Below, in pieces: positions 1 to 50,618 of a DNA stretch of 50,618 bases. Origin of the DNA: a virus. A model generated the notes under the pieces. That model had not been told where the DNA came from and made no database searches. It worked only from the letters and a program-made list of their open reading frames with translations. Position 1 is the first letter of the stretch. Each line of letters starts with the position of its first letter. The stretch lies in the IMG/VR virus record IMGVR_UViG_3300030105_002486, positions 5,062 to 55,679 of that record. The stretch is one strand, 5' to 3'. Position numbers and translations under genes: made by a program.

Positions 1-380
1 ACACCGACGTTTAAACCACGGTCTGTGGTATTCATTGCTTCGTCTGCCTGCATTTGTAACACGACATTCGGATCGTCAAGGACATATGCTCTTGCATCTG
101 TTGCTGCATTTGATGCAGGCCACATGTCACTAAACGTCTTCTGCCCACTTGTTGGGTCCGTATAAGAGCATCCCATAAAAATTCCCACAGCTGCCAAGGT
201 AGCAGTTCCAGCATCTTTTTCAATCGTGCCGTTTGCTACAAGCTTAACAAAGTCACCGTTAAAAATAGCGGTGTCATATGTGGTAATTATCGGTAGCTGG
301 CGCATCTTGCCTGTAAGCGAACCTGATGCACTTGTAGTACCAATAGGTCTGGCTCCATACGGTGAAGCTGAAGTAGCCAT
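1..380 (-). CDS. Virion structural protein of the capsid region (3' end cut by window)
   Basis: The gene starts at the ATG at 380 and runs off the window after 126 codons. The visible N-terminus (MATSASPYGARPIG...) has a Tyr-Gly-x-Arg-Pro opening, a stretch around 'TTYDTAIFNGDFVKLVANG' and a 'GIFMGCSYTDPTSGQ' segment. This pattern is one I recall from virion structural or decoration proteins of uncultured marine phages. It lies directly after the scaffold-like gene and a small head-region gene, where a major capsid or capsid-decoration protein is expected. Whether it is the major capsid protein itself cannot be decided from the N-terminal third. Sure it is coding and structural; unsure of the exact role. 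Confidence 0.7.
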   Translation of the reverse strand, partial: MATSASPYGARPIGTTSASGSLTGKMRQLPIITTYDTAIFNGDFVKLVANGTIEKDAGTATLAAVGIFMGCSYTDPTSGQKTFSDMWPASNAATDARAYVLDDPNVVLQMQADEAMNTTDRGLNVG

Positions 381-416
381 AATTATTTTTCCTATTTGCT
401 AATTAATTTAAAACAT

Positions 417-887
417 TTAGCGACCCCCGCCGCCAAATGCTACACGAGTCTTACGGTTTGGCGCAAGAACTGGCATCCTGGGATCGTTCTCACGCATGTA
501 ATTGTTGTCTACAGCCTGCATCTGTGATTCTGCATGCTTCTTGTAATATGCACGTCGTTGCTCCACCATTTCTTCGGGAGATTTGCAGAGTAGCAGTCCG
601 CCAACTTCAATACCACCCTTTGCACCAAAGTCTGATTTATGATCACTCATAATTTGTAGCTCAGGATGGTCTTCGGCCTTTACTGGTTCCCAACCTTCTC
701 TAAATCTTTTAGATACATTGGTATTATCAGTATGGCCAACCATTGATGTACGAATCCACCTAAATACCCAGCCATCTTGTGGCTTAGGATCTGGTAAGAT
801 TGATGCAGGCTCCCACGACTTATCTCTAGTTTCGTCTTCACGACTATCTAAATCCCGTGACTCCCGTGATGCGCGTTCCTCAGACAT
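417..887 (-). CDS. Head-module protein of unknown function (156 aa)
   Basis: The ATG at 887 is chosen because a purine-rich GGAGAAAGAAA ribosome site precedes it and it overlaps the scaffold-like gene's stop by only 8 nt; an upstream ATG at 929 would overlap by 50 nt. The N-terminus is highly charged (Arg/Glu/Asp/Ser). The middle has a Trp/Arg segment (GWVFRWIRTSMVGHTDN) and the C-terminus ends in FGGGGR. I recall similar proteins between scaffold and capsid genes of marine phages, but no function. Position suggests a head completion or internal capsid protein; this is inference. Confidence 0.75.
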   Translation of the reverse strand: MSEERASRESRDLDSREDETRDKSWEPASILPDPKPQDGWVFRWIRTSMVGHTDNTNVSKRFREGWEPVKAEDHPELQIMSDHKSDFGAKGGIEVGGLLLCKSPEEMVEQRRAYYKKHAESQMQAVDNNYMRENDPRMPVLAPNRKTRVAFGGGGR

Positions 888-1884
888 TATTTTCTTTCTC
901 CTTGATGACTTGTCTTGCGTATTGTTCATTAGTAAGGTTCAGGCGTTTCGCGAGTCTCACCTGTGTCTGTGTTAATGTTACTGTGCGTGGCGATGAACCA
1001 CTATTCCTAGTAGCTCCAGCCACGGGGCTTGTCTTGCGACGACCCGCAGTATTAACGGTAACTTTATTACTGTTATCGCTTCCACTGAATTCTGCAGGAA
1101 AAACCTGCTTCATACGTTTATCTATTAAATCGTAATATTCATCAGAGCTTGGGTCAATACCCTCCCTCTCAACCAATTTCTGATGTACCCCATATGCAAA
1201 GCTAGTCATCTCTTCATCTTGACCAAACCACTTATTACTTTCTGACCAGCTAACTGCCTTATCATCAGGCTCTATCGGCTCTGGCTTTGGCACGTAGGGA
1301 GTCTGTGTGGCAACCGCACGTTCCTGAGCCATAACCTCCCTCTTCCAATTATCAATAATTTTTTTAGAAACATTAGGTGCATATGCCTGAGATAACTGGG
1401 CATTCGTCAAATGCTGCTGTGCTTCAGCTATTTCAGAAGAATCACCTGACTCATGGGCTTTTTTAAAGTTTTCCTGTGCCATGGACAGGTTTGCAGCCGC
1501 CCTACCCTTTGATTGATCGGTCAATGCTGTTTGAGAGTTCTGAACTAGCCTGAGAAGTCTTTGGTTTTCTACCTGAAGTGAGCCAGTATAGTTAACCGCC
1601 TCATTAGACATACGCTCTGCCGCTTCTTTGGCTCTGCGCTCATCATGGAATTCCTTCTTAAGCTTAGTAATTCTTTTTTGTACCTTTCCACCGTACTCCT
1701 TAAGCTCGTTTCCATCTTCATCTAGTGGGGCGTACTTCTGATCTTCCTCTGATCGGTCATCTACAACCTCAATGCCCACTTCTTCTTCCGTTTCTTGCAC
1801 ATCATTGCTTGAAGGTACTTCAACGGTATTTTTTACACCTAAAAACCTATCTTCTTCGCTCATCCTTCCAGTTTCTTCACTCAT
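880..1884 (-). CDS. Scaffold-like head assembly protein (334 aa)
   Basis: Very acidic N-terminus (about residues 1-60), then a long predicted coiled coil (about 65-190, rich in Lys/Glu/Gln/Ala) and a C-terminal part with a basic linker and a helical segment near LTQTQVRLAKRLNLTNEQYA. Coiled-coil character, high charge, no cysteine and a place between portal and capsid-region genes are typical of phage capsid scaffolding proteins, which act inside the procapsid and are lost on maturation. Its ATG overlaps the stop of the GroES-like gene by one base (TAATG), so translation is probably coupled. No protease domain is visible. The scaffold call is inference from composition and context. Confidence 0.7.
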   Translation of the reverse strand: MSEETGRMSEEDRFLGVKNTVEVPSSNDVQETEEEVGIEVVDDRSEEDQKYAPLDEDGNELKEYGGKVQKRITKLKKEFHDERRAKEAAERMSNEAVNYTGSLQVENQRLLRLVQNSQTALTDQSKGRAAANLSMAQENFKKAHESGDSSEIAEAQQHLTNAQLSQAYAPNVSKKIIDNWKREVMAQERAVATQTPYVPKPEPIEPDDKAVSWSESNKWFGQDEEMTSFAYGVHQKLVEREGIDPSSDEYYDLIDKRMKQVFPAEFSGSDNSNKVTVNTAGRRKTSPVAGATRNSGSSPRTVTLTQTQVRLAKRLNLTNEQYARQVIKEKENNV

Positions 1885-2303
1885 TATGCTCTTTCCACTC
1901 CTCTGGGATCTTCAACAACAGCTTCAACCGTGTCATCATTGATTAAACGAAACTCTTTACCATGAATTTTAATTCTTGTACCACTAAATGCCCGAAAAAC
2001 AACCCAATCACCCTCTTTACAGTAGGGTCCAGAGGGAAATCGACTAAAATTTGCATAAGAATCAGACCCCATCTTCAATACAAAGCCTACAACAGTCGAT
2101 ATTGACTCTTCATATTGACTTTGTGCTGACTTGATAATGCCTCCATCAGTAGTTTCGGTAATTTCTGGAAGTGCAATCAATAATTTGTACCCTGTTGGAT
2201 CGGGTAGCTGTGATGCGGAGGGGGTTGGGTCATCAACATCTTTAAATGTAATCTCTTCGATATCAATAACAGGATTTTCTACTTCTTTCGCGAGTGTAGT
2301 CAT
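1884..2303 (-). CDS. GroES-like co-chaperonin (139 aa)
   Basis: After about 35 acidic residues comes a chaperonin-10-like domain: 'PTGYKLLIALPEI', a mobile-loop-like 'TTDGGIIKSAQ' with the Gly-Gly-Ile that contacts GroEL in the family, 'STVVGFVLKMG', and the closing strands 'KEGDWVVFRAFSGTRIKIHG' and 'NDDTVEAVVEDP'. Family knowledge: phage co-chaperonins such as T4 gp31 replace host GroES so that the large capsid protein folds inside GroEL. Placement directly before scaffold and capsid genes fits that job. No GroEL is present in the window, so it would use the host chaperonin. The N-terminal extension is longer than in GroES (about 97 aa). Confidence 0.88.
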   Translation of the reverse strand: MTTLAKEVENPVIDIEEITFKDVDDPTPSASQLPDPTGYKLLIALPEITETTDGGIIKSAQSQYEESISTVVGFVLKMGSDSYANFSRFPSGPYCKEGDWVVFRAFSGTRIKIHGKEFRLINDDTVEAVVEDPRGVERA

Positions 2304-2347
2304 GTGACCTCTCGTTAAATTGTGGCATCCTTGCGGACGTTGCTCTT

Positions 2348-2527
2348 CTAATTAGAAGGTTTATTCTTTTTACTCGTACTTTCATGTGAAGAAGATACCC
2401 AGAGTCTTCCATTTTCATCTACATCAAATTCAAATACCTCATGGTCTGGCTCCACAAAGATATCGGCATCTTCTTTGTCAATAACACCAAAATACTTACC
2501 TAATCGAACAAGAGATTCCCATTTCAT
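2348..2527 (-). CDS. Small acidic head-module protein (59 aa)
   Basis: Short ORF reading MKWESLVRLGKYFGVIDKED... and ending in a Ser/Lys/Asn tail. It begins 3 nt after the stop of the upstream 62-codon gene and fills the gap before the GroES-like gene, so it belongs to the same operon. The middle (DADIFVEPDHEVFEFDVDENGRLWV) looks like a small beta-rich unit. No known domain recognised. The tight spacing and plausible composition support a real gene. Confidence 0.6.
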   Translation of the reverse strand: MKWESLVRLGKYFGVIDKEDADIFVEPDHEVFEFDVDENGRLWVSSSHESTSKKNKPSN

Positions 2528-2530
2528 TCC

Positions 2531-2719
2531 TTAAAAATCCTGCACCTTATCTATCATATCAATTATTTCTCGTTCTGCCCAAGCTAATCCTTCAATAATA
2601 CCAGTAATCTTACGGTAATCCTCCATGTCCTTAGCATTTCCAACTGCCAAATGGTCAGCAAGCTCGTTCATCTGTTGCCTGATAGACTTTTTAAGTGTCA
2701 CGAGGACATTATCTGGCAT
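2531..2719 (-). CDS. Small helical protein after portal (62 aa)
   Basis: The ATG at 2719 sits 7 nt after a GGAG inside the end of the portal gene and overlaps the portal stop by 11 nt; an in-frame GTG at 2731 is less likely. The sequence (MPDNVLVTLKKSIRQQMNELADHL...) is nearly all helical, with a 'DYRKITGIIEGLAWAEREIIDMI' segment. I recall small proteins of this pattern next to portal or head-tail genes in many phages, without an assigned function. Probable coiled-coil assembly factor; role unknown. Confidence 0.65.
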   Translation of the reverse strand: MPDNVLVTLKKSIRQQMNELADHLAVGNAKDMEDYRKITGIIEGLAWAEREIIDMIDKVQDF

Positions 2720-5201
2720 TGTTATCTCCACTTATTTCCTGCTTAATCCTAAGTCCCATCTCAAGTCCTTTCACTTCTAGGTCTGCATCTAGTTTTTCAG
2801 ACTCAATCTCTGCCTTTAATAGTAAAGCTTTTTCTTCAAGACTCAATCCTGCCATATCTACACGTTCCTTGCTTGCAAGCTTCTGTCTTTCAAGTTCCAC
2901 CTTCTGCATATCAATCTGTTGCTTCGCTTGATCTGTCGCTTGCTTCGCTTGATCTGCAGCTTGCTTGCGCTGTTGGTCTTGTTCTAGTGTCGCAATCTCA
3001 CGTTCGCGCATTTGGATAATTGGATCTTGCTGATTTTGTGCTGCTTGATCTGCTTGTGCCTGTTGTTCTTTCTTACCAGACATCTGATCGGCAGCATCGG
3101 CTACTAATTTAGCAAGTTGCGATGCAAGCCTGGGCGATAGCTGCTCTTCTTCGGTTGGTAGTTTTATACCAAGCTCGTCTTCTATCTGTTTGCGGAAAAT
3201 AAATGCCAAGTGTTCACGAACATGTGCATCCAATGCACCACTCACCGCACCACCAGCAGGACTGTTCTGTACCTCCTGTGCCAACTGCGGATCATTTTTT
3301 AACATCATATGGACACGGTTGTGTGCCTCATGGTCCTGATACTCGTATACCTTAACAGGAGAAAGTGTAAGCATCTCTTGATTTTCAGTAATAGGATCTT
3401 TAGGTAGAACTTCTTCCTGATTCGGAACTACCCTATCTGCATTAGGAATACCAATAAGCTCCATCATTTGCCTATGCAATAATGGCATGTCATAAAGATT
3501 GGGAGACTGTTGCGCTAACTGTAGCGCTGCTTGATACTGCATAACTCTTTGTGCCATTGTCGATGCATTTGGATCAGAGACTGGAACAACATCAATGCGA
3601 TCATCAAAATCCTCAGCCTTTATACCTTCTCCATCTTCTGTTTCGTAAGGATATTCTGGGTCTGTATAATCGCGTATAATGTTTGATAAAATTTTATATT
3701 CTTGTTTTAAGCTTGCGTGTATCCTTGCTTGAATAGCAGACTGCACCTTCATCGCACGTTCCATAATTGCAAGAGTGGTCCCAACGGGAGCATCTTGACT
3801 CATGTCTGCTACTTTAAGGTCGGCCATTGACGCAAAGCGTCTGCCTTCTTCGACGATATTACCCAGTAACTGATAAAGGACCGAACTAGGTTCCTTATAA
3901 GGAAGGAAGGTGATGTTGTCGCGAATAACCCCACCAGGGACATCAACGTCCCTGAACTCTCCTGGCATGATAGGCGTGTCGTCGCCTTTGATTCTGAGTC
4001 CACGAGTTTTCAATCCTCCTGGTAGATTGGATAATGTGCCTGCATCAACCAACTGTCTAAGTAAGCTGGTTGCAGACTTGGCTAAACCTCCAATCATATG
4101 GATCAAGCCAAGGTTATAAAATCCAATTCCAGGAACATATCCATAGTGGACAAAGTGCTGCAGCTTAACTCTGTGCGGATCTTCTTCCTCCCAGTTCCTG
4201 TAAATAGAAAGAACAGTATTACTTCCTTTGTCGATTGTAACGACATACGGTAGTGCTACCTTGTCCTCGTCTTCATAACCTGGAAGGTCTACATCAACAT
4301 GCATTTCTAAGAGTTGATGTTTTTCCCGACTTTCATATGAGGGGGTCACGCCTCCAATATCATTATATTTTTCCCTGATTGGATTCTCTTCTACATTGGA
4401 GGGCGTAAGCTCAACATCCCGATAAAAACCACTAACCTGTAATTTTCTTATCTGGTTAGTACTCCTAGTCATTACATGGGTATACCGTTCTGCATGTTGT
4501 AACTCTCCCTCATTGTATGCAACTACAAAATCTTCAGCGGGAACAAACATAGAAGTAGGTCTGCCAAGGGATGGATCAAAATAAATCTTACGAAATGCAG
4601 AACCAGCTAACGGCAAACTAAATAATAACTTTTCAGTTTCTGAGCGATACTCAGTCATCACTTCAATAAGCTGATAGTTTAAATACTCCTGAACTCTTTT
4701 TGCCTGTTGCGCCCTTTCTTTAGTAAACTTACCCCAGACATGAGCCTTTACTGGCCCCTGCGCTGGCATAATTTCCTGTATAGTTTGAGCTTGAAATCTG
4801 ACGACTGCCTCTGATAACATTGGATGGAATACACCACATGCACCAGCCCATGGCGTTGTACGGTCTTCGATTTCTAATCCAAGCTGATCCAGGCCTTCCT
4901 TGTAGGTTTGCTCCCAAGACGATCTACTACTTCTATCGGACTCAAACTTAGACACCAGGTCTGAAGACAAAGTAGATAGTTCATTATCATCTATAAAGTC
5001 GGCAAGGTTAGATTGAAAAGAATCTTCACCCATACTCTCATCTGCTCCAGGATCGAAATCAACGACTACACTTCCATCGTCCATCTCTGTAACCTCTGAA
5101 TCCCCAGAAGCTTCTTCGTCTTCAATTACCATGAGTCCTTCTGGACCCATATCAAAATCATCTTGATTTAATAAAGATTCTAATGTTTTTTCTATTGCCA
5201 C
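2709..5201 (-). CDS. Portal protein, P22-like class (830 aa)
   Basis: Forms the dodecameric ring through which DNA enters and leaves the head. The core from about residue 65 to 640 carries the conserved segments I associate with this portal family: 'RSSWEQTYKEGLDQLGLEIE', 'RTTPWAGACGVFHPMLSEA', 'LLFSLPLAGSAFRKIYFDP', 'FVPAEDFVVAYNEGEL' and 'ERYTHVM'. The N-terminal 60 residues are acidic. Residues about 690-815 form a Gln/Lys/Ala-rich coiled coil that lengthens the protein beyond the usual 700-750 aa. The start is GTG at 5201, preceded by AGAGGAAT. It follows the large terminase after a 134 bp spacer that holds a structured element (5242-5297). Confidence 0.9.
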   Translation of the reverse strand: MAIEKTLESLLNQDDFDMGPEGLMVIEDEEASGDSEVTEMDDGSVVVDFDPGADESMGEDSFQSNLADFIDDNELSTLSSDLVSKFESDRSSRSSWEQTYKEGLDQLGLEIEDRTTPWAGACGVFHPMLSEAVVRFQAQTIQEIMPAQGPVKAHVWGKFTKERAQQAKRVQEYLNYQLIEVMTEYRSETEKLLFSLPLAGSAFRKIYFDPSLGRPTSMFVPAEDFVVAYNEGELQHAERYTHVMTRSTNQIRKLQVSGFYRDVELTPSNVEENPIREKYNDIGGVTPSYESREKHQLLEMHVDVDLPGYEDEDKVALPYVVTIDKGSNTVLSIYRNWEEEDPHRVKLQHFVHYGYVPGIGFYNLGLIHMIGGLAKSATSLLRQLVDAGTLSNLPGGLKTRGLRIKGDDTPIMPGEFRDVDVPGGVIRDNITFLPYKEPSSVLYQLLGNIVEEGRRFASMADLKVADMSQDAPVGTTLAIMERAMKVQSAIQARIHASLKQEYKILSNIIRDYTDPEYPYETEDGEGIKAEDFDDRIDVVPVSDPNASTMAQRVMQYQAALQLAQQSPNLYDMPLLHRQMMELIGIPNADRVVPNQEEVLPKDPITENQEMLTLSPVKVYEYQDHEAHNRVHMMLKNDPQLAQEVQNSPAGGAVSGALDAHVREHLAFIFRKQIEDELGIKLPTEEEQLSPRLASQLAKLVADAADQMSGKKEQQAQADQAAQNQQDPIIQMREREIATLEQDQQRKQAADQAKQATDQAKQQIDMQKVELERQKLASKERVDMAGLSLEEKALLLKAEIESEKLDADLEVKGLEMGLRIKQEISGDNNAR

Positions 5202-5241
5202 GAATAATTCCTCTGCAGGTGCCTCATCTTTCTATAACAGC

Positions 5242-5297
5242 CCCCAAGGGAAACTCTTGCAGGAAATAACCCTTGAGGACTGTGAAATAGAAACCTC
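5242..5297. other. Structured intergenic element, copy 1
   Basis: Between terminase and portal. CCCCAAGGG (5242-5250) faces CCCTTGAGG (5270-5278), giving a 9 bp stem. On the minus-strand RNA it is continuous with one U-G pair; on the plus strand it has one C-A mismatch. The 3' arm's GAGG can also pair with CCTC at 5294-5297, so two folds compete. A close copy lies at 18702-18755. Strand and function are not determined. Confidence 0.5.
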
Positions 5298-5335
5298 TCT
5301 AACACAATGAGAAAATATAGTCAAAGAGTCAACTC

Positions 5336-6982
5336 CTAATAATAATCTGCTTTTCTATTTAAAAGAAACTCTTCTTCCTCTTCGTCGCTTTCTATACGAA
5401 TAAATCCACCCTGACGAAAGCGCAATAATGCTTGTGTAGATGAGTCTACCAGGTCATCGTGATCCCCAGTGGGGAACGCGGCAAACTCCTCTATTACTAG
5501 TTCAGCCCATCTTGTTTTAGGCGCCCAGACGTGACCCGATGAAAATAAATCCGAGACAGCATTCACTCTTGCTATTTTATCTTTTCCTCTGCTGGGAACA
5601 TACTCACCCACAGGTATACCCATCCTTCGTAGCTCAAAAATTAAAGGGGTACCTGCTGCCTTGGCTTCAACAATAAAAGCATCAGGATCATATTCTTTGT
5701 ACATTTCATATGCTCTTGCCTTGAGATCTGGAAACTCAAGACGCTCCTGAAGAGCATCCAAAAGAATAATGTTTGCCACATCATTCTTGTCTGTAAAAAC
5801 ACCCCATGTTGTACACGCACTATAGTCTGCAGTTTCTTTTGCTAAAAATGCTGTATCCCAAGATTGAATAACAAAGTCACAAGTAGGAGGTTTTTTCTCT
5901 GTCCACTCTTTCCACCACTCACGCTTAATAATTGCAGATTCTTCAGAGGTAGGATCTTGCTGATACTGGGCGCTCCACTTGCTTACAGGAAGCTCAGCCT
6001 TTAGTGCCTCTAATTGATCCAGCGGCCAGAAGCCAGGCCACAAAGATTTGCCACTGGGAAGTATTGCAGGAAATTCTATTATCTCCCATTCATCAGCACC
6101 TCCTCTTTCTACGGATGCTTTAATAATACTTCCCGTTAAATCCTTTTTTGCCCAACGTGTCATAACTAAACATATAGCGCCTCCAGGCTGGAGCCTCTGG
6201 CGTGGACCTGACGTGTACCATTCATAGGTTTTGTCATATACGGATGGATCATTTAGGGCGGCTTCCTGCTCAGAATGTGGATCGTCCACGATTAAGATAT
6301 CTGCGCCCTTACCAGTTACAGCGCCACCCACACCAATAGCAAAGTAATCACCGCCCTTATTTGTACTCCAACGTCCCGCTGCCTTGGAATCAGTGCTTAA
6401 AGCAACATCCTGGAATATCCTCTGATATACTTCTGATCCTACAAGATTACGAACCTTACGACCAAATCCAACGGCAAGCTCTGCTGTGTGGGCAGTTTGA
6501 ATGACCTTTCTATCTGGAAACCTTCCTAAATACCATGCAGGGAAGAGGTTAGATGCAAATTCTGACTTTGTATGACGGGGTGGCATGTTTACTATAAGCC
6601 TCTTAAGGCTCCCATCTGCGATCCTATTGAATGCATCGGACATGATTGCGTGGTGGCTGCCCTCAATAAACGCGGGCCATACCTCTTTTACAAAAGAAAG
6701 AAAGTCTTTTTGTGCTGAAGCTCTCCCCCTTGCTATGTTTAACTGATCCAGAAGAGCAATAACTTCTTTCTGAGCAGTAGGAGAAAGAGCATGGAGGTTT
6801 TTGGTAACAGTGGTTATGTCTAGTTCCACTGGCAATCTATCATTTATCAGAATCCTTTGGTTTTTTTGACCACCTTCTACTATGGACCTTTCTATTGCGT
6901 TGAAGCAATAAGCCTCTACTATTACTACGGTAACGCTCTTGTCTTTTTGGCCCCTTGAAATATTTTTCTGTGACTTCCCCAT
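5336..6982 (-). CDS. Terminase large subunit (up to 548 aa)
   Basis: ATP-driven packaging motor and nuclease. Counting from the ATG at 6982: Walker-A-like 'MPPRHTKSE' (133-141), Walker B 'ILIVDDPH' (229-236), a motor segment around 'VMTRWAKKDLTG', then an RNase-H-like nuclease with 'QSWDTAF' (Asp376) and 'GDHDDLVDS' (Asp507, Asp509, Asp510). Family members I recall begin close to the 'LDITTVTKNLHALSP' segment, so the true start may be a GTG at 6829; the first 50 residues from the 6982 ATG overlap the upstream ORF by 143 nt in another frame and look atypical. The small subunit is not adjacent but at 9736-10173. Confidence 0.93.
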   Translation of the reverse strand: MGKSQKNISRGQKDKSVTVVIVEAYCFNAIERSIVEGGQKNQRILINDRLPVELDITTVTKNLHALSPTAQKEVIALLDQLNIARGRASAQKDFLSFVKEVWPAFIEGSHHAIMSDAFNRIADGSLKRLIVNMPPRHTKSEFASNLFPAWYLGRFPDRKVIQTAHTAELAVGFGRKVRNLVGSEVYQRIFQDVALSTDSKAAGRWSTNKGGDYFAIGVGGAVTGKGADILIVDDPHSEQEAALNDPSVYDKTYEWYTSGPRQRLQPGGAICLVMTRWAKKDLTGSIIKASVERGGADEWEIIEFPAILPSGKSLWPGFWPLDQLEALKAELPVSKWSAQYQQDPTSEESAIIKREWWKEWTEKKPPTCDFVIQSWDTAFLAKETADYSACTTWGVFTDKNDVANIILLDALQERLEFPDLKARAYEMYKEYDPDAFIVEAKAAGTPLIFELRRMGIPVGEYVPSRGKDKIARVNAVSDLFSSGHVWAPKTRWAELVIEEFAAFPTGDHDDLVDSSTQALLRFRQGGFIRIESDEEEEEFLLNRKADYY

Positions 6983-7277
6983 CCTCAGAGTCTTCTTCGG
7001 CAGCTAAATTAATAACCTGACGAGCAAGATCGTACCAATGTTCACTATTAGGCTTGTGTCCCAATTTTTGCAAGTAATCCTCTAGAATCTGGTTTGCACT
7101 TTTTCCTATAAATTTGATCTTACCACTGCTATAGAGAGCAAAGTATTCGGGAAACTCCTTTACAGCCTGCTTTGCAGTATATCCACGCTTTATATACCCA
7201 TGTCGATCACGAAAAGCAGCAGCTTTGTACGATTCAACTGCCCTTGCTATGACATAAAAGACATCATTCTTTTTCAC
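6840..7277 (-). CDS. Hypothetical protein before terminase (145 aa)
   Basis: Starts with GTG at 7277 behind AGGTG. The first 95 residues look like a real folded protein (FYVIARAVESYKAAAFRDRH, AKQAVKEFPEYFALYSSGK, NQILEDYLQKLGHKPNSEHW). The last 45 residues become Arg/Lys-rich and overlap the N-terminal extension of the large terminase by 143 nt. A run of seven A on the coding strand (near 6860) lies in this overlap, so the frame in the last 45 codons is less certain than in the first 95. No family recognised; the place suggests a packaging-linked role. Confidence 0.55.
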   Translation of the reverse strand: MKKNDVFYVIARAVESYKAAAFRDRHGYIKRGYTAKQAVKEFPEYFALYSSGKIKFIGKSANQILEDYLQKLGHKPNSEHWYDLARQVINLAAEEDSEDGEVTEKYFKGPKRQERYRSNSRGLLLQRNRKVHSRRWSKKPKDSDK

Positions 7278-7394
7278 TGCAGCACCTATCTGAGTATGAT
7301 TGATTTCCCCACCAGCATTGACTGGTATTTATGGCACAAGAACAAAATAAAAAGATAGAAATTACCGTAAAGAAAACTTTCAAACCTCCTCCTC

Positions 7395-7487
7395 TCTATA
7401 TATAGATAATCTATAGTAGATTATATCTATATATAGATAATCTATTATAAGTAATCTATTCTATAAAAATTTAGATAATATATCTAG
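7395..7487. repeat. AT-rich dyad and direct-repeat array
   Basis: CTATATATAGATAATCTAT occurs exactly twice (7396-7414 and 7427-7445, 31 bp apart). Between them AATCTATAGTAGATT (7408-7422) is a perfect dyad, and TAGATAATATATCTA (7472-7486) is another. The last two motifs recur near 22229-22284. Nearly pure A/T with clustered dyads fits an origin-like unwinding region or a multi-site operator upstream of the terminase operon; which one cannot be told from sequence. Confidence 0.6.
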
Positions 7488-7602
7488 GTATTGACTACAA
7501 TCCCTGCTAAACACAAAGCTTACATAAAGCTGCAATATTATTAAAAACTTGGTGTGGAATGTGCAAAACACTGTTTATTATACCAGCAGGTACAGCTACT
7601 GC

Positions 7603-7626
7603 TAGGGGGGGTCGGGGGTACTGGGG
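7603..7626 (+). other. G-run tract with G-quadruplex potential
   Basis: G7, G5 and G4 runs separated by 2 and 4 bases lie in otherwise AT-rich non-coding DNA. The first run can be split, giving the four G-tracts a quadruplex needs. No ORF covers it convincingly. Confidence 0.35.
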
Positions 7627-7687
7627 TGTCTCAAAAGCAACTCTTTTAGTAACAGCGTTACCAGCCGACAAGAAACATTCCAGCAAC

Positions 7688-7715
7688 GGAGCTTCGCCCT
7701 ATCTTTGGTAACAGC
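7688..7715. repeat. Isolated copy of the GGAGCTTCGCCC repeat
   Basis: Matches the core of the tandem array at 9397-9533 (GGAGCTTCGCCCTATCT, then GTAACAGC) with two or three differences. A further partial copy (CTCTTTTAGTAACAGCG) lies just upstream near 7643-7660. Placed in the non-coding stretch upstream of the terminase operon. Confidence 0.55.
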
Positions 7716-7760
7716 ATACCTCGCCATACTTCCTAACAAATCAAAGGGCCAAAGCTGTTG

Positions 7761-7818
7761 TTAGAAAAGTCAGCCGAGGCTGACATTCGCTTGCGCTCAC
7801 CCAGTCGGGGTTTTCTAA
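7761..7818. other. Nested hairpin in non-coding region
   Basis: TTAGAAAA (7761-7768) pairs with TTTTCTAA (7811-7818). Inside, GTCAGC/GCTGAC (7769-7774 and 7779-7784) closes a CGAG tetraloop. The outer 8 bp AT stem plus a GC-rich inner stem suggests a transcribed structured RNA or cruciform; not a simple terminator. Confidence 0.45.
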
Positions 7819-7911
7819 AACTGTCCCTATTAATTTGAGTCGTTGATGTCAAATGCTTACCAACAACTCCTTTGTTACAGCGAGCTTAAAAGAAAAAGCT
7901 ATAGCTCGCCC

Positions 7912-8028
7912 CTTCCCCACTTCGCCCACACGCCCCAGGCCACCGCCACCCAAATCACTCCCACTCTTCCACCACCCAGATCCACCCCAGGCCACCACCC
8001 CAAACCTCCACCCTCCCACCACTGAAAC
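7912..8028. other. C-rich, G-poor low-complexity tract
   Basis: About 115 bp dominated by CCAC and CCC units with very few G on the plus strand. It resembles the CCA tract ending the tandem array at 9534-9610. Proline-rich reading frames across it are composition artefacts. The strong strand bias could form a G-rich structure on the minus strand. Confidence 0.55.
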
Positions 8029-8031
8029 GGA

Positions 8032-8114
8032 TTCGTCTTTGTAAGATTCCTTTTGTATGGCTTCCCTGATTTTTCTAGGGAAAAATCAACGCCATAGTCA
8101 GGAATCAAGACGAA
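8032..8114. other. Long hairpin I
   Basis: Successive arms pair outward to inward: TTCGTCTT/AAGACGAA, GATTCCT/AGGAATC, ATGGC/GCCAT and TGATTTTTC/GAAAAATCA around a TAGG loop, 29 paired bases in all with small internal loops. First of three long hairpins between the C-rich tract and gene 8416-9327. Confidence 0.6.
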
Positions 8115-8167
8115 ACATTTTATCTCTCTCTATATATGAACGCAGGAAGATAACCACATGCATTCTG

Positions 8168-8224
8168 GGTAACACTAAAAGGATTCTAACAACTCCGTTG
8201 AGTCGAATCCTAAGTGTTATAACC
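8168..8224. other. Long hairpin II
   Basis: TAACACT/AGTGTTA and AGGATTC/GAATCCT form a two-part stem with a small internal loop, flanked by GG/CC. The apical part holds ACTC-CGTT-GAGT. Lies 54 bp after hairpin I. Confidence 0.55.
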
Positions 8225-8231
8225 AGAAGTA

Positions 8232-8307
8232 AGTTGTAAAGGGTTGTAACTCTGTATAGAAATCTAACCTGCCTGATTTCTAACGAGAGTGAAAACCCTT
8301 GACAACT
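8232..8307. other. Long branched hairpin III
   Basis: A 14-position outer stem (8232-8245 with 8294-8307, one mismatch), then ACTC/GAGT (8249-8252 with 8287-8290), then TAGAAATC/GATTTCTA (8257-8264 with 8275-8282) around a 10 nt loop. The 3' arm contains TTGACA, a perfect -35 hexamer, so this dyad could also control a promoter for gene 8416. Confidence 0.55.
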
Positions 8308-8329
8308 GACTAGCAAAGTCACCTACGAT
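8299..8329 (+). promoter_or_regulatory. Possible promoter for gene 8416
   Basis: TTGACA at 8299-8304 and TACGAT at 8324-8329, with a 19 bp spacer that is longer than the usual 17. The -35 lies inside the 3' arm of hairpin III. Weakly supported. Confidence 0.3.
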
Positions 8330-8415
8330 GACATAACGGACTCACTGCTATGCGGTTGTCTTACTGCGTTCAAGATAGAGAGAAGGATTTTTTTACAACA
8401 ACACTTGGAGATTTT

Positions 8416-9327
8416 ATGTCATTACCAAATGAACAGTCCGTCGTAGAGGCATGCTCAGCTGAAATTGATCAGTTGGCTGAAGACATGCAGAGATCTGCAG
8501 ATGCTAGTGGAAAAGCTAGTAAGTTGCAGGAGCTGAGCAGGCATGCGGTAGTTAGATTGCTACACATTCTCAACAATCAGATAGCTACGTTTTACGACGA
8601 TGCTGGAAATCTATTAGATGGTGCAGATACTAATGCCATCTATGGCATCCTTTGCCGTGTCTACTCCATTGCCGTTGATAGGACTCGTGAGCTTGGGTAT
8701 TCGGCTTACAAAGCAGGAGTAAAGGCTGGTACTATTGATAAGTCTAACTACACTAAAACCGAAATGGGCAAGTCCGCGAGCAAGGGGATTCGCAACAAAC
8801 GTCGGAACTTCTCGCATTTTGCACATTCGGCTACACATGAGACTGCGAAGTTCCGTGAGGATACGGCTCTTGCAGTGTCTCCTTACGTAGATGGTGAAGC
8901 TAATATGCAGTGGGGAGCGCGTACTACTGCATTTAAACAACCCATTACACATGAACTCTCAACTAGTACTATGAAAGTATGTGTTGGCAAAGGGAAAGTC
9001 GTACAAGAGGATGGCTCACTAGGTACCACGAGCATGCTTTACCTATTAGGAGAAGAAGGTAATACTTTGGAGACGGACCGTGAGGATGGCAGGTTCATCG
9101 TTACCTTCGGTGTTACTCCAAACACATACCAAGTTGCGATGAAAAGGTCCGATATATCTACGTCTACACTATTCGCAGACCTCACGGGGAAGAAATTAGA
9201 AATCAGCAGATACCTAACTCAAGTAGCTATAGCCCTTAAAGCGCTTGAGGACAGTGAGCTTCCCCCTGAATGCGAAGTCAAGTACAGGAAGCCTGCAGGG
9301 AAAGGGGAAGAAGAAGACATCGGCTAG
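8416..9327 (+). CDS. Hypothetical protein (303 aa), monocistronic
   Basis: The ATG at 8416 follows TTGGAG at a good distance; the longer reading from 8350 lacks a ribosome site and starts inside the leader. N-terminus helical and acidic (about 1-95). Residues about 115-150 are Lys/Arg/Ser-rich (KTEMGKSASKGIRNKRRNFS), and the C-terminal half is mixed beta with a Lys/Glu tail. No domain recognised. It stands alone: preceded by the hairpin-rich leader, followed 14 bp later by a strong terminator, and on the opposite strand from both neighbouring packaging genes. The isolated, separately terminated unit suggests a highly expressed or independently regulated protein. Confidence 0.8.
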   Translation: MSLPNEQSVVEACSAEIDQLAEDMQRSADASGKASKLQELSRHAVVRLLHILNNQIATFYDDAGNLLDGADTNAIYGILCRVYSIAVDRTRELGYSAYKAGVKAGTIDKSNYTKTEMGKSASKGIRNKRRNFSHFAHSATHETAKFREDTALAVSPYVDGEANMQWGARTTAFKQPITHELSTSTMKVCVGKGKVVQEDGSLGTTSMLYLLGEEGNTLETDREDGRFIVTFGVTPNTYQVAMKRSDISTSTLFADLTGKKLEISRYLTQVAIALKALEDSELPPECEVKYRKPAGKGEEEDIG

Positions 9328-9341
9328 TACACAGTACAACT

Positions 9342-9376
9342 GGGAGGCCAGTCTTCGGATTGGTCTCCCTTTTTTT
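9342..9376 (+). terminator. Rho-independent terminator with UUCG loop
   Basis: GGGAGGCCAGTC pairs with GATTGGTCTCCC (12 positions, two G-U) around a TTCG tetraloop, followed by seven T. A textbook intrinsic terminator for gene 8416-9327. Confidence 0.9.
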
Positions 9377-9396
9377 GTCTACCTCAACAGATAGAT

Positions 9397-9627
9397 GGAG
9401 CTTCGCCCTCTTTTTAGTAACAGCGCCCCCACCCCAAAGCAAAAACATATGGAGCTTCGCCCTATCTATAGTAAAAGCATTCCACCCCACCAAAGCAACA
9501 GCAATAGAGCTTCGCCCTATCTATAGTAACAGCGCGCCACCCACCCAGCCACTCCACCACACCCACCCAGCCCACCACCACACCACCCCACCCACCACCA
9601 CCCTACCCCACCAAAGCAAAAGCAATT
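9397..9627. repeat. Tandem repeat array, period 54-55 bp
   Basis: Three units begin at 9397, 9451 and 9506. Each opens with GGAGCTTCGCCCTATCTAT or a variant, then AGTAACAGC, then a C-rich segment and CCAAAGCAAAAGCA. In the third unit the C-rich part has expanded to about 75 bp of CCA/CCAC. The array lies between the convergent ends of gene 8416-9327 and the small terminase gene. No ORF in it looks real. Confidence 0.8.
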
Positions 9628-9676
9628 TTCTGCGTAGAGGTACGGTTGTCAAGGCCATAGTTAGGTTAGGATTTCA

Positions 9677-9691
9677 GGGGAAATTTTCCCC
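9677..9691. promoter_or_regulatory. GGGGAAAWTTTCCCC dyad, copy 1
   Basis: Perfect 7 bp inverted repeat with a one-base centre, between the tandem array and the end of the small terminase gene. Confidence 0.55.
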
Positions 9692-9735
9692 CTTGAGCTA
9701 CCTGCACTGTTTATATATCTATCCTAACCCAGCTA

Positions 9736-10173
9736 TCAAGCGTCTATAGAGACCAGTAACCCTAGCTTCTCCAGTAACTCCTTCTCTATATCTTCAGGCT
9801 CTCTATGCTCAAAGGTGACGTGTGTGCTATCATCGAACAGTCCCCCTGTTTTGCCTAGCAATTCTAATGCCCTGATCCTACTGCTAGGTGGGTTACTCTC
9901 GTTCACTGCCTCACCCTGTAGTTTCTCAACGATCCAGTCATTGCTTAGCTTTTCGTGTGACTCGACAGCCACCTTATCATTTACCTTGAGTGATTCGATA
10001 GCGTCCCTGACCTTGGTGTTCTTAGCTAATTGAGAGGACTTATTCCACAGCACTTGCTTACTCATTTTGCCAGCATCATAAGCCTTTCTATACGCTTCGG
10101 CATAGCTATCGCCACGTGCTACAAATCCTGCAAACGCAGATTGTTTAGGGCTAATCGTATGGGGGTTAGGCAT
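9736..10173 (-). CDS. Terminase small subunit (145 aa)
   Basis: Recognises phage DNA and hands it to the large subunit. The N-terminal half has the helix-turn-helix pattern of this family: 'SPKQSAFAGFVARGDSYAEA', 'YRKAYDAGKMSKQVLWNKS', 'LAKNTKVRDAIESL'. The middle has 'SSRIRALELLGKTGGLFDD' and the C-terminus is an acidic helical oligomerisation-type segment. Length fits the family. Unusually, it is separated from the large subunit (5336-6982) by a plus-strand gene and by two non-coding stretches, though it reads in the same direction. It could be transcribed from the divergent region 10174-10359. Confidence 0.85.
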   Translation of the reverse strand: MPNPHTISPKQSAFAGFVARGDSYAEAYRKAYDAGKMSKQVLWNKSSQLAKNTKVRDAIESLKVNDKVAVESHEKLSNDWIVEKLQGEAVNESNPPSSRIRALELLGKTGGLFDDSTHVTFEHREPEDIEKELLEKLGLLVSIDA

Positions 10174-10359
10174 ACAACACGATAGGGGTAGGCCAATGCC
10201 AGGTCAATAGTAGCAAGCAACCCAACAGAAAGCTAACCTCACAAAGGGGGTTACAAAATCTTCCGTAAAAACTTTTTTTTAGTTATATTTATTTATGAAA
10301 AAATCTTTTGAGGGCTACGTACGCAGGGGAAATTTTCCCCTAGAAAATCGGAGAGAGTT
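10174..10359. promoter_or_regulatory. Divergent intergenic control region
   Basis: Separates the small terminase gene (minus) from the first early gene (plus). Contains an AT-rich stretch with a T8 run and TTATATTTATTTATG near 10273-10296, and dyad copy 2 at 10326-10340. Promoters for both directions are expected; no convincing -35/-10 pair was found. Confidence 0.4.
10326..10340. promoter_or_regulatory. GGGGAAAWTTTCCCC dyad, copy 2
   Basis: Perfect copy 20 bp upstream of the ATG of the first early gene, a normal operator position. Confidence 0.6.
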
Positions 10360-10902
10360 ATGCAAGATCACGTTTCACGTGAGAAGCTGGAGCTTTACTG
10401 TGGGCTAACAGCCAAGCGTTTAAATGGTTCTTTGTGGCTTATGGCTGTACAATCTGGATCATATAAGACGGCCTACAGGTTACTTAGTTCCATGCAACAC
10501 AGACTACCACACCCACTGGTCAAGCCTTGGGACATGGTAGAGGGCAAGAATCAGATGCAATTTCTAGCTACTACTAGTCAGTCGAGCTTAGGACATAGCC
10601 ATCCCAGAACGCTAGGTAGACGCAGGCGTGTCGAAACTGGTGGGGTTAAGAAGTTATCTGGGGGGAAATTTTCCCCTAAACAATACGAGCCACCACGTGG
10701 CCCTAAAAGGATGCCAGCATCTTGGGTGTGTACAGTGTGTGGACAGCATGAACTGACTGCAGACCATGACACTAAGAACTTAACTGACTTCCATCATCGT
10801 TTCTCAAGGGATGTCAAACAGAACAAGTTCATTAGGAAGCTGAAGAAAGAAGGCATGACCTATACAGTATCTAGTAGAGAGGACCTGAAGCATATCAAAT
10901 AA
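10360..10902 (+). CDS. Early protein with Cys/His cluster, possible HNH or zinc-binding (180 aa)
   Basis: Starts at ATG 10360 behind GAGAGAG. The N-terminal half is helical; residues about 85-115 are basic and contain GGKFSPKQ, encoded by the dyad at 10662-10676. The C-terminal part has 'WVCTVCGQHELTADHDTKN' followed by 'DFHHRF' and a Lys-rich tail. C-x2-C with DH and HH is compatible with an HNH nuclease or a simple zinc site, but a full HNH pattern is not evident. First gene of the early region, followed by a tRNA-like fold. Confidence 0.65.
   Translation: MQDHVSREKLELYCGLTAKRLNGSLWLMAVQSGSYKTAYRLLSSMQHRLPHPLVKPWDMVEGKNQMQFLATTSQSSLGHSHPRTLGRRRRVETGGVKKLSGGKFSPKQYEPPRGPKRMPASWVCTVCGQHELTADHDTKNLTDFHHRFSRDVKQNKFIRKLKKEGMTYTVSSREDLKHIK
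10662..10676. promoter_or_regulatory. GGGGAAAWTTTCCCC dyad, copy 3 (intragenic)
   Basis: Perfect copy inside gene 10360-10902, read as Gly-Lys-Phe-Ser-Pro. Confidence 0.5.
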
Positions 10903-10906
10903 GCGA

Positions 10907-10994
10907 TCCGTACATGGTGGAACTTGGATAGTTACAGGGCTGACATAACCCTACTCCACTTCCAAGTCTTGAGGTTCGATTCCTCTTTACGGTC
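10907..10994 (+). ncRNA. tRNA-like structure, possibly degenerate class II tRNA
   Basis: A clear T-arm (GAGG-TTCGATT-CCTC, 10971-10985) is followed by TACGG, which pairs with CCGTA at 10908-10912 as a five-pair acceptor core. The 5' half reads like a D-arm (GGTGGAACTTGGATAG), and AGGG/CCCT (10936-10939 with 10949-10952) is an anticodon-like stem, but its loop is 9 nt. ACTTGGA and TCCAAGT (10922-10928, 10961-10967) could pair in an alternative fold. No CCA is encoded. Either a decayed tRNA or a tRNA mimic; no anticodon assigned. Confidence 0.35.
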
Positions 10995-11006
10995 TGTAGC
11001 AAGAGA

Positions 11007-11021
11007 GGGGAAAATTTCCCC
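11007..11021. promoter_or_regulatory. GGGGAAAWTTTCCCC dyad, copy 4
   Basis: Perfect dyad with the centre base as A, 43 bp upstream of the ATG at 11065, in the intergenic space after the tRNA-like fold. Confidence 0.55.
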
Positions 11022-11064
11022 TCAATAATTAAAACCAAGTTGTATTATTTAACTAGGAGGTAGC

Positions 11065-11412
11065 ATGGCGTTAGACCTACACTCATTCAAAGCACTTGAA
11101 TCATCTTGCTTTGACAACAGCATGGAGGAGATGACTGCAGTCCTCAATCGTAAAGTAGAGACTCGCTTGAGAGAGTGTCTGAAGCATCTGATGTATGCAA
11201 GGACAGACTTACAGGAAGAGCATACGATCCCTACTGCCCACATGGCATCAATACCAGCAAAGCATGCTTTAGGAATGATTCAAGATGTAGAGGATAACCT
11301 CAATGAGTTGCTTGAAAAGCTAGAAGTTCATCCCGAACTTGATGAAGAATGGAGAACGATCCATGAAGAATGGAGAACGATCCATGATAAAGCAGATGGG
11401 GAGGGCGAGTGA
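11065..11412 (+). CDS. Small helical early protein (115 aa)
   Basis: ATG at 11065 behind TAGGAGG, an excellent ribosome site. Mostly helical with two leucine-rich segments (LRECLKHLMYARTDL, MIQDVEDNLNELLEKLEV). Near the C-terminus EEWRTIH is repeated directly because of an exact 21 bp tandem duplication (11344-11364, 11365-11385). Stop and the next ATG overlap by one base (TGATG). No family recognised. Confidence 0.75.
   Translation: MALDLHSFKALESSCFDNSMEEMTAVLNRKVETRLRECLKHLMYARTDLQEEHTIPTAHMASIPAKHALGMIQDVEDNLNELLEKLEVHPELDEEWRTIHEEWRTIHDKADGEGE
11344..11385 (+). repeat. 21 bp exact tandem duplication in a gene
   Basis: Two identical in-frame units adding Glu-Glu-Trp-Arg-Thr-Ile-His once; the identity suggests a recent slippage event. 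Confidence 0.85.
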
Positions 11413-11723
11413 TGAAATCTTTTGAACACTACTCAGCAATAGTATCAGCAATCGGGGGTGCTAGGATAGAGGACTACACCGACATAAAGATACACGTGCC
11501 AAGTGAGTGGCGTAGTGAGTGGCCTTGCTCCAGGCTTGCAGGTGAGGTGATCAACGTGACAATAAATAATGTTGGAGAGGTAGTGGACTTCTGGTTTGCC
11601 GATGGACCCTTCTATCCATCTGGTGAGGATCTAGAGGGTGCAGAGTTGAGTGCAGTACTGGGGAAATTTACCCCCGAAAGCGTGAAGAGACACGTGAATC
11701 TTATTACAGAGGAGAGTGAGTGA
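11412..11723 (+). CDS. Early hypothetical protein, paralogue A (103 aa)
   Basis: Starts at ATG 11412, one base inside the previous stop. Ends with AVLGKFTPESVK and TEESE. The C-terminal third (acidic stretch, then AVLGKF-S/T-P, then -TEESE or -TKESE) matches the gene at 11953-12222, so the two are paralogues separated by one unrelated small gene. The GKFTP codons overlap a one-mismatch copy of the dyad. Beta-rich middle with several Trp; function unknown. Confidence 0.72.
   Translation: MKSFEHYSAIVSAIGGARIEDYTDIKIHVPSEWRSEWPCSRLAGEVINVTINNVGEVVDFWFADGPFYPSGEDLEGAELSAVLGKFTPESVKRHVNLITEESE
11660..11674. promoter_or_regulatory. GGGGAAAWTTTCCCC dyad, copy 5 (one mismatch, intragenic)
   Basis: GGGGAAATTTACCCC, read as Gly-Lys-Phe-Thr-Pro inside paralogue A. 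Confidence 0.4.
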
Positions 11724-11953
11724 TGCATTGGTACGAAGAACATATGGCCCAAACCGAACCTAACCCAGAGTGTTACATCAAAAATAGGACATCGGAAGAG
11801 CTTCTAAGATCATGCGATTCTCCATACGAGAATAGTCTTGTCTTGGAGGTAGTACGATTGCGAAGACTCTTAGCAAGAGTTGACTTGCGAGGCAGAACAG
11901 TTGCTGAGTCACTGGCAAATATGCAAGACCTCTTAACAGAGGAGAGTGAGTGA
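11723..11953 (+). CDS. Early hypothetical protein (76 aa)
   Basis: Starts at ATG 11723 overlapping the previous stop (TGATG). N-terminus MHWYEEHMAQTEPNPE, then a helical Leu/Arg-rich stretch (LEVVRLRRLLARVDLRGRTV) and the shared ending LLTEESE. The ending also encodes the ribosome site of the next gene (GGAGAG). No family recognised. Confidence 0.7.
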   Translation: MHWYEEHMAQTEPNPECYIKNRTSEELLRSCDSPYENSLVLEVVRLRRLLARVDLRGRTVAESLANMQDLLTEESE

Positions 11954-12222
11954 TGGAACTGCATGATTGGATGGACGTATGGGTGCCAGATTCCTGGTGT
12001 TGGAAAGGGGTTAGCTCCCCTCTTGCAGGTAAGAAAATATACCTGAGACGAGCCGTAGGCTCTGGAACGATTGAGGATTGTATCGTTTCCAACGGCAGTA
12101 TTATAGGGATTGAGAGGGAAGAGTTGGAGGCAGTACTGGGGAAATTTTCCCCTGCAGATGTAAAGAGTAGATTGAGTGTACCAATAACAATAAGTGATCT
12201 TATTACAAAGGAGAGTGAGTGA
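11953..12222 (+). CDS. Early hypothetical protein, paralogue B (89 aa)
   Basis: Starts at ATG 11953. Beta-rich with many Trp near the N-terminus (MELHDWMDVWVPDSWCWKG). C-terminal EAVLGKFSPADVK aligns with paralogue A, then ITKESE. The GKFSP codons are a perfect copy of the dyad at 12138-12152. Tight coupling on both sides. Confidence 0.72.
   Translation: MELHDWMDVWVPDSWCWKGVSSPLAGKKIYLRRAVGSGTIEDCIVSNGSIIGIEREELEAVLGKFSPADVKSRLSVPITISDLITKESE
12138..12152. promoter_or_regulatory. GGGGAAAWTTTCCCC dyad, copy 6 (intragenic)
   Basis: Perfect copy in paralogue B, the last of the cluster. Confidence 0.5.
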
Positions 12223-12428
12223 TGGCAGGCACAAGAGTAGTAGAGTACACATGGGTAGGACGCATAGAGATTGAGGTAAAAGAGAGTGGGAACGAGGGGG
12301 ACCAAGAAGCCCTAGACAAGTTTAATGGGTTGCTTATGGAAGAAAGCCCTCAAAAATTCATGGATCTTCAAGATGAGAATGAAGAAGTTGTAGAGGAAGA
12401 GACATACGATGAAGAGGAGAGTGAGTGA
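12222..12428 (+). CDS. Small acidic early protein (68 aa)
   Basis: Starts at ATG 12222. N-terminal 20 residues are beta-like (MAGTRVVEYTWVGRIEIEV); the rest is strongly acidic, ending in EEETYDEEESE. Small acidic early proteins are sometimes DNA mimics or inhibitors, but nothing specific supports that here. Overlaps both neighbours by one base. Confidence 0.65.
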   Translation: MAGTRVVEYTWVGRIEIEVKESGNEGDQEALDKFNGLLMEESPQKFMDLQDENEEVVEEETYDEEESE

Positions 12429-12724
12429 TGACGGATGCAAATGAAGATTACAAACCAGCCCAAGTCACGATGAACAATGAGGAAGATCCATTTATTGGGA
12501 GCCTCAACGAGTTAATAGAGGTACTCAAAGACTTGGTTAGACTACATCCCGAAGCAGGAAATGAAGGTGTACGAGTAGAGGAAGACTGGGAGGCTTGCGA
12601 TGCGTGTGAGGCAGTGAAATTAACAAACCACTGGGTGCAAATGAAAACCGACATCAACTACCACCCATCTGGTAGCAGTGGATATGAGCGAAGTGGCTGT
12701 ATCATCATTAAAGGGAGTGAGTAA
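12428..12724 (+). CDS. Early hypothetical protein (98 aa)
   Basis: Starts at ATG 12428 (MTDANEDY...). Acidic and helical N-terminal half; C-terminal half has a C-x2-C (EACDACEAVKLTNHW) and ends IIIKGSE. The first four residues (MTDA) and their DNA are shared with the next gene, a sign of a copied start cassette. Function unknown. Confidence 0.68.
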   Translation: MTDANEDYKPAQVTMNNEEDPFIGSLNELIEVLKDLVRLHPEAGNEGVRVEEDWEACDACEAVKLTNHWVQMKTDINYHPSGSSGYERSGCIIIKGSE

Positions 12725-12960
12725 TGACGGATGCAATAGAACAGTGTCGAAAGATTGTAGAGCGAAAGCAATGTGCTGTGGTAGGTGGAAAGATGATGGA
12801 TATGCAGACTGCCAGTGTGATAGTGCAGATCTATGACCAGCTAAGCGATCCTGAAATTGCAAAGAAATTTGCTTCCCAACCGATAGAGAGAATGTCGAAT
12901 CTGGCTTGGAGAATAGACGCAAGACTGAAGACAGGGGTTGTCATCCAGGCAACTAAATGA
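12724..12960 (+). CDS. Small conserved-looking phage protein (78 aa)
   Basis: Overlaps the previous stop (TAATG). Central part 'MMDMQTASVIVQIYDQL' and 'KKFASQPIERMSNLAWRI' is a pattern I recall from many small marine-phage proteins of unknown function. All helical, no cysteine pair. A copy of the TTGTTCA motif starts directly after the stop. Confidence 0.72.
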   Translation: MTDAIEQCRKIVERKQCAVVGGKMMDMQTASVIVQIYDQLSDPEIAKKFASQPIERMSNLAWRIDARLKTGVVIQATK

Positions 12961-12980
12961 TTGTTCAAAATTAATTTTAG
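12961..12980. repeat. TTGTTCA/AT-palindrome motif, copy D
   Basis: TTGTTCAAAATTAATTTTAG just after a stop codon and 21 bp before the next ATG; shares 18 nt with the copy at 17804. Confidence 0.55.
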
Positions 12981-13001
12981 TTTAGGGGAGGAGAGTGAGT
13001 G

Positions 13002-13373
13002 ATGATTGAAGATTTTCCTGAGAGCGAGCGAGTGAAGAAGTCCGATGGCAGAATGTATCAGTGCATTGGGAAAGATTCCTATGACGATATGTGCCAACCA
13101 TTTAACTACTGGATAGAGCATCCGATGGTGGCATACTATGATGGTGAAATAATAAAGCACTGCCCAGGTTGTCTTCTAGGTAATTATTACTACCCCGAAG
13201 AGTGGAATGAGAGGACTGATCGTAAGATAAATGACACGCTAGAGGAGTTGGGTTTCCCTAGAAAAAAAGGAATCGTTGAGAGGCTACAGGGTATAACAAA
13301 TTTAGAGGCAGTAACCTTAGTCACTTTGATATATGTAATAATCATATGTCTCTACTTAGGGGGGATGCTGTAA
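13002..13373 (+). CDS. Small membrane-anchored early protein (123 aa)
   Basis: ATG at 13002 behind GGAGGAGAGTGAG. Soluble N-terminal 95 residues with a C-x2-C (KHCPGCLLGNYYYPEEW), then a hydrophobic segment at the C-terminus (LEAVTLVTLIYVIIICLYLG) that should be a single tail anchor. No family recognised. Last gene of the coupled run; a gap of about 105 bp to the AAA+ gene follows. Confidence 0.7.
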   Translation: MIEDFPESERVKKSDGRMYQCIGKDSYDDMCQPFNYWIEHPMVAYYDGEIIKHCPGCLLGNYYYPEEWNERTDRKINDTLEELGFPRKKGIVERLQGITNLEAVTLVTLIYVIIICLYLGGML

Positions 13374-13479
13374 GAACTGTACAAAGAAATAAAAACCGTT
13401 ATATTACATAAGTAAACAGAGAGATACAGAGAGGTGTTGTTTCAAGGGGATTAAACTACCCAAATAAAGAGAGGGCAAG

Positions 13480-14658
13480 ATGGCAAGGAGTACAAGGAGA
13501 GAAGAGTTAGCAGAGAGGGATATGTTGGAAGAGGTGACACCAACAGAAGCGTTGGAAATACTGCACGATCATGGTGAGCATTACAATTTACGGCCAGTAG
13601 TTCTGGTCGGTCCAGTGGGCATGGGCAAGACAAGCATCGCACTCCAGTACGCCAGGGAAAGGGCAGAGAGGGCTGGCTATGATGCAGTAGTAGATACACG
13701 TGTCAGTAAGCCACAAAAGGGAGAGGCAAGCGTATCATTTCTCAACTTGAATGATATGGAACCCGAAGATCTAATGTACCCATCTTATGGGAACAAGAAG
13801 TACACCACCTATGAAAGGATAGCAAGTACATCTTTACCAGGTGCTGACGAAAGCTGGGGACCACCAGCAGATATATTTAACACGATGATATTAGAAGAGA
13901 TTGGAAAGAAAAGGGAGATGATGCCCTTCACTGCCCAACTCTTATGTGAGAGGTCGGTAGGTACGAGCTACCTTATGCCACCACAGGTACACGTTGTCTG
14001 CACTGCCAATGGTGCAAGTCATAACGCTAATTCCTACAGCTTTACAGCAGATGTAATGGATAGGGCTACCTTCATAAAGGTCTGGACTCCAGCCAAGGCA
14101 TGGCTCAAGCACATGGCAGGGCAACTGCATCCACTTATCGTAGCCACAGTGGGAGTCCTTGAAGATGACTTCCTTAATACCTTTGAGCGAGAGCCTAGAG
14201 GGGAGCAGTTCGCAACCCCAAGGTCTATGGAAGCAGTGAGTGATATGATGATCAATGGACTGGACTTGGACTCACGCATAGGCAAGGCTCAACTGTTCGG
14301 GAACATCGGACAAACATCGGGCAGGGAATTGTTAGCTGTCCATAATACTATGCAAAAGATGCATGACCTAGATGCAATGATTGCAGATCCAAATGGTATG
14401 TCCGACAAGATCCAGGACTACAAAGAAGATACAAGTAACAACGGAAGGATAGCACTGGCAGGAATGGTGGCAATACTTAGTAAGAGAGTGAGGAAAGATG
14501 CGAGTGAGGTAAATAAATTATTACCATTTGTGAAATTGTTTGGCGAGGAACTGGAAGTGACGTTTGCACACATGGCACTGACAGTGAACAAAAAAGTACA
14601 AAAGGAGAAGGCATTCGTGGATCACATGGTGAGGCTCCAGGAAACGCATTACTTCTAA
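13480..14658 (+). CDS. MoxR-type AAA+ ATPase (392 aa)
   Basis: Walker A GPVGMGKTS at 44-52, Walker B-like 'TMILEE' at 135-140, sensor-1 Asn in 'VVCTANG' (about 177), and 'DVMDRATFIKVW' with the arginine expected before sensor 2. The order and the 'PFTAQLLCER...MPPQVHVVCTANG' layout match MoxR-type AAA+ proteins, which remodel partners and usually sit next to a von Willebrand A protein. Here the partner is two genes downstream (15783-17081). The 107 bp upstream gap probably holds this cassette's own promoter. CobS-like ATPases of T4-like phages belong to the same broad group. Confidence 0.85.
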   Translation: MARSTRREELAERDMLEEVTPTEALEILHDHGEHYNLRPVVLVGPVGMGKTSIALQYARERAERAGYDAVVDTRVSKPQKGEASVSFLNLNDMEPEDLMYPSYGNKKYTTYERIASTSLPGADESWGPPADIFNTMILEEIGKKREMMPFTAQLLCERSVGTSYLMPPQVHVVCTANGASHNANSYSFTADVMDRATFIKVWTPAKAWLKHMAGQLHPLIVATVGVLEDDFLNTFEREPRGEQFATPRSMEAVSDMMINGLDLDSRIGKAQLFGNIGQTSGRELLAVHNTMQKMHDLDAMIADPNGMSDKIQDYKEDTSNNGRIALAGMVAILSKRVRKDASEVNKLLPFVKLFGEELEVTFAHMALTVNKKVQKEKAFVDHMVRLQETHYF

Positions 14659-14682
14659 AAATATTTCTGAACAAAATTTTAG
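14655..14682. repeat. TTGTTCA/AT-palindrome motif, copy A (reverse)
   Basis: ATTTCTGAACAA flanked by AT palindromes; begins at the stop codon of the ATPase gene and ends 26 bp before the next start. Confidence 0.5.
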
Positions 14683-14707
14683 TTTACTTTTTCTTAGGGG
14701 GTACAAG

Positions 14708-15694
14708 GTGCAACAAGATACATCGTTACATAGCGGTCATGTTCTGACAGGTCTGGAAGTTACAAAGAATGGCTGGCGGAAGAGCGACAAGGAGATAGCT
14801 ATCGCTGGTGCAGATGCCGAAGGCATCGACAGGAAGAGGGCAAGGGCTAGTGTAATACTCTTAGATGAGGCATTGGTACGTAGGCTTAACAAACCTGAAG
14901 TCTATGCTAGGAACTACATGAAGGAAGTGACAGAGCCGTGGTCATCTTCAAGGAATAATAAGAATGGTGGCAGGGTGAAGGGCAATGAATACTTACTAAT
15001 GTATGAAGACCTCGCAGAGTACGAGGGAGCAATGCAAAAATTCGGAGAGGAGTTTTGGAGTGTTCTTCAGAAAGATTTGTTTGCTCATTGGAGTAGCCTA
15101 CGTGCCGATGCACTGATAGAACTCAATGGAAAGTACGATAATTACTTCCCACCGTTAGCTGATCTGCGTCAAAGGTATAGCTGGAAGGTATGGATCAAAC
15201 CCCTTCCCGAACCGACTAACGAGAAAGACATCAGGCTCGTTGCCTCTCAAGCAGATATTACTAGGGCTGTTGAAGAGGATCGAAGCCAACACCAAGCGAA
15301 GATGGCAAATGTTATCGGAGGTATTGCCGATGACATCATTGAATCTACCGTAGATATTGCTGGGAGACTTGGTGGATTTCAACCCAACAAAGACGGCAGG
15401 AAGGGTAACAACCTACCCAAGGGTCCAGGGTGGGAGAACTACAAAGGTCTAGCTGATCGCATAGACAAGTGGAACACAACCTTTCCAGATACTGCATTGG
15501 AAAGTGCATCAAAGAAAATCAGGGAGCTAGTCAATGAGGTGGAACAGATAGGTGGTGGAAATCTCTCCGATGCAAGAAAGTATTTAGGTGGAAGAGATGA
15601 CAGCATACGAGAACCAATCGTAGAAAAACTCAAAGAAATTAAGAAGACTGTCGAGCCAGCAACAAGTAGGTTCGAAGAATGGATGAAGAACTGA
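14708..15694 (+). CDS. Middle gene of MoxR/VWA cassette, unknown (328 aa)
   Basis: GTG start at 14708 behind AGGGGG. Basic, helical N-terminus (WRKSDKEIAIAGADAEGIDRKRARA), a Trp/Tyr-rich middle (FGEEFWSVLQKDLFAHW, YFPPLADLRQRYSWKVWIKPLP), and a C-terminal coiled-coil-like stretch (SASKKIRELVNEVEQI, EKLKEIKKTV). No known domain. Placed between the ATPase and the VWA/HExxH gene, it is the obvious third component: adaptor, substrate or regulator. This is inference from order only. Confidence 0.78.
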   Translation: MQQDTSLHSGHVLTGLEVTKNGWRKSDKEIAIAGADAEGIDRKRARASVILLDEALVRRLNKPEVYARNYMKEVTEPWSSSRNNKNGGRVKGNEYLLMYEDLAEYEGAMQKFGEEFWSVLQKDLFAHWSSLRADALIELNGKYDNYFPPLADLRQRYSWKVWIKPLPEPTNEKDIRLVASQADITRAVEEDRSQHQAKMANVIGGIADDIIESTVDIAGRLGGFQPNKDGRKGNNLPKGPGWENYKGLADRIDKWNTTFPDTALESASKKIRELVNEVEQIGGGNLSDARKYLGGRDDSIREPIVEKLKEIKKTVEPATSRFEEWMKN

Positions 15695-15705
15695 AGGTTA
15701 TATAA

Positions 15706-15724
15706 TGTTCAGAAATTATTTTTA
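15706..15724. repeat. TTGTTCA/AT-palindrome motif, copy G
   Basis: TGTTCAGAAATTATTTTTAA, 11 bp after a stop codon and 58 bp before the next ATG. Confidence 0.5.
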
Positions 15725-15782
15725 ATTACCGCGAGAAAATCAGTAGGTTTCAAATTCACAATCCAAGAGAGAGGTTGGGAAG

Positions 15783-17081
15783 ATGACATATGTAGATCTT
15801 CAACAAAGGTTTTTAGGGATCAAAGAAGCAAACGAACATCTAGCAAATGTTAGGAAGACAGTGGTCAAGGAAAGAGCTAGGCTGTGCAAGAAACAGCCAG
15901 GAACTTTTCTGCTGATTGGTGGATGTAAAATAATAATATCTGAACAACACGATACTTATGCCACCGATGGTAAAACTATATGGGCGAACCCAGGCTTTGT
16001 AACTTCACTAACGCCTAAGCAAAATAAGACAGTTCTTTTCCATGAGTTCCAGCACATAGCCTTACATCATAACACTAGGCGTGGCAACATCCATCCTGAT
16101 TTATGGAATATCGCTTGCGATTACATCGTCAACGGACTGATATACCATAGTTCAAATTACGGAGAGGAGTACGAGCTTCCAGGCAATTATTGCTGGCATG
16201 ACTTCTATTCCTCTCCGAAGTGTGACTGGTCTGCAGAGAGGATATCTCGTCAAATGATTAAGGATGGGTGGGAGCCACCGCCAGATAAGCCAGGAGACCC
16301 CGACAAACCAGGAGATGCTGACGATGGAGACAAAGATGACAGCGAGGGGTCAGCGCCAGGGGGCTGTGGTGATATTCTGGATAGTCCAGCCGTCGAGGAA
16401 GGGGAGATCGCCATACAGCAGGAAGAGTACGAGTTAAAGCAACGCTTGGCTGAGGCATCGTTGATTGAAAAGTCAGCAGGCACACAGGTTGGTGGCGCTT
16501 GTACCATCATCAAGGACAGAGAGGAACGAGGGTCAAGATCTTCCGAAGAGATCCGTGAGTTTCTACAGGATAACGTGAGGTCCAGGCGATCCTTCAAGAG
16601 GCCCAACAAGAGATGGCTATCACAAGGAATGCTGTTGCCTTCCCATGAGAAGAAAGTGCAGGAGCTTTACGTGGCTATCGACTCCTCTGCATCCGTGGGA
16701 CTAGACGAGTTTGAGCAATACAGAAACAACCTTGTTCGGTGGGCGATGGAACTATCGCTTGAAAGGATTCGTGTTGCCTACATAGACAGCAAGATACATT
16801 TGAACCCAGAGACAGGAGAGCCATGGTACGACATCCATCTCAATGCAGGGGGTGGAGCAGAGGGAATGGAGCTAGATGTATTCGGTGGTGGTGGCACATC
16901 ATTCGATCCAATCTTTGACTACATCGAAGAGGAAGGAGTGCCAGTGAGTTCGTTGATATATTTCACAGATGGATATGGTCAGGTGTATTCTGAACAACCG
17001 AACTATCCAGTCATGTGGCTGACATCTGGTGCTACACCAAGATTTTATGGTGATCAGTGGGGAGAAGTGATAAGAGTGTGA
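15783..17081 (+). CDS. Putative metallopeptidase plus von Willebrand A protein (432 aa)
   Basis: N-terminal domain with HEFQH (His87, Glu88, His91), a zinc-binding HExxH motif followed by IALHHNTRRG and 'DLWNIACDYIVNGLI', as in the DUF2201-type putative metallopeptidase domain. An acidic Gly/Asp/Pro linker follows (about 160-200). The C-terminal VWA domain has the MIDAS signature DSSAS (about 300), 'GGGGTSFDP' (about 369) and 'YFTDGYG' (about 394). VWA proteins of this type pair with MoxR ATPases, here encoded two genes upstream. ATG at 15783 follows GAGAGAGGTTGGGAAG. Whether the peptidase is active is not known for the family. Confidence 0.87.
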   Translation: MTYVDLQQRFLGIKEANEHLANVRKTVVKERARLCKKQPGTFLLIGGCKIIISEQHDTYATDGKTIWANPGFVTSLTPKQNKTVLFHEFQHIALHHNTRRGNIHPDLWNIACDYIVNGLIYHSSNYGEEYELPGNYCWHDFYSSPKCDWSAERISRQMIKDGWEPPPDKPGDPDKPGDADDGDKDDSEGSAPGGCGDILDSPAVEEGEIAIQQEEYELKQRLAEASLIEKSAGTQVGGACTIIKDREERGSRSSEEIREFLQDNVRSRRSFKRPNKRWLSQGMLLPSHEKKVQELYVAIDSSASVGLDEFEQYRNNLVRWAMELSLERIRVAYIDSKIHLNPETGEPWYDIHLNAGGGAEGMELDVFGGGGTSFDPIFDYIEEEGVPVSSLIYFTDGYGQVYSEQPNYPVMWLTSGATPRFYGDQWGEVIRV

Positions 17082-17096
17082 GTGACGCGGTAATTA

Positions 17097-17125
17097 AAAA
17101 TAATTTCTGAACAATAACTTTTACC
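17097..17125. repeat. TTGTTCA/AT-palindrome motif, copy B (reverse)
   Basis: A 29 nt stretch identical to 20410-20438, containing ATTTCTGAACAA; 14 bp upstream of the ATG at 17140. Confidence 0.65.
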
Positions 17126-17139
17126 GAAGAGAGAGCAAG

Positions 17140-17535
17140 ATGAAATACAAAGTAAGATGTTACGAAAAAAATACCTGGGAACTAGAGGTTGAGGCTGACA
17201 GTCAAGAGGAAGCAGAAATAAAAGCTGAAGAGCATTACGATGCTCTTGGTTTCAGCGACTACAAAGAAATCAGTAGTCCTGAAGGTTGGTATTGGAAGGC
17301 AGAGGAGCATTACCAGAAAGAGTATATACTTGATTTGACTGGAATCATAATTATGGGGGACGAGATCAATGACACTAAGCTCTTCAGGCGTAACGCAAAG
17401 ACAGGAGAGGAGTGCGAAATTCCATTTGACGACACCGATTACAAGGAGTATGGGGGCCACACACATCAGCTAAAATGGGTTGAGGTATGCCATATCTGTG
17501 AACATAAACTTTTTACGGAAGAGGAGGGAGTATGA
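17140..17535 (+). CDS. Early hypothetical protein (131 aa)
   Basis: The N-terminal 40 residues (MKYKVRCYEKNTWELEVEAD, then SQEEAEIKAEEHYDAL) form a small beta-beta-alpha unit often seen in short phage proteins. The C-terminus has C-x2-C (EVCHICEHKLF) and ends EEEGV, whose codons supply the ribosome site of the next gene (ATGA overlap). Function unknown. Confidence 0.72.
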   Translation: MKYKVRCYEKNTWELEVEADSQEEAEIKAEEHYDALGFSDYKEISSPEGWYWKAEEHYQKEYILDLTGIIIMGDEINDTKLFRRNAKTGEECEIPFDDTDYKEYGGHTHQLKWVEVCHICEHKLFTEEEGV

Positions 17536-17765
17536 GAGACAAAACACATCAGCAAATGCGAAACACACTGGCTTCAACGATTCGAGCTTTGAAGCGTGAC
17601 CACGAAGGGTTAGATGATAGAGATATTCAATACGACTTGGGTTACATATATGGGCTGAACTATGCCATCTCTCTATACATTAATGACGAGTTCTGGATGT
17701 ATGAAATCCCAGAAATTAATCGTGTCAACCGATTCATTGGAAGATTGTTTGATCGGGTTAGTTAG
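17532..17765 (+). CDS. Early hypothetical protein (77 aa)
   Basis: Overlaps the previous stop by 4 nt with GAGGAGGGAG upstream. Helical: 'QQMRNTLASTIRALKRD', then 'DLGYIYGLNYAISLYI'. No domain recognised. Confidence 0.7.
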   Translation: MRDKTHQQMRNTLASTIRALKRDHEGLDDRDIQYDLGYIYGLNYAISLYINDEFWMYEIPEINRVNRFIGRLFDRVS

Positions 17766-17803
17766 AAAACTGTAAGACAGGTGTAACAAAGCGAACAAAA
17801 CTA

Positions 17804-17824
17804 TTGTTCAAAATTAATTTTTAG
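17804..17824. repeat. TTGTTCA/AT-palindrome motif, copy E
   Basis: TTGTTCAAAATTAATTTT followed by TAG, containing the perfect palindrome AAAATTAATTTT; directly before a GAGGAGGGAG ribosome site. Confidence 0.6.
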
Positions 17825-17834
17825 AGGAGGGAGT

Positions 17835-18047
17835 ATGAGTGATGTATGGTTTGCACTAGCAGAACGACATGGTGTCACGATAGAAAAAATCAAAAGGTAC
17901 TGCCAAGAAGAAGTGGATGACAGCTGGCCTGTAGTCTGTGGCGAGAAAGAGATGGAAGATGAGGTGGACAAAGCACTCATCGTTGGGCGAGCAGAGTTCG
18001 CTGTTGGTTTGTTGAATCAAATAAACAAATGGGAGGGGGAGAAATGA
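17835..18047 (+). CDS. Early hypothetical protein (70 aa)
   Basis: Uses the same GAGGAGGGAGTATGA start cassette as the gene at 17532. Short helical protein beginning MSDVWFALAERHGVTIEKIK, possibly a helix-turn-helix-like N-terminus, with an acidic middle. No certain family. Confidence 0.68.
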   Translation: MSDVWFALAERHGVTIEKIKRYCQEEVDDSWPVVCGEKEMEDEVDKALIVGRAEFAVGLLNQINKWEGEK

Positions 18048-18238
18048 TTTCCAAGATCGAAGCAACCTATTATGTACAAGACAACTATGGAAGGGAAGAT
18101 TGGTACCCAGTTAATGAGGCTTCTCATTTCCTAGCCAGGATAGGCGGGCAGAAAACATTGGGGGAAAATACTGTCTCCCTTGCTAAAGATTTTGCATTTA
18201 CATTCACCGAAGTAAAGAATCCAAACAGGAGAAGATGA
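18044..18238 (+). CDS. Early hypothetical protein (64 aa)
   Basis: The ATG at 18044 overlaps the previous stop (ATGA) behind GGGAGGGGGAG; a longer reading would start inside the neighbour without its own site. MISKIEATYYVQDNYGRED... with aromatic-rich N-terminus and a basic RRR end. Unknown function. Confidence 0.62.
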   Translation: MISKIEATYYVQDNYGREDWYPVNEASHFLARIGGQKTLGENTVSLAKDFAFTFTEVKNPNRRR

Positions 18239-18417
18239 GTATGAAGTGTGTCATATGTGGGTATGAGATCTTAGGATTCGGCAACAACGCATTACCAGTA
18301 AGGGTTGGGCAGTGTTGTGGTGCATGCAATGACACAGTAGTTATACCAAAGAGAATAAATAATTTATTCAAATATAATCTTTCCAAAAAAGAGGAGAAGG
18401 TAAATGAAACCGTTTGA
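18235..18417 (+). CDS. Small zinc-ribbon-like protein (60 aa)
   Basis: CVIC near the N-terminus and CCGAC about 20 residues later form a four-cysteine pattern typical of a small zinc ribbon. ATGA overlap with the previous gene, with AGGAGAAG upstream. Likely nucleic-acid or protein binding; role unknown. Confidence 0.65.
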   Translation: MSMKCVICGYEILGFGNNALPVRVGQCCGACNDTVVIPKRINNLFKYNLSKKEEKVNETV

Positions 18418-18697
18418 GTACGATGGAGATGGCATCCATACAGAGAGAGCGAAGCGAAAACTACGCAGGGCGCTGAAGAGATCCAAGAAACTTGGGCATG
18501 TGCCGACACGCATATCTAAGTTGGGGTACGTCGAACTCTATGGTTGCATGAACACAGATTGCAACGCTACGATAGATGTATGGGATAGCCCAGCATCAGT
18601 CAATGGGCCTATGCAATGGACGGATTGTTGCAGTCCAAAGTTTTCCACAATTAAAAAATTGTTCCGAAATATTTTTAATCTTTTACGGGGGAGTTAA
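18404..18697 (+). CDS. Basic early protein with Cys pairs (97 aa)
   Basis: N-terminal basic helix (ERAKRKLRRALKRSKKLGH), then CMNTDC and DCC, a plausible zinc site, and a C-terminus (KKLFRNIFNLLRGS) read through a copy of the TTGTTCA motif. Overlaps the previous gene by 14 nt. The basic helix suggests nucleic-acid binding. Last gene before a 208 bp non-coding stretch. Confidence 0.65.
   Translation: MKPFEYDGDGIHTERAKRKLRRALKRSKKLGHVPTRISKLGYVELYGCMNTDCNATIDVWDSPASVNGPMQWTDCCSPKFSTIKKLFRNIFNLLRGS
18659..18680. repeat. TTGTTCA/AT-palindrome motif, copy H
   Basis: TTGTTCCGAAATATTTTTAA inside the 3' end of gene 18404-18697. Confidence 0.45.
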
Positions 18698-18701
18698 CAA
18701 T

Positions 18702-18755
18702 CCCCAAGGGAAACCTTTTGCGAGAGAACCCTTGAGGACTGGAAATGAAAACTCC
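18702..18755. other. Structured intergenic element, copy 2
   Basis: Close copy of 5242-5297: CCCCAAGGG, GAAAC, TTGC, CCCTTGAGG, ACTG and GAAAT are kept in order while the loop differs. GAG of the 3' arm can alternatively pair with CTC at 18752-18754. It opens a 208 bp non-coding stretch between early genes and is followed by a hairpin and a terminator, as if part of a short untranslated RNA. Confidence 0.5.
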
Positions 18756-18774
18756 CTAGAAAAAAACCCCTCCC

Positions 18775-18805
18775 CCTTCAATGACGAGAGAGTATCATTT
18801 GAAGG
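18775..18805 (+). other. Hairpin before terminator
   Basis: CCTTCAATGA (18775-18784) pairs with TCATTTGAAGG (18795-18805), ten pairs with one bulged T. Confidence 0.55.
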
Positions 18806-18808
18806 ACG

Positions 18809-18839
18809 AGAGGAAGAAAACTCTTCTTCTTTTTGTTTT
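18809..18839 (+). terminator. Rho-independent terminator
   Basis: AGAGGAAGA pairs with TCTTCTTCT (9 pairs, one G-U) around AAAC, followed by T4-G-T4. Ends the 17140-18697 gene run or a small RNA starting near 18700. Confidence 0.75.
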
Positions 18840-18905
18840 CACGAGGGCAAGTTCGCTTAAAGACAAACCTAATTATCACGATAGACTAAGTCAAGGAGAG
18901 GGAAG

Positions 18906-19436
18906 ATGTTAACACCATCAGTTCAGAAATGGCAATATCTAAAAGATTTACGAGAGCAATCAAAAAAACCTATAGCTAAATGTGAACATTGCGGTGGACC
19001 CAGCAAGGTCTACGCATACAGGTTAGGTTCTTACGCCAGAGTCTTGTGTTGGTTGGCACATAAAGAGACGGCAAGTGAGCGTAGGTACCGTCACCTTCCT
19101 TCTTCTGGAGCGGTCAATGGGGGTGGCGACTATGCCAAACTTAGATATTGGGACCTCATAGAGAGCATGCCCAACTATGATGGAGACAACTGGGTTGACC
19201 CCCAACATGCTGGATCTAAAAGATCTTCTGGTCACTGGAGGCTGACAGATGCTGGCTATGACTTCGCACACGGCAACATCACTGTCAGTGCCGTATGTTA
19301 CTACAGGCATCCCCTGGACGGTGTGCTGGGATTTGAACCCGAACAGATAAACATACACGATGCGATAGGGAAACGATTTAACTACACACAACTCATGCAA
19401 GGTTACAAAGGGAAACCAGGAGGCTCAACGCAATGA
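18906..19436 (+). CDS. Hypothetical protein with zinc knuckle (176 aa)
   Basis: ATG at 18906 behind AAGGAGAGGGAAG. C-x2-C (KCEHCGGPSKVY) near the N-terminus, then Trp/Tyr/His-rich sequence (LCWLAHKETASERRYRHL, HWRLTDAGYDFAHG) that looks like a folded enzyme or winged-helix domain. I recall no family. First gene after the terminator at 18839, so it needs its own promoter in 18840-18890. Confidence 0.75.
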   Translation: MLTPSVQKWQYLKDLREQSKKPIAKCEHCGGPSKVYAYRLGSYARVLCWLAHKETASERRYRHLPSSGAVNGGGDYAKLRYWDLIESMPNYDGDNWVDPQHAGSKRSSGHWRLTDAGYDFAHGNITVSAVCYYRHPLDGVLGFEPEQINIHDAIGKRFNYTQLMQGYKGKPGGSTQ

Positions 19437-19633
19437 AAAAGATTTACCCGAAGAAGCTGTCGCAGAAGGTGGTAGCAGAGATAGTAAACGAGGTCAGAGA
19501 ATGGAATGACCAGACAGAACTCGAAGGATTGATTCTAGATTTGATAGAGCTACGTGATCCAAAGGTTAGAAAAATATTCTACAAGTTTTTATTTAATTCT
19601 ACAGGAGAGGAGCAAGATGACTACAAGCCCTGA
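19433..19633 (+). CDS. Small helical early protein (66 aa)
   Basis: ATGA overlap with the previous stop. MKKIYPKKLSQKVVAEIVNE..., amphipathic helices, Lys-rich. Its 3' end contains the duplicated 35 bp leader that starts the next gene. Unknown function. Confidence 0.65.
   Translation: MKKIYPKKLSQKVVAEIVNEVREWNDQTELEGLILDLIELRDPKVRKIFYKFLFNSTGEEQDDYKP
19586..19620 (+). repeat. Duplicated 35 bp gene leader, copy 1
   Basis: Identical to 19876-19910; holds a T-rich stretch, AGGAGAGGAGCAAG and the ATG of gene 19617-19886. Confidence 0.8.
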
Positions 19634-19886
19634 GCAGAGATTAATCCAAAGATGGGCCTTGATCAGTATGAAGAAATCGTTCAAGGCTCACTTAGCCTCA
19701 CAGAGAAAGATGGAGTACATGGTTGAAAGAGATCTTTGTCGAGACGAACCTCGCCTGAAGGCCACGTTGAACGATGACATACTAACTGTCTATGTCTCCA
19801 ATGAGGTGGTGATGTCCTTGAACAAAGAAGAGAACCGCTATCGGTTTTACGAGATGGTAGAAATTTTTTCGCCTATTTTTATTTAA
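19617..19886 (+). CDS. Early hypothetical protein (89 aa)
   Basis: ATG at 19617 is chosen because it follows AGGAGAGGAG; a longer reading from 19554 lies in the previous gene. Basic helical N-terminal half (WALISMKKSFKAHLASQRK), then 'RLKATLNDDILTVYVSNEVV', beta-like. Its last codons are part of the second copy of the duplicated leader. Unknown. Confidence 0.65.
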   Translation: MTTSPEQRLIQRWALISMKKSFKAHLASQRKMEYMVERDLCRDEPRLKATLNDDILTVYVSNEVVMSLNKEENRYRFYEMVEIFSPIFI

Positions 19887-19910
19887 TTCTACAGGAGAGG
19901 AGCAAGATGA
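19876..19910 (+). repeat. Duplicated 35 bp gene leader, copy 2
   Basis: Exact copy of 19586-19620, giving gene 19907-20107 the same ribosome site and start. Confidence 0.8.
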
Positions 19911-20107
19911 ATAACGAATTTCCTGGCTATGATCATTGGAAAACATCGGGGCCACCCGATGAGCCAGAAGACAATGAAGACAACGCCACGATTATGGAAG
20001 GACTCAGAGAGTCAGTCGAGGAAGATCATCCAGACTTAACTGAGAAACAAGTAGAGTCTGTAGTAGCGTACTTATTTTCGTTTAGAGAGGGGGGAGAAGA
20101 GCAATGA
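19907..20107 (+). CDS. Small acidic early protein (66 aa)
   Basis: Strongly acidic, Pro-rich N-terminus (DHWKTSGPPDEPEDNEDN), then a helical segment 'EDHPDLTEKQVESVVAYLF'. ATGA overlap with the next gene. Function unknown. Confidence 0.62.
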   Translation: MNNEFPGYDHWKTSGPPDEPEDNEDNATIMEGLRESVEEDHPDLTEKQVESVVAYLFSFREGGEEQ

Positions 20108-20430
20108 GACATAAGAACTTACAAGAATACATAGACATTGTTGACTACACAGAGGACATAATGACAATGGATGGTGGCTACAATGATTGCATCGTAGGGG
20201 TTATATCAAAATTCGGTGGCGAGCAAGTCATTGCCTATGATATTGAAAAGGTGCTTACGAGGCTGAGAGAAAGAGATGGCATGAGTGAAATAGAGGCGAT
20301 TGAATTCTTTGAATTTAATATGCTGGGTGCGTGGATGGGGGATCATACGCCTATGTTCATAGCCACCTTAACGGAGCAACACCTAGAGCCAGCCGATGGC
20401 TTGCCCTTTAAAATAATTTCTGAACAATAA
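20104..20430 (+). CDS. Conserved phage protein of unknown function (108 aa)
   Basis: The segment 'CIVGVISKFGGEQVIAYDIE' and 'RDGMSEIEAIEFFEFN' with 'GAWMGDHTPMF' is a pattern I recall across many phages and some bacteria, without a known role. Single compact domain. Ends facing the primase-helicase gene; a copy of the 29 nt repeat covers its stop codon. Confidence 0.75.
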   Translation: MRHKNLQEYIDIVDYTEDIMTMDGGYNDCIVGVISKFGGEQVIAYDIEKVLTRLRERDGMSEIEAIEFFEFNMLGAWMGDHTPMFIATLTEQHLEPADGLPFKIISEQ

Positions 20431-20438
20431 CTTTTACC
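20410..20438. repeat. TTGTTCA/AT-palindrome motif, copy C (reverse)
   Basis: Identical over 29 nt to 17097-17125. Sits at the junction of convergent genes, where a start-proximal role is impossible. Confidence 0.65.
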
Positions 20439-20449
20439 ACCGCTGGCTT

Positions 20450-22195
20450 CTAGAAATCCCAGTCGTAATCGTCAAAGGCAGGGCCAAAGTTATTCCACCT
20501 GCCACTGATCTTATCGTAGTGGAGAGGACATGATCCATTCTTTCCTACCCAATTCCAACGTGCCTTCCACACGTGGGCTTCGGGTGGCTCTTCATCCTTC
20601 GGGTGCCTCCACACTGTAAGTCCGATGTCTGCCTTGGAGAACCAAGTATGAGAGCCTGAGATATCCATACCAGTAACAACAACCTTGTTGCCTGTCCTTC
20701 TCTCGCTGTTGAGTTTTGCAGGGTGAGCCACAAAAAATACATGGGCATCATGGTTCTTTGCCCATTGCTGAATTTTGGTAAGCATTGAACTGATTGCATC
20801 AGTTTCTCTGCCCGAACCTATGTCGATATAATTATACGGATCAATGACAAGTATCCTACTTCCATATCGCAGTACACACTCCGATGCCTTCCTGAGTATG
20901 TTGTCGATGTCGGATGCCCCACCACTACGGTTGTCCATGAAGACAAAACTTTCTTTCATCACCTCCCTGCTGAATGCTACTTCTTCTTCAGACATACGAG
21001 TCGCATGGCCCTCCACAAAGAAGGGTCTATTGATAATCTTCTGGGATAGCTGAGCGTAATGATAGTCTGCTGGCTTTTCAAAACTACAGAAAACGGTTTT
21101 CCAGTTATGACTTTTTGCTAGGTTCACACAGAACTGATCAACCAAATCAGATTTACCAGAAGCAGGAAAGCCAGTGACGATAGTCACCATCCCCAATGGT
21201 ATCTGCATATACTCATCCAAGGAAGTCAGTCCAGTCGAGGCCCCCTTGATGTGTCCCTGATCATAGAGATTCAAAACTGAATCGAAAATATCATCCACCG
21301 TATGCACACCGATGATGGGAAGTACCGTAGCTTTATCTAGCTGATCTTCAAGATATACTTTCCCCTTTATTTCCAACGCTTCGGATGCGTCCTTGTATTC
21401 GTCCAAAGAAACTATCCAAGTCTTAGAACTACCAACCCGACGAATGATTTCTTTCTCCAACGCATTACCTGGCCCGTCGTTGTCTGTATTTAAAAATATT
21501 TTTGGTGATAATTTTAGTTGCTTCTCCGCCCTCCATATATAACGAAATTTATTATCATCTTTGGGATCAATTTTTCCGTCTTTAACTTTTGCTGGCGCTC
21601 CATTGGGGATACTAAGCACGGTTATGTTGGGGGGCAGATCGCAAGACATCCATGCCAACGCATCCATCTCTCCCTCACAGATTAATATATCATTGCCATC
21701 GACATATGATTCTAAGTTAAAGAAATCTTCGCACACATTTTCTTGTGAAAAATTTTTCTTGGTGTCAGCACTTCGCCACTTTACTGCCCTCACGTCCCCT
21801 TCAACTCTATATGGAAATCCTACAGCAGGTACCGTCTTGCCATTAAATCGGTAGGTAGAAAGTATTGTATGTTCTTCGATAATCTTTTCTTCAATGTTTC
21901 TGTCCCTGAGATACTTGAATGCTTCTTCATTGTTGTTGTTTTTATTGATCGAAATAGGCTTGCTTTTTTTCATAGATGGCTCCCTGTATTTTGCCCTGTT
22001 TTCTGTATCGTATAAATGACCACCCTCTGCCCCACAGTGGTGACAAAGGTACTGCACCCCCCTACTGTCTACCCTCACGGACAAGGGCTTGTCTGTCTTG
22101 TGCTTGCTCCTGCTATCCTGACAATCTGGACATCTGATTTTGTGCTGACCTATACTTAAATTAGAAACTCTCTGTAGTATTTCAGTAGCTAACAT
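20450..22195 (-). CDS. Primase-helicase, T7 gp4 / Twinkle-like (581 aa)
   Basis: Unwinds the fork and probably lays primers. Zinc finger Cys22-Cys25 and Cys51-Cys54; TOPRIM domain with 'ILICEGEMDALAW' (Glu174, Glu176) and 'NTDNDGPG' (Asp238, Asp240); RecA-like helicase with Walker A GFPASGKS (342-349), Walker B 'ILVIDPYN' (448-455) and 'VFFVAHPAK'. Length and order match full-length phage primase-helicases. It reads against the surrounding early genes, as does the RusA-like gene before it. No DNA polymerase is visible in the window, so replication would use the host polymerase or one outside the window. Confidence 0.92.
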   Translation of the reverse strand: MLATEILQRVSNLSIGQHKIRCPDCQDSRSKHKTDKPLSVRVDSRGVQYLCHHCGAEGGHLYDTENRAKYREPSMKKSKPISINKNNNNEEAFKYLRDRNIEEKIIEEHTILSTYRFNGKTVPAVGFPYRVEGDVRAVKWRSADTKKNFSQENVCEDFFNLESYVDGNDILICEGEMDALAWMSCDLPPNITVLSIPNGAPAKVKDGKIDPKDDNKFRYIWRAEKQLKLSPKIFLNTDNDGPGNALEKEIIRRVGSSKTWIVSLDEYKDASEALEIKGKVYLEDQLDKATVLPIIGVHTVDDIFDSVLNLYDQGHIKGASTGLTSLDEYMQIPLGMVTIVTGFPASGKSDLVDQFCVNLAKSHNWKTVFCSFEKPADYHYAQLSQKIINRPFFVEGHATRMSEEEVAFSREVMKESFVFMDNRSGGASDIDNILRKASECVLRYGSRILVIDPYNYIDIGSGRETDAISSMLTKIQQWAKNHDAHVFFVAHPAKLNSERRTGNKVVVTGMDISGSHTWFSKADIGLTVWRHPKDEEPPEAHVWKARWNWVGKNGSCPLHYDKISGRWNNFGPAFDDYDWDF

Positions 22196-22202
22196 CTAAA
22201 CC

Positions 22203-22290
22203 ATTCCTTTACTTAGATATATATTAATTAGATAATATATCTATAAAAGTTTTAAGTATATTATCTTTATTATCTATAGTAGATATTACT
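22203..22290. repeat. AT-rich dyad cluster shared with 7395-7487
   Basis: TAGATAATATATCTA at 22229-22243 and ATCTATAGTAGAT at 22272-22284 are exact copies of dyads at 7472-7486 and within 7408-7422. The cluster covers the short primase-RusA gap and the 3' end of the RusA-like gene. Same candidate binding protein or origin feature as at 7.4 kb. Confidence 0.5.
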
Positions 22291-22649
22291 ATAATTGTTC
22301 TTGGATTTTCTTTGTCTAGACCATGCTCAATTAATTTCAGCTTGACCTGTCGGTCATTCTCGTAGACAAAGCCCTGCAACAGATCAAGTATCAGGGACTC
22401 ATCCAGGTCAGGTCTCCTGCTCTTGTAAAATATTTTCATGGCAACCATTAAGTCTTGATCTTTTGTGTAAAGATTTTTTCGCACTGGACACTGCAACTCA
22501 AAGCCCTTCTTGTAAAGCAGGGCCTTCTGGGACTTGATAATCATAGGCTTGCCACGCACACTCACTAGCCTTCTAGAGTTAGCTTTTGAGGCTGGCTCAC
22601 CCTGTATCGTTAGTATGCATGGATCGTTGTTTATAGGCTTGCGTTTCAT
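22224..22649 (-). CDS. RusA-like Holliday junction resolvase (141 aa)
   Basis: Cuts four-way junctions left by recombination or replication. 'GEPASKANSRRLVSV' at the N-terminus and 'RRPDLDESLILDLLQG' plus 'VYENDRQV' carry the three catalytic aspartates of the family (here Asp81, Asp83, Asp99). Length is close to E. coli RusA (120 aa), with an extra C-terminal 20 residues encoded by the AT-rich dyad cluster. Operon with the primase-helicase and divergent from the recombination genes at 22735. Confidence 0.9.
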   Translation of the reverse strand: MKRKPINNDPCILTIQGEPASKANSRRLVSVRGKPMIIKSQKALLYKKGFELQCPVRKNLYTKDQDLMVAMKIFYKSRRPDLDESLILDLLQGFVYENDRQVKLKLIEHGLDKENPRTIIVISTIDNKDNILKTFIDILSN

Positions 22650-22734
22650 ATCACTTGGGGTTATCGTTCTTCCTCTCTCAGGACAGATAGTCTAACTGAG
22701 TTAGAGTCTTTTCGCAATAACTAAGGGGGGAGTT
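22650..22734. promoter_or_regulatory. Divergent promoter region with TCTAAC-TGA-GTTAGA dyad
   Basis: The 85 bp between RusA-like (minus) and 22735 (plus) must drive both. A perfect 6 bp dyad lies at 22691-22705. A good operator candidate; promoter boxes not resolved. Confidence 0.4.
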
Positions 22735-23019
22735 TTGTACAATCCAAACCGACAGCCGAAAGGTGATAAGCGATTTTGGACAAGCGAGAATGTTCCAATC
22801 CCACTGAATAGGGGTGGACGGCAGGAAGAGTGGGCAGATTTACCATTTGACACCATCGCTGTAGGCACAGTGATTGGGATACCACTTACGTCAGAGGAGA
22901 AGACCCAGAGGATGATAAGGAACCTCAGGAGTCTTGCTTGGCGTAGAGGTAAGAGTTTTAATAAGAAGTTCTCTGCAAGAGTAACTGAATATGGCGTTGG
23001 AATATGGAGGGTAGAATGA
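22735..23019 (+). CDS. Small phage protein, paralogue 1 (94 aa)
   Basis: Probable TTG start at 22735 just after AGGGGGGAG. The pattern 'VPIPLNRGG...WADLPFDTIAVGTVIGIPL...RRGKSFNKKF...GVGIWRVE' matches the next gene position by position, so these are tandem paralogues of a small family I recall as widespread in phages with no known function (DUF7303-like). Beta-strand then Arg/Lys-rich helix, compatible with nucleic-acid binding. Confidence 0.72.
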   Translation: MYNPNRQPKGDKRFWTSENVPIPLNRGGRQEEWADLPFDTIAVGTVIGIPLTSEEKTQRMIRNLRSLAWRRGKSFNKKFSARVTEYGVGIWRVE

Positions 23020-23252
23020 CAGAGATAGAGGTGAGGAGAGGCGTTCCACTACCAAGTAAGCAGAGTACCAGACATCTGCCGTTGCCCTTTGAGGGGTTGC
23101 TCGTTGGCGAATCTTTTATTGTCCCAGATGATGGTGGCACTATGGAATCCAGACTCAGGTCTGCGTGTTCACGCTACGGTAAACGGTGGGGTAAAGTGTT
23201 TGCATGTCGCAAGGTAGACAATAATACATTCGGAATTTGGAGAACGGAATGA
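23016..23252 (+). CDS. Small phage protein, paralogue 2 (78 aa)
   Basis: ATG at 23016 behind GGAGGGTAGA, overlapping the previous stop. 'GVPLPSK...LPLPFEGLLVGESFIV...YGKRWGKVFACRKV...FGIWRTE' parallels paralogue 1. Ends with an ATGA overlap into the nuclease gene, tying the pair to the recombination module. Confidence 0.75.
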   Translation: MTEIEVRRGVPLPSKQSTRHLPLPFEGLLVGESFIVPDDGGTMESRLRSACSRYGKRWGKVFACRKVDNNTFGIWRTE

Positions 23253-24064
23253 TTACTACCAATGAATTTGGCGCACCCGATGCGTTTGTAAGGGCAGTAA
23301 CAGATGATCTTTATAGCAAGGGAGAGGCTGATTTCAGTGTCACTGGATTGATCCAACCACCACAGATTGCACGGCTGAAGAAAGAACATGAGGACAAGCT
23401 AAGCTCTGACGTGAGAGACAGGGTCTGGATGCTGTTAGGCACTGCCGTACACAACACGCTAGAAAAATATGGAGAAGGCAATGTCGAGGAACGATACTTT
23501 GCTGACTGCAATGGCACCACGATCTCTGGAGCTATCGACCTAGAGAAGGATGGAAACATTACTGACTACAAGGTGACATCTACTTTCACTGTACAGAATG
23601 CATTAAAATCTGACTGGGAAGCTCAACTCAACATGTATGGTTGGCTCCTACGTAAGAACGGCACTGAACCAAAGTCTCTGACTGTCGTAGCGATATGTCG
23701 TGACTGGATGAAGTCACGTGCTGGTAAAAATAATTATCCAGTATCCATGATTGTTCCGATCAATGTCCCCCTGTGGCATCCAGAGAGAGTAGAAAGATAT
23801 ATAAGTCATAGGGTTAAATTGCACACTACAGAAGCGACACCCCCTTGCACTACCGAAGAGAGGTGGGCGCGTGGCGCTTTCAGTGTGACAGGAGGAAGAG
23901 GAAGGCCAAAGAGTTACGACACGTTGGCTGATGCGACTCATTTCATTAACCAACAGAGTTCAGGCAGTTACTCTATTGTTCCTGGGAATGCTCGTTATAT
24001 ACGATGTGAAGGATGGTGCGACGTTTCGGAGTTTTGTAAACAATGGCAAACGGAGGGAAACTAA
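23249..24064 (+). CDS. PD-(D/E)XK nuclease, RecB/Cas4-like (271 aa)
   Basis: 'GTAVHNTLE' (His68), 'GAIDLEKDG' (Asp97), 'ITDYKVTS' (Asp106-x-Lys108) and 'EAQLNMYGWLL' (Gln126, Tyr130) form the full motif set of RecB-type nucleases. C-terminal 'RYIRCEGWCDVSEFCKQW' adds three cysteines that may bind a metal or cluster, though a four-Cys Cas4 cluster is not complete. ATG at 23249 with GGAGAACGGA. Followed by an annealing protein, the usual phage exonuclease-recombinase pairing. Confidence 0.88.
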   Translation: MITTNEFGAPDAFVRAVTDDLYSKGEADFSVTGLIQPPQIARLKKEHEDKLSSDVRDRVWMLLGTAVHNTLEKYGEGNVEERYFADCNGTTISGAIDLEKDGNITDYKVTSTFTVQNALKSDWEAQLNMYGWLLRKNGTEPKSLTVVAICRDWMKSRAGKNNYPVSMIVPINVPLWHPERVERYISHRVKLHTTEATPPCTTEERWARGAFSVTGGRGRPKSYDTLADATHFINQQSSGSYSIVPGNARYIRCEGWCDVSEFCKQWQTEGN

Positions 24065-24065
24065 A

Positions 24066-24755
24066 ATGGCTAAGCCAACAGCTAAGGAGATCTGGGATAA
24101 ATTATCCAAGATTGATGTAAGTAAGCACACTGAAGATCGTGGAGGATTAACGTACCTCAGTTGGGCATGGGCGTGGGGAATTATGATGGACCACTACCCT
24201 GACTTGGAGATGAAGTGGCAGGGCCAGTTAGATGAGAATGGAATAATGAGAGATGTCAATCTCTATCCTGGTGGTAGTGCGACGGTAAACTGTTCTGTCA
24301 CCATTGGTGATGTGAAGAGGGAGATGTGGCTACCTGTTATGGATTTCAGGCACAAGGCCATCATTGGTCCTGATGCACGACAGGTATCAGATACTAAAAT
24401 GCGTTGCTTTACCAAATGCTTTGCGATGTTTGGTTTGGGACATTACATCTATGCTGGTGAAGATGTACCCCAAGAAGATGACACGCCTACACCCAAAAAG
24501 TCTGCACCTAAAAAGCAACCGAAGCCGAAGATAGTATCAATAAAAAAATCTGATAAAAATTATATTGATGACTTGAAGGTTCTTGCCAATGACTTACACG
24601 AAAGAGGCTGGACCCCCGAAGGTGATACCAAGAAGGCAATCAAAGCTGTGGTTGCAAATGGCGATGAAGAGAAAGCAGTAATTTTAATCAAGAGTTTGAA
24701 GGAAGCAGGGAAGTTACTACTTGAAGTTAACGATACAAAGGCAGAGGAAGTTTAA
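24066..24755 (+). CDS. DUF1071/ERF-like single-strand annealing protein (229 aa)
   Basis: 'TYLSWAWAWGIMMDHYPDLE' near the N-terminus, 'VNCSVTIGDVKREMWLPVMD', 'DTKMRCFTKCFAMFGLGHYIYAGED' are signatures of the DUF1071 / Sak3-type annealing proteins. A Pro/Lys linker (about 142-160) separates this core from a C-terminal helical domain resembling those that recruit SSB. Works with the nuclease encoded just upstream (2 bp gap). The ATG at 24066 is preferred over a longer reading that lies inside the nuclease gene. Confidence 0.85.
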   Translation: MAKPTAKEIWDKLSKIDVSKHTEDRGGLTYLSWAWAWGIMMDHYPDLEMKWQGQLDENGIMRDVNLYPGGSATVNCSVTIGDVKREMWLPVMDFRHKAIIGPDARQVSDTKMRCFTKCFAMFGLGHYIYAGEDVPQEDDTPTPKKSAPKKQPKPKIVSIKKSDKNYIDDLKVLANDLHERGWTPEGDTKKAIKAVVANGDEEKAVILIKSLKEAGKLLLEVNDTKAEEV

Positions 24756-24758
24756 ATC

Positions 24759-25073
24759 ATGGCACCTAATTACGATGAGTTACCGACAGTGACATTCGCA
24801 ATTTTCAAGAACAAGTATGCAAAGTCCGACAGACATCCTTCTGAAGTTGGTGAGATAGAAATTACCAGAGAGTTCCTAAAGGAGATGACCAAGACTGCAA
24901 AGGCTACTGGAATAATTCCAAAACTAAAAGTAGCTATGTGGGAAATGGTATCCAAGCAGGGCTTGCAGTATAAGAATTTCAAACTAGAAATTAAACAATC
25001 TAGTGCAGGTGTCCCTAGCGTAGTAGAAGTTGTAGAGAAGAAAGAAGAGGAAGATGATGGTCTCCTCTTCTGA
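24759..25073 (+). CDS. SSB-like or recombination accessory protein (104 aa)
   Basis: Begins 3 bp after the annealing protein. Beta-rich core ('VTFAIFKNKYAKSDRHPSEV', 'KLKVAMWEMVSKQGLQYKNF') and an acidic tail ending EEEDDGLLF, which resembles the acidic hydrophobic-tipped tails of single-strand binding proteins. No OB-fold signature is certain. Its place in the recombination module supports a DNA-binding role. Confidence 0.6.
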   Translation: MAPNYDELPTVTFAIFKNKYAKSDRHPSEVGEIEITREFLKEMTKTAKATGIIPKLKVAMWEMVSKQGLQYKNFKLEIKQSSAGVPSVVEVVEKKEEEDDGLLF

Positions 25074-25293
25074 GGTTAACGACAAGGTGGCTCCCACTAG
25101 AAAGTCATTTCTCTTGAGGCTTACCCCTGAACTCTTGGAAGAGGTGAGGGGGTGGGCAGACAGGGGGAATATACCCATGAACTTATGGGTGACGAATGCC
25201 ATCAGGGCCTACATCCACAATGGAATTCCATCGGATGATAAGGCCAGTAATCAAAAGTGGTGGGAAAAAGATAGAGATAGTTCAATAGTTTAA
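25054..25293 (+). CDS. Ribbon-helix-helix regulator-like protein (79 aa)
   Basis: 'RKSFLLRLTPELLEEVRGWA' followed by 'NIPMNLWVTNAIRAYI' is the strand-helix-helix of Arc/MetJ-type DNA-binding proteins. ATG at 25054 behind AGAAGAGGAAG, overlapping the SSB-like gene by 20 nt. Such dimeric proteins bind short inverted repeats, so it is one candidate binder for the dyads in this window. Followed by a structured intergenic stretch. Confidence 0.78.
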   Translation: MMVSSSEVNDKVAPTRKSFLLRLTPELLEEVRGWADRGNIPMNLWVTNAIRAYIHNGIPSDDKASNQKWWEKDRDSSIV

Positions 25294-25374
25294 GAGGTGT
25301 TGGCCCCCAACTTTTGGTGAGTCGGGCTGGGTACAACTAAAAAGTGCAGGCTCACCACCTTGTCCACTCACCTC
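25294..25374 (+). other. Three-stem intergenic fold
   Basis: GAGGTG (25294) pairs with CACCTC (25369-25374), enclosing hairpin GTTGG-CCC-CCAAC (25299-25311) and hairpin TGGTGAG/CTCACCA (25315-25321 with 25351-25357). Starts at the stop codon of the ribbon-helix-helix gene and ends before the next ribosome site. Could be a leader or regulatory RNA. Confidence 0.45.
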
Positions 25375-25390
25375 CAGTAAGGTAATAAAG

Positions 25391-25672
25391 ATGATTGACT
25401 TAGAAAAATTAGCAAAGTGGGGCGCAATACTTTCTATATTATGGTTGGCGATGTGGATGTCCCATGTCTATACCGTGAAGATTATAAGAGAAGATATCGC
25501 TGAGCTTTACCTTGATGTCCATGAGGCGAGCGAAGAAGGGGGGCTGGAGATAGAGTCCAGTGGCAACCCACAACTAGATACATTAGCGTGGTGTCTAGCC
25601 CATACAAATATGATACCGTCCACTAGCCCATACAAATATGATACCGTCCAAGTGAGGATAAGATGCAAGTAA
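25391..25672 (+). CDS. Small membrane protein with duplicated 3' end (93 aa)
   Basis: N-terminal hydrophobic helix (WGAILSILWLAMWMSHVYTV, about 10-30), then an acidic soluble part. A 28 bp exact tandem duplication near the 3' end shifts the frame: with one copy the protein would stop right after MIPSK, with two it gains about 15 residues. Function unknown; near the start of the lysis region on the opposite strand. Confidence 0.65.
   Translation: MIDLEKLAKWGAILSILWLAMWMSHVYTVKIIREDIAELYLDVHEASEEGGLEIESSGNPQLDTLAWCLAHTNMIPSTSPYKYDTVQVRIRCK
25595..25650 (+). repeat. 28 bp exact tandem duplication
   Basis: Units 25595-25622 and 25623-25650 are identical; 28 is not a multiple of 3, so the reading frame changes after the second unit. 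Confidence 0.9.
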
Positions 25673-25872
25673 ATAGAAGTAAACTATTGTTCAAAAATAT
25701 TTTTAGATTGGCTGCAAGTGCTACAATTTGCATAGGGGTGGGGCTAAAGGTGGGAATCAAGTATGGATTTAAGCAAGGTATGTTTCGATGGCGTTCACGA
25801 AAGCATAAGGCGTTTCGTAATGGTAGGGGGCAGGGAATCCTTAACACAATGAGAAACAACGGTCATATCTAA
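25663..25872 (+). CDS. Small basic membrane protein (69 aa)
   Basis: ATG at 25663 overlaps the previous gene's end. Hydrophobic middle (LAASATICIGVGLKVGIKYG) with a strongly basic C-terminus (MFRWRSRKHKAFRNGRGQG). One copy of the TTGTTCA motif is read in frame as LLFKNIFRL. Ends 4 bp into the convergent spanin-like gene. Unknown. Confidence 0.55.
   Translation: MQVNRSKLLFKNIFRLAASATICIGVGLKVGIKYGFKQGMFRWRSRKHKAFRNGRGQGILNTMRNNGHI
25687..25706. repeat. TTGTTCA/AT-palindrome motif, copy F (intragenic)
   Basis: TTGTTCAAAAATATTTTTAG with the palindrome AAAAATATTTTT. Confidence 0.5.
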
Positions 25873-26495
25873 TCTCTAAGTACAGATCCAAGGGCGACCC
25901 CTACTAATATGTAGGGGATCGTTCCCCCCACCTTATTAAAGATACCTGGATTCGCTACACTCTTCCAAGCATCCGACTCTTCGTTCAAAGCAGTGATCTC
26001 CAATCGTAACGATGCGTTAAGTTTTTGGTCCATCGTCCATATTGAATCCAATATTTGTACCCTTTTCCACAAAAGTAGCTTATCCTCCTCCAATACGGCC
26101 ACTTGTACCTGATATGCAGACACCTCTTTTTGGTGATTTAATTCTAAGGTATCTAAGAGCGAGGCTAAGCCACTTTGATTCTCCAGGCTAACACGAAGTG
26201 TAGTGAGGTTCTCGTTGAAGCTTAGGGATGATGTGAGGGCCTCGTTTTTTGCTGACTCCCTAATCTCTTCTAGAGAATCGTGAGCGTTATCCAAACTGTC
26301 CCTCAGTACGTCATAATACTTATAAGATTCTAGAAGTTCATCCTCAAGTCCTGACCTTTGCTCTTCTAATTCTTCAACCCTACCCTCTGCTACAAGCGCA
26401 CGACTTCTCGCTTCAGAATTTTTATTAAAAATAATTCCTGAAAAAGATATCAGCGTAACTATTATCGCAGCGGGTAAAAAATAATTTCTGTACAT
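25869..26495 (-). CDS. Spanin-like membrane coiled-coil protein (208 aa)
   Basis: N-terminal membrane helix (LPAAIIVTLISFSGIIF, about 7-23), a long Glu/Leu-rich coiled coil (about 30-165), and a second hydrophobic stretch at the C-terminus (IPYILVGVALGSVL). The layout resembles inner-membrane spanins and other lysis accessory proteins. It is the last gene of the late block, after the endolysin and holin-like genes. An overlapping outer-membrane spanin was not found, so the call is tentative. Confidence 0.6.
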   Translation of the reverse strand: MYRNYFLPAAIIVTLISFSGIIFNKNSEARSRALVAEGRVEELEEQRSGLEDELLESYKYYDVLRDSLDNAHDSLEEIRESAKNEALTSSLSFNENLTTLRVSLENQSGLASLLDTLELNHQKEVSAYQVQVAVLEEDKLLLWKRVQILDSIWTMDQKLNASLRLEITALNEESDAWKSVANPGIFNKVGGTIPYILVGVALGSVLRD

Positions 26496-26500
26496 TAGTT
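26475..26500. repeat. TTGTTCA/AT-palindrome motif, copy J (degenerate)
   Basis: AAATAATTTCTGTACA over the start of the spanin-like gene; on the minus strand it reads ATGTACAGAAATTATTTT, close to copy G. Confidence 0.35.
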
Positions 26501-26814
26501 TAGTTCACATCTCCGTCAGTGACTGCGCTTATCTTCTCTACCAATGCTTCGCCCTCACCTTCTGCCAGCCTATAACATTTTCGCCTAGCAACAACTCCTG
26601 TCATGGATGTCTTCATGGCTGAGACCACTTCGACTTTCCCAGCCTTAATCATTCTCTTTAGCTGAGTCCTCACTGATTGAGCCGACACTTCTAGCTCCTC
26701 TACCAACTCAAGCACAGTTCTAGCCATCGAACTTTCTTCTGGTTCTGGTCCAAGGTCTCCGTGTCGCAATGCCTTCTGAAGCTCTAGCATTAATTCTGCC
26801 TGTGTTACGTTCAT
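26500..26814 (-). CDS. Winged-helix DNA-binding-like protein (104 aa)
   Basis: Residues about 30-85 (TVLELVEELEVSAQSVRTQL, KRMIKAGKVEVVSAMKT, VARRKCYRL) follow a helix-turn-helix plus wing pattern. One-base overlap with the phosphoesterase gene (TGATG). Sits in the lysis and late-accessory cluster, so it may control late genes; this is inference. Confidence 0.68.
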   Translation of the reverse strand: MNVTQAELMLELQKALRHGDLGPEPEESSMARTVLELVEELEVSAQSVRTQLKRMIKAGKVEVVSAMKTSMTGVVARRKCYRLAEGEGEALVEKISAVTDGDVN

Positions 26815-27659
26815 CAGTCCACCTCTATGGTTGTGGGACGTTCAGGTTTAAATAATACACTCTTCATGCTGTAGTCATCATTGTCGTCGATCTCAAACCA
26901 GACTAATCCAATATCGGCCAAGGACTCAGCGACACGATGGACGTACTCAGTTGCTAGTTGCCATGCAGGGAGAGCAACGAGCCGTGTCTTTACTTTGTGC
27001 ATCCTTCCACTGTCTGCGAACTGGTGGAAGTGGCTACGAATTGCTATGTCGGGGGCCTCGTCTCCGTCCATCATGTAATTGAAAAATATATCTTGTGCCG
27101 CCCAGCGAATGTATGGACCCTTGGTATGAGCGCGCATCCCCATGCGTCCGTGATGTTTTATATGAAATCTGAGTGATCCAAACTTAAGCTCACGGGTATA
27201 TGAAGTGACGGTACCTGTGTCTGGGTCTTCGACTACGGGCCATCTCTGCTCTTTAAGTGCCTTGCCCATTCCTTCTTCTAGCCCTCCTGCCCTTCCTACA
27301 TGAGCAGACGTGCCTCTCAATATGTGCAGGGAGTTAGGCTTAAGAGCGAGAGGAACCCTAAGAGATTCTAACGCACAGCCTACGTGTACTCCCTCATGTG
27401 CCGTAGCAATCTGAGTCGTCCTGTGATGGTCCCCATCAACGGCATCTCCATTTAAAATTAAATGCAGTTTTGCTTTTTTATTCTTACGCTTGACAGATTT
27501 AATTTTATCCCAAGCCTTCTCCCAGTTATCCCAAAGCCATAGCTGTGCTTTGTTAGGTAGGTACAGCCCCCCATCGTCAAGCTCAATACCTTCTGGGGGG
27601 CATAGTCCTACTGTCGAACCACAGTGTAAATCTCCAAAGCAAACAACAATATGTTTCAT
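26814..27659 (-). CDS. Calcineurin-like metallophosphoesterase (281 aa)
   Basis: GDLHCG (Asp10, His12), NGDAVDGDHH (Asp72 region), RGTSAHVG (His120, where the family has a GNHE-like motif), HHG (about 169-171) and SHFHQF (His210, His212) are the metal ligands in family order. Enzymes of this fold hydrolyse phosphomono- or diesters, including DNA or nucleotides. Phages carry them as nucleases or phosphatases. Being in the late lysis cluster rather than with replication genes is unusual. Confidence 0.87.
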   Translation of the reverse strand: MKHIVVCFGDLHCGSTVGLCPPEGIELDDGGLYLPNKAQLWLWDNWEKAWDKIKSVKRKNKKAKLHLILNGDAVDGDHHRTTQIATAHEGVHVGCALESLRVPLALKPNSLHILRGTSAHVGRAGGLEEGMGKALKEQRWPVVEDPDTGTVTSYTRELKFGSLRFHIKHHGRMGMRAHTKGPYIRWAAQDIFFNYMMDGDEAPDIAIRSHFHQFADSGRMHKVKTRLVALPAWQLATEYVHRVAESLADIGLVWFEIDDNDDYSMKSVLFKPERPTTIEVD

Positions 27660-27660
27660 A

Positions 27661-28116
27661 TCAATTAGTCCCCCACCTTGCAGGCGCTGGTCTGCCTATC
27701 ATGCCACGAACATCGACATGCGTGAATGTTTTGTACCTGCCTATACCTAGTTGCTCTTTGTATGGGCTACTCTCTAATAGATCAGCAACTTGCCTTGGTG
27801 TCCAGCCCACCTTAACAATGTCTGAAGCACCCAAGGTTAGGTGCATACTATTCGCTACACCACCGATAGCTTCATTGTATTCTGGGGAACGCCACCAACT
27901 ATTCACTAAAACGCTGGCAACCTCCCCTTCGTTTCTTAACCACTGAAGGACATCTACAAGTTTGAGTGCATTACTGAGTAGGCCCAACGGAGGACTTGAT
28001 AGTGATACACCAGAAGACTGACGTCCCACATCAGCTATCTCTAGTGGACTGAAGTTTGTTATACCATGAACTTGTAGCCGTGCGCCACAAACTCTAGTCC
28101 ATTCATTTCTCGTCAT
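27661..28116 (-). CDS. M15-type peptidase endolysin (151 aa)
   Basis: Cuts peptidoglycan peptide cross-links. 'WRSPEYNEAIGGVANSMHLT' and 'GASDIV' give His92 and Asp99, and 'FTHVDVRG' gives His133 and Asp135: the SxHxxGxAxD plus HxD zinc site of the M15 (D-Ala-D-Ala carboxypeptidase-like) group. No signal peptide, so export needs the holin. The ATG at 28116, behind AAGGA, is preferred over a GTG at 28134. Follows the holin-like gene, overlapping by 14 nt. Confidence 0.85.
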   Translation of the reverse strand: MTRNEWTRVCGARLQVHGITNFSPLEIADVGRQSSGVSLSSPPLGLLSNALKLVDVLQWLRNEGEVASVLVNSWWRSPEYNEAIGGVANSMHLTLGASDIVKVGWTPRQVADLLESSPYKEQLGIGRYKTFTHVDVRGMIGRPAPARWGTN

Positions 28117-28417
28117 GTTCCTTGAACTCTGCACTGTTATCTAATAAAGCTGGACGCTTAGGTTCCTTGATAGACTTCGCTATACCAGAGGCTACGGCTC
28201 CTACTTGAGGAGCTAAGTATTGGCTTACACGGGGTCCACCTGCCCATGCCACTAAGCCCACGCCCAAGCTACCAAGCAAAGTGTAGGCTGTCCCAGGAAC
28301 TTCCCATACCGTAGAGTCAAGCACAATCAGTACGCCCGTAAACAACAATGCGCCCAGAAGGAAGGTACGGGCCGCACTTAAGTTACCCTTCTCATCTGTT
28401 AAAAGTTCTCTAATCAT
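28103..28417 (-). CDS. Holin-like membrane protein (104 aa)
   Basis: Two or three hydrophobic segments (FLLGALLFTGVLIVLD, YTLLGSLGVGLVAWA, VGAVASGIA) and a basic-acidic C-terminal tail. Small, multi-spanning and directly before the endolysin: the usual holin arrangement. ATG at 28417 overlaps the stop of the giant gene. Confidence 0.65.
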   Translation of the reverse strand: MIRELLTDEKGNLSAARTFLLGALLFTGVLIVLDSTVWEVPGTAYTLLGSLGVGLVAWAGGPRVSQYLAPQVGAVASGIAKSIKEPKRPALLDNSAEFKEHDEK

Positions 28418-31400
28418 TTCCCACCCCATCTAATTAGTGATCTAGCACGTTTCTCGCCTTCAAGTAAACGATCCATGTCTTGAAGTATATAATTTCTATA
28501 ATCTATTAAGCTCTGATAGTCATCTCTTCTATCGTCATCGCTGATGGATGCCCTTGGAAGATCAAACTCTCTGTCTCTACGCTCACGCCATTCCTTCATC
28601 TGGGTTTCCATCAAACGAATCTGACCCTTCTTCATAAGAAGTTCTCTGTGTTTATTTTCATAATCAATACCTTCTGCTCTGTCTTTCTCGTTGATAGAGT
28701 TTAGCGTTCCCACTACCGTGTCAAGCTCTTGTATTAATTCATAGAACTCTTGTTGCTTTCCTGCTCTGGTACGGGGGTCAATGAGTAGGTCTCCCAATAT
28801 CGGTACATTGGCTACACCTGGCCCACCTATCATAGATTCCCAATCAAAGTCAACACCAGTGCCAACTATGTTTTCTGCCTCTGACCAATTCATAAGTGGA
28901 TCAATCGGAATAGTGGGTATGACACCAGCCCTTGCAATTCTATCAGCCGCTGTTATTACATAGCCACCCATCGTTCCAAAGTATTGGCGTAGCATATATT
29001 CCATCTTCATCGGAGATGTTAGAAAGTCTACGTTATTTAATAATGGAATCATGTTAACAGTATCCGCAAGAGTACGAGCAGTGTTACTTGTAAACCGATT
29101 TCTCTGCTCATTCGGAGAGATACTATCATCCATAAATGGATCTACAATATAATCTTTTCGGTATTTATCATAGTTTCTCCAGGCACCTGCAAGGGGTGAC
29201 ACAAGCTGTGGACCACTAAGACTAAGTGAGGTGCTTATCTGTCTTTTTACTTCACCACTAGCATCTGCCATGTCATAGTCTTTCTCTAACATTGTCCTCA
29301 TAATCTGCTCTGGAATTACCTTAAAGATCACGCCAACCTCAAAGGGTATAGGTATCTTTAGCCATGCATGATCGGACACTGGGAATAACCAGTTATCTGC
29401 TTTTACTTCATCTCTTAAATCCTGGTACTCATCGTCATCGTACATCATCCAGTACCACATCATTGTAGCGGCACTCAATACAAGTCCCCTTCCCAATATT
29501 TTTTGTCTGTTCTGTTCCCAGACAGGCATATTTTGAAATTCTTCTTTAGTCATTCCGTATCCTGCTATGCCTGGTATATCAGAAGATCCCAGCTTGGACT
29601 GAATTCCCCTCCAGATAACATCAAGTCCTTGCATCCTACCATTCATAAACGGTACGGTAGCCATGTAGGTACTGAGTGCAGGGTTGGCACCCCTACGACC
29701 ATAGTTCATAATCTCAACAGCAGTATATTGAGCCAATGCATGATCACCTGTCTGCGCTAATACCCTATCATATACAGCTACTCTTGTAGCCACTTCAGAT
29801 TGCTTGGCAATATTTCCAAGAAATGTCCATATTGCAGAGAACCCAGCCAAAGGATCACTCCAGTCTAGGTTAGCATTTTTAAGTTGCTTCCTCATTAGAT
29901 TGCCATACTCTCCTGGCTCAGCAACAAAGTCGATCCCTATAGACAGCCCTTTTTCTTCCGCTCTTTTTTGTACGTTTGGATCTAATGCATTTTTTATTGA
30001 ATCCAATACAAGAAGTGGTCCACCTCCGACAACCGTGCTTGCTTGCCATGAGTCTCTCAAAATATTTTTTATCTGGAATGGAGGCGTTCTTGTAACAGCT
30101 TCTCTTAGTAAGCTAGATGCACCAGTGAAGCCCTTGGCTACATACTCTCCTACCTGCATGCCACCAAACAAATCTTGAATCCGCTTCTTAGGATTAAAGC
30201 CTAACATCATCACGGACATTGCAAGCTGAGTGTCATCAAGTTGGTAGTGCTTGGCCACGCCACGTTCCATAATCCGAATAACATTATTATCTATATCTCC
30301 AGCCATGTCACTGAGAGAAACAAGCTTGGCTTCATTCAAGTCTACAGCATCTCTAGCTGTTCGTGCCGCAGCTACATTAATCATAGCATCTCTTACTAGG
30401 GCCTGAGTATTCTGCATAATATTATTCATTAGGTCAGCATTCACTGGCTTTAAACTGTCCGACAAAGCCCTTTCTATACTAACCCTCCCACGCTTAGCCA
30501 TCTGTTGACCAGAGCCTACAGGAAATGATTCCATAGGATTGGTCTCACGATAGAAAGGTGTGTATGGCATAGCCAACCATTCGTCTCTCTGGTCTAAGGT
30601 GATCAGCCCCGTGTCAAATGCCATGCGTATATTCGCTCTATTGAACGCCTGATAGTTGTCCCAAAATTCTATAATGTGGGGTTCACTACTCTCCACGCTT
30701 GTGACAATCTCCTCCGCACTTTCAATAACAAGTCCCTCTCTGCCCTTCACTTTTGTTTCAGCCCACTTCCTCTGCTCACCCTCAACCTTTGGGTTGATAT
30801 CATTGTATGCTTTCTCAAACATTTTAAGACGATCAACTAATTCTGAATCCTCATACTCAATCTTAAGACTGCCAGCATATGGTAATGGCCTAAGGAGATT
30901 TCTGGTTTCCTCTAATCGTTCCTTGGTCCACAATACTCGCTTTGCCATGCCATAAAGGGTGGCTGTTTGTTCGTCTATCGGCTTGGAAATAAAAGAAAAT
31001 ATATCTAACAATCCCTTAACGCGACCATCGCTATCATACTTTTCTGCTAGAATATCGTCATAGACAGGAGCAATATCGAACTGGCCTGATCCCGTTGCAA
31101 AACCTAAGTATGAAAGAGGCCCTCTCTTCATCATACCCCCCAACCAATTCACTGCGTTGTCTGCATTACGGAACATAACTATAGCTGATGTTTCTGCATC
31201 AACCATCGCCCTATTCTGTGCGGCTAATATCCTGTCAGTCTGCTCAACGAGCCATTGTCGTCGATCTAAAAACTGATACCTCATATTTGAAGTTGTTGTT
31301 TTGATATTTATATCTGTTTCCGCAACGTCATTTCCACCAAAATCATTCCCAGAGAGTACCCCACTACCCAGGCTTTTCCTAATATTATCTCCATCCACAC

Positions 31401-34400
31401 CAGTGACTAAGCCTTCCTCTACGGCCCTGTCAACTATACTCTTTGTTCTCTGACTAATATCATGCTGTCTATTGAACATGTTCTGGTAGATACGAGGCAT
31501 CGTATAATGTTCTACCCCATCCTTCATTCTTCTGTTCTTTAAGAATTCATCTAGCGCAACCCGACGCGCTTCAGGATCAGTAGACATGGTCCAGTTTTCA
31601 CCATTCAGCAAAGGTATTGCATAAGGGTTTTCCGCCTGAACATCTTTGATCGCCTCCCGTATATTGGATATTGCCTTAAACTCATCCACCTTACCAGAAG
31701 ACTCTTGAAGTTCGGTACGTCTCTCCGAAATTTTACTAGCAATTTTTTTCACTTCGATATCTTCTGCCGCGAACATCTCATCACTCTTTGCGGCATCCCG
31801 TAAGGCTATTGCTTTAATCAACTGATCTACTTCGTCTGGGTCTGCGTAACGTAAAATCCCTTGACTTCTAATTTCATCTTCATCAGTAAACTCTGTCTCA
31901 CCCTGATAGCCAGCACCTCGCTGACCAGTTCGACCAGACTCTATGTTGTTAAATGCCTGCATCATATCCGTGATCTCTGAATCTTTTGCCGAATCAATAA
32001 TCCCTTCAAACATACCCTGAAGAAACCCTTTGGTCTTGCGTATTCGACCGTTTATTGTGGCATCAGGCACCTTGTTCTGGGTAATTGCTACTACCAATTC
32101 CACAATCATCTCTCTTTCTATATCTACTTCATTCAGATTGGTATCCTTCTGGTCATATACTTCTTTCTCAAACCAGGTAAGGCCCATCTCGTGTGCCTTT
32201 TGGTCAACCTGTTCAGGTACAACATTATTTTTACCATACTTTATAAATGCGTTTAGCTCAGCATCATAAAAGTGATCCCTAATAATCAATGCATGAACCC
32301 CTTCGTGCATTGCAGATTCTTGTATCAATGCTTGGGTTGATACCATATTGTCTGGATCAATAGCAGCAAGATTTATTATAATTCTATTTGAAGCAGAGTC
32401 GTATGCAGCTAATTGGGTTTCAGGTAGCATCTCACCCCTGATGTGAACCTCAGCTATTCCTGTAAATAGACCATCCCAATTATCTACAAATTCTACAGCC
32501 ATATTACCTGGAATACGCATCTTGCTAAGTGTGGCAAGAGCCATCTTTTTCATTTTTTCAAAGCGATTCTGTGTAGTATTTAAAAATTCTTTGCGTAAAT
32601 TATTACTTCTTTGTCTTAACGAGGATGGTATAGCTCCATTTGCTAATAAGGCAGTAATGATTTCTGATCCTGCAGAAGTCTTAAGTCCAAGGACTAGATC
32701 AGTCTGATATTTTCCTACTTTCTTTAGCCTTGCTCCTATTGTTTCGAGAACTCCCGCATCTGCTAACTCTCTAAGTCCAAATTCAGATGTAATATGGGCT
32801 GCATATTTTTTTCCATATTCTTTTACGGTCAGTGTATTTCCTGGATGCTCTATATTGTAGTTATCTGTAAGCGTCTGAAGCGCTTCTTGAAGTTGATCCT
32901 GCAGAAGCATGGTATCAACCAGTTCCTGGTTGCTTTCAGATTCATATATATCTTTTTGTATATCTTCTCTAGACCGAGTCTCCGTTTCCATATATGGATT
33001 ATCTGTGTAATCACCAGTCATCGCATCAAGCGTTTCTTCACTGGGTCTAACTCGCTCATTGCCCCTGAAATCACTCTCTATTCTAACATTCTCTTTATCA
33101 AATTTATTGCCACCTGCGTCTATCCGCTTTTGTCGCTGCCGTTGCAATGCTAGGGTTAACGTCCCGTACTGGACTCTCTGTAGTTCTCGTAACGCTATGT
33201 TATTCACTACATCTTCTACGATAACCGTATCACCTACCTGCGTTCCCACCGCCAAATCTTCGGTACGTAGCTTTGTATGCCCTTTTTCGTGAGCAACAAG
33301 AAAGGCAACGAAATCATTAAATGACCTAAGGGCTGTATGCCTCTGCACTGGATTCAACTTTCTAAGCCATGTACCAGCATACGTTGACTCCTCGAAAGTT
33401 TCCCCAAGCCTTTCACTGGGATCTTTTTGTGCGTCCTTTGAACCCATAAGCCTTATAAGCTCTGGGTTTTCCCGTGCTTTACGGAAATTTTTTTCCATAA
33501 TATCTATATTAAGAATAATAGCTGATCCCCGACCTTTCTGTGGACCCTCTTTCCTAGTTGAGTAACCTGTATTATAACCAAGAGCATCGTCCATAACTGG
33601 ATTGTTTTCTAGAATAAATACAGGAGTATTGATTTCAGGAAACATTATTTTAAAAAGTTTTTCGTATTTTTTCTGTAGTCTGTAAGTCTTAGCTGTTACT
33701 ATTACGTCAAGAACCGCCTCACTATCAAAGCTAGTACCATTTTCGCTGTCCTTTGTAAACTTACCATCTTTGAGTACTGCATCCTGGATAGCAAACTTAG
33801 TTGGATGTCCTACTGTATTCAGTATCTGTTCTTTGTACTCCGTAAGTTGCTCTGGTGTAACATCTTCTTCGACAGGAGATATTATATCAGCATCTTCCCA
33901 TGGAAAGTATGTATAACCCAAAGATGCCAGTATACCAGCTGTTACCCTTGAGGATGGGAGTTGGCTTTGGGCTTCTAGTAGCATTTCTTTAATTAATGCC
34001 TCCATGTCTTCTTCGGATTTTGGGTCTAACCCACCCTCATTTATAGTATCTTTTAATTGGCCTACAAGACCCTGAGTAAGATACTGGGAGACCCTAAATA
34101 ACTGCTCGTATCTAGGCTGCGTACCAATAACTTTGTTAGCAGTTGCCTTATTGGGTTCATCCACCAGGGCCTCAAACCATGGAGCAAGAAGACGCTCATC
34201 CCAAGGCATTAACCCGTCCATATCCAAAGTAAGAAGTCCAGTTCTAGCTAGTTCTCTTCTAACTTCTACCATTTTCTCCGCCTTCTCAAACCAACGAAGA
34301 TAGTCTATATCATCTTCAAATAATTGAAAAGACGCCCAATGCTCATGGTTATTAATCCGCAAATCGAAAGAATCTTCATCTGCGGGCTTGCCTGTATCTA

Positions 34401-37400
34401 GTGCAAAATTTACTGCATCATGGTCTGCTACGTACACATTAGCAGTAGCCTTATTTGATTCACCTGTTTCGGAATCAATGAGTACACGATACCCAAGCCG
34501 ACGCAGGGCAACCCTAACCCCTGAAGGCATATTTTTATCTATATGAAAAACTGGAAATTCATTAAACTCTTTACGCTTATCCACCTTCTTGTCTTGCTCT
34601 GCTTGCTTTGCTTGCTCTGCCTTTTTCCTAGAATTCCATAGCATTTCTATCAACTGGTTATAGCCCACAGGTCCAGATGACTCTTTAGTATTAGGATTAA
34701 AACTATCAGGCTCCATAGTCAATATAGCATCCAGAGTATCAGCCGCTTTCGACTGGGACGTCGTTTCGATATTACCGTCCTCATTTACCTTAAGATCATA
34801 AATTGTTGATGCTACCGCGAGTGAATCATCCGATGCAAATTCATTTGTCGGATTCGAAAAAGCGATATTAATTCCTGCCAACTCTTTGGCTTTTTTGCTA
34901 CCATCTGTGTTCTGTATAGCAGTAAGAATCTCTCTATTTAAAGTTCCTTCCTTATACTCAGAATGTTCACTCAGTAGAGTATAGTTGACACCAGTAGTTT
35001 GGGTAACACCTTTCCTTAACATCTCCAAGGATGGGCTTTCGTTATAGATACCATCAATCACCACATAAACAGACTTACCTTTCGATTTAATATTAACAAT
35101 ATCGCCAGTCTCAAATTTTGCATCCTTGTTGGAGACGACAAAGTCTCCGCCCTCTAATCCCACCCCTGTAGGGGGGTCAATGAATTTGGTAATAACCTCA
35201 GCGTCTATAAGATTTTGTACAGTTTTATTTTTTTGTGCGTCCTCTAACCTTCGTGAGATTTCTACATTTTGAGCTATCGACTTATCAAAACCTTCATCAG
35301 TGTCTAATCGACTAGAAACCTTCGTTGTCGTAATGGTAGCGGAATTCCCCTTGCCATCTGAGTATTTTACAACCTGCATATAGCTTTCATCACTGCGATA
35401 TGGTTGACGTACCTGCACTCTAGTAACATCTAGACTATTTATTGCCTCTATATCTTCTGTAGACGCATCTCTTAAAATGGGATTGTCTGCTGTTCCTGGA
35501 TCGCCCAATGCTGTTGCCGTTGAGACATTAGGTTCAGAGGACTGCTTCTCTTTCATCTTATCAAAATTCTTCTCCTTGCCAGGAGTATCCTTTGCGTGAG
35601 CTATAACACCTGTTTCGATAAGAGTAGCCAAGGCTTCGTCAAACATGACGGGATCAAAACTATTTTGTAATTTATTTTCTACTTGCTTATAAATACTTTT
35701 AATTGAACCTTCTTGTCCCTTTTTTTTCTTATATTCTGGACGCATTACAATCTTAGTTATTTCATTCAGGTGACTTTGTGATTCTTTGGTCTGATAAAAA
35801 TCAGGCAAGTACAAAGGTTCGGAGCTATATACATTTCCTTCCTTAGGATTTATACGATGGGAAGGAAGATTCAAAAGGCGTGAGTACATTAATAGACGTT
35901 GTGCAGGACCTGCAGCCTCCCAGCTTAAGGCACCAGTCATATCAGTAAGAAGTTTTTTAAATGGTCTACTCTCTACACCTACCCCAAGACTTCTTTCTAG
36001 CTTTGCCCCAATGTTGCCCCTCACGGCTTTTTTAGGATCACCATCAAAGGTTCCTCTAAGAAAAATATTTTTGCTTTTTAATAATTGTTCAATATCTTTT
36101 GCTGTTACTAAGAAACGTATCTCTTCATTTAGTATGGCTACTTCTTGCGTGGACTTTTCCCATGCTGCATGTTTATCCATAAACTCAGCTGGACTCTCAT
36201 AATCATCCAGTTTGGGTTCAGGGCCAATTTTGCTATATACACTTATAGCTTCATTAAGCCAGCGACCAATGTAATGTGGGCTGCTCTGTTCTTGTGAATA
36301 TCCTAATGAAGTTACCATCTCTATTAAGGTATCGTTCAGGTTTTTATTTTCTGATATCTTGGCCTTAGAATTGTTTTTAAGGACACGTTGTTTTAGTATT
36401 TTTGCTATTGCCGTTTGAGCAGCCTGTCGTGCTTTTAGTTTAACCTCAATAAAATTTTCAACATGTTCTACTGTTGGGTTTAAGTTAGGTGTCCCTGCCT
36501 GATTTGTATCATTACCTATTCGGTTTACCTGCCAATCAGCTATATCAGCCGCAGCTTTCACGGTCATTCTTTCATCTATAGCCTGCTTAGCTTTCAGCGG
36601 GTCTGAGTTAAGCAGCCTTGCAATTCTTTCAAGATTTGTAGCAGAAATAATTTTTTCTGGACGTTTGTGTTCTGCAGTCAGACTCGGTACTAAATCAAGT
36701 TTTGCCTTAGTAAGTTGGTCGGTACTATAATTTTTAAGTTTGCCAAGCTTTTTGTTTAATTCTTTTTGATACTCCGTATCTTTTAGAATAGATCTATTGT
36801 GAGCAGATTTTGTGATCTTTATCATATTATCTAGCCATGTATCAAGCTGCCTATTTTGAGACTCAGGTTTTCCAACAAATCCTAAGCGAGCTATTGCTGA
36901 CTCTCTGCGTAGATAGCTATCCTTTCCACTTAACATACCCTGCATCATCTCAAGTCTGGCTATCAAACTTTCAGTAAGTGCGAGATTATGTTTTTGTGTT
37001 TCTATATCTATTAGGTTAGCGAGCTTGCCTTTTCGTGTCCCTACTAGATCGTTAATCGTTGGATCGGAGGACGGTAAAGGATACTGTTTGTCAACGTCAG
37101 CGTATAAAATCTGTAGCTCTTTTAACTGTTTAGTAGTTTCCTTAATTTTTTCATTGTTCTTCACGTCTTCGAATTTTCTGTCATCGACTAGTGTTGATTC
37201 TAAACCATCTGGTCCTCCAAAGATTACGTCTCCTACATCAGACATGGTATAACTTGCCGCATCAGAAGAGGCTAAGGTTTCATCAACATGTTGCTTCTTG
37301 TCATCTAGAATACCTAAAGTTACCTTATCGGAGCCTGGTCCTTGGTGTACACCTAATATTTCTGCGAATCTAAACAAACCTCTTCTACCATAATTCCCAC

Positions 37401-38955
37401 CCCGAAATGCCTCTAAGATCTTAGTAATCATTGATTGATCTTCAGGCTCACCTTTCTTAATCTGACCCAGATCGCCTACAGCTTGTTTTAATTCATCAGG
37501 GGTCCCTTGGAGAGGGGTCCCTTGGAGATTTGATTCTTCTCCCCTATAGTCTGTGTATTCGGAATTATTGCTTACACCACCTTGATTATTCCAACCCTGA
37601 CCAGCTGCCCTCAAGTATTTATTTATTCCTGATATTCTTTTATTCTGTAGCTCTTTTATTTTTTTAACTGCATTTCTATTTTTCAACTCCTCTGAATCTG
37701 ATCCAGAAAAGCCTCCTTGTAAATTACTTACTAAAGCTTCGGTTTGTTCTATAACCCTAGCCCTATATTGTTCTACATCTTCTATAGAAAGACTACCATT
37801 TGTCATAACTCCATCCGATCCTAGAGAAGGCCCTCCTCCAATACCCCTCATCCAAGATCTTATTTTTTCTGCCACCTTTTCATCTACACCATATTTATTA
37901 ATAATATCTGGTATCTCGTTAAGCATGAGACCATCGTTCAGTGCCTCCAACATCTCTCTACCCTCTGGGGTACGGTAAAAAGCAGCATCTCCCTTCCTCA
38001 CTTCTTTGGAGGCTTCTTGAATGGCTTGGCTTAGATGATAGGATTGGTTGGGCGCCCCTGAACCGAATAGCATATGGGTTGCTACATCAGCTATACCACC
38101 AACTACGCCACCAACCTTAGCATCTTCCATCATGGCTCGACCCAGATTATCAAGGGCATTGGGGTCGTATAAACCTCTTGCCGTTACCGACTGAAGACCT
38201 TGCGCCATCCCTTCTTGCATACCTTCAAGTGCAGTAGAGCTAAGGGCGCTACGTGTCCTCTCAGCCCATGAGCCAGGCTTGGTTGGAATTATATTAGTAA
38301 GCAGTCTGTTCGCACTTTTAACAGATCCAATCTTGGCAAGTTTTTGTGGCAATAATATTTCAGTAAAACCAAGCGCACCACCTATAACATGTGCCATTGT
38401 TTCTTTATACCAAGGTATATTTTCACCAGTGCGTTCTTCGTATTCAGCTATACGTCGTGTTTGATCACTGATACCTAGACTGACCGCAGAACCCATACCC
38501 AGGAGCCTGCCTGTTTTTCCAGGAATCTTAGAAAGAGCAGTTAAGCCTGCTACCTGACCAAGGCCCGTACCAACATTAGGAAGAAAGGCATCGGCATATA
38601 CAGGATTTCTTTTTCTTGCACGGGCCGCAGAGATTTCCCTTATACGTTTTTCTATGGGAAGATCTCCGAATGGAGTTAAGACACCAAGTATTGACTCAGC
38701 AGCAGATGTTCCCAAGTCCATTGCGCCACCTGGAATAGCCCTAATAGCCTCAAGGGCTGAGCCTCCCAGGGTTGCCTTCCGTAATCGGGCTGCCTGTGCA
38801 GCAATAGCATCGGGATCAGTGTAGTCTATAGTAGAAGAAGTGTAGTCTATAGTAGGAGATAAATTATTACCCGTACGACTAAGCTGGTTATAGTACGTAT
38901 TCGTTTCGGGGGTAAGCACCCACCTACCATCAGGTAACTGTTTCCATCTAGGCAT
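28414..38955 (-). CDS. Giant polyvalent virion protein with two HExxH motifs (3513 aa)
   Basis: One uninterrupted frame of 10.5 kb. N-terminal 330 residues hold amphipathic, Gly/Ala-rich helices including 'EGMQEGMAQGLQ', common in ejection-type proteins. HEKGH lies at about 1889-1893 and HEGVH at about 2216-2220, two separate HExxH zinc motifs. The C-terminal part (about 2550-3250), with 'TRTPPFQIKNILRDSW' and 'MMWYWMMYDDDEYQDL', resembles the large polyvalent protein domains (LPD38-type) of phages and conjugative elements. No RNA polymerase or lysozyme motif was seen although N4's virion RNA polymerase has similar length. Probably ejected with the DNA. Confidence 0.88.
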   Translation of the reverse strand: MPRWKQLPDGRWVLTPETNTYYNQLSRTGNNLSPTIDYTSSTIDYTDPDAIAAQAARLRKATLGGSALEAIRAIPGGAMDLGTSAAESILGVLTPFGDLPIEKRIREISAARARKRNPVYADAFLPNVGTGLGQVAGLTALSKIPGKTGRLLGMGSAVSLGISDQTRRIAEYEERTGENIPWYKETMAHVIGGALGFTEILLPQKLAKIGSVKSANRLLTNIIPTKPGSWAERTRSALSSTALEGMQEGMAQGLQSVTARGLYDPNALDNLGRAMMEDAKVGGVVGGIADVATHMLFGSGAPNQSYHLSQAIQEASKEVRKGDAAFYRTPEGREMLEALNDGLMLNEIPDIINKYGVDEKVAEKIRSWMRGIGGGPSLGSDGVMTNGSLSIEDVEQYRARVIEQTEALVSNLQGGFSGSDSEELKNRNAVKKIKELQNKRISGINKYLRAAGQGWNNQGGVSNNSEYTDYRGEESNLQGTPLQGTPDELKQAVGDLGQIKKGEPEDQSMITKILEAFRGGNYGRRGLFRFAEILGVHQGPGSDKVTLGILDDKKQHVDETLASSDAASYTMSDVGDVIFGGPDGLESTLVDDRKFEDVKNNEKIKETTKQLKELQILYADVDKQYPLPSSDPTINDLVGTRKGKLANLIDIETQKHNLALTESLIARLEMMQGMLSGKDSYLRRESAIARLGFVGKPESQNRQLDTWLDNMIKITKSAHNRSILKDTEYQKELNKKLGKLKNYSTDQLTKAKLDLVPSLTAEHKRPEKIISATNLERIARLLNSDPLKAKQAIDERMTVKAAADIADWQVNRIGNDTNQAGTPNLNPTVEHVENFIEVKLKARQAAQTAIAKILKQRVLKNNSKAKISENKNLNDTLIEMVTSLGYSQEQSSPHYIGRWLNEAISVYSKIGPEPKLDDYESPAEFMDKHAAWEKSTQEVAILNEEIRFLVTAKDIEQLLKSKNIFLRGTFDGDPKKAVRGNIGAKLERSLGVGVESRPFKKLLTDMTGALSWEAAGPAQRLLMYSRLLNLPSHRINPKEGNVYSSEPLYLPDFYQTKESQSHLNEITKIVMRPEYKKKKGQEGSIKSIYKQVENKLQNSFDPVMFDEALATLIETGVIAHAKDTPGKEKNFDKMKEKQSSEPNVSTATALGDPGTADNPILRDASTEDIEAINSLDVTRVQVRQPYRSDESYMQVVKYSDGKGNSATITTTKVSSRLDTDEGFDKSIAQNVEISRRLEDAQKNKTVQNLIDAEVITKFIDPPTGVGLEGGDFVVSNKDAKFETGDIVNIKSKGKSVYVVIDGIYNESPSLEMLRKGVTQTTGVNYTLLSEHSEYKEGTLNREILTAIQNTDGSKKAKELAGINIAFSNPTNEFASDDSLAVASTIYDLKVNEDGNIETTSQSKAADTLDAILTMEPDSFNPNTKESSGPVGYNQLIEMLWNSRKKAEQAKQAEQDKKVDKRKEFNEFPVFHIDKNMPSGVRVALRRLGYRVLIDSETGESNKATANVYVADHDAVNFALDTGKPADEDSFDLRINNHEHWASFQLFEDDIDYLRWFEKAEKMVEVRRELARTGLLTLDMDGLMPWDERLLAPWFEALVDEPNKATANKVIGTQPRYEQLFRVSQYLTQGLVGQLKDTINEGGLDPKSEEDMEALIKEMLLEAQSQLPSSRVTAGILASLGYTYFPWEDADIISPVEEDVTPEQLTEYKEQILNTVGHPTKFAIQDAVLKDGKFTKDSENGTSFDSEAVLDVIVTAKTYRLQKKYEKLFKIMFPEINTPVFILENNPVMDDALGYNTGYSTRKEGPQKGRGSAIILNIDIMEKNFRKARENPELIRLMGSKDAQKDPSERLGETFEESTYAGTWLRKLNPVQRHTALRSFNDFVAFLVAHEKGHTKLRTEDLAVGTQVGDTVIVEDVVNNIALRELQRVQYGTLTLALQRQRQKRIDAGGNKFDKENVRIESDFRGNERVRPSEETLDAMTGDYTDNPYMETETRSREDIQKDIYESESNQELVDTMLLQDQLQEALQTLTDNYNIEHPGNTLTVKEYGKKYAAHITSEFGLRELADAGVLETIGARLKKVGKYQTDLVLGLKTSAGSEIITALLANGAIPSSLRQRSNNLRKEFLNTTQNRFEKMKKMALATLSKMRIPGNMAVEFVDNWDGLFTGIAEVHIRGEMLPETQLAAYDSASNRIIINLAAIDPDNMVSTQALIQESAMHEGVHALIIRDHFYDAELNAFIKYGKNNVVPEQVDQKAHEMGLTWFEKEVYDQKDTNLNEVDIEREMIVELVVAITQNKVPDATINGRIRKTKGFLQGMFEGIIDSAKDSEITDMMQAFNNIESGRTGQRGAGYQGETEFTDEDEIRSQGILRYADPDEVDQLIKAIALRDAAKSDEMFAAEDIEVKKIASKISERRTELQESSGKVDEFKAISNIREAIKDVQAENPYAIPLLNGENWTMSTDPEARRVALDEFLKNRRMKDGVEHYTMPRIYQNMFNRQHDISQRTKSIVDRAVEEGLVTGVDGDNIRKSLGSGVLSGNDFGGNDVAETDINIKTTTSNMRYQFLDRRQWLVEQTDRILAAQNRAMVDAETSAIVMFRNADNAVNWLGGMMKRGPLSYLGFATGSGQFDIAPVYDDILAEKYDSDGRVKGLLDIFSFISKPIDEQTATLYGMAKRVLWTKERLEETRNLLRPLPYAGSLKIEYEDSELVDRLKMFEKAYNDINPKVEGEQRKWAETKVKGREGLVIESAEEIVTSVESSEPHIIEFWDNYQAFNRANIRMAFDTGLITLDQRDEWLAMPYTPFYRETNPMESFPVGSGQQMAKRGRVSIERALSDSLKPVNADLMNNIMQNTQALVRDAMINVAAARTARDAVDLNEAKLVSLSDMAGDIDNNVIRIMERGVAKHYQLDDTQLAMSVMMLGFNPKKRIQDLFGGMQVGEYVAKGFTGASSLLREAVTRTPPFQIKNILRDSWQASTVVGGGPLLVLDSIKNALDPNVQKRAEEKGLSIGIDFVAEPGEYGNLMRKQLKNANLDWSDPLAGFSAIWTFLGNIAKQSEVATRVAVYDRVLAQTGDHALAQYTAVEIMNYGRRGANPALSTYMATVPFMNGRMQGLDVIWRGIQSKLGSSDIPGIAGYGMTKEEFQNMPVWEQNRQKILGRGLVLSAATMMWYWMMYDDDEYQDLRDEVKADNWLFPVSDHAWLKIPIPFEVGVIFKVIPEQIMRTMLEKDYDMADASGEVKRQISTSLSLSGPQLVSPLAGAWRNYDKYRKDYIVDPFMDDSISPNEQRNRFTSNTARTLADTVNMIPLLNNVDFLTSPMKMEYMLRQYFGTMGGYVITAADRIARAGVIPTIPIDPLMNWSEAENIVGTGVDFDWESMIGGPGVANVPILGDLLIDPRTRAGKQQEFYELIQELDTVVGTLNSINEKDRAEGIDYENKHRELLMKKGQIRLMETQMKEWRERRDREFDLPRASISDDDRRDDYQSLIDYRNYILQDMDRLLEGEKRARSLIRWGGK

Positions 38956-38976
38956 AAAAATTTACCCTTATTTTAA

Positions 38977-40917
38977 CTATGGACCAAAGTAACCTGAGTT
39001 ATCAATCGTCTGGGCTGCATCGTCACTGAACTGGTTCTGTGATTGGATACTATTTGCAAACTTATTTCTCTGTTCATCAACAAACGCCTCCCGCTGTCCC
39101 TCTGGCAAGGCAGCTGCTTGCTTATAAATCATTGCCATATAGCTAGGAAAGTCAGTTACTTTAGTTCTGTTTGCCTGATCTATCAGGTGGGTCATGTATT
39201 TTGCTTGAGGGTTTGCGCTAATCTGTGCTGCATCTATCTGCGCTTGTGACTGTATGCGCTGCCTGTCAAGAGCAGCCACATCTCTTTGGTAATCCTCCAT
39301 GGCCTTTATCTTCAGAGGATCGGTGATGTCCCTAGATCTAGATCTTGCTGTGGCAGCCTCAAGAGGTAATTGGTCAAATCCGAAGCCTCTATCTGCCATT
39401 GCATATGATGCATCTATATTGCCTTCATCGCGAGTACGTTGTCCCAGGCCAAGCACTCTCTGTTTCTCTATTTCATTTATCATTGATCTTGCACCACCAC
39501 CCAGAATCGAACTAGCGGCAGCACCTGCAAGCGATGCTAGTCCTTCCCCACGATTACGATCTAAGTTAACGCGCCCTGCTATGGCCTCTGCACGACCACC
39601 CATTTCTTTTGACATTTTCTTATTGAACTTTCGTAGTGCTTCTTCTTCGGGTGTTTCTTTTTCCTTCCAGTCCTGAAAACCCGATATAAGACCCAGCCTA
39701 CTCATGGCCTGATCCCCAAGAGAATTTGTGCTTTTTCGTAGATCCGTTCGGAGGGCTTCGCTTCCCGTAGCGTTTGTCTCATTTGATTTCCATTGCCCAG
39801 GATTATTAGGGTCAAAGCCGAAGGGTGTATAGTTGATATCGTCCTCTCCAGAGAACGCGCCTGCAAGCCCTCTTGTAAGTTGGCCTGCCCCGACTGTACC
39901 AGCAATTCCCCAGTTCCTGTATTTCTTATAACCTTTTGTTGCTGCCGCTTCAAGCGCTTCTTTTATTTTGACATTTGCTGCCAGGGCCTCGTTTGATCCT
40001 GTTTTCCACTTGGGAATCGGACCAGTCATTCTCTGTGCAAGTCTTGATCCTGTACCCGTTCCTCTTGCCAAATTAACTACACCAGCTGCGCCCCCAGCTT
40101 TGCGGACCGCGTTTATAGCTTGTATCCCTTTCAAGCCACCACGTATGCCACCACTAACAAACCCAACCCCAGGAACGAACATTAGTCCTGTTGCCACAGC
40201 ATTGGCTGCAGACCTAAATGGATGTTCTTTCATCTCGTCCCAATTACCTGCTCCAAAAGCAAGTTGCATCGCCAAATTGTTTTTTTCTTCCAAGTCTGGA
40301 TTGAATTTCGCCAGTTCTGAACCTTTGGTGTTGTATCTGTGTACCATGTCCTGTATCTGTGTAGGAGAGTATGCACCTTTACTAAATTCTGAACCGAAAA
40401 TTGGCATATGTTCAGCCATTGATCGTAGTGATTCATTATAATCATATGAGGGAGCAACTTCCTCTCCATTAGCATAGCCTGGCACCATACCACCCTGCTG
40501 AAGTCCAACTATCCCACCGCTTGCCATAGCTTGTGCAGGACCTGGAGCCTGTGGAGCCATACCTTGTGGAGCCATACCTTCCTGTGGCATACCTTCCTGT
40601 GGCATACCTTCCTGTGGCATAGATTCACCCTGTTCAGATAATGATCTTAGTCCTTGAAACTGCTGATTAAATTCTTCGGCAACACGAGGAGCAACAGGAC
40701 CAGGAGTCGGCTGAGCTGATTTTGCTGCAGCATCCGCAGCACCCCTAAAATGTAAACGACTAGACATTTCTGGAAGAGAAATTGCTTGAGGTATATGCAT
40801 TCCAGGGATAATATCTGGATTATTATATATCTCATTTAATCTTCCATCGTCAGCAGCCCTTACAATACCTTCTAGCTCGTCTACTGTCATTCCTGTTTTT
40901 GAATCTCCAATGGGCAT
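38977..40917 (-). CDS. Virion protein with Gly-rich and MPQEG repeats (646 aa)
   Basis: Low-complexity N-terminal part with MPQEG three times then MAPQG twice (15 bp units at 40573-40617), followed by 'ASGGIVGLQQGGMVPGYANG', a Gly-rich motif shared with both upstream genes. The middle has hydrophobic Gly/Ala helices (VATGLMFVPGVGFVSGG). The C-terminal third is helical. TAATG overlap with the gene before. Likely an internal or tail-associated virion protein that leaves with the DNA; inference from neighbourhood. Confidence 0.78.
   Translation of the reverse strand: MPIGDSKTGMTVDELEGIVRAADDGRLNEIYNNPDIIPGMHIPQAISLPEMSSRLHFRGAADAAAKSAQPTPGPVAPRVAEEFNQQFQGLRSLSEQGESMPQEGMPQEGMPQEGMAPQGMAPQAPGPAQAMASGGIVGLQQGGMVPGYANGEEVAPSYDYNESLRSMAEHMPIFGSEFSKGAYSPTQIQDMVHRYNTKGSELAKFNPDLEEKNNLAMQLAFGAGNWDEMKEHPFRSAANAVATGLMFVPGVGFVSGGIRGGLKGIQAINAVRKAGGAAGVVNLARGTGTGSRLAQRMTGPIPKWKTGSNEALAANVKIKEALEAAATKGYKKYRNWGIAGTVGAGQLTRGLAGAFSGEDDINYTPFGFDPNNPGQWKSNETNATGSEALRTDLRKSTNSLGDQAMSRLGLISGFQDWKEKETPEEEALRKFNKKMSKEMGGRAEAIAGRVNLDRNRGEGLASLAGAAASSILGGGARSMINEIEKQRVLGLGQRTRDEGNIDASYAMADRGFGFDQLPLEAATARSRSRDITDPLKIKAMEDYQRDVAALDRQRIQSQAQIDAAQISANPQAKYMTHLIDQANRTKVTDFPSYMAMIYKQAAALPEGQREAFVDEQRNKFANSIQSQNQFSDDAAQTIDNSGYFGP
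40573..40617 (-). repeat. 15 bp tandem repeat, three units
   Basis: Each unit encodes Met-Pro-Gln-Glu-Gly on the minus strand, in frame. Confidence 0.85.
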
Positions 40918-42476
40918 TATTTAGCTCCTTGTGGATACTGTTGCTGATTTCGGAATTGATTATAAGCTCCTAATGAACCAACACCAGTCGCGAGCAGGCT
41001 TTGATTTTGTGTTGCCGATGGAGAATGTACACTCTGAACCGTAGAACTCTGATAAGGTAATTGATTGTATGCATTCTGCGTCCAATTAATATTTTGTCTT
41101 TCCTGGTTCATGGCATTTTGACGGTCTTGTTCTTGCATAGTTAAAGATTTTTGTTGCTGACTCTGTCTGTCCTGTCCAATACTTCGCAGGTCTCCGAACC
41201 TCTGTCTTTGCTGATTTTGTTGATTACTACCTAATTGCATCTGATTTTGACCTACCTGATTTTGTAACTGTTGTGCTTGCAATGCATTTTGCTGTCCAGT
41301 TTGTTGGGCGCTTCTATCACCTTGGAATGCCTGTTGTGCAGATTGGAATGCATCTTGCTGTCCTTGCCCAATAATATTGGAAGCTTGTTGATTGACATCC
41401 TGATTTATCTGTGCCTGTTGAACACCCTGCCTCATGCCTCCAAGGTTTCCTGAACCAGCCGCTTGCGAACCAAGATTTTGTCCTGATACCTGCTGAAACT
41501 CTCTTAGTTGGTCTAGCTGGGGATCGGTAACACCCTTAGTATACTGAGACATATATCCTGACAAATCGGCTGTATTCTGTTGCATCGGATTAGACATCTG
41601 ATTGCCTATGTTCTGTGCTTGTTGATTAACATTTTGAAAAGTAGTTGATGCCTGTCCTGTCCCACTAGGGCCTGGACCCATAGAGTATTGCTCTTGTGCA
41701 AGATTAGCTGTTTGGGTAGCTGCATCTGTGCCAGCAATTCTTTGATTGGGAGAAGGCTGATACTGCCTTTGGCTCTCCGTTGTAATCCTGTCTGTTAAAT
41801 TTGCCTGCTGTTGGGCGATTGCTGGATTAACAGTATGACTTGTAACTCGCGCGCTTCCTGGAGCAACTTGGTCTCCCTCAGCATAGCCTCGTATAAGGCT
41901 TCTAATACCACCACCATGAGCAGATCTTTGCAACTTTCTTTTTAGGTATTGTCCAATGTTTCTCACCGACCCTCTTGGAGAGTAACCTTCTCTTCCACCA
42001 GGAACCATTCCTGATATAAGATTTCCTATTCCAGAACCCACCAGACTATCTAAATAGTCCTGATCACTTCTGCCTCCTTCCAACTCTGGCATACCCAAAG
42101 GATGCCCATCTGCATCATTGTACATACTGCCAAAATAGCCTTCAGGCATTGTTCCAGGAAGCATATCCGCTAAAGCGTCTACAATCATTGGAGATGCCAT
42201 TGATGGATATAGTGTAGGGCTAGCTGCGTGTAGTACGGCTTTCATCAATGGATTGCGTGGATCACCTTGTGGGGTTTTGTTAGCTACTCTTCCAAGCATA
42301 CCCTTTCTAGGATCAACCAGATCCATAAATCTATCAAGACGATATGTCTCTTTATCTTCAGGAATAGTAGGCGTTATTCCCTTTTCCCTAAGACGATCAT
42401 GGAAATTGGGATCTCTTTGCTTTTTCGCAACAAAACTACCATTAGCATAACCTGGATAATATTTTTTATTAGGCAT
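40917..42476 (-). CDS. Gln/Asn-rich virion protein (519 aa)
   Basis: Starts MPNKKYYPGYANGSFV, then 'RGYAEGDQVAPGSARV' at about 195. From about 215 onward it is extremely Gln/Asn-rich (QQNALQAQQLQNQVGQNQMQ), a composition seen in long helical bundles of tail or internal virion proteins. No enzyme motif. It overlaps the neighbour before by 8 nt and the one after by one base, so the three low-complexity genes are translationally linked. Confidence 0.75.
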   Translation of the reverse strand: MPNKKYYPGYANGSFVAKKQRDPNFHDRLREKGITPTIPEDKETYRLDRFMDLVDPRKGMLGRVANKTPQGDPRNPLMKAVLHAASPTLYPSMASPMIVDALADMLPGTMPEGYFGSMYNDADGHPLGMPELEGGRSDQDYLDSLVGSGIGNLISGMVPGGREGYSPRGSVRNIGQYLKRKLQRSAHGGGIRSLIRGYAEGDQVAPGSARVTSHTVNPAIAQQQANLTDRITTESQRQYQPSPNQRIAGTDAATQTANLAQEQYSMGPGPSGTGQASTTFQNVNQQAQNIGNQMSNPMQQNTADLSGYMSQYTKGVTDPQLDQLREFQQVSGQNLGSQAAGSGNLGGMRQGVQQAQINQDVNQQASNIIGQGQQDAFQSAQQAFQGDRSAQQTGQQNALQAQQLQNQVGQNQMQLGSNQQNQQRQRFGDLRSIGQDRQSQQQKSLTMQEQDRQNAMNQERQNINWTQNAYNQLPYQSSTVQSVHSPSATQNQSLLATGVGSLGAYNQFRNQQQYPQGAK

Positions 42477-45400
42477 TTTTGACTCTTCCTATATCCATAT
42501 GTTTTCTTGTTGCATTCCACATTTGTGGCCCCTTTGCTTTTGGATTTCTTTTGGCAACATAATTTACAGCCGCCTTTAAGTTTGTAATGTTTTCTGCTGT
42601 ATCTTCCTTATCAAGTATATACTCATGTGGAGCAACAACGGCACCCATGGGAATTTTACCACCCTTGGCTAAAGATCTTTCAAGTCCTGCTGATATCCCC
42701 GTGTCTGAAGAAGGCAGTACCGCAGCAGCCCTATCGTCAACTCTACCACTAGACTCAGGCATGCCATCATTGAATGGTGGAATATATCCCTCCCTAACTA
42801 CTGGCGGTCCACCACCTTGCTGTTGTCGCTCTGCACGAATCTCATTAGCAACTTCCTCAATAAGGCCAGGATATGTTGCATTGATTTCTGATAGCACTTT
42901 CTCGACATTTACCTGGGCTGATGATAGCTCTCCATTTAATGCTTTCTTTACAATACTTCTAATCTGTTGAGGAGGTTCTCTCAATGCAAGTTCTCCACCC
43001 TCAGCCTTACCAAATCCAGCTATAAATTTTTGCTGCTGCTCAGATAAGGCACTTTGATCCTGTGGTTTCATTGGATTTAATCCAACTGGATTTACTGCAC
43101 CCTCACCTGTAGTCCTAGATCTTTCAGGATCATACCCAGCGACATAATCTTGATGATCTGCTACCGCTCCTGCGTTACCTACTGGAACCGCTGGAGCCGC
43201 TGGAACCGCTGGAGCCGTTGGAGCCGCTGGAACCGCTGGAGCCGTTGTGAATTTACTTTCAATATACTGTTTGGTAGGATCTTCAGTAGGACTTAAAGTA
43301 GTTTGATCTACAAATCCTTCTGGGCGTTCACCGCCATCATCTAAACCATGAGTTGGATCTGCACCAACTGGATGTTCAAGTGCGGGATCTGGTTTTTGTT
43401 GCTGTTTACGCATTTCTTCTGCTATTAGTTTGTTTCGTTTATCAATCTGTGCTTGTGTAGGATTGTCTCCAAGGGGCGGTCCGTAAGGATTTTCTACTTG
43501 ATTATTTGATGCTGCAGCCGCCAGCCTTTGTGCTTCGTTCACTGCCTCTGCTGCGGCCTCTGCTGCTGCTGCTGAGGATGCGTCGGTTGAAGCGTCGCCT
43601 CCCGTAAGGCTAGGATCTGGTGGTAACTGCCACGGTTCTGGCGCATAGTTGGCTGCTGTATTCGGAACAGCCGATCTGACTTGATCTATTACTGGCTCAT
43701 CGCCTCCCGTAAGGCTAGGATCTGGTGGTAACTGCCACGGTGCCACTGGAGGTGGAGGTGTATAAATCTGTTCTGGTTCAGGCTCGCCTTCTGCTCCAGG
43801 ATCTGCTGGTGGCTGCCACGGTGCCACTGGAGGAGGAGGAGGAGGACGCAGTGCGGCTATCGTTGCAGGCAACGCAGGCTCTATATCCTCAATATACTCA
43901 TCGCCTCCATCATCTTCAACAAAGTCGGCCAATCCACGAGGAGGCGGAGGTGGAGCAACAATTCTTGGAGGAAGTGCAGGCTCCACGTTCTCTGGAGGTG
44001 CTTCTATAGGTGTTGGAGCTATTGGTGGAGGAGGTGCAACGATCCTTGGAGGAGCTACAGGTTCCACGTTTTCTGGAGGTGCCTCTACAGGTGCTGGACG
44101 ACGAGGTGCAGCGGCTGCTGTATTCGGAACAACATCTCTAACCTGATCTATTATTGGCTGATCGCCTCCTGATCCAGGATCTGGTGGTAACTGCCACTGT
44201 TCTGGCTTTGGTTGTTTGGATGCCTTTTTTTTCTTTGATTTTTTAGATGCTTTTTTTTTCTTCGACTGCTTAGTCACTTTTTTTTTTCGTTGGGGGGGGC
44301 GATAGTAAGTTGGTTCATCGTATTCATCTCCATATTCTCCGCCATTTTCATATCCTGAAAGATAGCCACCATTAGCTAACCCTTCCATAGAATTACCCTG
44401 GGCATTTCCTATATACCGTCCATCCTTCCAGTTGGCAGGATTAGCTGAGCCACCTACGACAGCCGAAGAAGTATTATCAAATATAGCTTGATTGCCTTGT
44501 GCCTGAGGAGTACCCTCATTCTTGTCCATCAACTGTCCCAGCATAGGAGCAGCAAGCCCTAAAATTTTTGGATCTGAATATGCTTCGATTGAGTCATCTA
44601 CTCCCTCGCCAAGCCCACGGCCAACATTACTGGCTAACGATTTTAATTTATCGAATCCCGTTAACTTGTCGTATCCAGCTAAATTCTTAAAATCTTTGAA
44701 ACCCCCCAAGCCACCTTTGAAAATATTAGAAGTACCTATACCCCCCAGGCCACCTGCTAAGGCTGATTTAAAGAAATTCTTTGTCCTGCTACCCCCCTCC
44801 CCTGGGTCGGAAAAAAGACTTGCAATTCCACCAACGCCCGCACCTAATGCTGGATGGATTCCCCCTGCTACAGTTGCTAGAGCTTTCCCTAAGAAACCTC
44901 CTACCCCATAACCTGGAATGGCTCCACCATAGCTACGACTTAATAGCTGTGTATACATCTGATACTTCATTTGATCAGGCGCATCAGACTGCATAATCAT
45001 ATTATATATTTCTATTTCTTCTGGATCTAATTGATCCATCGTCCTAAGTACAGGAGAACGCTCGCCTTGCGCTTCCATCATTCCAGGGTCCATATCCTCA
45101 AAAATCAAATCTTGTAGTACGGGAGGATACTCCCTTTCCATCATTCCAGGGTCCATGTCTTCAAAAATCAAATCTTGTAGTACGGGAGGATACTCCCTTT
45201 CCATCATTCCAGGGTCCATATCCTCAAAAATCAAATCTTGTAGTACGGGAGGATACTCAGAAGATGACATGGCACCAGATATAGGATCTTCTGCTAGTGA
45301 ATCTAGATTTGACAGAGGATTCCCAGGATCAAAATCAAGACCAGCCAATGGATCGTTGGTCTCTCCAAATTCTAAGCTATTTCTAAGTGCCATATCAGCT

Positions 45401-46347
45401 AGTATGTCTTCTCTGCTTTGTGGTGCGTCAGGCGACATCATAAGTCCAGCAAGTGGGTCGGGCATCTCTCTTTCTCTAAGAGCCTCTTGAATCATTGCAT
45501 CGTTAGTGAATGATCCTGGAACACCATGGTCTCCCCCAACTCTCCAAGTATAAGGGTCTTCCATTTCTTCACGAATACTTTTAGCTGGTGGTTCAAGTTC
45601 GCTCCGTTGAGCATGAGTCAAGCTGTTCCATATATCCTCAGTAACACCCTGTTCTTTAACCCAAGCGGGTGCTGAACCGCCCTTTAGATTCCGTGCTTCT
45701 AGTTCTGCCCCTCTCCGTCTGGATTCCATCTCCCGTGCTTTCTCTGCGCCTGACAGTTGCTCAGGAGAATGGCCTAAGTCCTCGAAATGGGATTCCCTGG
45801 CAAGCGAATCCATAGGATCAAGCGCGGCAGCAACGGCCTCAACAACAGCAGGAAGGGGAGCTTCAGGTCGTGGCCTACCTTCTGGACCAAAGTTTAAATA
45901 ATCCATACTTTTTTGGTACTGTTCTTCTGTAACACCTCCCTCTTCAGGGGACAAACCTCGCATCCGCATCAACTGTCTTCGATTATCCTCTTTTCCAGTC
46001 ACAGGATTCACATATGTGGGGTCTTGTTTGAACGTCCCCAACTGTGCCTCTCTGATGGCCGACATGTTTGGCCCAGGATTACCTCTTTGTTCGCGGGGTA
46101 GGTTTGGATCGCTTAAATCTAAGACGTGTGCTGGATCTCCGACACGGACTGTAGGCGGTGGGGCTTCCTGAACATTGGGATTCTGTCTTCTTCTATCTGC
46201 CCAGTCTGCATCCATTAACGCCTTAAGTTTTTTAGCTTTTATTTCTTCCCCACTCAGGGTCATAACATCCTTAAAACGATCCAACCAAGATCCACCTTCT
46301 GCTAATCCAACTATTCCGCCACGACGATATCTGTTTCTATAATCCAT
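42469..46347 (-). CDS. Large low-complexity virion protein (1292 aa)
   Basis: Opens MDYRNRYRRGGIVGLAEGGS and carries further Gly motifs (GGAIPGYGVGG, ANGGYLSGYENGG). Internal repeats: a 21-residue unit (YPPVLQDLIFEDMDPGMM) three times; a Lys-rich stretch (KKKKASKKSKKKKASK); long Pro-rich arms with APPRIVAPPPP and WQLPPDPSLTGGD units; and an Ala-Pro-Val run. The C-terminal 60 residues look folded (VVAPHEYILDKEDTAENITN). No catalytic motif. Probably a flexible tail or internal virion protein; the modular repeats suggest fast length evolution. Confidence 0.78.
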   Translation of the reverse strand: MDYRNRYRRGGIVGLAEGGSWLDRFKDVMTLSGEEIKAKKLKALMDADWADRRRQNPNVQEAPPPTVRVGDPAHVLDLSDPNLPREQRGNPGPNMSAIREAQLGTFKQDPTYVNPVTGKEDNRRQLMRMRGLSPEEGGVTEEQYQKSMDYLNFGPEGRPRPEAPLPAVVEAVAAALDPMDSLARESHFEDLGHSPEQLSGAEKAREMESRRRGAELEARNLKGGSAPAWVKEQGVTEDIWNSLTHAQRSELEPPAKSIREEMEDPYTWRVGGDHGVPGSFTNDAMIQEALREREMPDPLAGLMMSPDAPQSREDILADMALRNSLEFGETNDPLAGLDFDPGNPLSNLDSLAEDPISGAMSSSEYPPVLQDLIFEDMDPGMMEREYPPVLQDLIFEDMDPGMMEREYPPVLQDLIFEDMDPGMMEAQGERSPVLRTMDQLDPEEIEIYNMIMQSDAPDQMKYQMYTQLLSRSYGGAIPGYGVGGFLGKALATVAGGIHPALGAGVGGIASLFSDPGEGGSRTKNFFKSALAGGLGGIGTSNIFKGGLGGFKDFKNLAGYDKLTGFDKLKSLASNVGRGLGEGVDDSIEAYSDPKILGLAAPMLGQLMDKNEGTPQAQGNQAIFDNTSSAVVGGSANPANWKDGRYIGNAQGNSMEGLANGGYLSGYENGGEYGDEYDEPTYYRPPQRKKKVTKQSKKKKASKKSKKKKASKQPKPEQWQLPPDPGSGGDQPIIDQVRDVVPNTAAAAPRRPAPVEAPPENVEPVAPPRIVAPPPPIAPTPIEAPPENVEPALPPRIVAPPPPPRGLADFVEDDGGDEYIEDIEPALPATIAALRPPPPPPVAPWQPPADPGAEGEPEPEQIYTPPPPVAPWQLPPDPSLTGGDEPVIDQVRSAVPNTAANYAPEPWQLPPDPSLTGGDASTDASSAAAAEAAAEAVNEAQRLAAAASNNQVENPYGPPLGDNPTQAQIDKRNKLIAEEMRKQQQKPDPALEHPVGADPTHGLDDGGERPEGFVDQTTLSPTEDPTKQYIESKFTTAPAVPAAPTAPAVPAAPAVPVGNAGAVADHQDYVAGYDPERSRTTGEGAVNPVGLNPMKPQDQSALSEQQQKFIAGFGKAEGGELALREPPQQIRSIVKKALNGELSSAQVNVEKVLSEINATYPGLIEEVANEIRAERQQQGGGPPVVREGYIPPFNDGMPESSGRVDDRAAAVLPSSDTGISAGLERSLAKGGKIPMGAVVAPHEYILDKEDTAENITNLKAAVNYVAKRNPKAKGPQMWNATRKHMDIGRVKNA
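43594..43741 (-). repeat. Repeated WQLPPDPSLTGGD segments
   Basis: Near-identical DNA at about 43597-43636 and 43702-43741, with weaker copies near 43800 and 44165. Confidence 0.7.
45075..45263 (-). repeat. 63 bp in-frame tandem repeat, three units
   Basis: Units start near 45075, 45138 and 45201 and are almost identical, encoding a 21-residue acidic/aromatic module in the 1292 aa protein. Confidence 0.85.
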
Positions 46348-46349
46348 AA

Positions 46350-46682
46350 TTAACTAGTCTCCACTCCAAATAAGCTAAATGCTATTTCGTCTGCTGCTGA
46401 GGACCTTACCGTTATAACGTCCCCATCACTTAAAGTTATCCCAATGATTATAAATATTGAATCGTTGGCGGCCATGACCTTTCCATAATAAATATAATGT
46501 TCATTTTCTACAGTCGCACCCAGAGGACGCACCGCCACCCGAAGGTTGGGCGTATTCCCTGTGAGGTTGCAGGCAACAAGTGAACTCACTGTAGTTACTG
46601 TATTTTCAGGTACAGTATATAGGTCTGCATTGTTTGTATCTGCAGGTGCCACTTGTCCCAGTACCTTTAATGTATCAGCCAT
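46350..46682 (-). CDS. Small virion structural protein (110 aa)
   Basis: Beta-rich throughout (LYTVPENTVTTVSSLVACNL, LRVAVRPLGATVENEHYIYY, ITLSDGDVITVRSSAADEIA). I recall this pattern as a small tail-associated structural protein in many marine phages. Starts inside the previous gene's end (8 nt overlap) and ends 2 nt before the 1292 aa gene. Confidence 0.72.
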   Translation of the reverse strand: MADTLKVLGQVAPADTNNADLYTVPENTVTTVSSLVACNLTGNTPNLRVAVRPLGATVENEHYIYYGKVMAANDSIFIIIGITLSDGDVITVRSSAADEIAFSLFGVETS

Positions 46683-46881
46683 TACTAGCTCCTAGCAATA
46701 AGAACTGATATTTTCGTAATGACAAGGAGCTATCTTTATCCTCTTGAGTTTTTATAGAATGTATATCACTAGATACATCTTCAAAGTTTTGTTCAACCAT
46801 CTTTCTAAATATAGACTCTTCTTCCTTTTGGTACATAGGTGGTGGCGGTAAAGTTAAAGATCTATAGTTTTTTAATGCCAT
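46675..46881 (-). CDS. Small protein between tail genes (68 aa)
   Basis: Begins MALKNYRSLTLPPPPMYQKE, then helical (FRKMVEQNFEDVSSDIHSI). TAATG-type overlap with the stabilisation protein gene. No family recognised. Confidence 0.62.
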   Translation of the reverse strand: MALKNYRSLTLPPPPMYQKEEESIFRKMVEQNFEDVSSDIHSIKTQEDKDSSLSLRKYQFLLLGASNG

Positions 46882-49265
46882 TATCTTCTACTATCCGTCC
46901 TTCCATCAAACCTTACAAAACCTACACGCCATCCATATCCAAGCCCATCACTGTGAACTTTCATGGATATCTGTCTAGCCCTAGCGCGTATAAAAGATTG
47001 TGTAGTACTCGACGTAAACGCAGAAGATGCAATAGAAGATTGTGTATCTGCTGGAAAATCGTGGCCATTAATGCTGATAGTAACTTCGTCAGATATATCA
47101 GCATTTGTAAAATAAATATCAGGTATTATTCTATGTATAGACCAAGTTTTATCTCCTTCTCCTAAATCTATATCTCCTGTTTCTATGTATGCTGTCATGG
47201 CGGAACCGTCATCGTCATGGCCGTTTTCATGGCTGTATATAACATTTTCATTTATAATTTTTATAGTACCACCACCACCAGTAGCGGCAGTCGCAGTATC
47301 TGCTATTGTAATTGTATATGTATCAGAGTCAGTTACTGAAACCACATCGTGTTGGCTATTCAGCAGAACTGCTTCTAATCCTCCCGTAGCTGAAGCACCA
47401 CTCATAATTATAGTATTACCAACAGCCAGGCCGTGATCTGTACTAGAAATAGATACATTACTTGTGGCGCTTGTATTAGTAGTTATCGGATTTTGATCTA
47501 AACTTTTACTAATTATAGATGAAGCTAAGGGATAGGTTTTTGTATCTGCTTGACTCCAGACTCCACGAACAAGGGTTCCTGTATACCAGATCTGATCTTC
47601 ATAGTTATAGATTACATATCTATCATTCTCTCCGCTGCCAGAAGCAGACGGGTAAAACCATATTACTTCAGAAAAATCTGGGTTAGATCCAGATGCAACC
47701 TTATGAGACTGACTTGAATCAAAGTTATCAAAGATAGTTGTCAACACGGGACATTCTAGTTTTTCAACAGAACCTGTATACATATAAAAAGATCCTCTGT
47801 CCATAAAAAATACTCTGCCATTTGCATTAACTGCAGCGTTTGGGGATATCATAGACATTCCCCTGGCTATTTCAGTAAATGAAAAGAAAAAAGGACTTCC
47901 TACGTATCTCATACTAACTATACCTGCATCAGTCCATATCAATACTTCCTGCTTTGTAGATAATCCCCCTATAATTTCAGAACCAAGAGACAGTTCCTGA
48001 CCACCAGCACTATTTGTAGAAAGTGCTGCCCATGTTCCTACTGCTTCAGAGCTAGACCATCTTACATTCATAGGATTTATAACAGTAGAATTAACGCCTG
48101 TAGAACCAAGAGCTATAACATGTCGGCCTATTTGGGACATCAATACTTGATACGCGCCAGCTGGAGGATAGTAAGTTCCTGCCTTATAAGAAGCTCCTAC
48201 CGAAGAGCCTCCACCAGTTGCAGTACTTGAAGCATTAGCCCCACCAACATCAGCAGTAAACTGCGCTCTATTGATTATAGAAGTGACTGTAACCTCAACA
48301 TTTAATCTTGCTGCTGATACTCCGCCAACAGCCCCAGATACTCCTGATATAGTTACCAGATCTCCAACGGCAGCACCGTGTCCACCTTTATCCTTATAAG
48401 TAATACTGGTACTTCCACTAGCAGTTGTTATAGGATTAGATGTAAGGGTTACAGATCTACGCACAACCTCTTCTAATGGTATTGCCCGTGTAGTCGTACC
48501 ATTAGTTTCATCCCAATAATAGATCTTTCCTTGTCGTACACATGCAAGAAGATCTTCACCAAAGGTATCCAAAGACCAAATACGCAACTGACTGTCCTGG
48601 CCCAGAGAAGATTCATTGCCCCAGGTGTCAGAACCCCATGTGCTTGATCCCCAACCAGCACCATCTACATATGTATCCAATCCTCTATTAATCTGGAATG
48701 CAGCCGTTACACTTGACCCACCTTCGGCTGTATCCGTCCCCGTAGCCTGTGCGTCGCATACGACACGAAACTTAGTAGTAGGATTGGCTCTGTCTGGATC
48801 ACCCAACGCTACAATACGATGTTCTTTATTAAGACTACCAATAGCAATTCCACCTGATGCTGTTGCATCAGCTATCGTTACATAATCACCTATCACTGCC
48901 CCATGAGCGCTGGCAGTAGTAATTGTAATTACTGCAGTTTCGTCTACTGTAGCTATCGGGTCTGTGCCTAAGGTTACGGTGCTGCGAACTGGTGTGATAT
49001 CATGGTACTCTCCACCAATCTGAACGTATAGCTTAAGGTGTGTAGCTACTGCAAGATATTTACTACCTGTATCAGTAACCCAATCGTGTACCGCTCTACA
49101 TGTACCCAAAAAAGATGCAGTAATAAGCTTAGTCCAACCACCTAGCTTTTCAGCAAAGCCTTTACGAAAACGGACCTTGTCCGCATCATACCATGTTCCT
49201 TCAGCACTATATCTAGTGCCATCCGTGAACATGCCTGCCTTTGGTGATATTTTTGTAAATGGCAT
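46881..49265 (-). CDS. Head-tail stabilisation protein, P22 gp10-like (794 aa)
   Basis: The N-terminus 'YSAEGTWYDADKVRFRKG' with 'AEKLGGWTKL' is the entry pattern I associate with phage stabilisation proteins that plug the portal-tail interface. Beta-propeller-like strands follow (GTCRAVHDWV, KYLAVATHLKLYV). Three copies of an about 90-residue module are inserted at about 93-187, 272-357 and 587-670, each with '-PI-T-...HG..VGD-V-I-G...GG...LN' and ending in a Gly-Gly-Gly stretch. These are Ig- or fibronectin-like decorations. C-terminal 'GWRVGFVRFDGRTDSRR'. Confidence 0.82.
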   Translation of the reverse strand: MPFTKISPKAGMFTDGTRYSAEGTWYDADKVRFRKGFAEKLGGWTKLITASFLGTCRAVHDWVTDTGSKYLAVATHLKLYVQIGGEYHDITPVRSTVTLGTDPIATVDETAVITITTASAHGAVIGDYVTIADATASGGIAIGSLNKEHRIVALGDPDRANPTTKFRVVCDAQATGTDTAEGGSSVTAAFQINRGLDTYVDGAGWGSSTWGSDTWGNESSLGQDSQLRIWSLDTFGEDLLACVRQGKIYYWDETNGTTTRAIPLEEVVRRSVTLTSNPITTASGSTSITYKDKGGHGAAVGDLVTISGVSGAVGGVSAARLNVEVTVTSIINRAQFTADVGGANASSTATGGGSSVGASYKAGTYYPPAGAYQVLMSQIGRHVIALGSTGVNSTVINPMNVRWSSSEAVGTWAALSTNSAGGQELSLGSEIIGGLSTKQEVLIWTDAGIVSMRYVGSPFFFSFTEIARGMSMISPNAAVNANGRVFFMDRGSFYMYTGSVEKLECPVLTTIFDNFDSSQSHKVASGSNPDFSEVIWFYPSASGSGENDRYVIYNYEDQIWYTGTLVRGVWSQADTKTYPLASSIISKSLDQNPITTNTSATSNVSISSTDHGLAVGNTIIMSGASATGGLEAVLLNSQHDVVSVTDSDTYTITIADTATAATGGGGTIKIINENVIYSHENGHDDDGSAMTAYIETGDIDLGEGDKTWSIHRIIPDIYFTNADISDEVTISINGHDFPADTQSSIASSAFTSSTTQSFIRARARQISMKVHSDGLGYGWRVGFVRFDGRTDSRR

Positions 49266-49268
49266 AAG

Positions 49269-49568
49269 TTAGCTACACTTCCATCGTTTTCTGGCTTGCC
49301 TTAATCTTGACTTAGGATCTTTAGCAGCCTTGGGAAACTTTTTCATCTGACCTTCAGATCTAGCACAATAAGACTTCCTTCTTTTAGCAGGCTTACTACC
49401 CGCCTTAACCTTTCCAGTAACGGCAGTCTTTAACTTAGATCCAGGGTTCTTTTTTTTATATGCACGAACACCCTTGGCAGTCATTCCAGCGCCACTTTCA
49501 GTTTTTCTATAGTTAGCGCCCTTGCCTGTGGTAGTCTTTCTAATCGGCTTTTCTTTTTTTCTGGGCAT
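49269..49568 (-). CDS. Highly basic small protein (99 aa)
   Basis: About one third Lys/Arg (MPRKKEKPIRKTTTGKGANY...), with a C-terminal motif 'RKSYCARSEGQMKKFPKAAK' and 'SRLRQARKRWKC' that I recall as a conserved small phage domain of unknown function. The charge suggests DNA binding, perhaps DNA compaction in the head. In the tail gene cluster between the membrane protein and the stabilisation protein. Confidence 0.72.
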   Translation of the reverse strand: MPRKKEKPIRKTTTGKGANYRKTESGAGMTAKGVRAYKKKNPGSKLKTAVTGKVKAGSKPAKRRKSYCARSEGQMKKFPKAAKDPKSRLRQARKRWKCS

Positions 49569-49571
49569 TAA

Positions 49572-49781
49572 CTATTTAGTAATCCGTTCTTTAAGATTTT
49601 CTGTCTGCGTTTCAACTGCTGCGAGGCGTTCCCCATGAGTATCTACCTTTTCTCCAATACGATTTACAGTACGTTCTATCTGAGCGAGGGACTGTTTAGC
49701 CCCATTTAGTCCAGCTTTGACACCGCCATAGGCGGCCCCTGCTGCTGCTGGAATGGCGAGTAAGGATATTAAATTCATCAT
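49572..49781 (-). CDS. Small membrane coiled-coil protein (69 aa)
   Basis: The ATG at 49781 is next to the stop of the tail-fibre-like gene. Hydrophobic N-terminus (LISLLAIPAAAGAAYGGVKAG) then a helix with Ile/Val heptads (LAQIERTVNRIGEKVDTHGE). Similar in shape to small holin or hemolysin-like phage proteins (XhlA-type), but far from the lysis genes, so a tail or membrane-contact role is equally possible. Confidence 0.6.
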   Translation of the reverse strand: MMNLISLLAIPAAAGAAYGGVKAGLNGAKQSLAQIERTVNRIGEKVDTHGERLAAVETQTENLKERITK

Positions 49782-49782
49782 C

Positions 49783-50618
49783 TCAGCTTCCATCTTCAAC
49801 GTCTTCGGGTTTTTCTGGTTCTATGATAGGTCTTCCATTACTATCAGTCCAATTTGTATCCATCATATGCTCATCCTGTCTTTCAGCTACGACCATCCAC
49901 GACACTGTGTCGATGCTAATTGAGTCCTTGCAGGTGATAATTAGCGTTGAGCCTGAGACCGATCCTTTAAGTGCCGACCATCCAGATTCGTTCTGTAAAA
50001 AGACTTGTGGATCACGGCATAATAATTCCCAAGTGCCGTCAGTCATACCGACTTCTTCGTCCAGATCCACGCTGGCACTTCCACCAGAAAGAGCGACAGA
50101 ACCTCTATAAATCAGATCTGCTCTTGGACCTTCAATAAATGAATGAACTAGATGATGCGTATCTTTCATTGAAGGCAGTGGATGGTCGATCTTGAAGCTA
50201 CCCGAACCCTTGGCTAATGCCCCTCCGACAGTTACATCCTGTCCAGAAACCATTAACGCATAGCTACTGTGGAGCGTAGCGTTGCCAGTCAGATACCACT
50301 TCTCATCGGCACCCCTGACTCCATGTTGCCAGAAAAACTCGCCACCTTCGTAGTATTGAGTCGTTGCTGTACCACCACCTGCTCCAGCCTGTATCCGAAC
50401 ATACGGATTTCCCGATCCACCAAGGACATAGGTTTCCATGTTTTCGGTATAAATACTTATCACATCTGCTGCCGATTCGGTGATGTAGGTGTTAGAACCA
50501 CCATCTAGGAAAATCTTGTCTGTAGCTCCGACACTAATATCATCGCCACTTGTGATTCCACCATTCGCTACCTGTGTAGCTGTTGTAGTCAAGACACCTG
50601 TAACTAATGCAGTAGTTG
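49783..50618 (-). CDS. Tail-fibre or tail-spike-like protein (5' end cut by window)
   Basis: The frame stays open to the window edge (…TTALVTGVLTTTATQVANGG…), so a TTG at 50592 is not the true start. Beta-strand-rich repeats with Gly/Asp/Ser ('KIFLDGGSNTYITESAADVI', 'YVRIQAGAGGG') as in phage fibres. The C-terminal 120 residues ('MKDTHHLVHSFIEGPRADLI' to 'ESGWSALKGSVSGSTLIITC') resemble fibre C-terminal domains. An acidic tail (EPEKPEDVEDGS) ends it. Probably host-binding or a fibre chaperone domain. Confidence 0.7.
   Translation of the reverse strand, partial: TTALVTGVLTTTATQVANGGITSGDDISVGATDKIFLDGGSNTYITESAADVISIYTENMETYVLGGSGNPYVRIQAGAGGGTATTQYYEGGEFFWQHGVRGADEKWYLTGNATLHSSYALMVSGQDVTVGGALAKGSGSFKIDHPLPSMKDTHHLVHSFIEGPRADLIYRGSVALSGGSASVDLDEEVGMTDGTWELLCRDPQVFLQNESGWSALKGSVSGSTLIITCKDSISIDTVSWMVVAERQDEHMMDTNWTDSNGRPIIEPEKPEDVEDGS

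Follow-up and report, generated by a model that had tools for sequence, protein, structure and literature searches.

The ~70 kb N4-like phages have, among their core genes, a MoxR protein and a metallopeptidase-VWA protein; in N4 itself these correspond to gp24 and gp25, which are middle transcripts, and the roseophage RPP1 has genes for four virion proteins in the vicinity of its gp24/gp25 homologues (PMC4193335). A MoxR and metallopeptidase-vWA pair was also described in group 2.2 jumbo phages by Iyer et al. 2021, and a role in virion assembly was proposed for it by analogy with the pair of the Acidianus two-tailed virus (PMC7824862). VMAP ternary systems combine vWA-MoxR with a third component (PMC7159879) and, in the plasmid pCAR1, ORF100-109 constitute one transcription unit, within which ORF101-103 are conserved in R478, Rts1, SXT and R391 (PMC2642839).

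The window analyzed here (the whole stretch of 50,618 nucleotides, taken from the IMG/VR virus record IMGVR_UViG_3300030105_002486) encodes a MoxR-type protein and a VWA protein separated by a third gene. A previous sequence-only reading had placed a three-gene cassette at positions 13480-17081, and its ORFs, strand and coordinates stand as given (Table 1). The intergenic gaps are 49 nt (genes 1/2) and 88 nt (genes 2/3), and each of the three starts is preceded by a purine-rich sequence. The ORFs are not due to chance, because independent contigs contain homologues of all three, with 34-71% identity and unchanged gene order, and the MoxR-DUF3150-VWA cassette is confirmed as real. That reading also regarded the combination as unusual in a small-genome phage, a view that does not hold, since MoxR with a metallopeptidase-VWA protein is core in N4-like phages (PMC4193335) and is reported for jumbo phages as well (PMC7824862).

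Table 1. Coordinates of the triad, its motifs and the associated recombination genes in the window.
Feature	Positions	Strand	Remarks
Gene 1, MoxR-type AAA+ ATPase (predicted)	13480-14658	+	392 aa; N4 gp24 family, PHROG 1297
Walker A GPVGMGKTS, gene 1 residues 44-52	13609-13635	+	from the translation
Walker B MILEE, gene 1 residues 136-140	13885-13899	+	E-E replaces D-E
Gene 2, divergent DUF3150 (PF11348) relative	14708-15694	+	328 aa; GTG start
Gene 3, DUF2201 protein	15783-17081	+	432 aa; N4 gp25 family, PHROG 1314
HExxH motif HEFQH, gene 3 residues 87-91	16041-16055	+	99-100% conserved in 68 phage-side homologues
MIDAS DxSxS, gene 3 D300-S302-S304	16680-16694	+	invariant in 68 homologues
MIDAS T372 of gene 3	16896-16898	+	invariant in 68 homologues
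MIDAS D396 of gene 3	16968-16970	+	invariant in 68 homologues
Exonuclease (PHROG 2139), associated, outside the triad	23237-24064	+	~6 kb downstream
Sak-like ssDNA annealing protein (PHROG 8492/659), associated	23931-24755	+	also in 14/46 related records

The ATPase and the VWA protein

The best match of gene 1 is PHROG 1297 'ATPase' (E 2.2e-33), and its identity with the relatives L006 and L005 is 36-38%. The Walker A motif, already assigned to residues 44-52 from the sequence alone, is borne out by the translation and by conservation (G47, G49 and K50 are retained in 93-98% of 60 homologues), and E140, N177, R195 and R248, corresponding to Walker B, sensor and Arg residues, are conserved over the same set. 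Residue 139 is Asp in 95% of the homologues and Glu in the window protein and its relative L010. Gene 1 is, hence, a predicted MoxR-type AAA+ ATPase: the earlier assignment gains from the PHROG match, while a Pfam scan of gene 1 yielded no AAA family at or above its cut-off and the Walker B is of the E-E type. The E-E Walker B of the window ATPase counts against a remodelling-complex reading.

Two Pfam families are recognized in gene 3, PF13203 'putative metallopeptidase' (E 2.6e-30, 106.4 bits versus a gathering score of 23.2) and PF09967 'VWA-like DUF2201' (E 5.9e-9, 36.5 bits versus 26.4). Its structural model (pLDDT 87) retrieved VWA/MIDAS domains in Foldseek, including that of Midasin/Rea1. 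H87, E88 and H91 are conserved in the 68 homologues; in a wider set DxSxS is present in 129/129 proteins, and HExxH is degenerate in 9/129, all of them bacterial or plasmid. These matches and residues bear out the HExxH domain plus MIDAS-type VWA recognized at the outset in the third protein, and show it as the predicted VWA cofactor of gene 1, with an intact MIDAS and an N-terminal zincin-like HExxH domain. The comparison made then with CobS/CobT was, however, with the wrong family, because gene 3 belongs to DUF2201; Pfam lends no support to a CobS/CobT identity, and no CobT-type domain was found in gene 3 in a Pfam scan at E<=1.

A divergent DUF3150 relative as third gene

The middle gene had been taken for a novelty devoid of recognizable domains. 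Indeed, direct Pfam and PHROG scans of gene 2 gave nothing above threshold (Apolipoprotein and Pgp3 appeared in these single-sequence scans as weak helix-type matches and were dismissed as coiled-coil noise), PF11348 searched directly against the window genome found no match, and neither did tblastn of gene 2 against 50,697 phage records. However, hhalign aligned gene 2 with a set of 11 proteins that includes annotated DUF3150 proteins, 5/11 of which match PF11348, with prob 99.35 and E 6.1e-21 over 279 columns, and PF11348 is matched by 16/34 members of the gene 2 family (best 1.7e-9). In the predicted structure (pLDDT 85) the N-terminal part is small and of beta/helix type, the rest consisting of long helices, and the top BFVD match of this model in Foldseek is a 'DUF3150 domain-containing protein' (E 1.7e-11). 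Profile and fold searches of the PDB returned only OspC and designed helical bundles, none at E<=1e-3. Judged by profile and predicted fold, gene 2 belongs, as a diverged member, to DUF3150, a known but little-noticed family; it is neither a domain-less novelty nor an unrelated known phage protein, an outcome that would have spoken against the first reading. In the model a conserved Asp27 comes ahead of a helix, where its role may be a structural one, and it is not claimed here as a MIDAS ligand. DUF3150 was not found mentioned by name in the literature searched.

Loci retrieved with the VWA gene alone contained DUF3150 in 30/44 non-redundant phage cases and in 42/80 bacterial ones, mostly as MoxR-DUF3150-VWA, and rearranged orders (DUF3150 ahead of MoxR, or behind VWA) still hold all three genes. 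Bacterial triads are compact, with median gaps of 16 and -4 nt and several cases of -4/-4 nt overlaps. Over 68 triads, distance correlations were 0.86-0.89, compared with a permutation maximum of 0.26, which shows, as far as sequence distances reveal it, that gene 2 is co-inherited with the MoxR-VWA pair. The third gene is, therefore, genuinely co-conserved beside the pair, as first supposed, and the concern that the three genes would rarely be together in related genomes did not materialize. Nevertheless, DUF3150 is not required for the pair, since N4-like phages and a marine clade carry MoxR and VWA without it. To see whether records lacking a neighbouring copy have DUF3150 elsewhere, 46 records were searched along their whole length, and a convincing match appeared in only three, those already known to hold one; weak matches of 15.8 bits were discounted because they lie inside VWA-sized frames, and neither LIT1 ORF34 nor a 276 aa ORF of L082 found support as a hidden DUF3150.

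The cassette is not phage-specific either: the operon also occurs in bacterial genomes and on conjugative plasmids, antibiotic-resistance plasmids among them, where distant versions of the triad are backbone genes. The plasmid DUF3150 type is carried by 1,118 plasmids; conjugative plasmids of Enterobacterales, IncC among them, account for many of these. The order MoxR-DUF3150-VWA is found on pCAR1, pCAV1857-208, pT159A and pMAQU02, while in pSCEC2 the genes are split by ssb-bet-exo; in the IncC-type plasmids examined the triad adjoins Red-like recombination genes. In each of these five plasmids, the VWA protein likewise carries HExxH at its N-terminus together with a MIDAS motif (5/5). For SXT, Garriss et al. 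2009 was discarded as a source on the triad: it deals with bet/exo (s065/s066) only, and the terms MoxR, CobS, s067, s068 and s070 are absent from it (PMC2786100).

Genomic context and proposed role

The triad sits among small early-type ORFs without recognized function, opposite the late genes: in related phage records the terminase lies on the other strand in 18/18 cases and the portal in 15/15. The exonuclease, in turn, is on the strand of the triad in 25/25 records, usually 4-8 kb downstream, and a Sak-like annealing protein is also present in 14/46. The relevant exonuclease is that of PHROG 2139; YqaJ was rejected as a general phage neighbour, being found in 1/46 records only. Recombination genes are not specific to DUF3150, and their proximity goes with the MoxR-VWA pair rather than with gene 2, because they are about equally common in DUF3150-negative phages. 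The proximity could be inherited synteny. None of the three guesses of the sequence-only reading involved DNA recombination.

One of those guesses was virion maturation, and a chaperone-protease for virion assembly or maturation is also the published proposal for the jumbo-phage pair (PMC7824862), to which the four virion proteins encoded near the RPP1 gp24/gp25 homologues (PMC4193335) could be added. This role fits less well, because conjugative plasmids, which make no virion, keep the triad as a backbone operon; the opposite strand of terminase and portal and the loss of HExxH in 9/129 homologues also speak against it. We consider it quite unlikely for the triad, and the standing virion-assembly proposal for MoxR-VWA pairs is weakened.

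Another possibility, which takes in the two other guesses, is host takeover or counter-defence, in which the machine would unfold or cleave a host complex (a defence protein, a nuclease or a transcription factor) encountered by phage or conjugating DNA early after entry. Phages and conjugative plasmids, both of which carry the triad, meet identical host barriers, HExxH is intact on the phage side, and the early-type surroundings and the middle transcription of N4 gp24/gp25 (PMC4193335) agree with such timing. However, no anti-defence gene was recognized among the neighbours, and PADLOC gave no match. Counter-defence genes usually turn over fast, whereas in N4-like phages the pair belongs to the core whatever the host. 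This explanation is possible, but on the unlikely side. Much less credible, indeed very improbable, is an anti-phage or inter-element conflict system carried as cargo: although VMAP ternary systems provide a precedent for vWA-MoxR with a third component (PMC7159879), Pfam scans of the triad and of the gene 2 family revealed no VMAP domain, no effector domain was found in the triad, PADLOC does not identify it as a defence system, and it belongs to a phage-lineage core and to plasmid backbones, not to variable cargo.

The explanation we favour, with about an even chance of being correct, is that the triad forms one ATP-driven protein-remodelling complex, carried as a unit by mobile elements, whose client is on the early DNA side and not in the virion. 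The MoxR hexamer would pull on a client protein, and the MIDAS of gene 3 would hold this client, or an adaptor, via an acidic residue, by analogy with Midasin, RavA-ViaA and NorQ-NorD; selection of the client might fall to DUF3150 as a dedicated adaptor or bridge, and the client may be clipped by the zincin domain. The context suggests that this client could be a recombination/replication protein-DNA assembly, or a host complex meeting the incoming DNA. In a more specific and tentative version, which we regard as unlikely, the triad would be an as yet undescribed three-component remodelling machine of phages and conjugative plasmids, and perhaps of SXT/R391-type elements too; it would load, clear or recycle Red-like recombination or replication complexes (SSB/annealase/exonuclease on ssDNA) while the incoming element becomes established and recombines. 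The favoured explanation allows phage, plasmid and bacterial copies to be considered as one three-gene machine, and joins the N4-like core pair gp24/gp25 and the plasmid backbone operon in one testable question.

Comparison with known systems

MoxR-VWA pairs are already known from N4 (gp24/gp25) and from jumbo phages, but in the literature searched no description of the three-part system seems to exist. The N4-like gp24 (AAA+) and gp25 (vWFA), as seen in LIT1, belong to PHROG 1297 and PHROG 1314, as in the window, and are adjacent or nearly so, in the same order, as middle genes opposite the late-gene strand; however, no DUF3150 was detected anywhere in LIT1, and the 172 aa protein between gp24 and gp25 is unrelated. 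In the jumbo phages, the domain architecture of both proteins is that of the window, although the available part of the paper makes no mention of a third gene (PMC7824862), whereas the window has a conserved one and a DNA-processing neighbourhood. VMAP/vWA-MoxR systems (PMC7159879), RavA-ViaA, NorQ-NorD, CbbQ-CbbO and Midasin share with it the association of a MoxR-family ATPase with a VWA/MIDAS cofactor, but differ in the N-terminal domain of the VWA protein and in the third component, which is unmatched, no VMAP being found in the triad.

Among phages with annotated records, Synechococcus phage MinM2 (OQ594354) represents the only lineage with a tblastn-detectable DUF3150; Pag-Yong1 and Pra-JY27 are identical to it in record length and matches. 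MinM2 shares with the window the triad and a syntenic terminase, portal-like protein, GroES, primase and giant protein, but its VWA protein is only 27.5% identical, small genes are inserted within the triad, and ERF replaces the Sak-like annealase. The VWA protein of pCAR1 and its IncC relatives is larger (584-637 aa) and the phage DUF2201 profile matched it only marginally, while their DUF3150 was matched by a profile of the whole family (prob 97, E 2e-11) but scarcely by that of the window clade alone (E 0.009). Even so, the pCAR1 VWA protein has its HExxH at the start and its MIDAS VWA at the end, like gene 3, and pCAR1 ORF101-103 (MoxR, DUF3150 and a NorD-like VWA) and their IncC relatives keep the gene order of the window.

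Architecture of the Cassette and Its Outer Genes

The window is part of a virus record of 55,679 bases, and the three open reading frames lie where the sequence-only reading had placed them, all on one strand and separated by gaps of 49 nt (genes 1 and 2) and 88 nt (genes 2 and 3). The best family for gene 1 was PHROG 1297 "ATPase" (E 2e-33), and the Walker A motif proposed at its residues 44-52 was confirmed (GPVGMGKTS). In the Walker B motif (window 13885-13899), ILEE replaces the usual DE, as it does in a relative, L010. The description of gene 3 as an HExxH protein with a MIDAS-type VWA domain was equally borne out: PF13203 and PF09967 both exceeded the Pfam cut-offs, and the HExxH (residues 87-91) and MIDAS residues were near-invariant across 68 relatives. 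Its predicted model (pLDDT 87) resembled solved VWA/MIDAS domains, including Midasin/Rea1, and matched a chain of the NorQD complex more weakly. PHROG 1314 and RefSeq phage records (e.g., NC_013692, NC_023719) label DUF2201 metallopeptidase-VWA proteins "HNH endonuclease"; since scanning the window protein against Pfam gave no HNH domain, this label looks like a propagated mis-annotation.

Coordinates of the cassette and of other features in the window
Feature	Position	Strand	Description
Gene 1	13480-14658	+	MoxR-type ATPase
Gene 2 (middle gene)	14708-15694	+	
Gene 3 (VWA gene)	15783-17081	+	
Exonuclease	23237-24064	+	
Annealase	23931-24755	+	Sak-like
Co-chaperonin	1884-2303	-	GroES-like, phage-encoded
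Giant protein	28414-38955	-	3,513 aa

The Middle Gene as a Divergent DUF3150-Family Protein

The middle gene had been read as lacking any recognisable domain. Indeed, neither a direct family search nor a tblastn search against 50,697 phage records gave a match; however, profile and fold comparison revealed a relationship with DUF3150. A 39%-identical middle gene occupies the equivalent place in two contigs whose VWA gene is 40% identical, and a profile of these three sequences, run on 4,341 ORFs, picked up middle genes in unrelated contigs (E values from 1e-15 to 1e-7), with iteration converging on 36 distinct proteins. PF11348 (DUF3150) was matched by 16 of 34 aligned family members (best 1.7e-9), while hhalign aligned the window clade end-to-end with a set including annotated DUF3150 proteins (probability 99.35, E 6e-21, 279 columns). 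The AlphaFold model of gene 2 (pLDDT 85) showed no significant match in the PDB, and its top BFVD match was a DUF3150 protein (E 1.7e-11). These profile, hhalign and fold matches, and not the Pfam model itself, show that gene 2 encodes a divergent DUF3150-family protein.

On a Ca. Manganitrophus plasmid (L090), AAA+ ATPase, DUF1257 and DUF2997 genes lie near DUF3150, with no VWA gene nearby. Locus L174 (32933-35525) corresponds to Mycobacterium phage Dylan genes 94/95; gene 94 (275 aa) adjoins an AAA ATPase and may be the Foldseek match S5YZA3, which has an equal length.

Co-occurrence in Phages, Bacteria and Plasmids

The three-gene neighbourhood singled out by the sequence-only reading recurs elsewhere. 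With the VWA protein as the sole query, and the phage set collapsed to 44 non-redundant loci, a DUF3150 gene was present in 30 (order MoxR-DUF3150-VWA in 24, DUF3150 first in three and after VWA in one), as well as in 42 of 80 bacterial loci, nearly always in the order MoxR-DUF3150-VWA. The bacterial triads come from Burkholderiales, Acidobacteria, Alphaproteobacteria and others, many with 4-nt overlaps at gene junctions, and the pair without DUF3150 is found in Desulfovibrionaceae and some other bacteria. Tree-distance correlations among the three proteins reached 0.86-0.89 (68 triads; permutations ≤0.26), which shows co-inheritance and not, alone, interaction. Several gains or losses on the VWA tree are needed to explain the presence of DUF3150. 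Because the N4-like phage LIT1 and other phages keep the MoxR and VWA pair without it, DUF3150 counts as an accessory or specificity subunit, not as a part of the core motor. On a 934 kb Acidobacteria contig (L127), the chromosomal triad may lie in a prophage, because its neighbours include a weak Mom-like match and genes for an HATPase-domain protein and Siphovirus Gp157.

The trio is also carried by plasmids of Burkholderiales and alphaproteobacteria. A more distant copy in pCAR1 (AAA ATPase, DUF3150, NorD-like VWA) falls within ORF100-109, transcribed as one unit, of which ORF100-103 were reported as conserved in R478, Rts1, SXT and R391, the middle gene not being described there (PMC2642839). 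The pCAR1-type DUF3150 appeared in 1,118 of 72,556 plasmid records, 969 of them predicted conjugative. In all five pCAR1-type plasmids examined, the VWA protein likewise combines an HExxH in its N-terminal part with a MIDAS motif; its architecture has thus been kept even in relatives so remote that they hardly match the VWA profile. The ATPase and DUF3150 genes of pSCEC2 (IncC) are separated by ssb-bet-exo; recT and a lambda-type exo lie immediately upstream in pCAV1857-208, pT159A and pMAQU02, and ssb, recT and exo 10-17 kb downstream in pCAR1.

Phage Neighbourhood and Proposed Mechanism

In the window, the exonuclease and annealase genes follow on the strand of the triad, and terminase, portal and other late genes occupy the opposite one. 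The PHROG 2139 exonuclease shares the VWA-gene strand in 25/25 records possessing it; among 22 measured, 20 are downstream of the VWA gene, with 18 at distances of up to 8 kb (median 5.8 kb); the two exceptions would also be nearby were the contig circularly permuted. Compared by hand from locus tables, terminase (18/18) and portal (15/15) lie on the opposite strand to the VWA gene. The N4 AAA+/vWFA pair, gp24/gp25, are middle genes (PMC4193335). The GroES-like gene of the window sits between the portal and head-side genes, and the giant protein has, close to the C-terminus, a polyvalent-protein domain of the LPD38 family (E 2e-30).

AAA+ rings of the MoxR kind remodel protein complexes with VWA cofactors, and examples have been listed (PMC7159879). 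The MIDAS DxSxS is found in 129/129 homologues of the VWA protein and the HExxH is degenerate in nine, the phage-side members keeping it; metal-dependent binding would thus be the conserved function, proteolysis being optional across the family. The degenerate, MIDAS-intact DUF2201 homologues (loci L093, L097, L104, L107, L111, L117, L136, L157 and L171) show forms such as HAVMH, ATVLH and HDVLH. DUF3150 would act as an adaptor or bridge, and the remodelling client would be a DNA-side component or host factor, since the triad also occurs on plasmids, which have no virion to assemble, and is accompanied by recombination genes in both kinds of element. The phage synteny with these genes goes with the MoxR and VWA pair, DUF3150 present or not, and may be simply inherited.

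Comparison with Known Systems

The MoxR/metallopeptidase-vWA pair is already known (PMC7824862, PMC4193335 and PMC7650795). The name DUF3150 occurs in none of the papers searched, a body of literature that leaves out most subscription journals and therefore does not prove absence; the conserved third component and the phage/plasmid/bacterial link appear undescribed. The closest annotated relative of the window is the Synechococcus phage MinM2 (OQ594354), which has the same triad/late-gene layout and homologues of the terminase, portal, GroES, primase, exonuclease and giant protein, the latter annotated there as RelA/SpoT. With identities to MinM2/Pag-Yong1/Pra-JY27 of 46% (terminase), 38% (portal), 56% (GroES), 33% (primase) and 35% (exonuclease), the record is a distant syntenic relative of these cyanophages across window 1-7000 (-) and 20450-24755.
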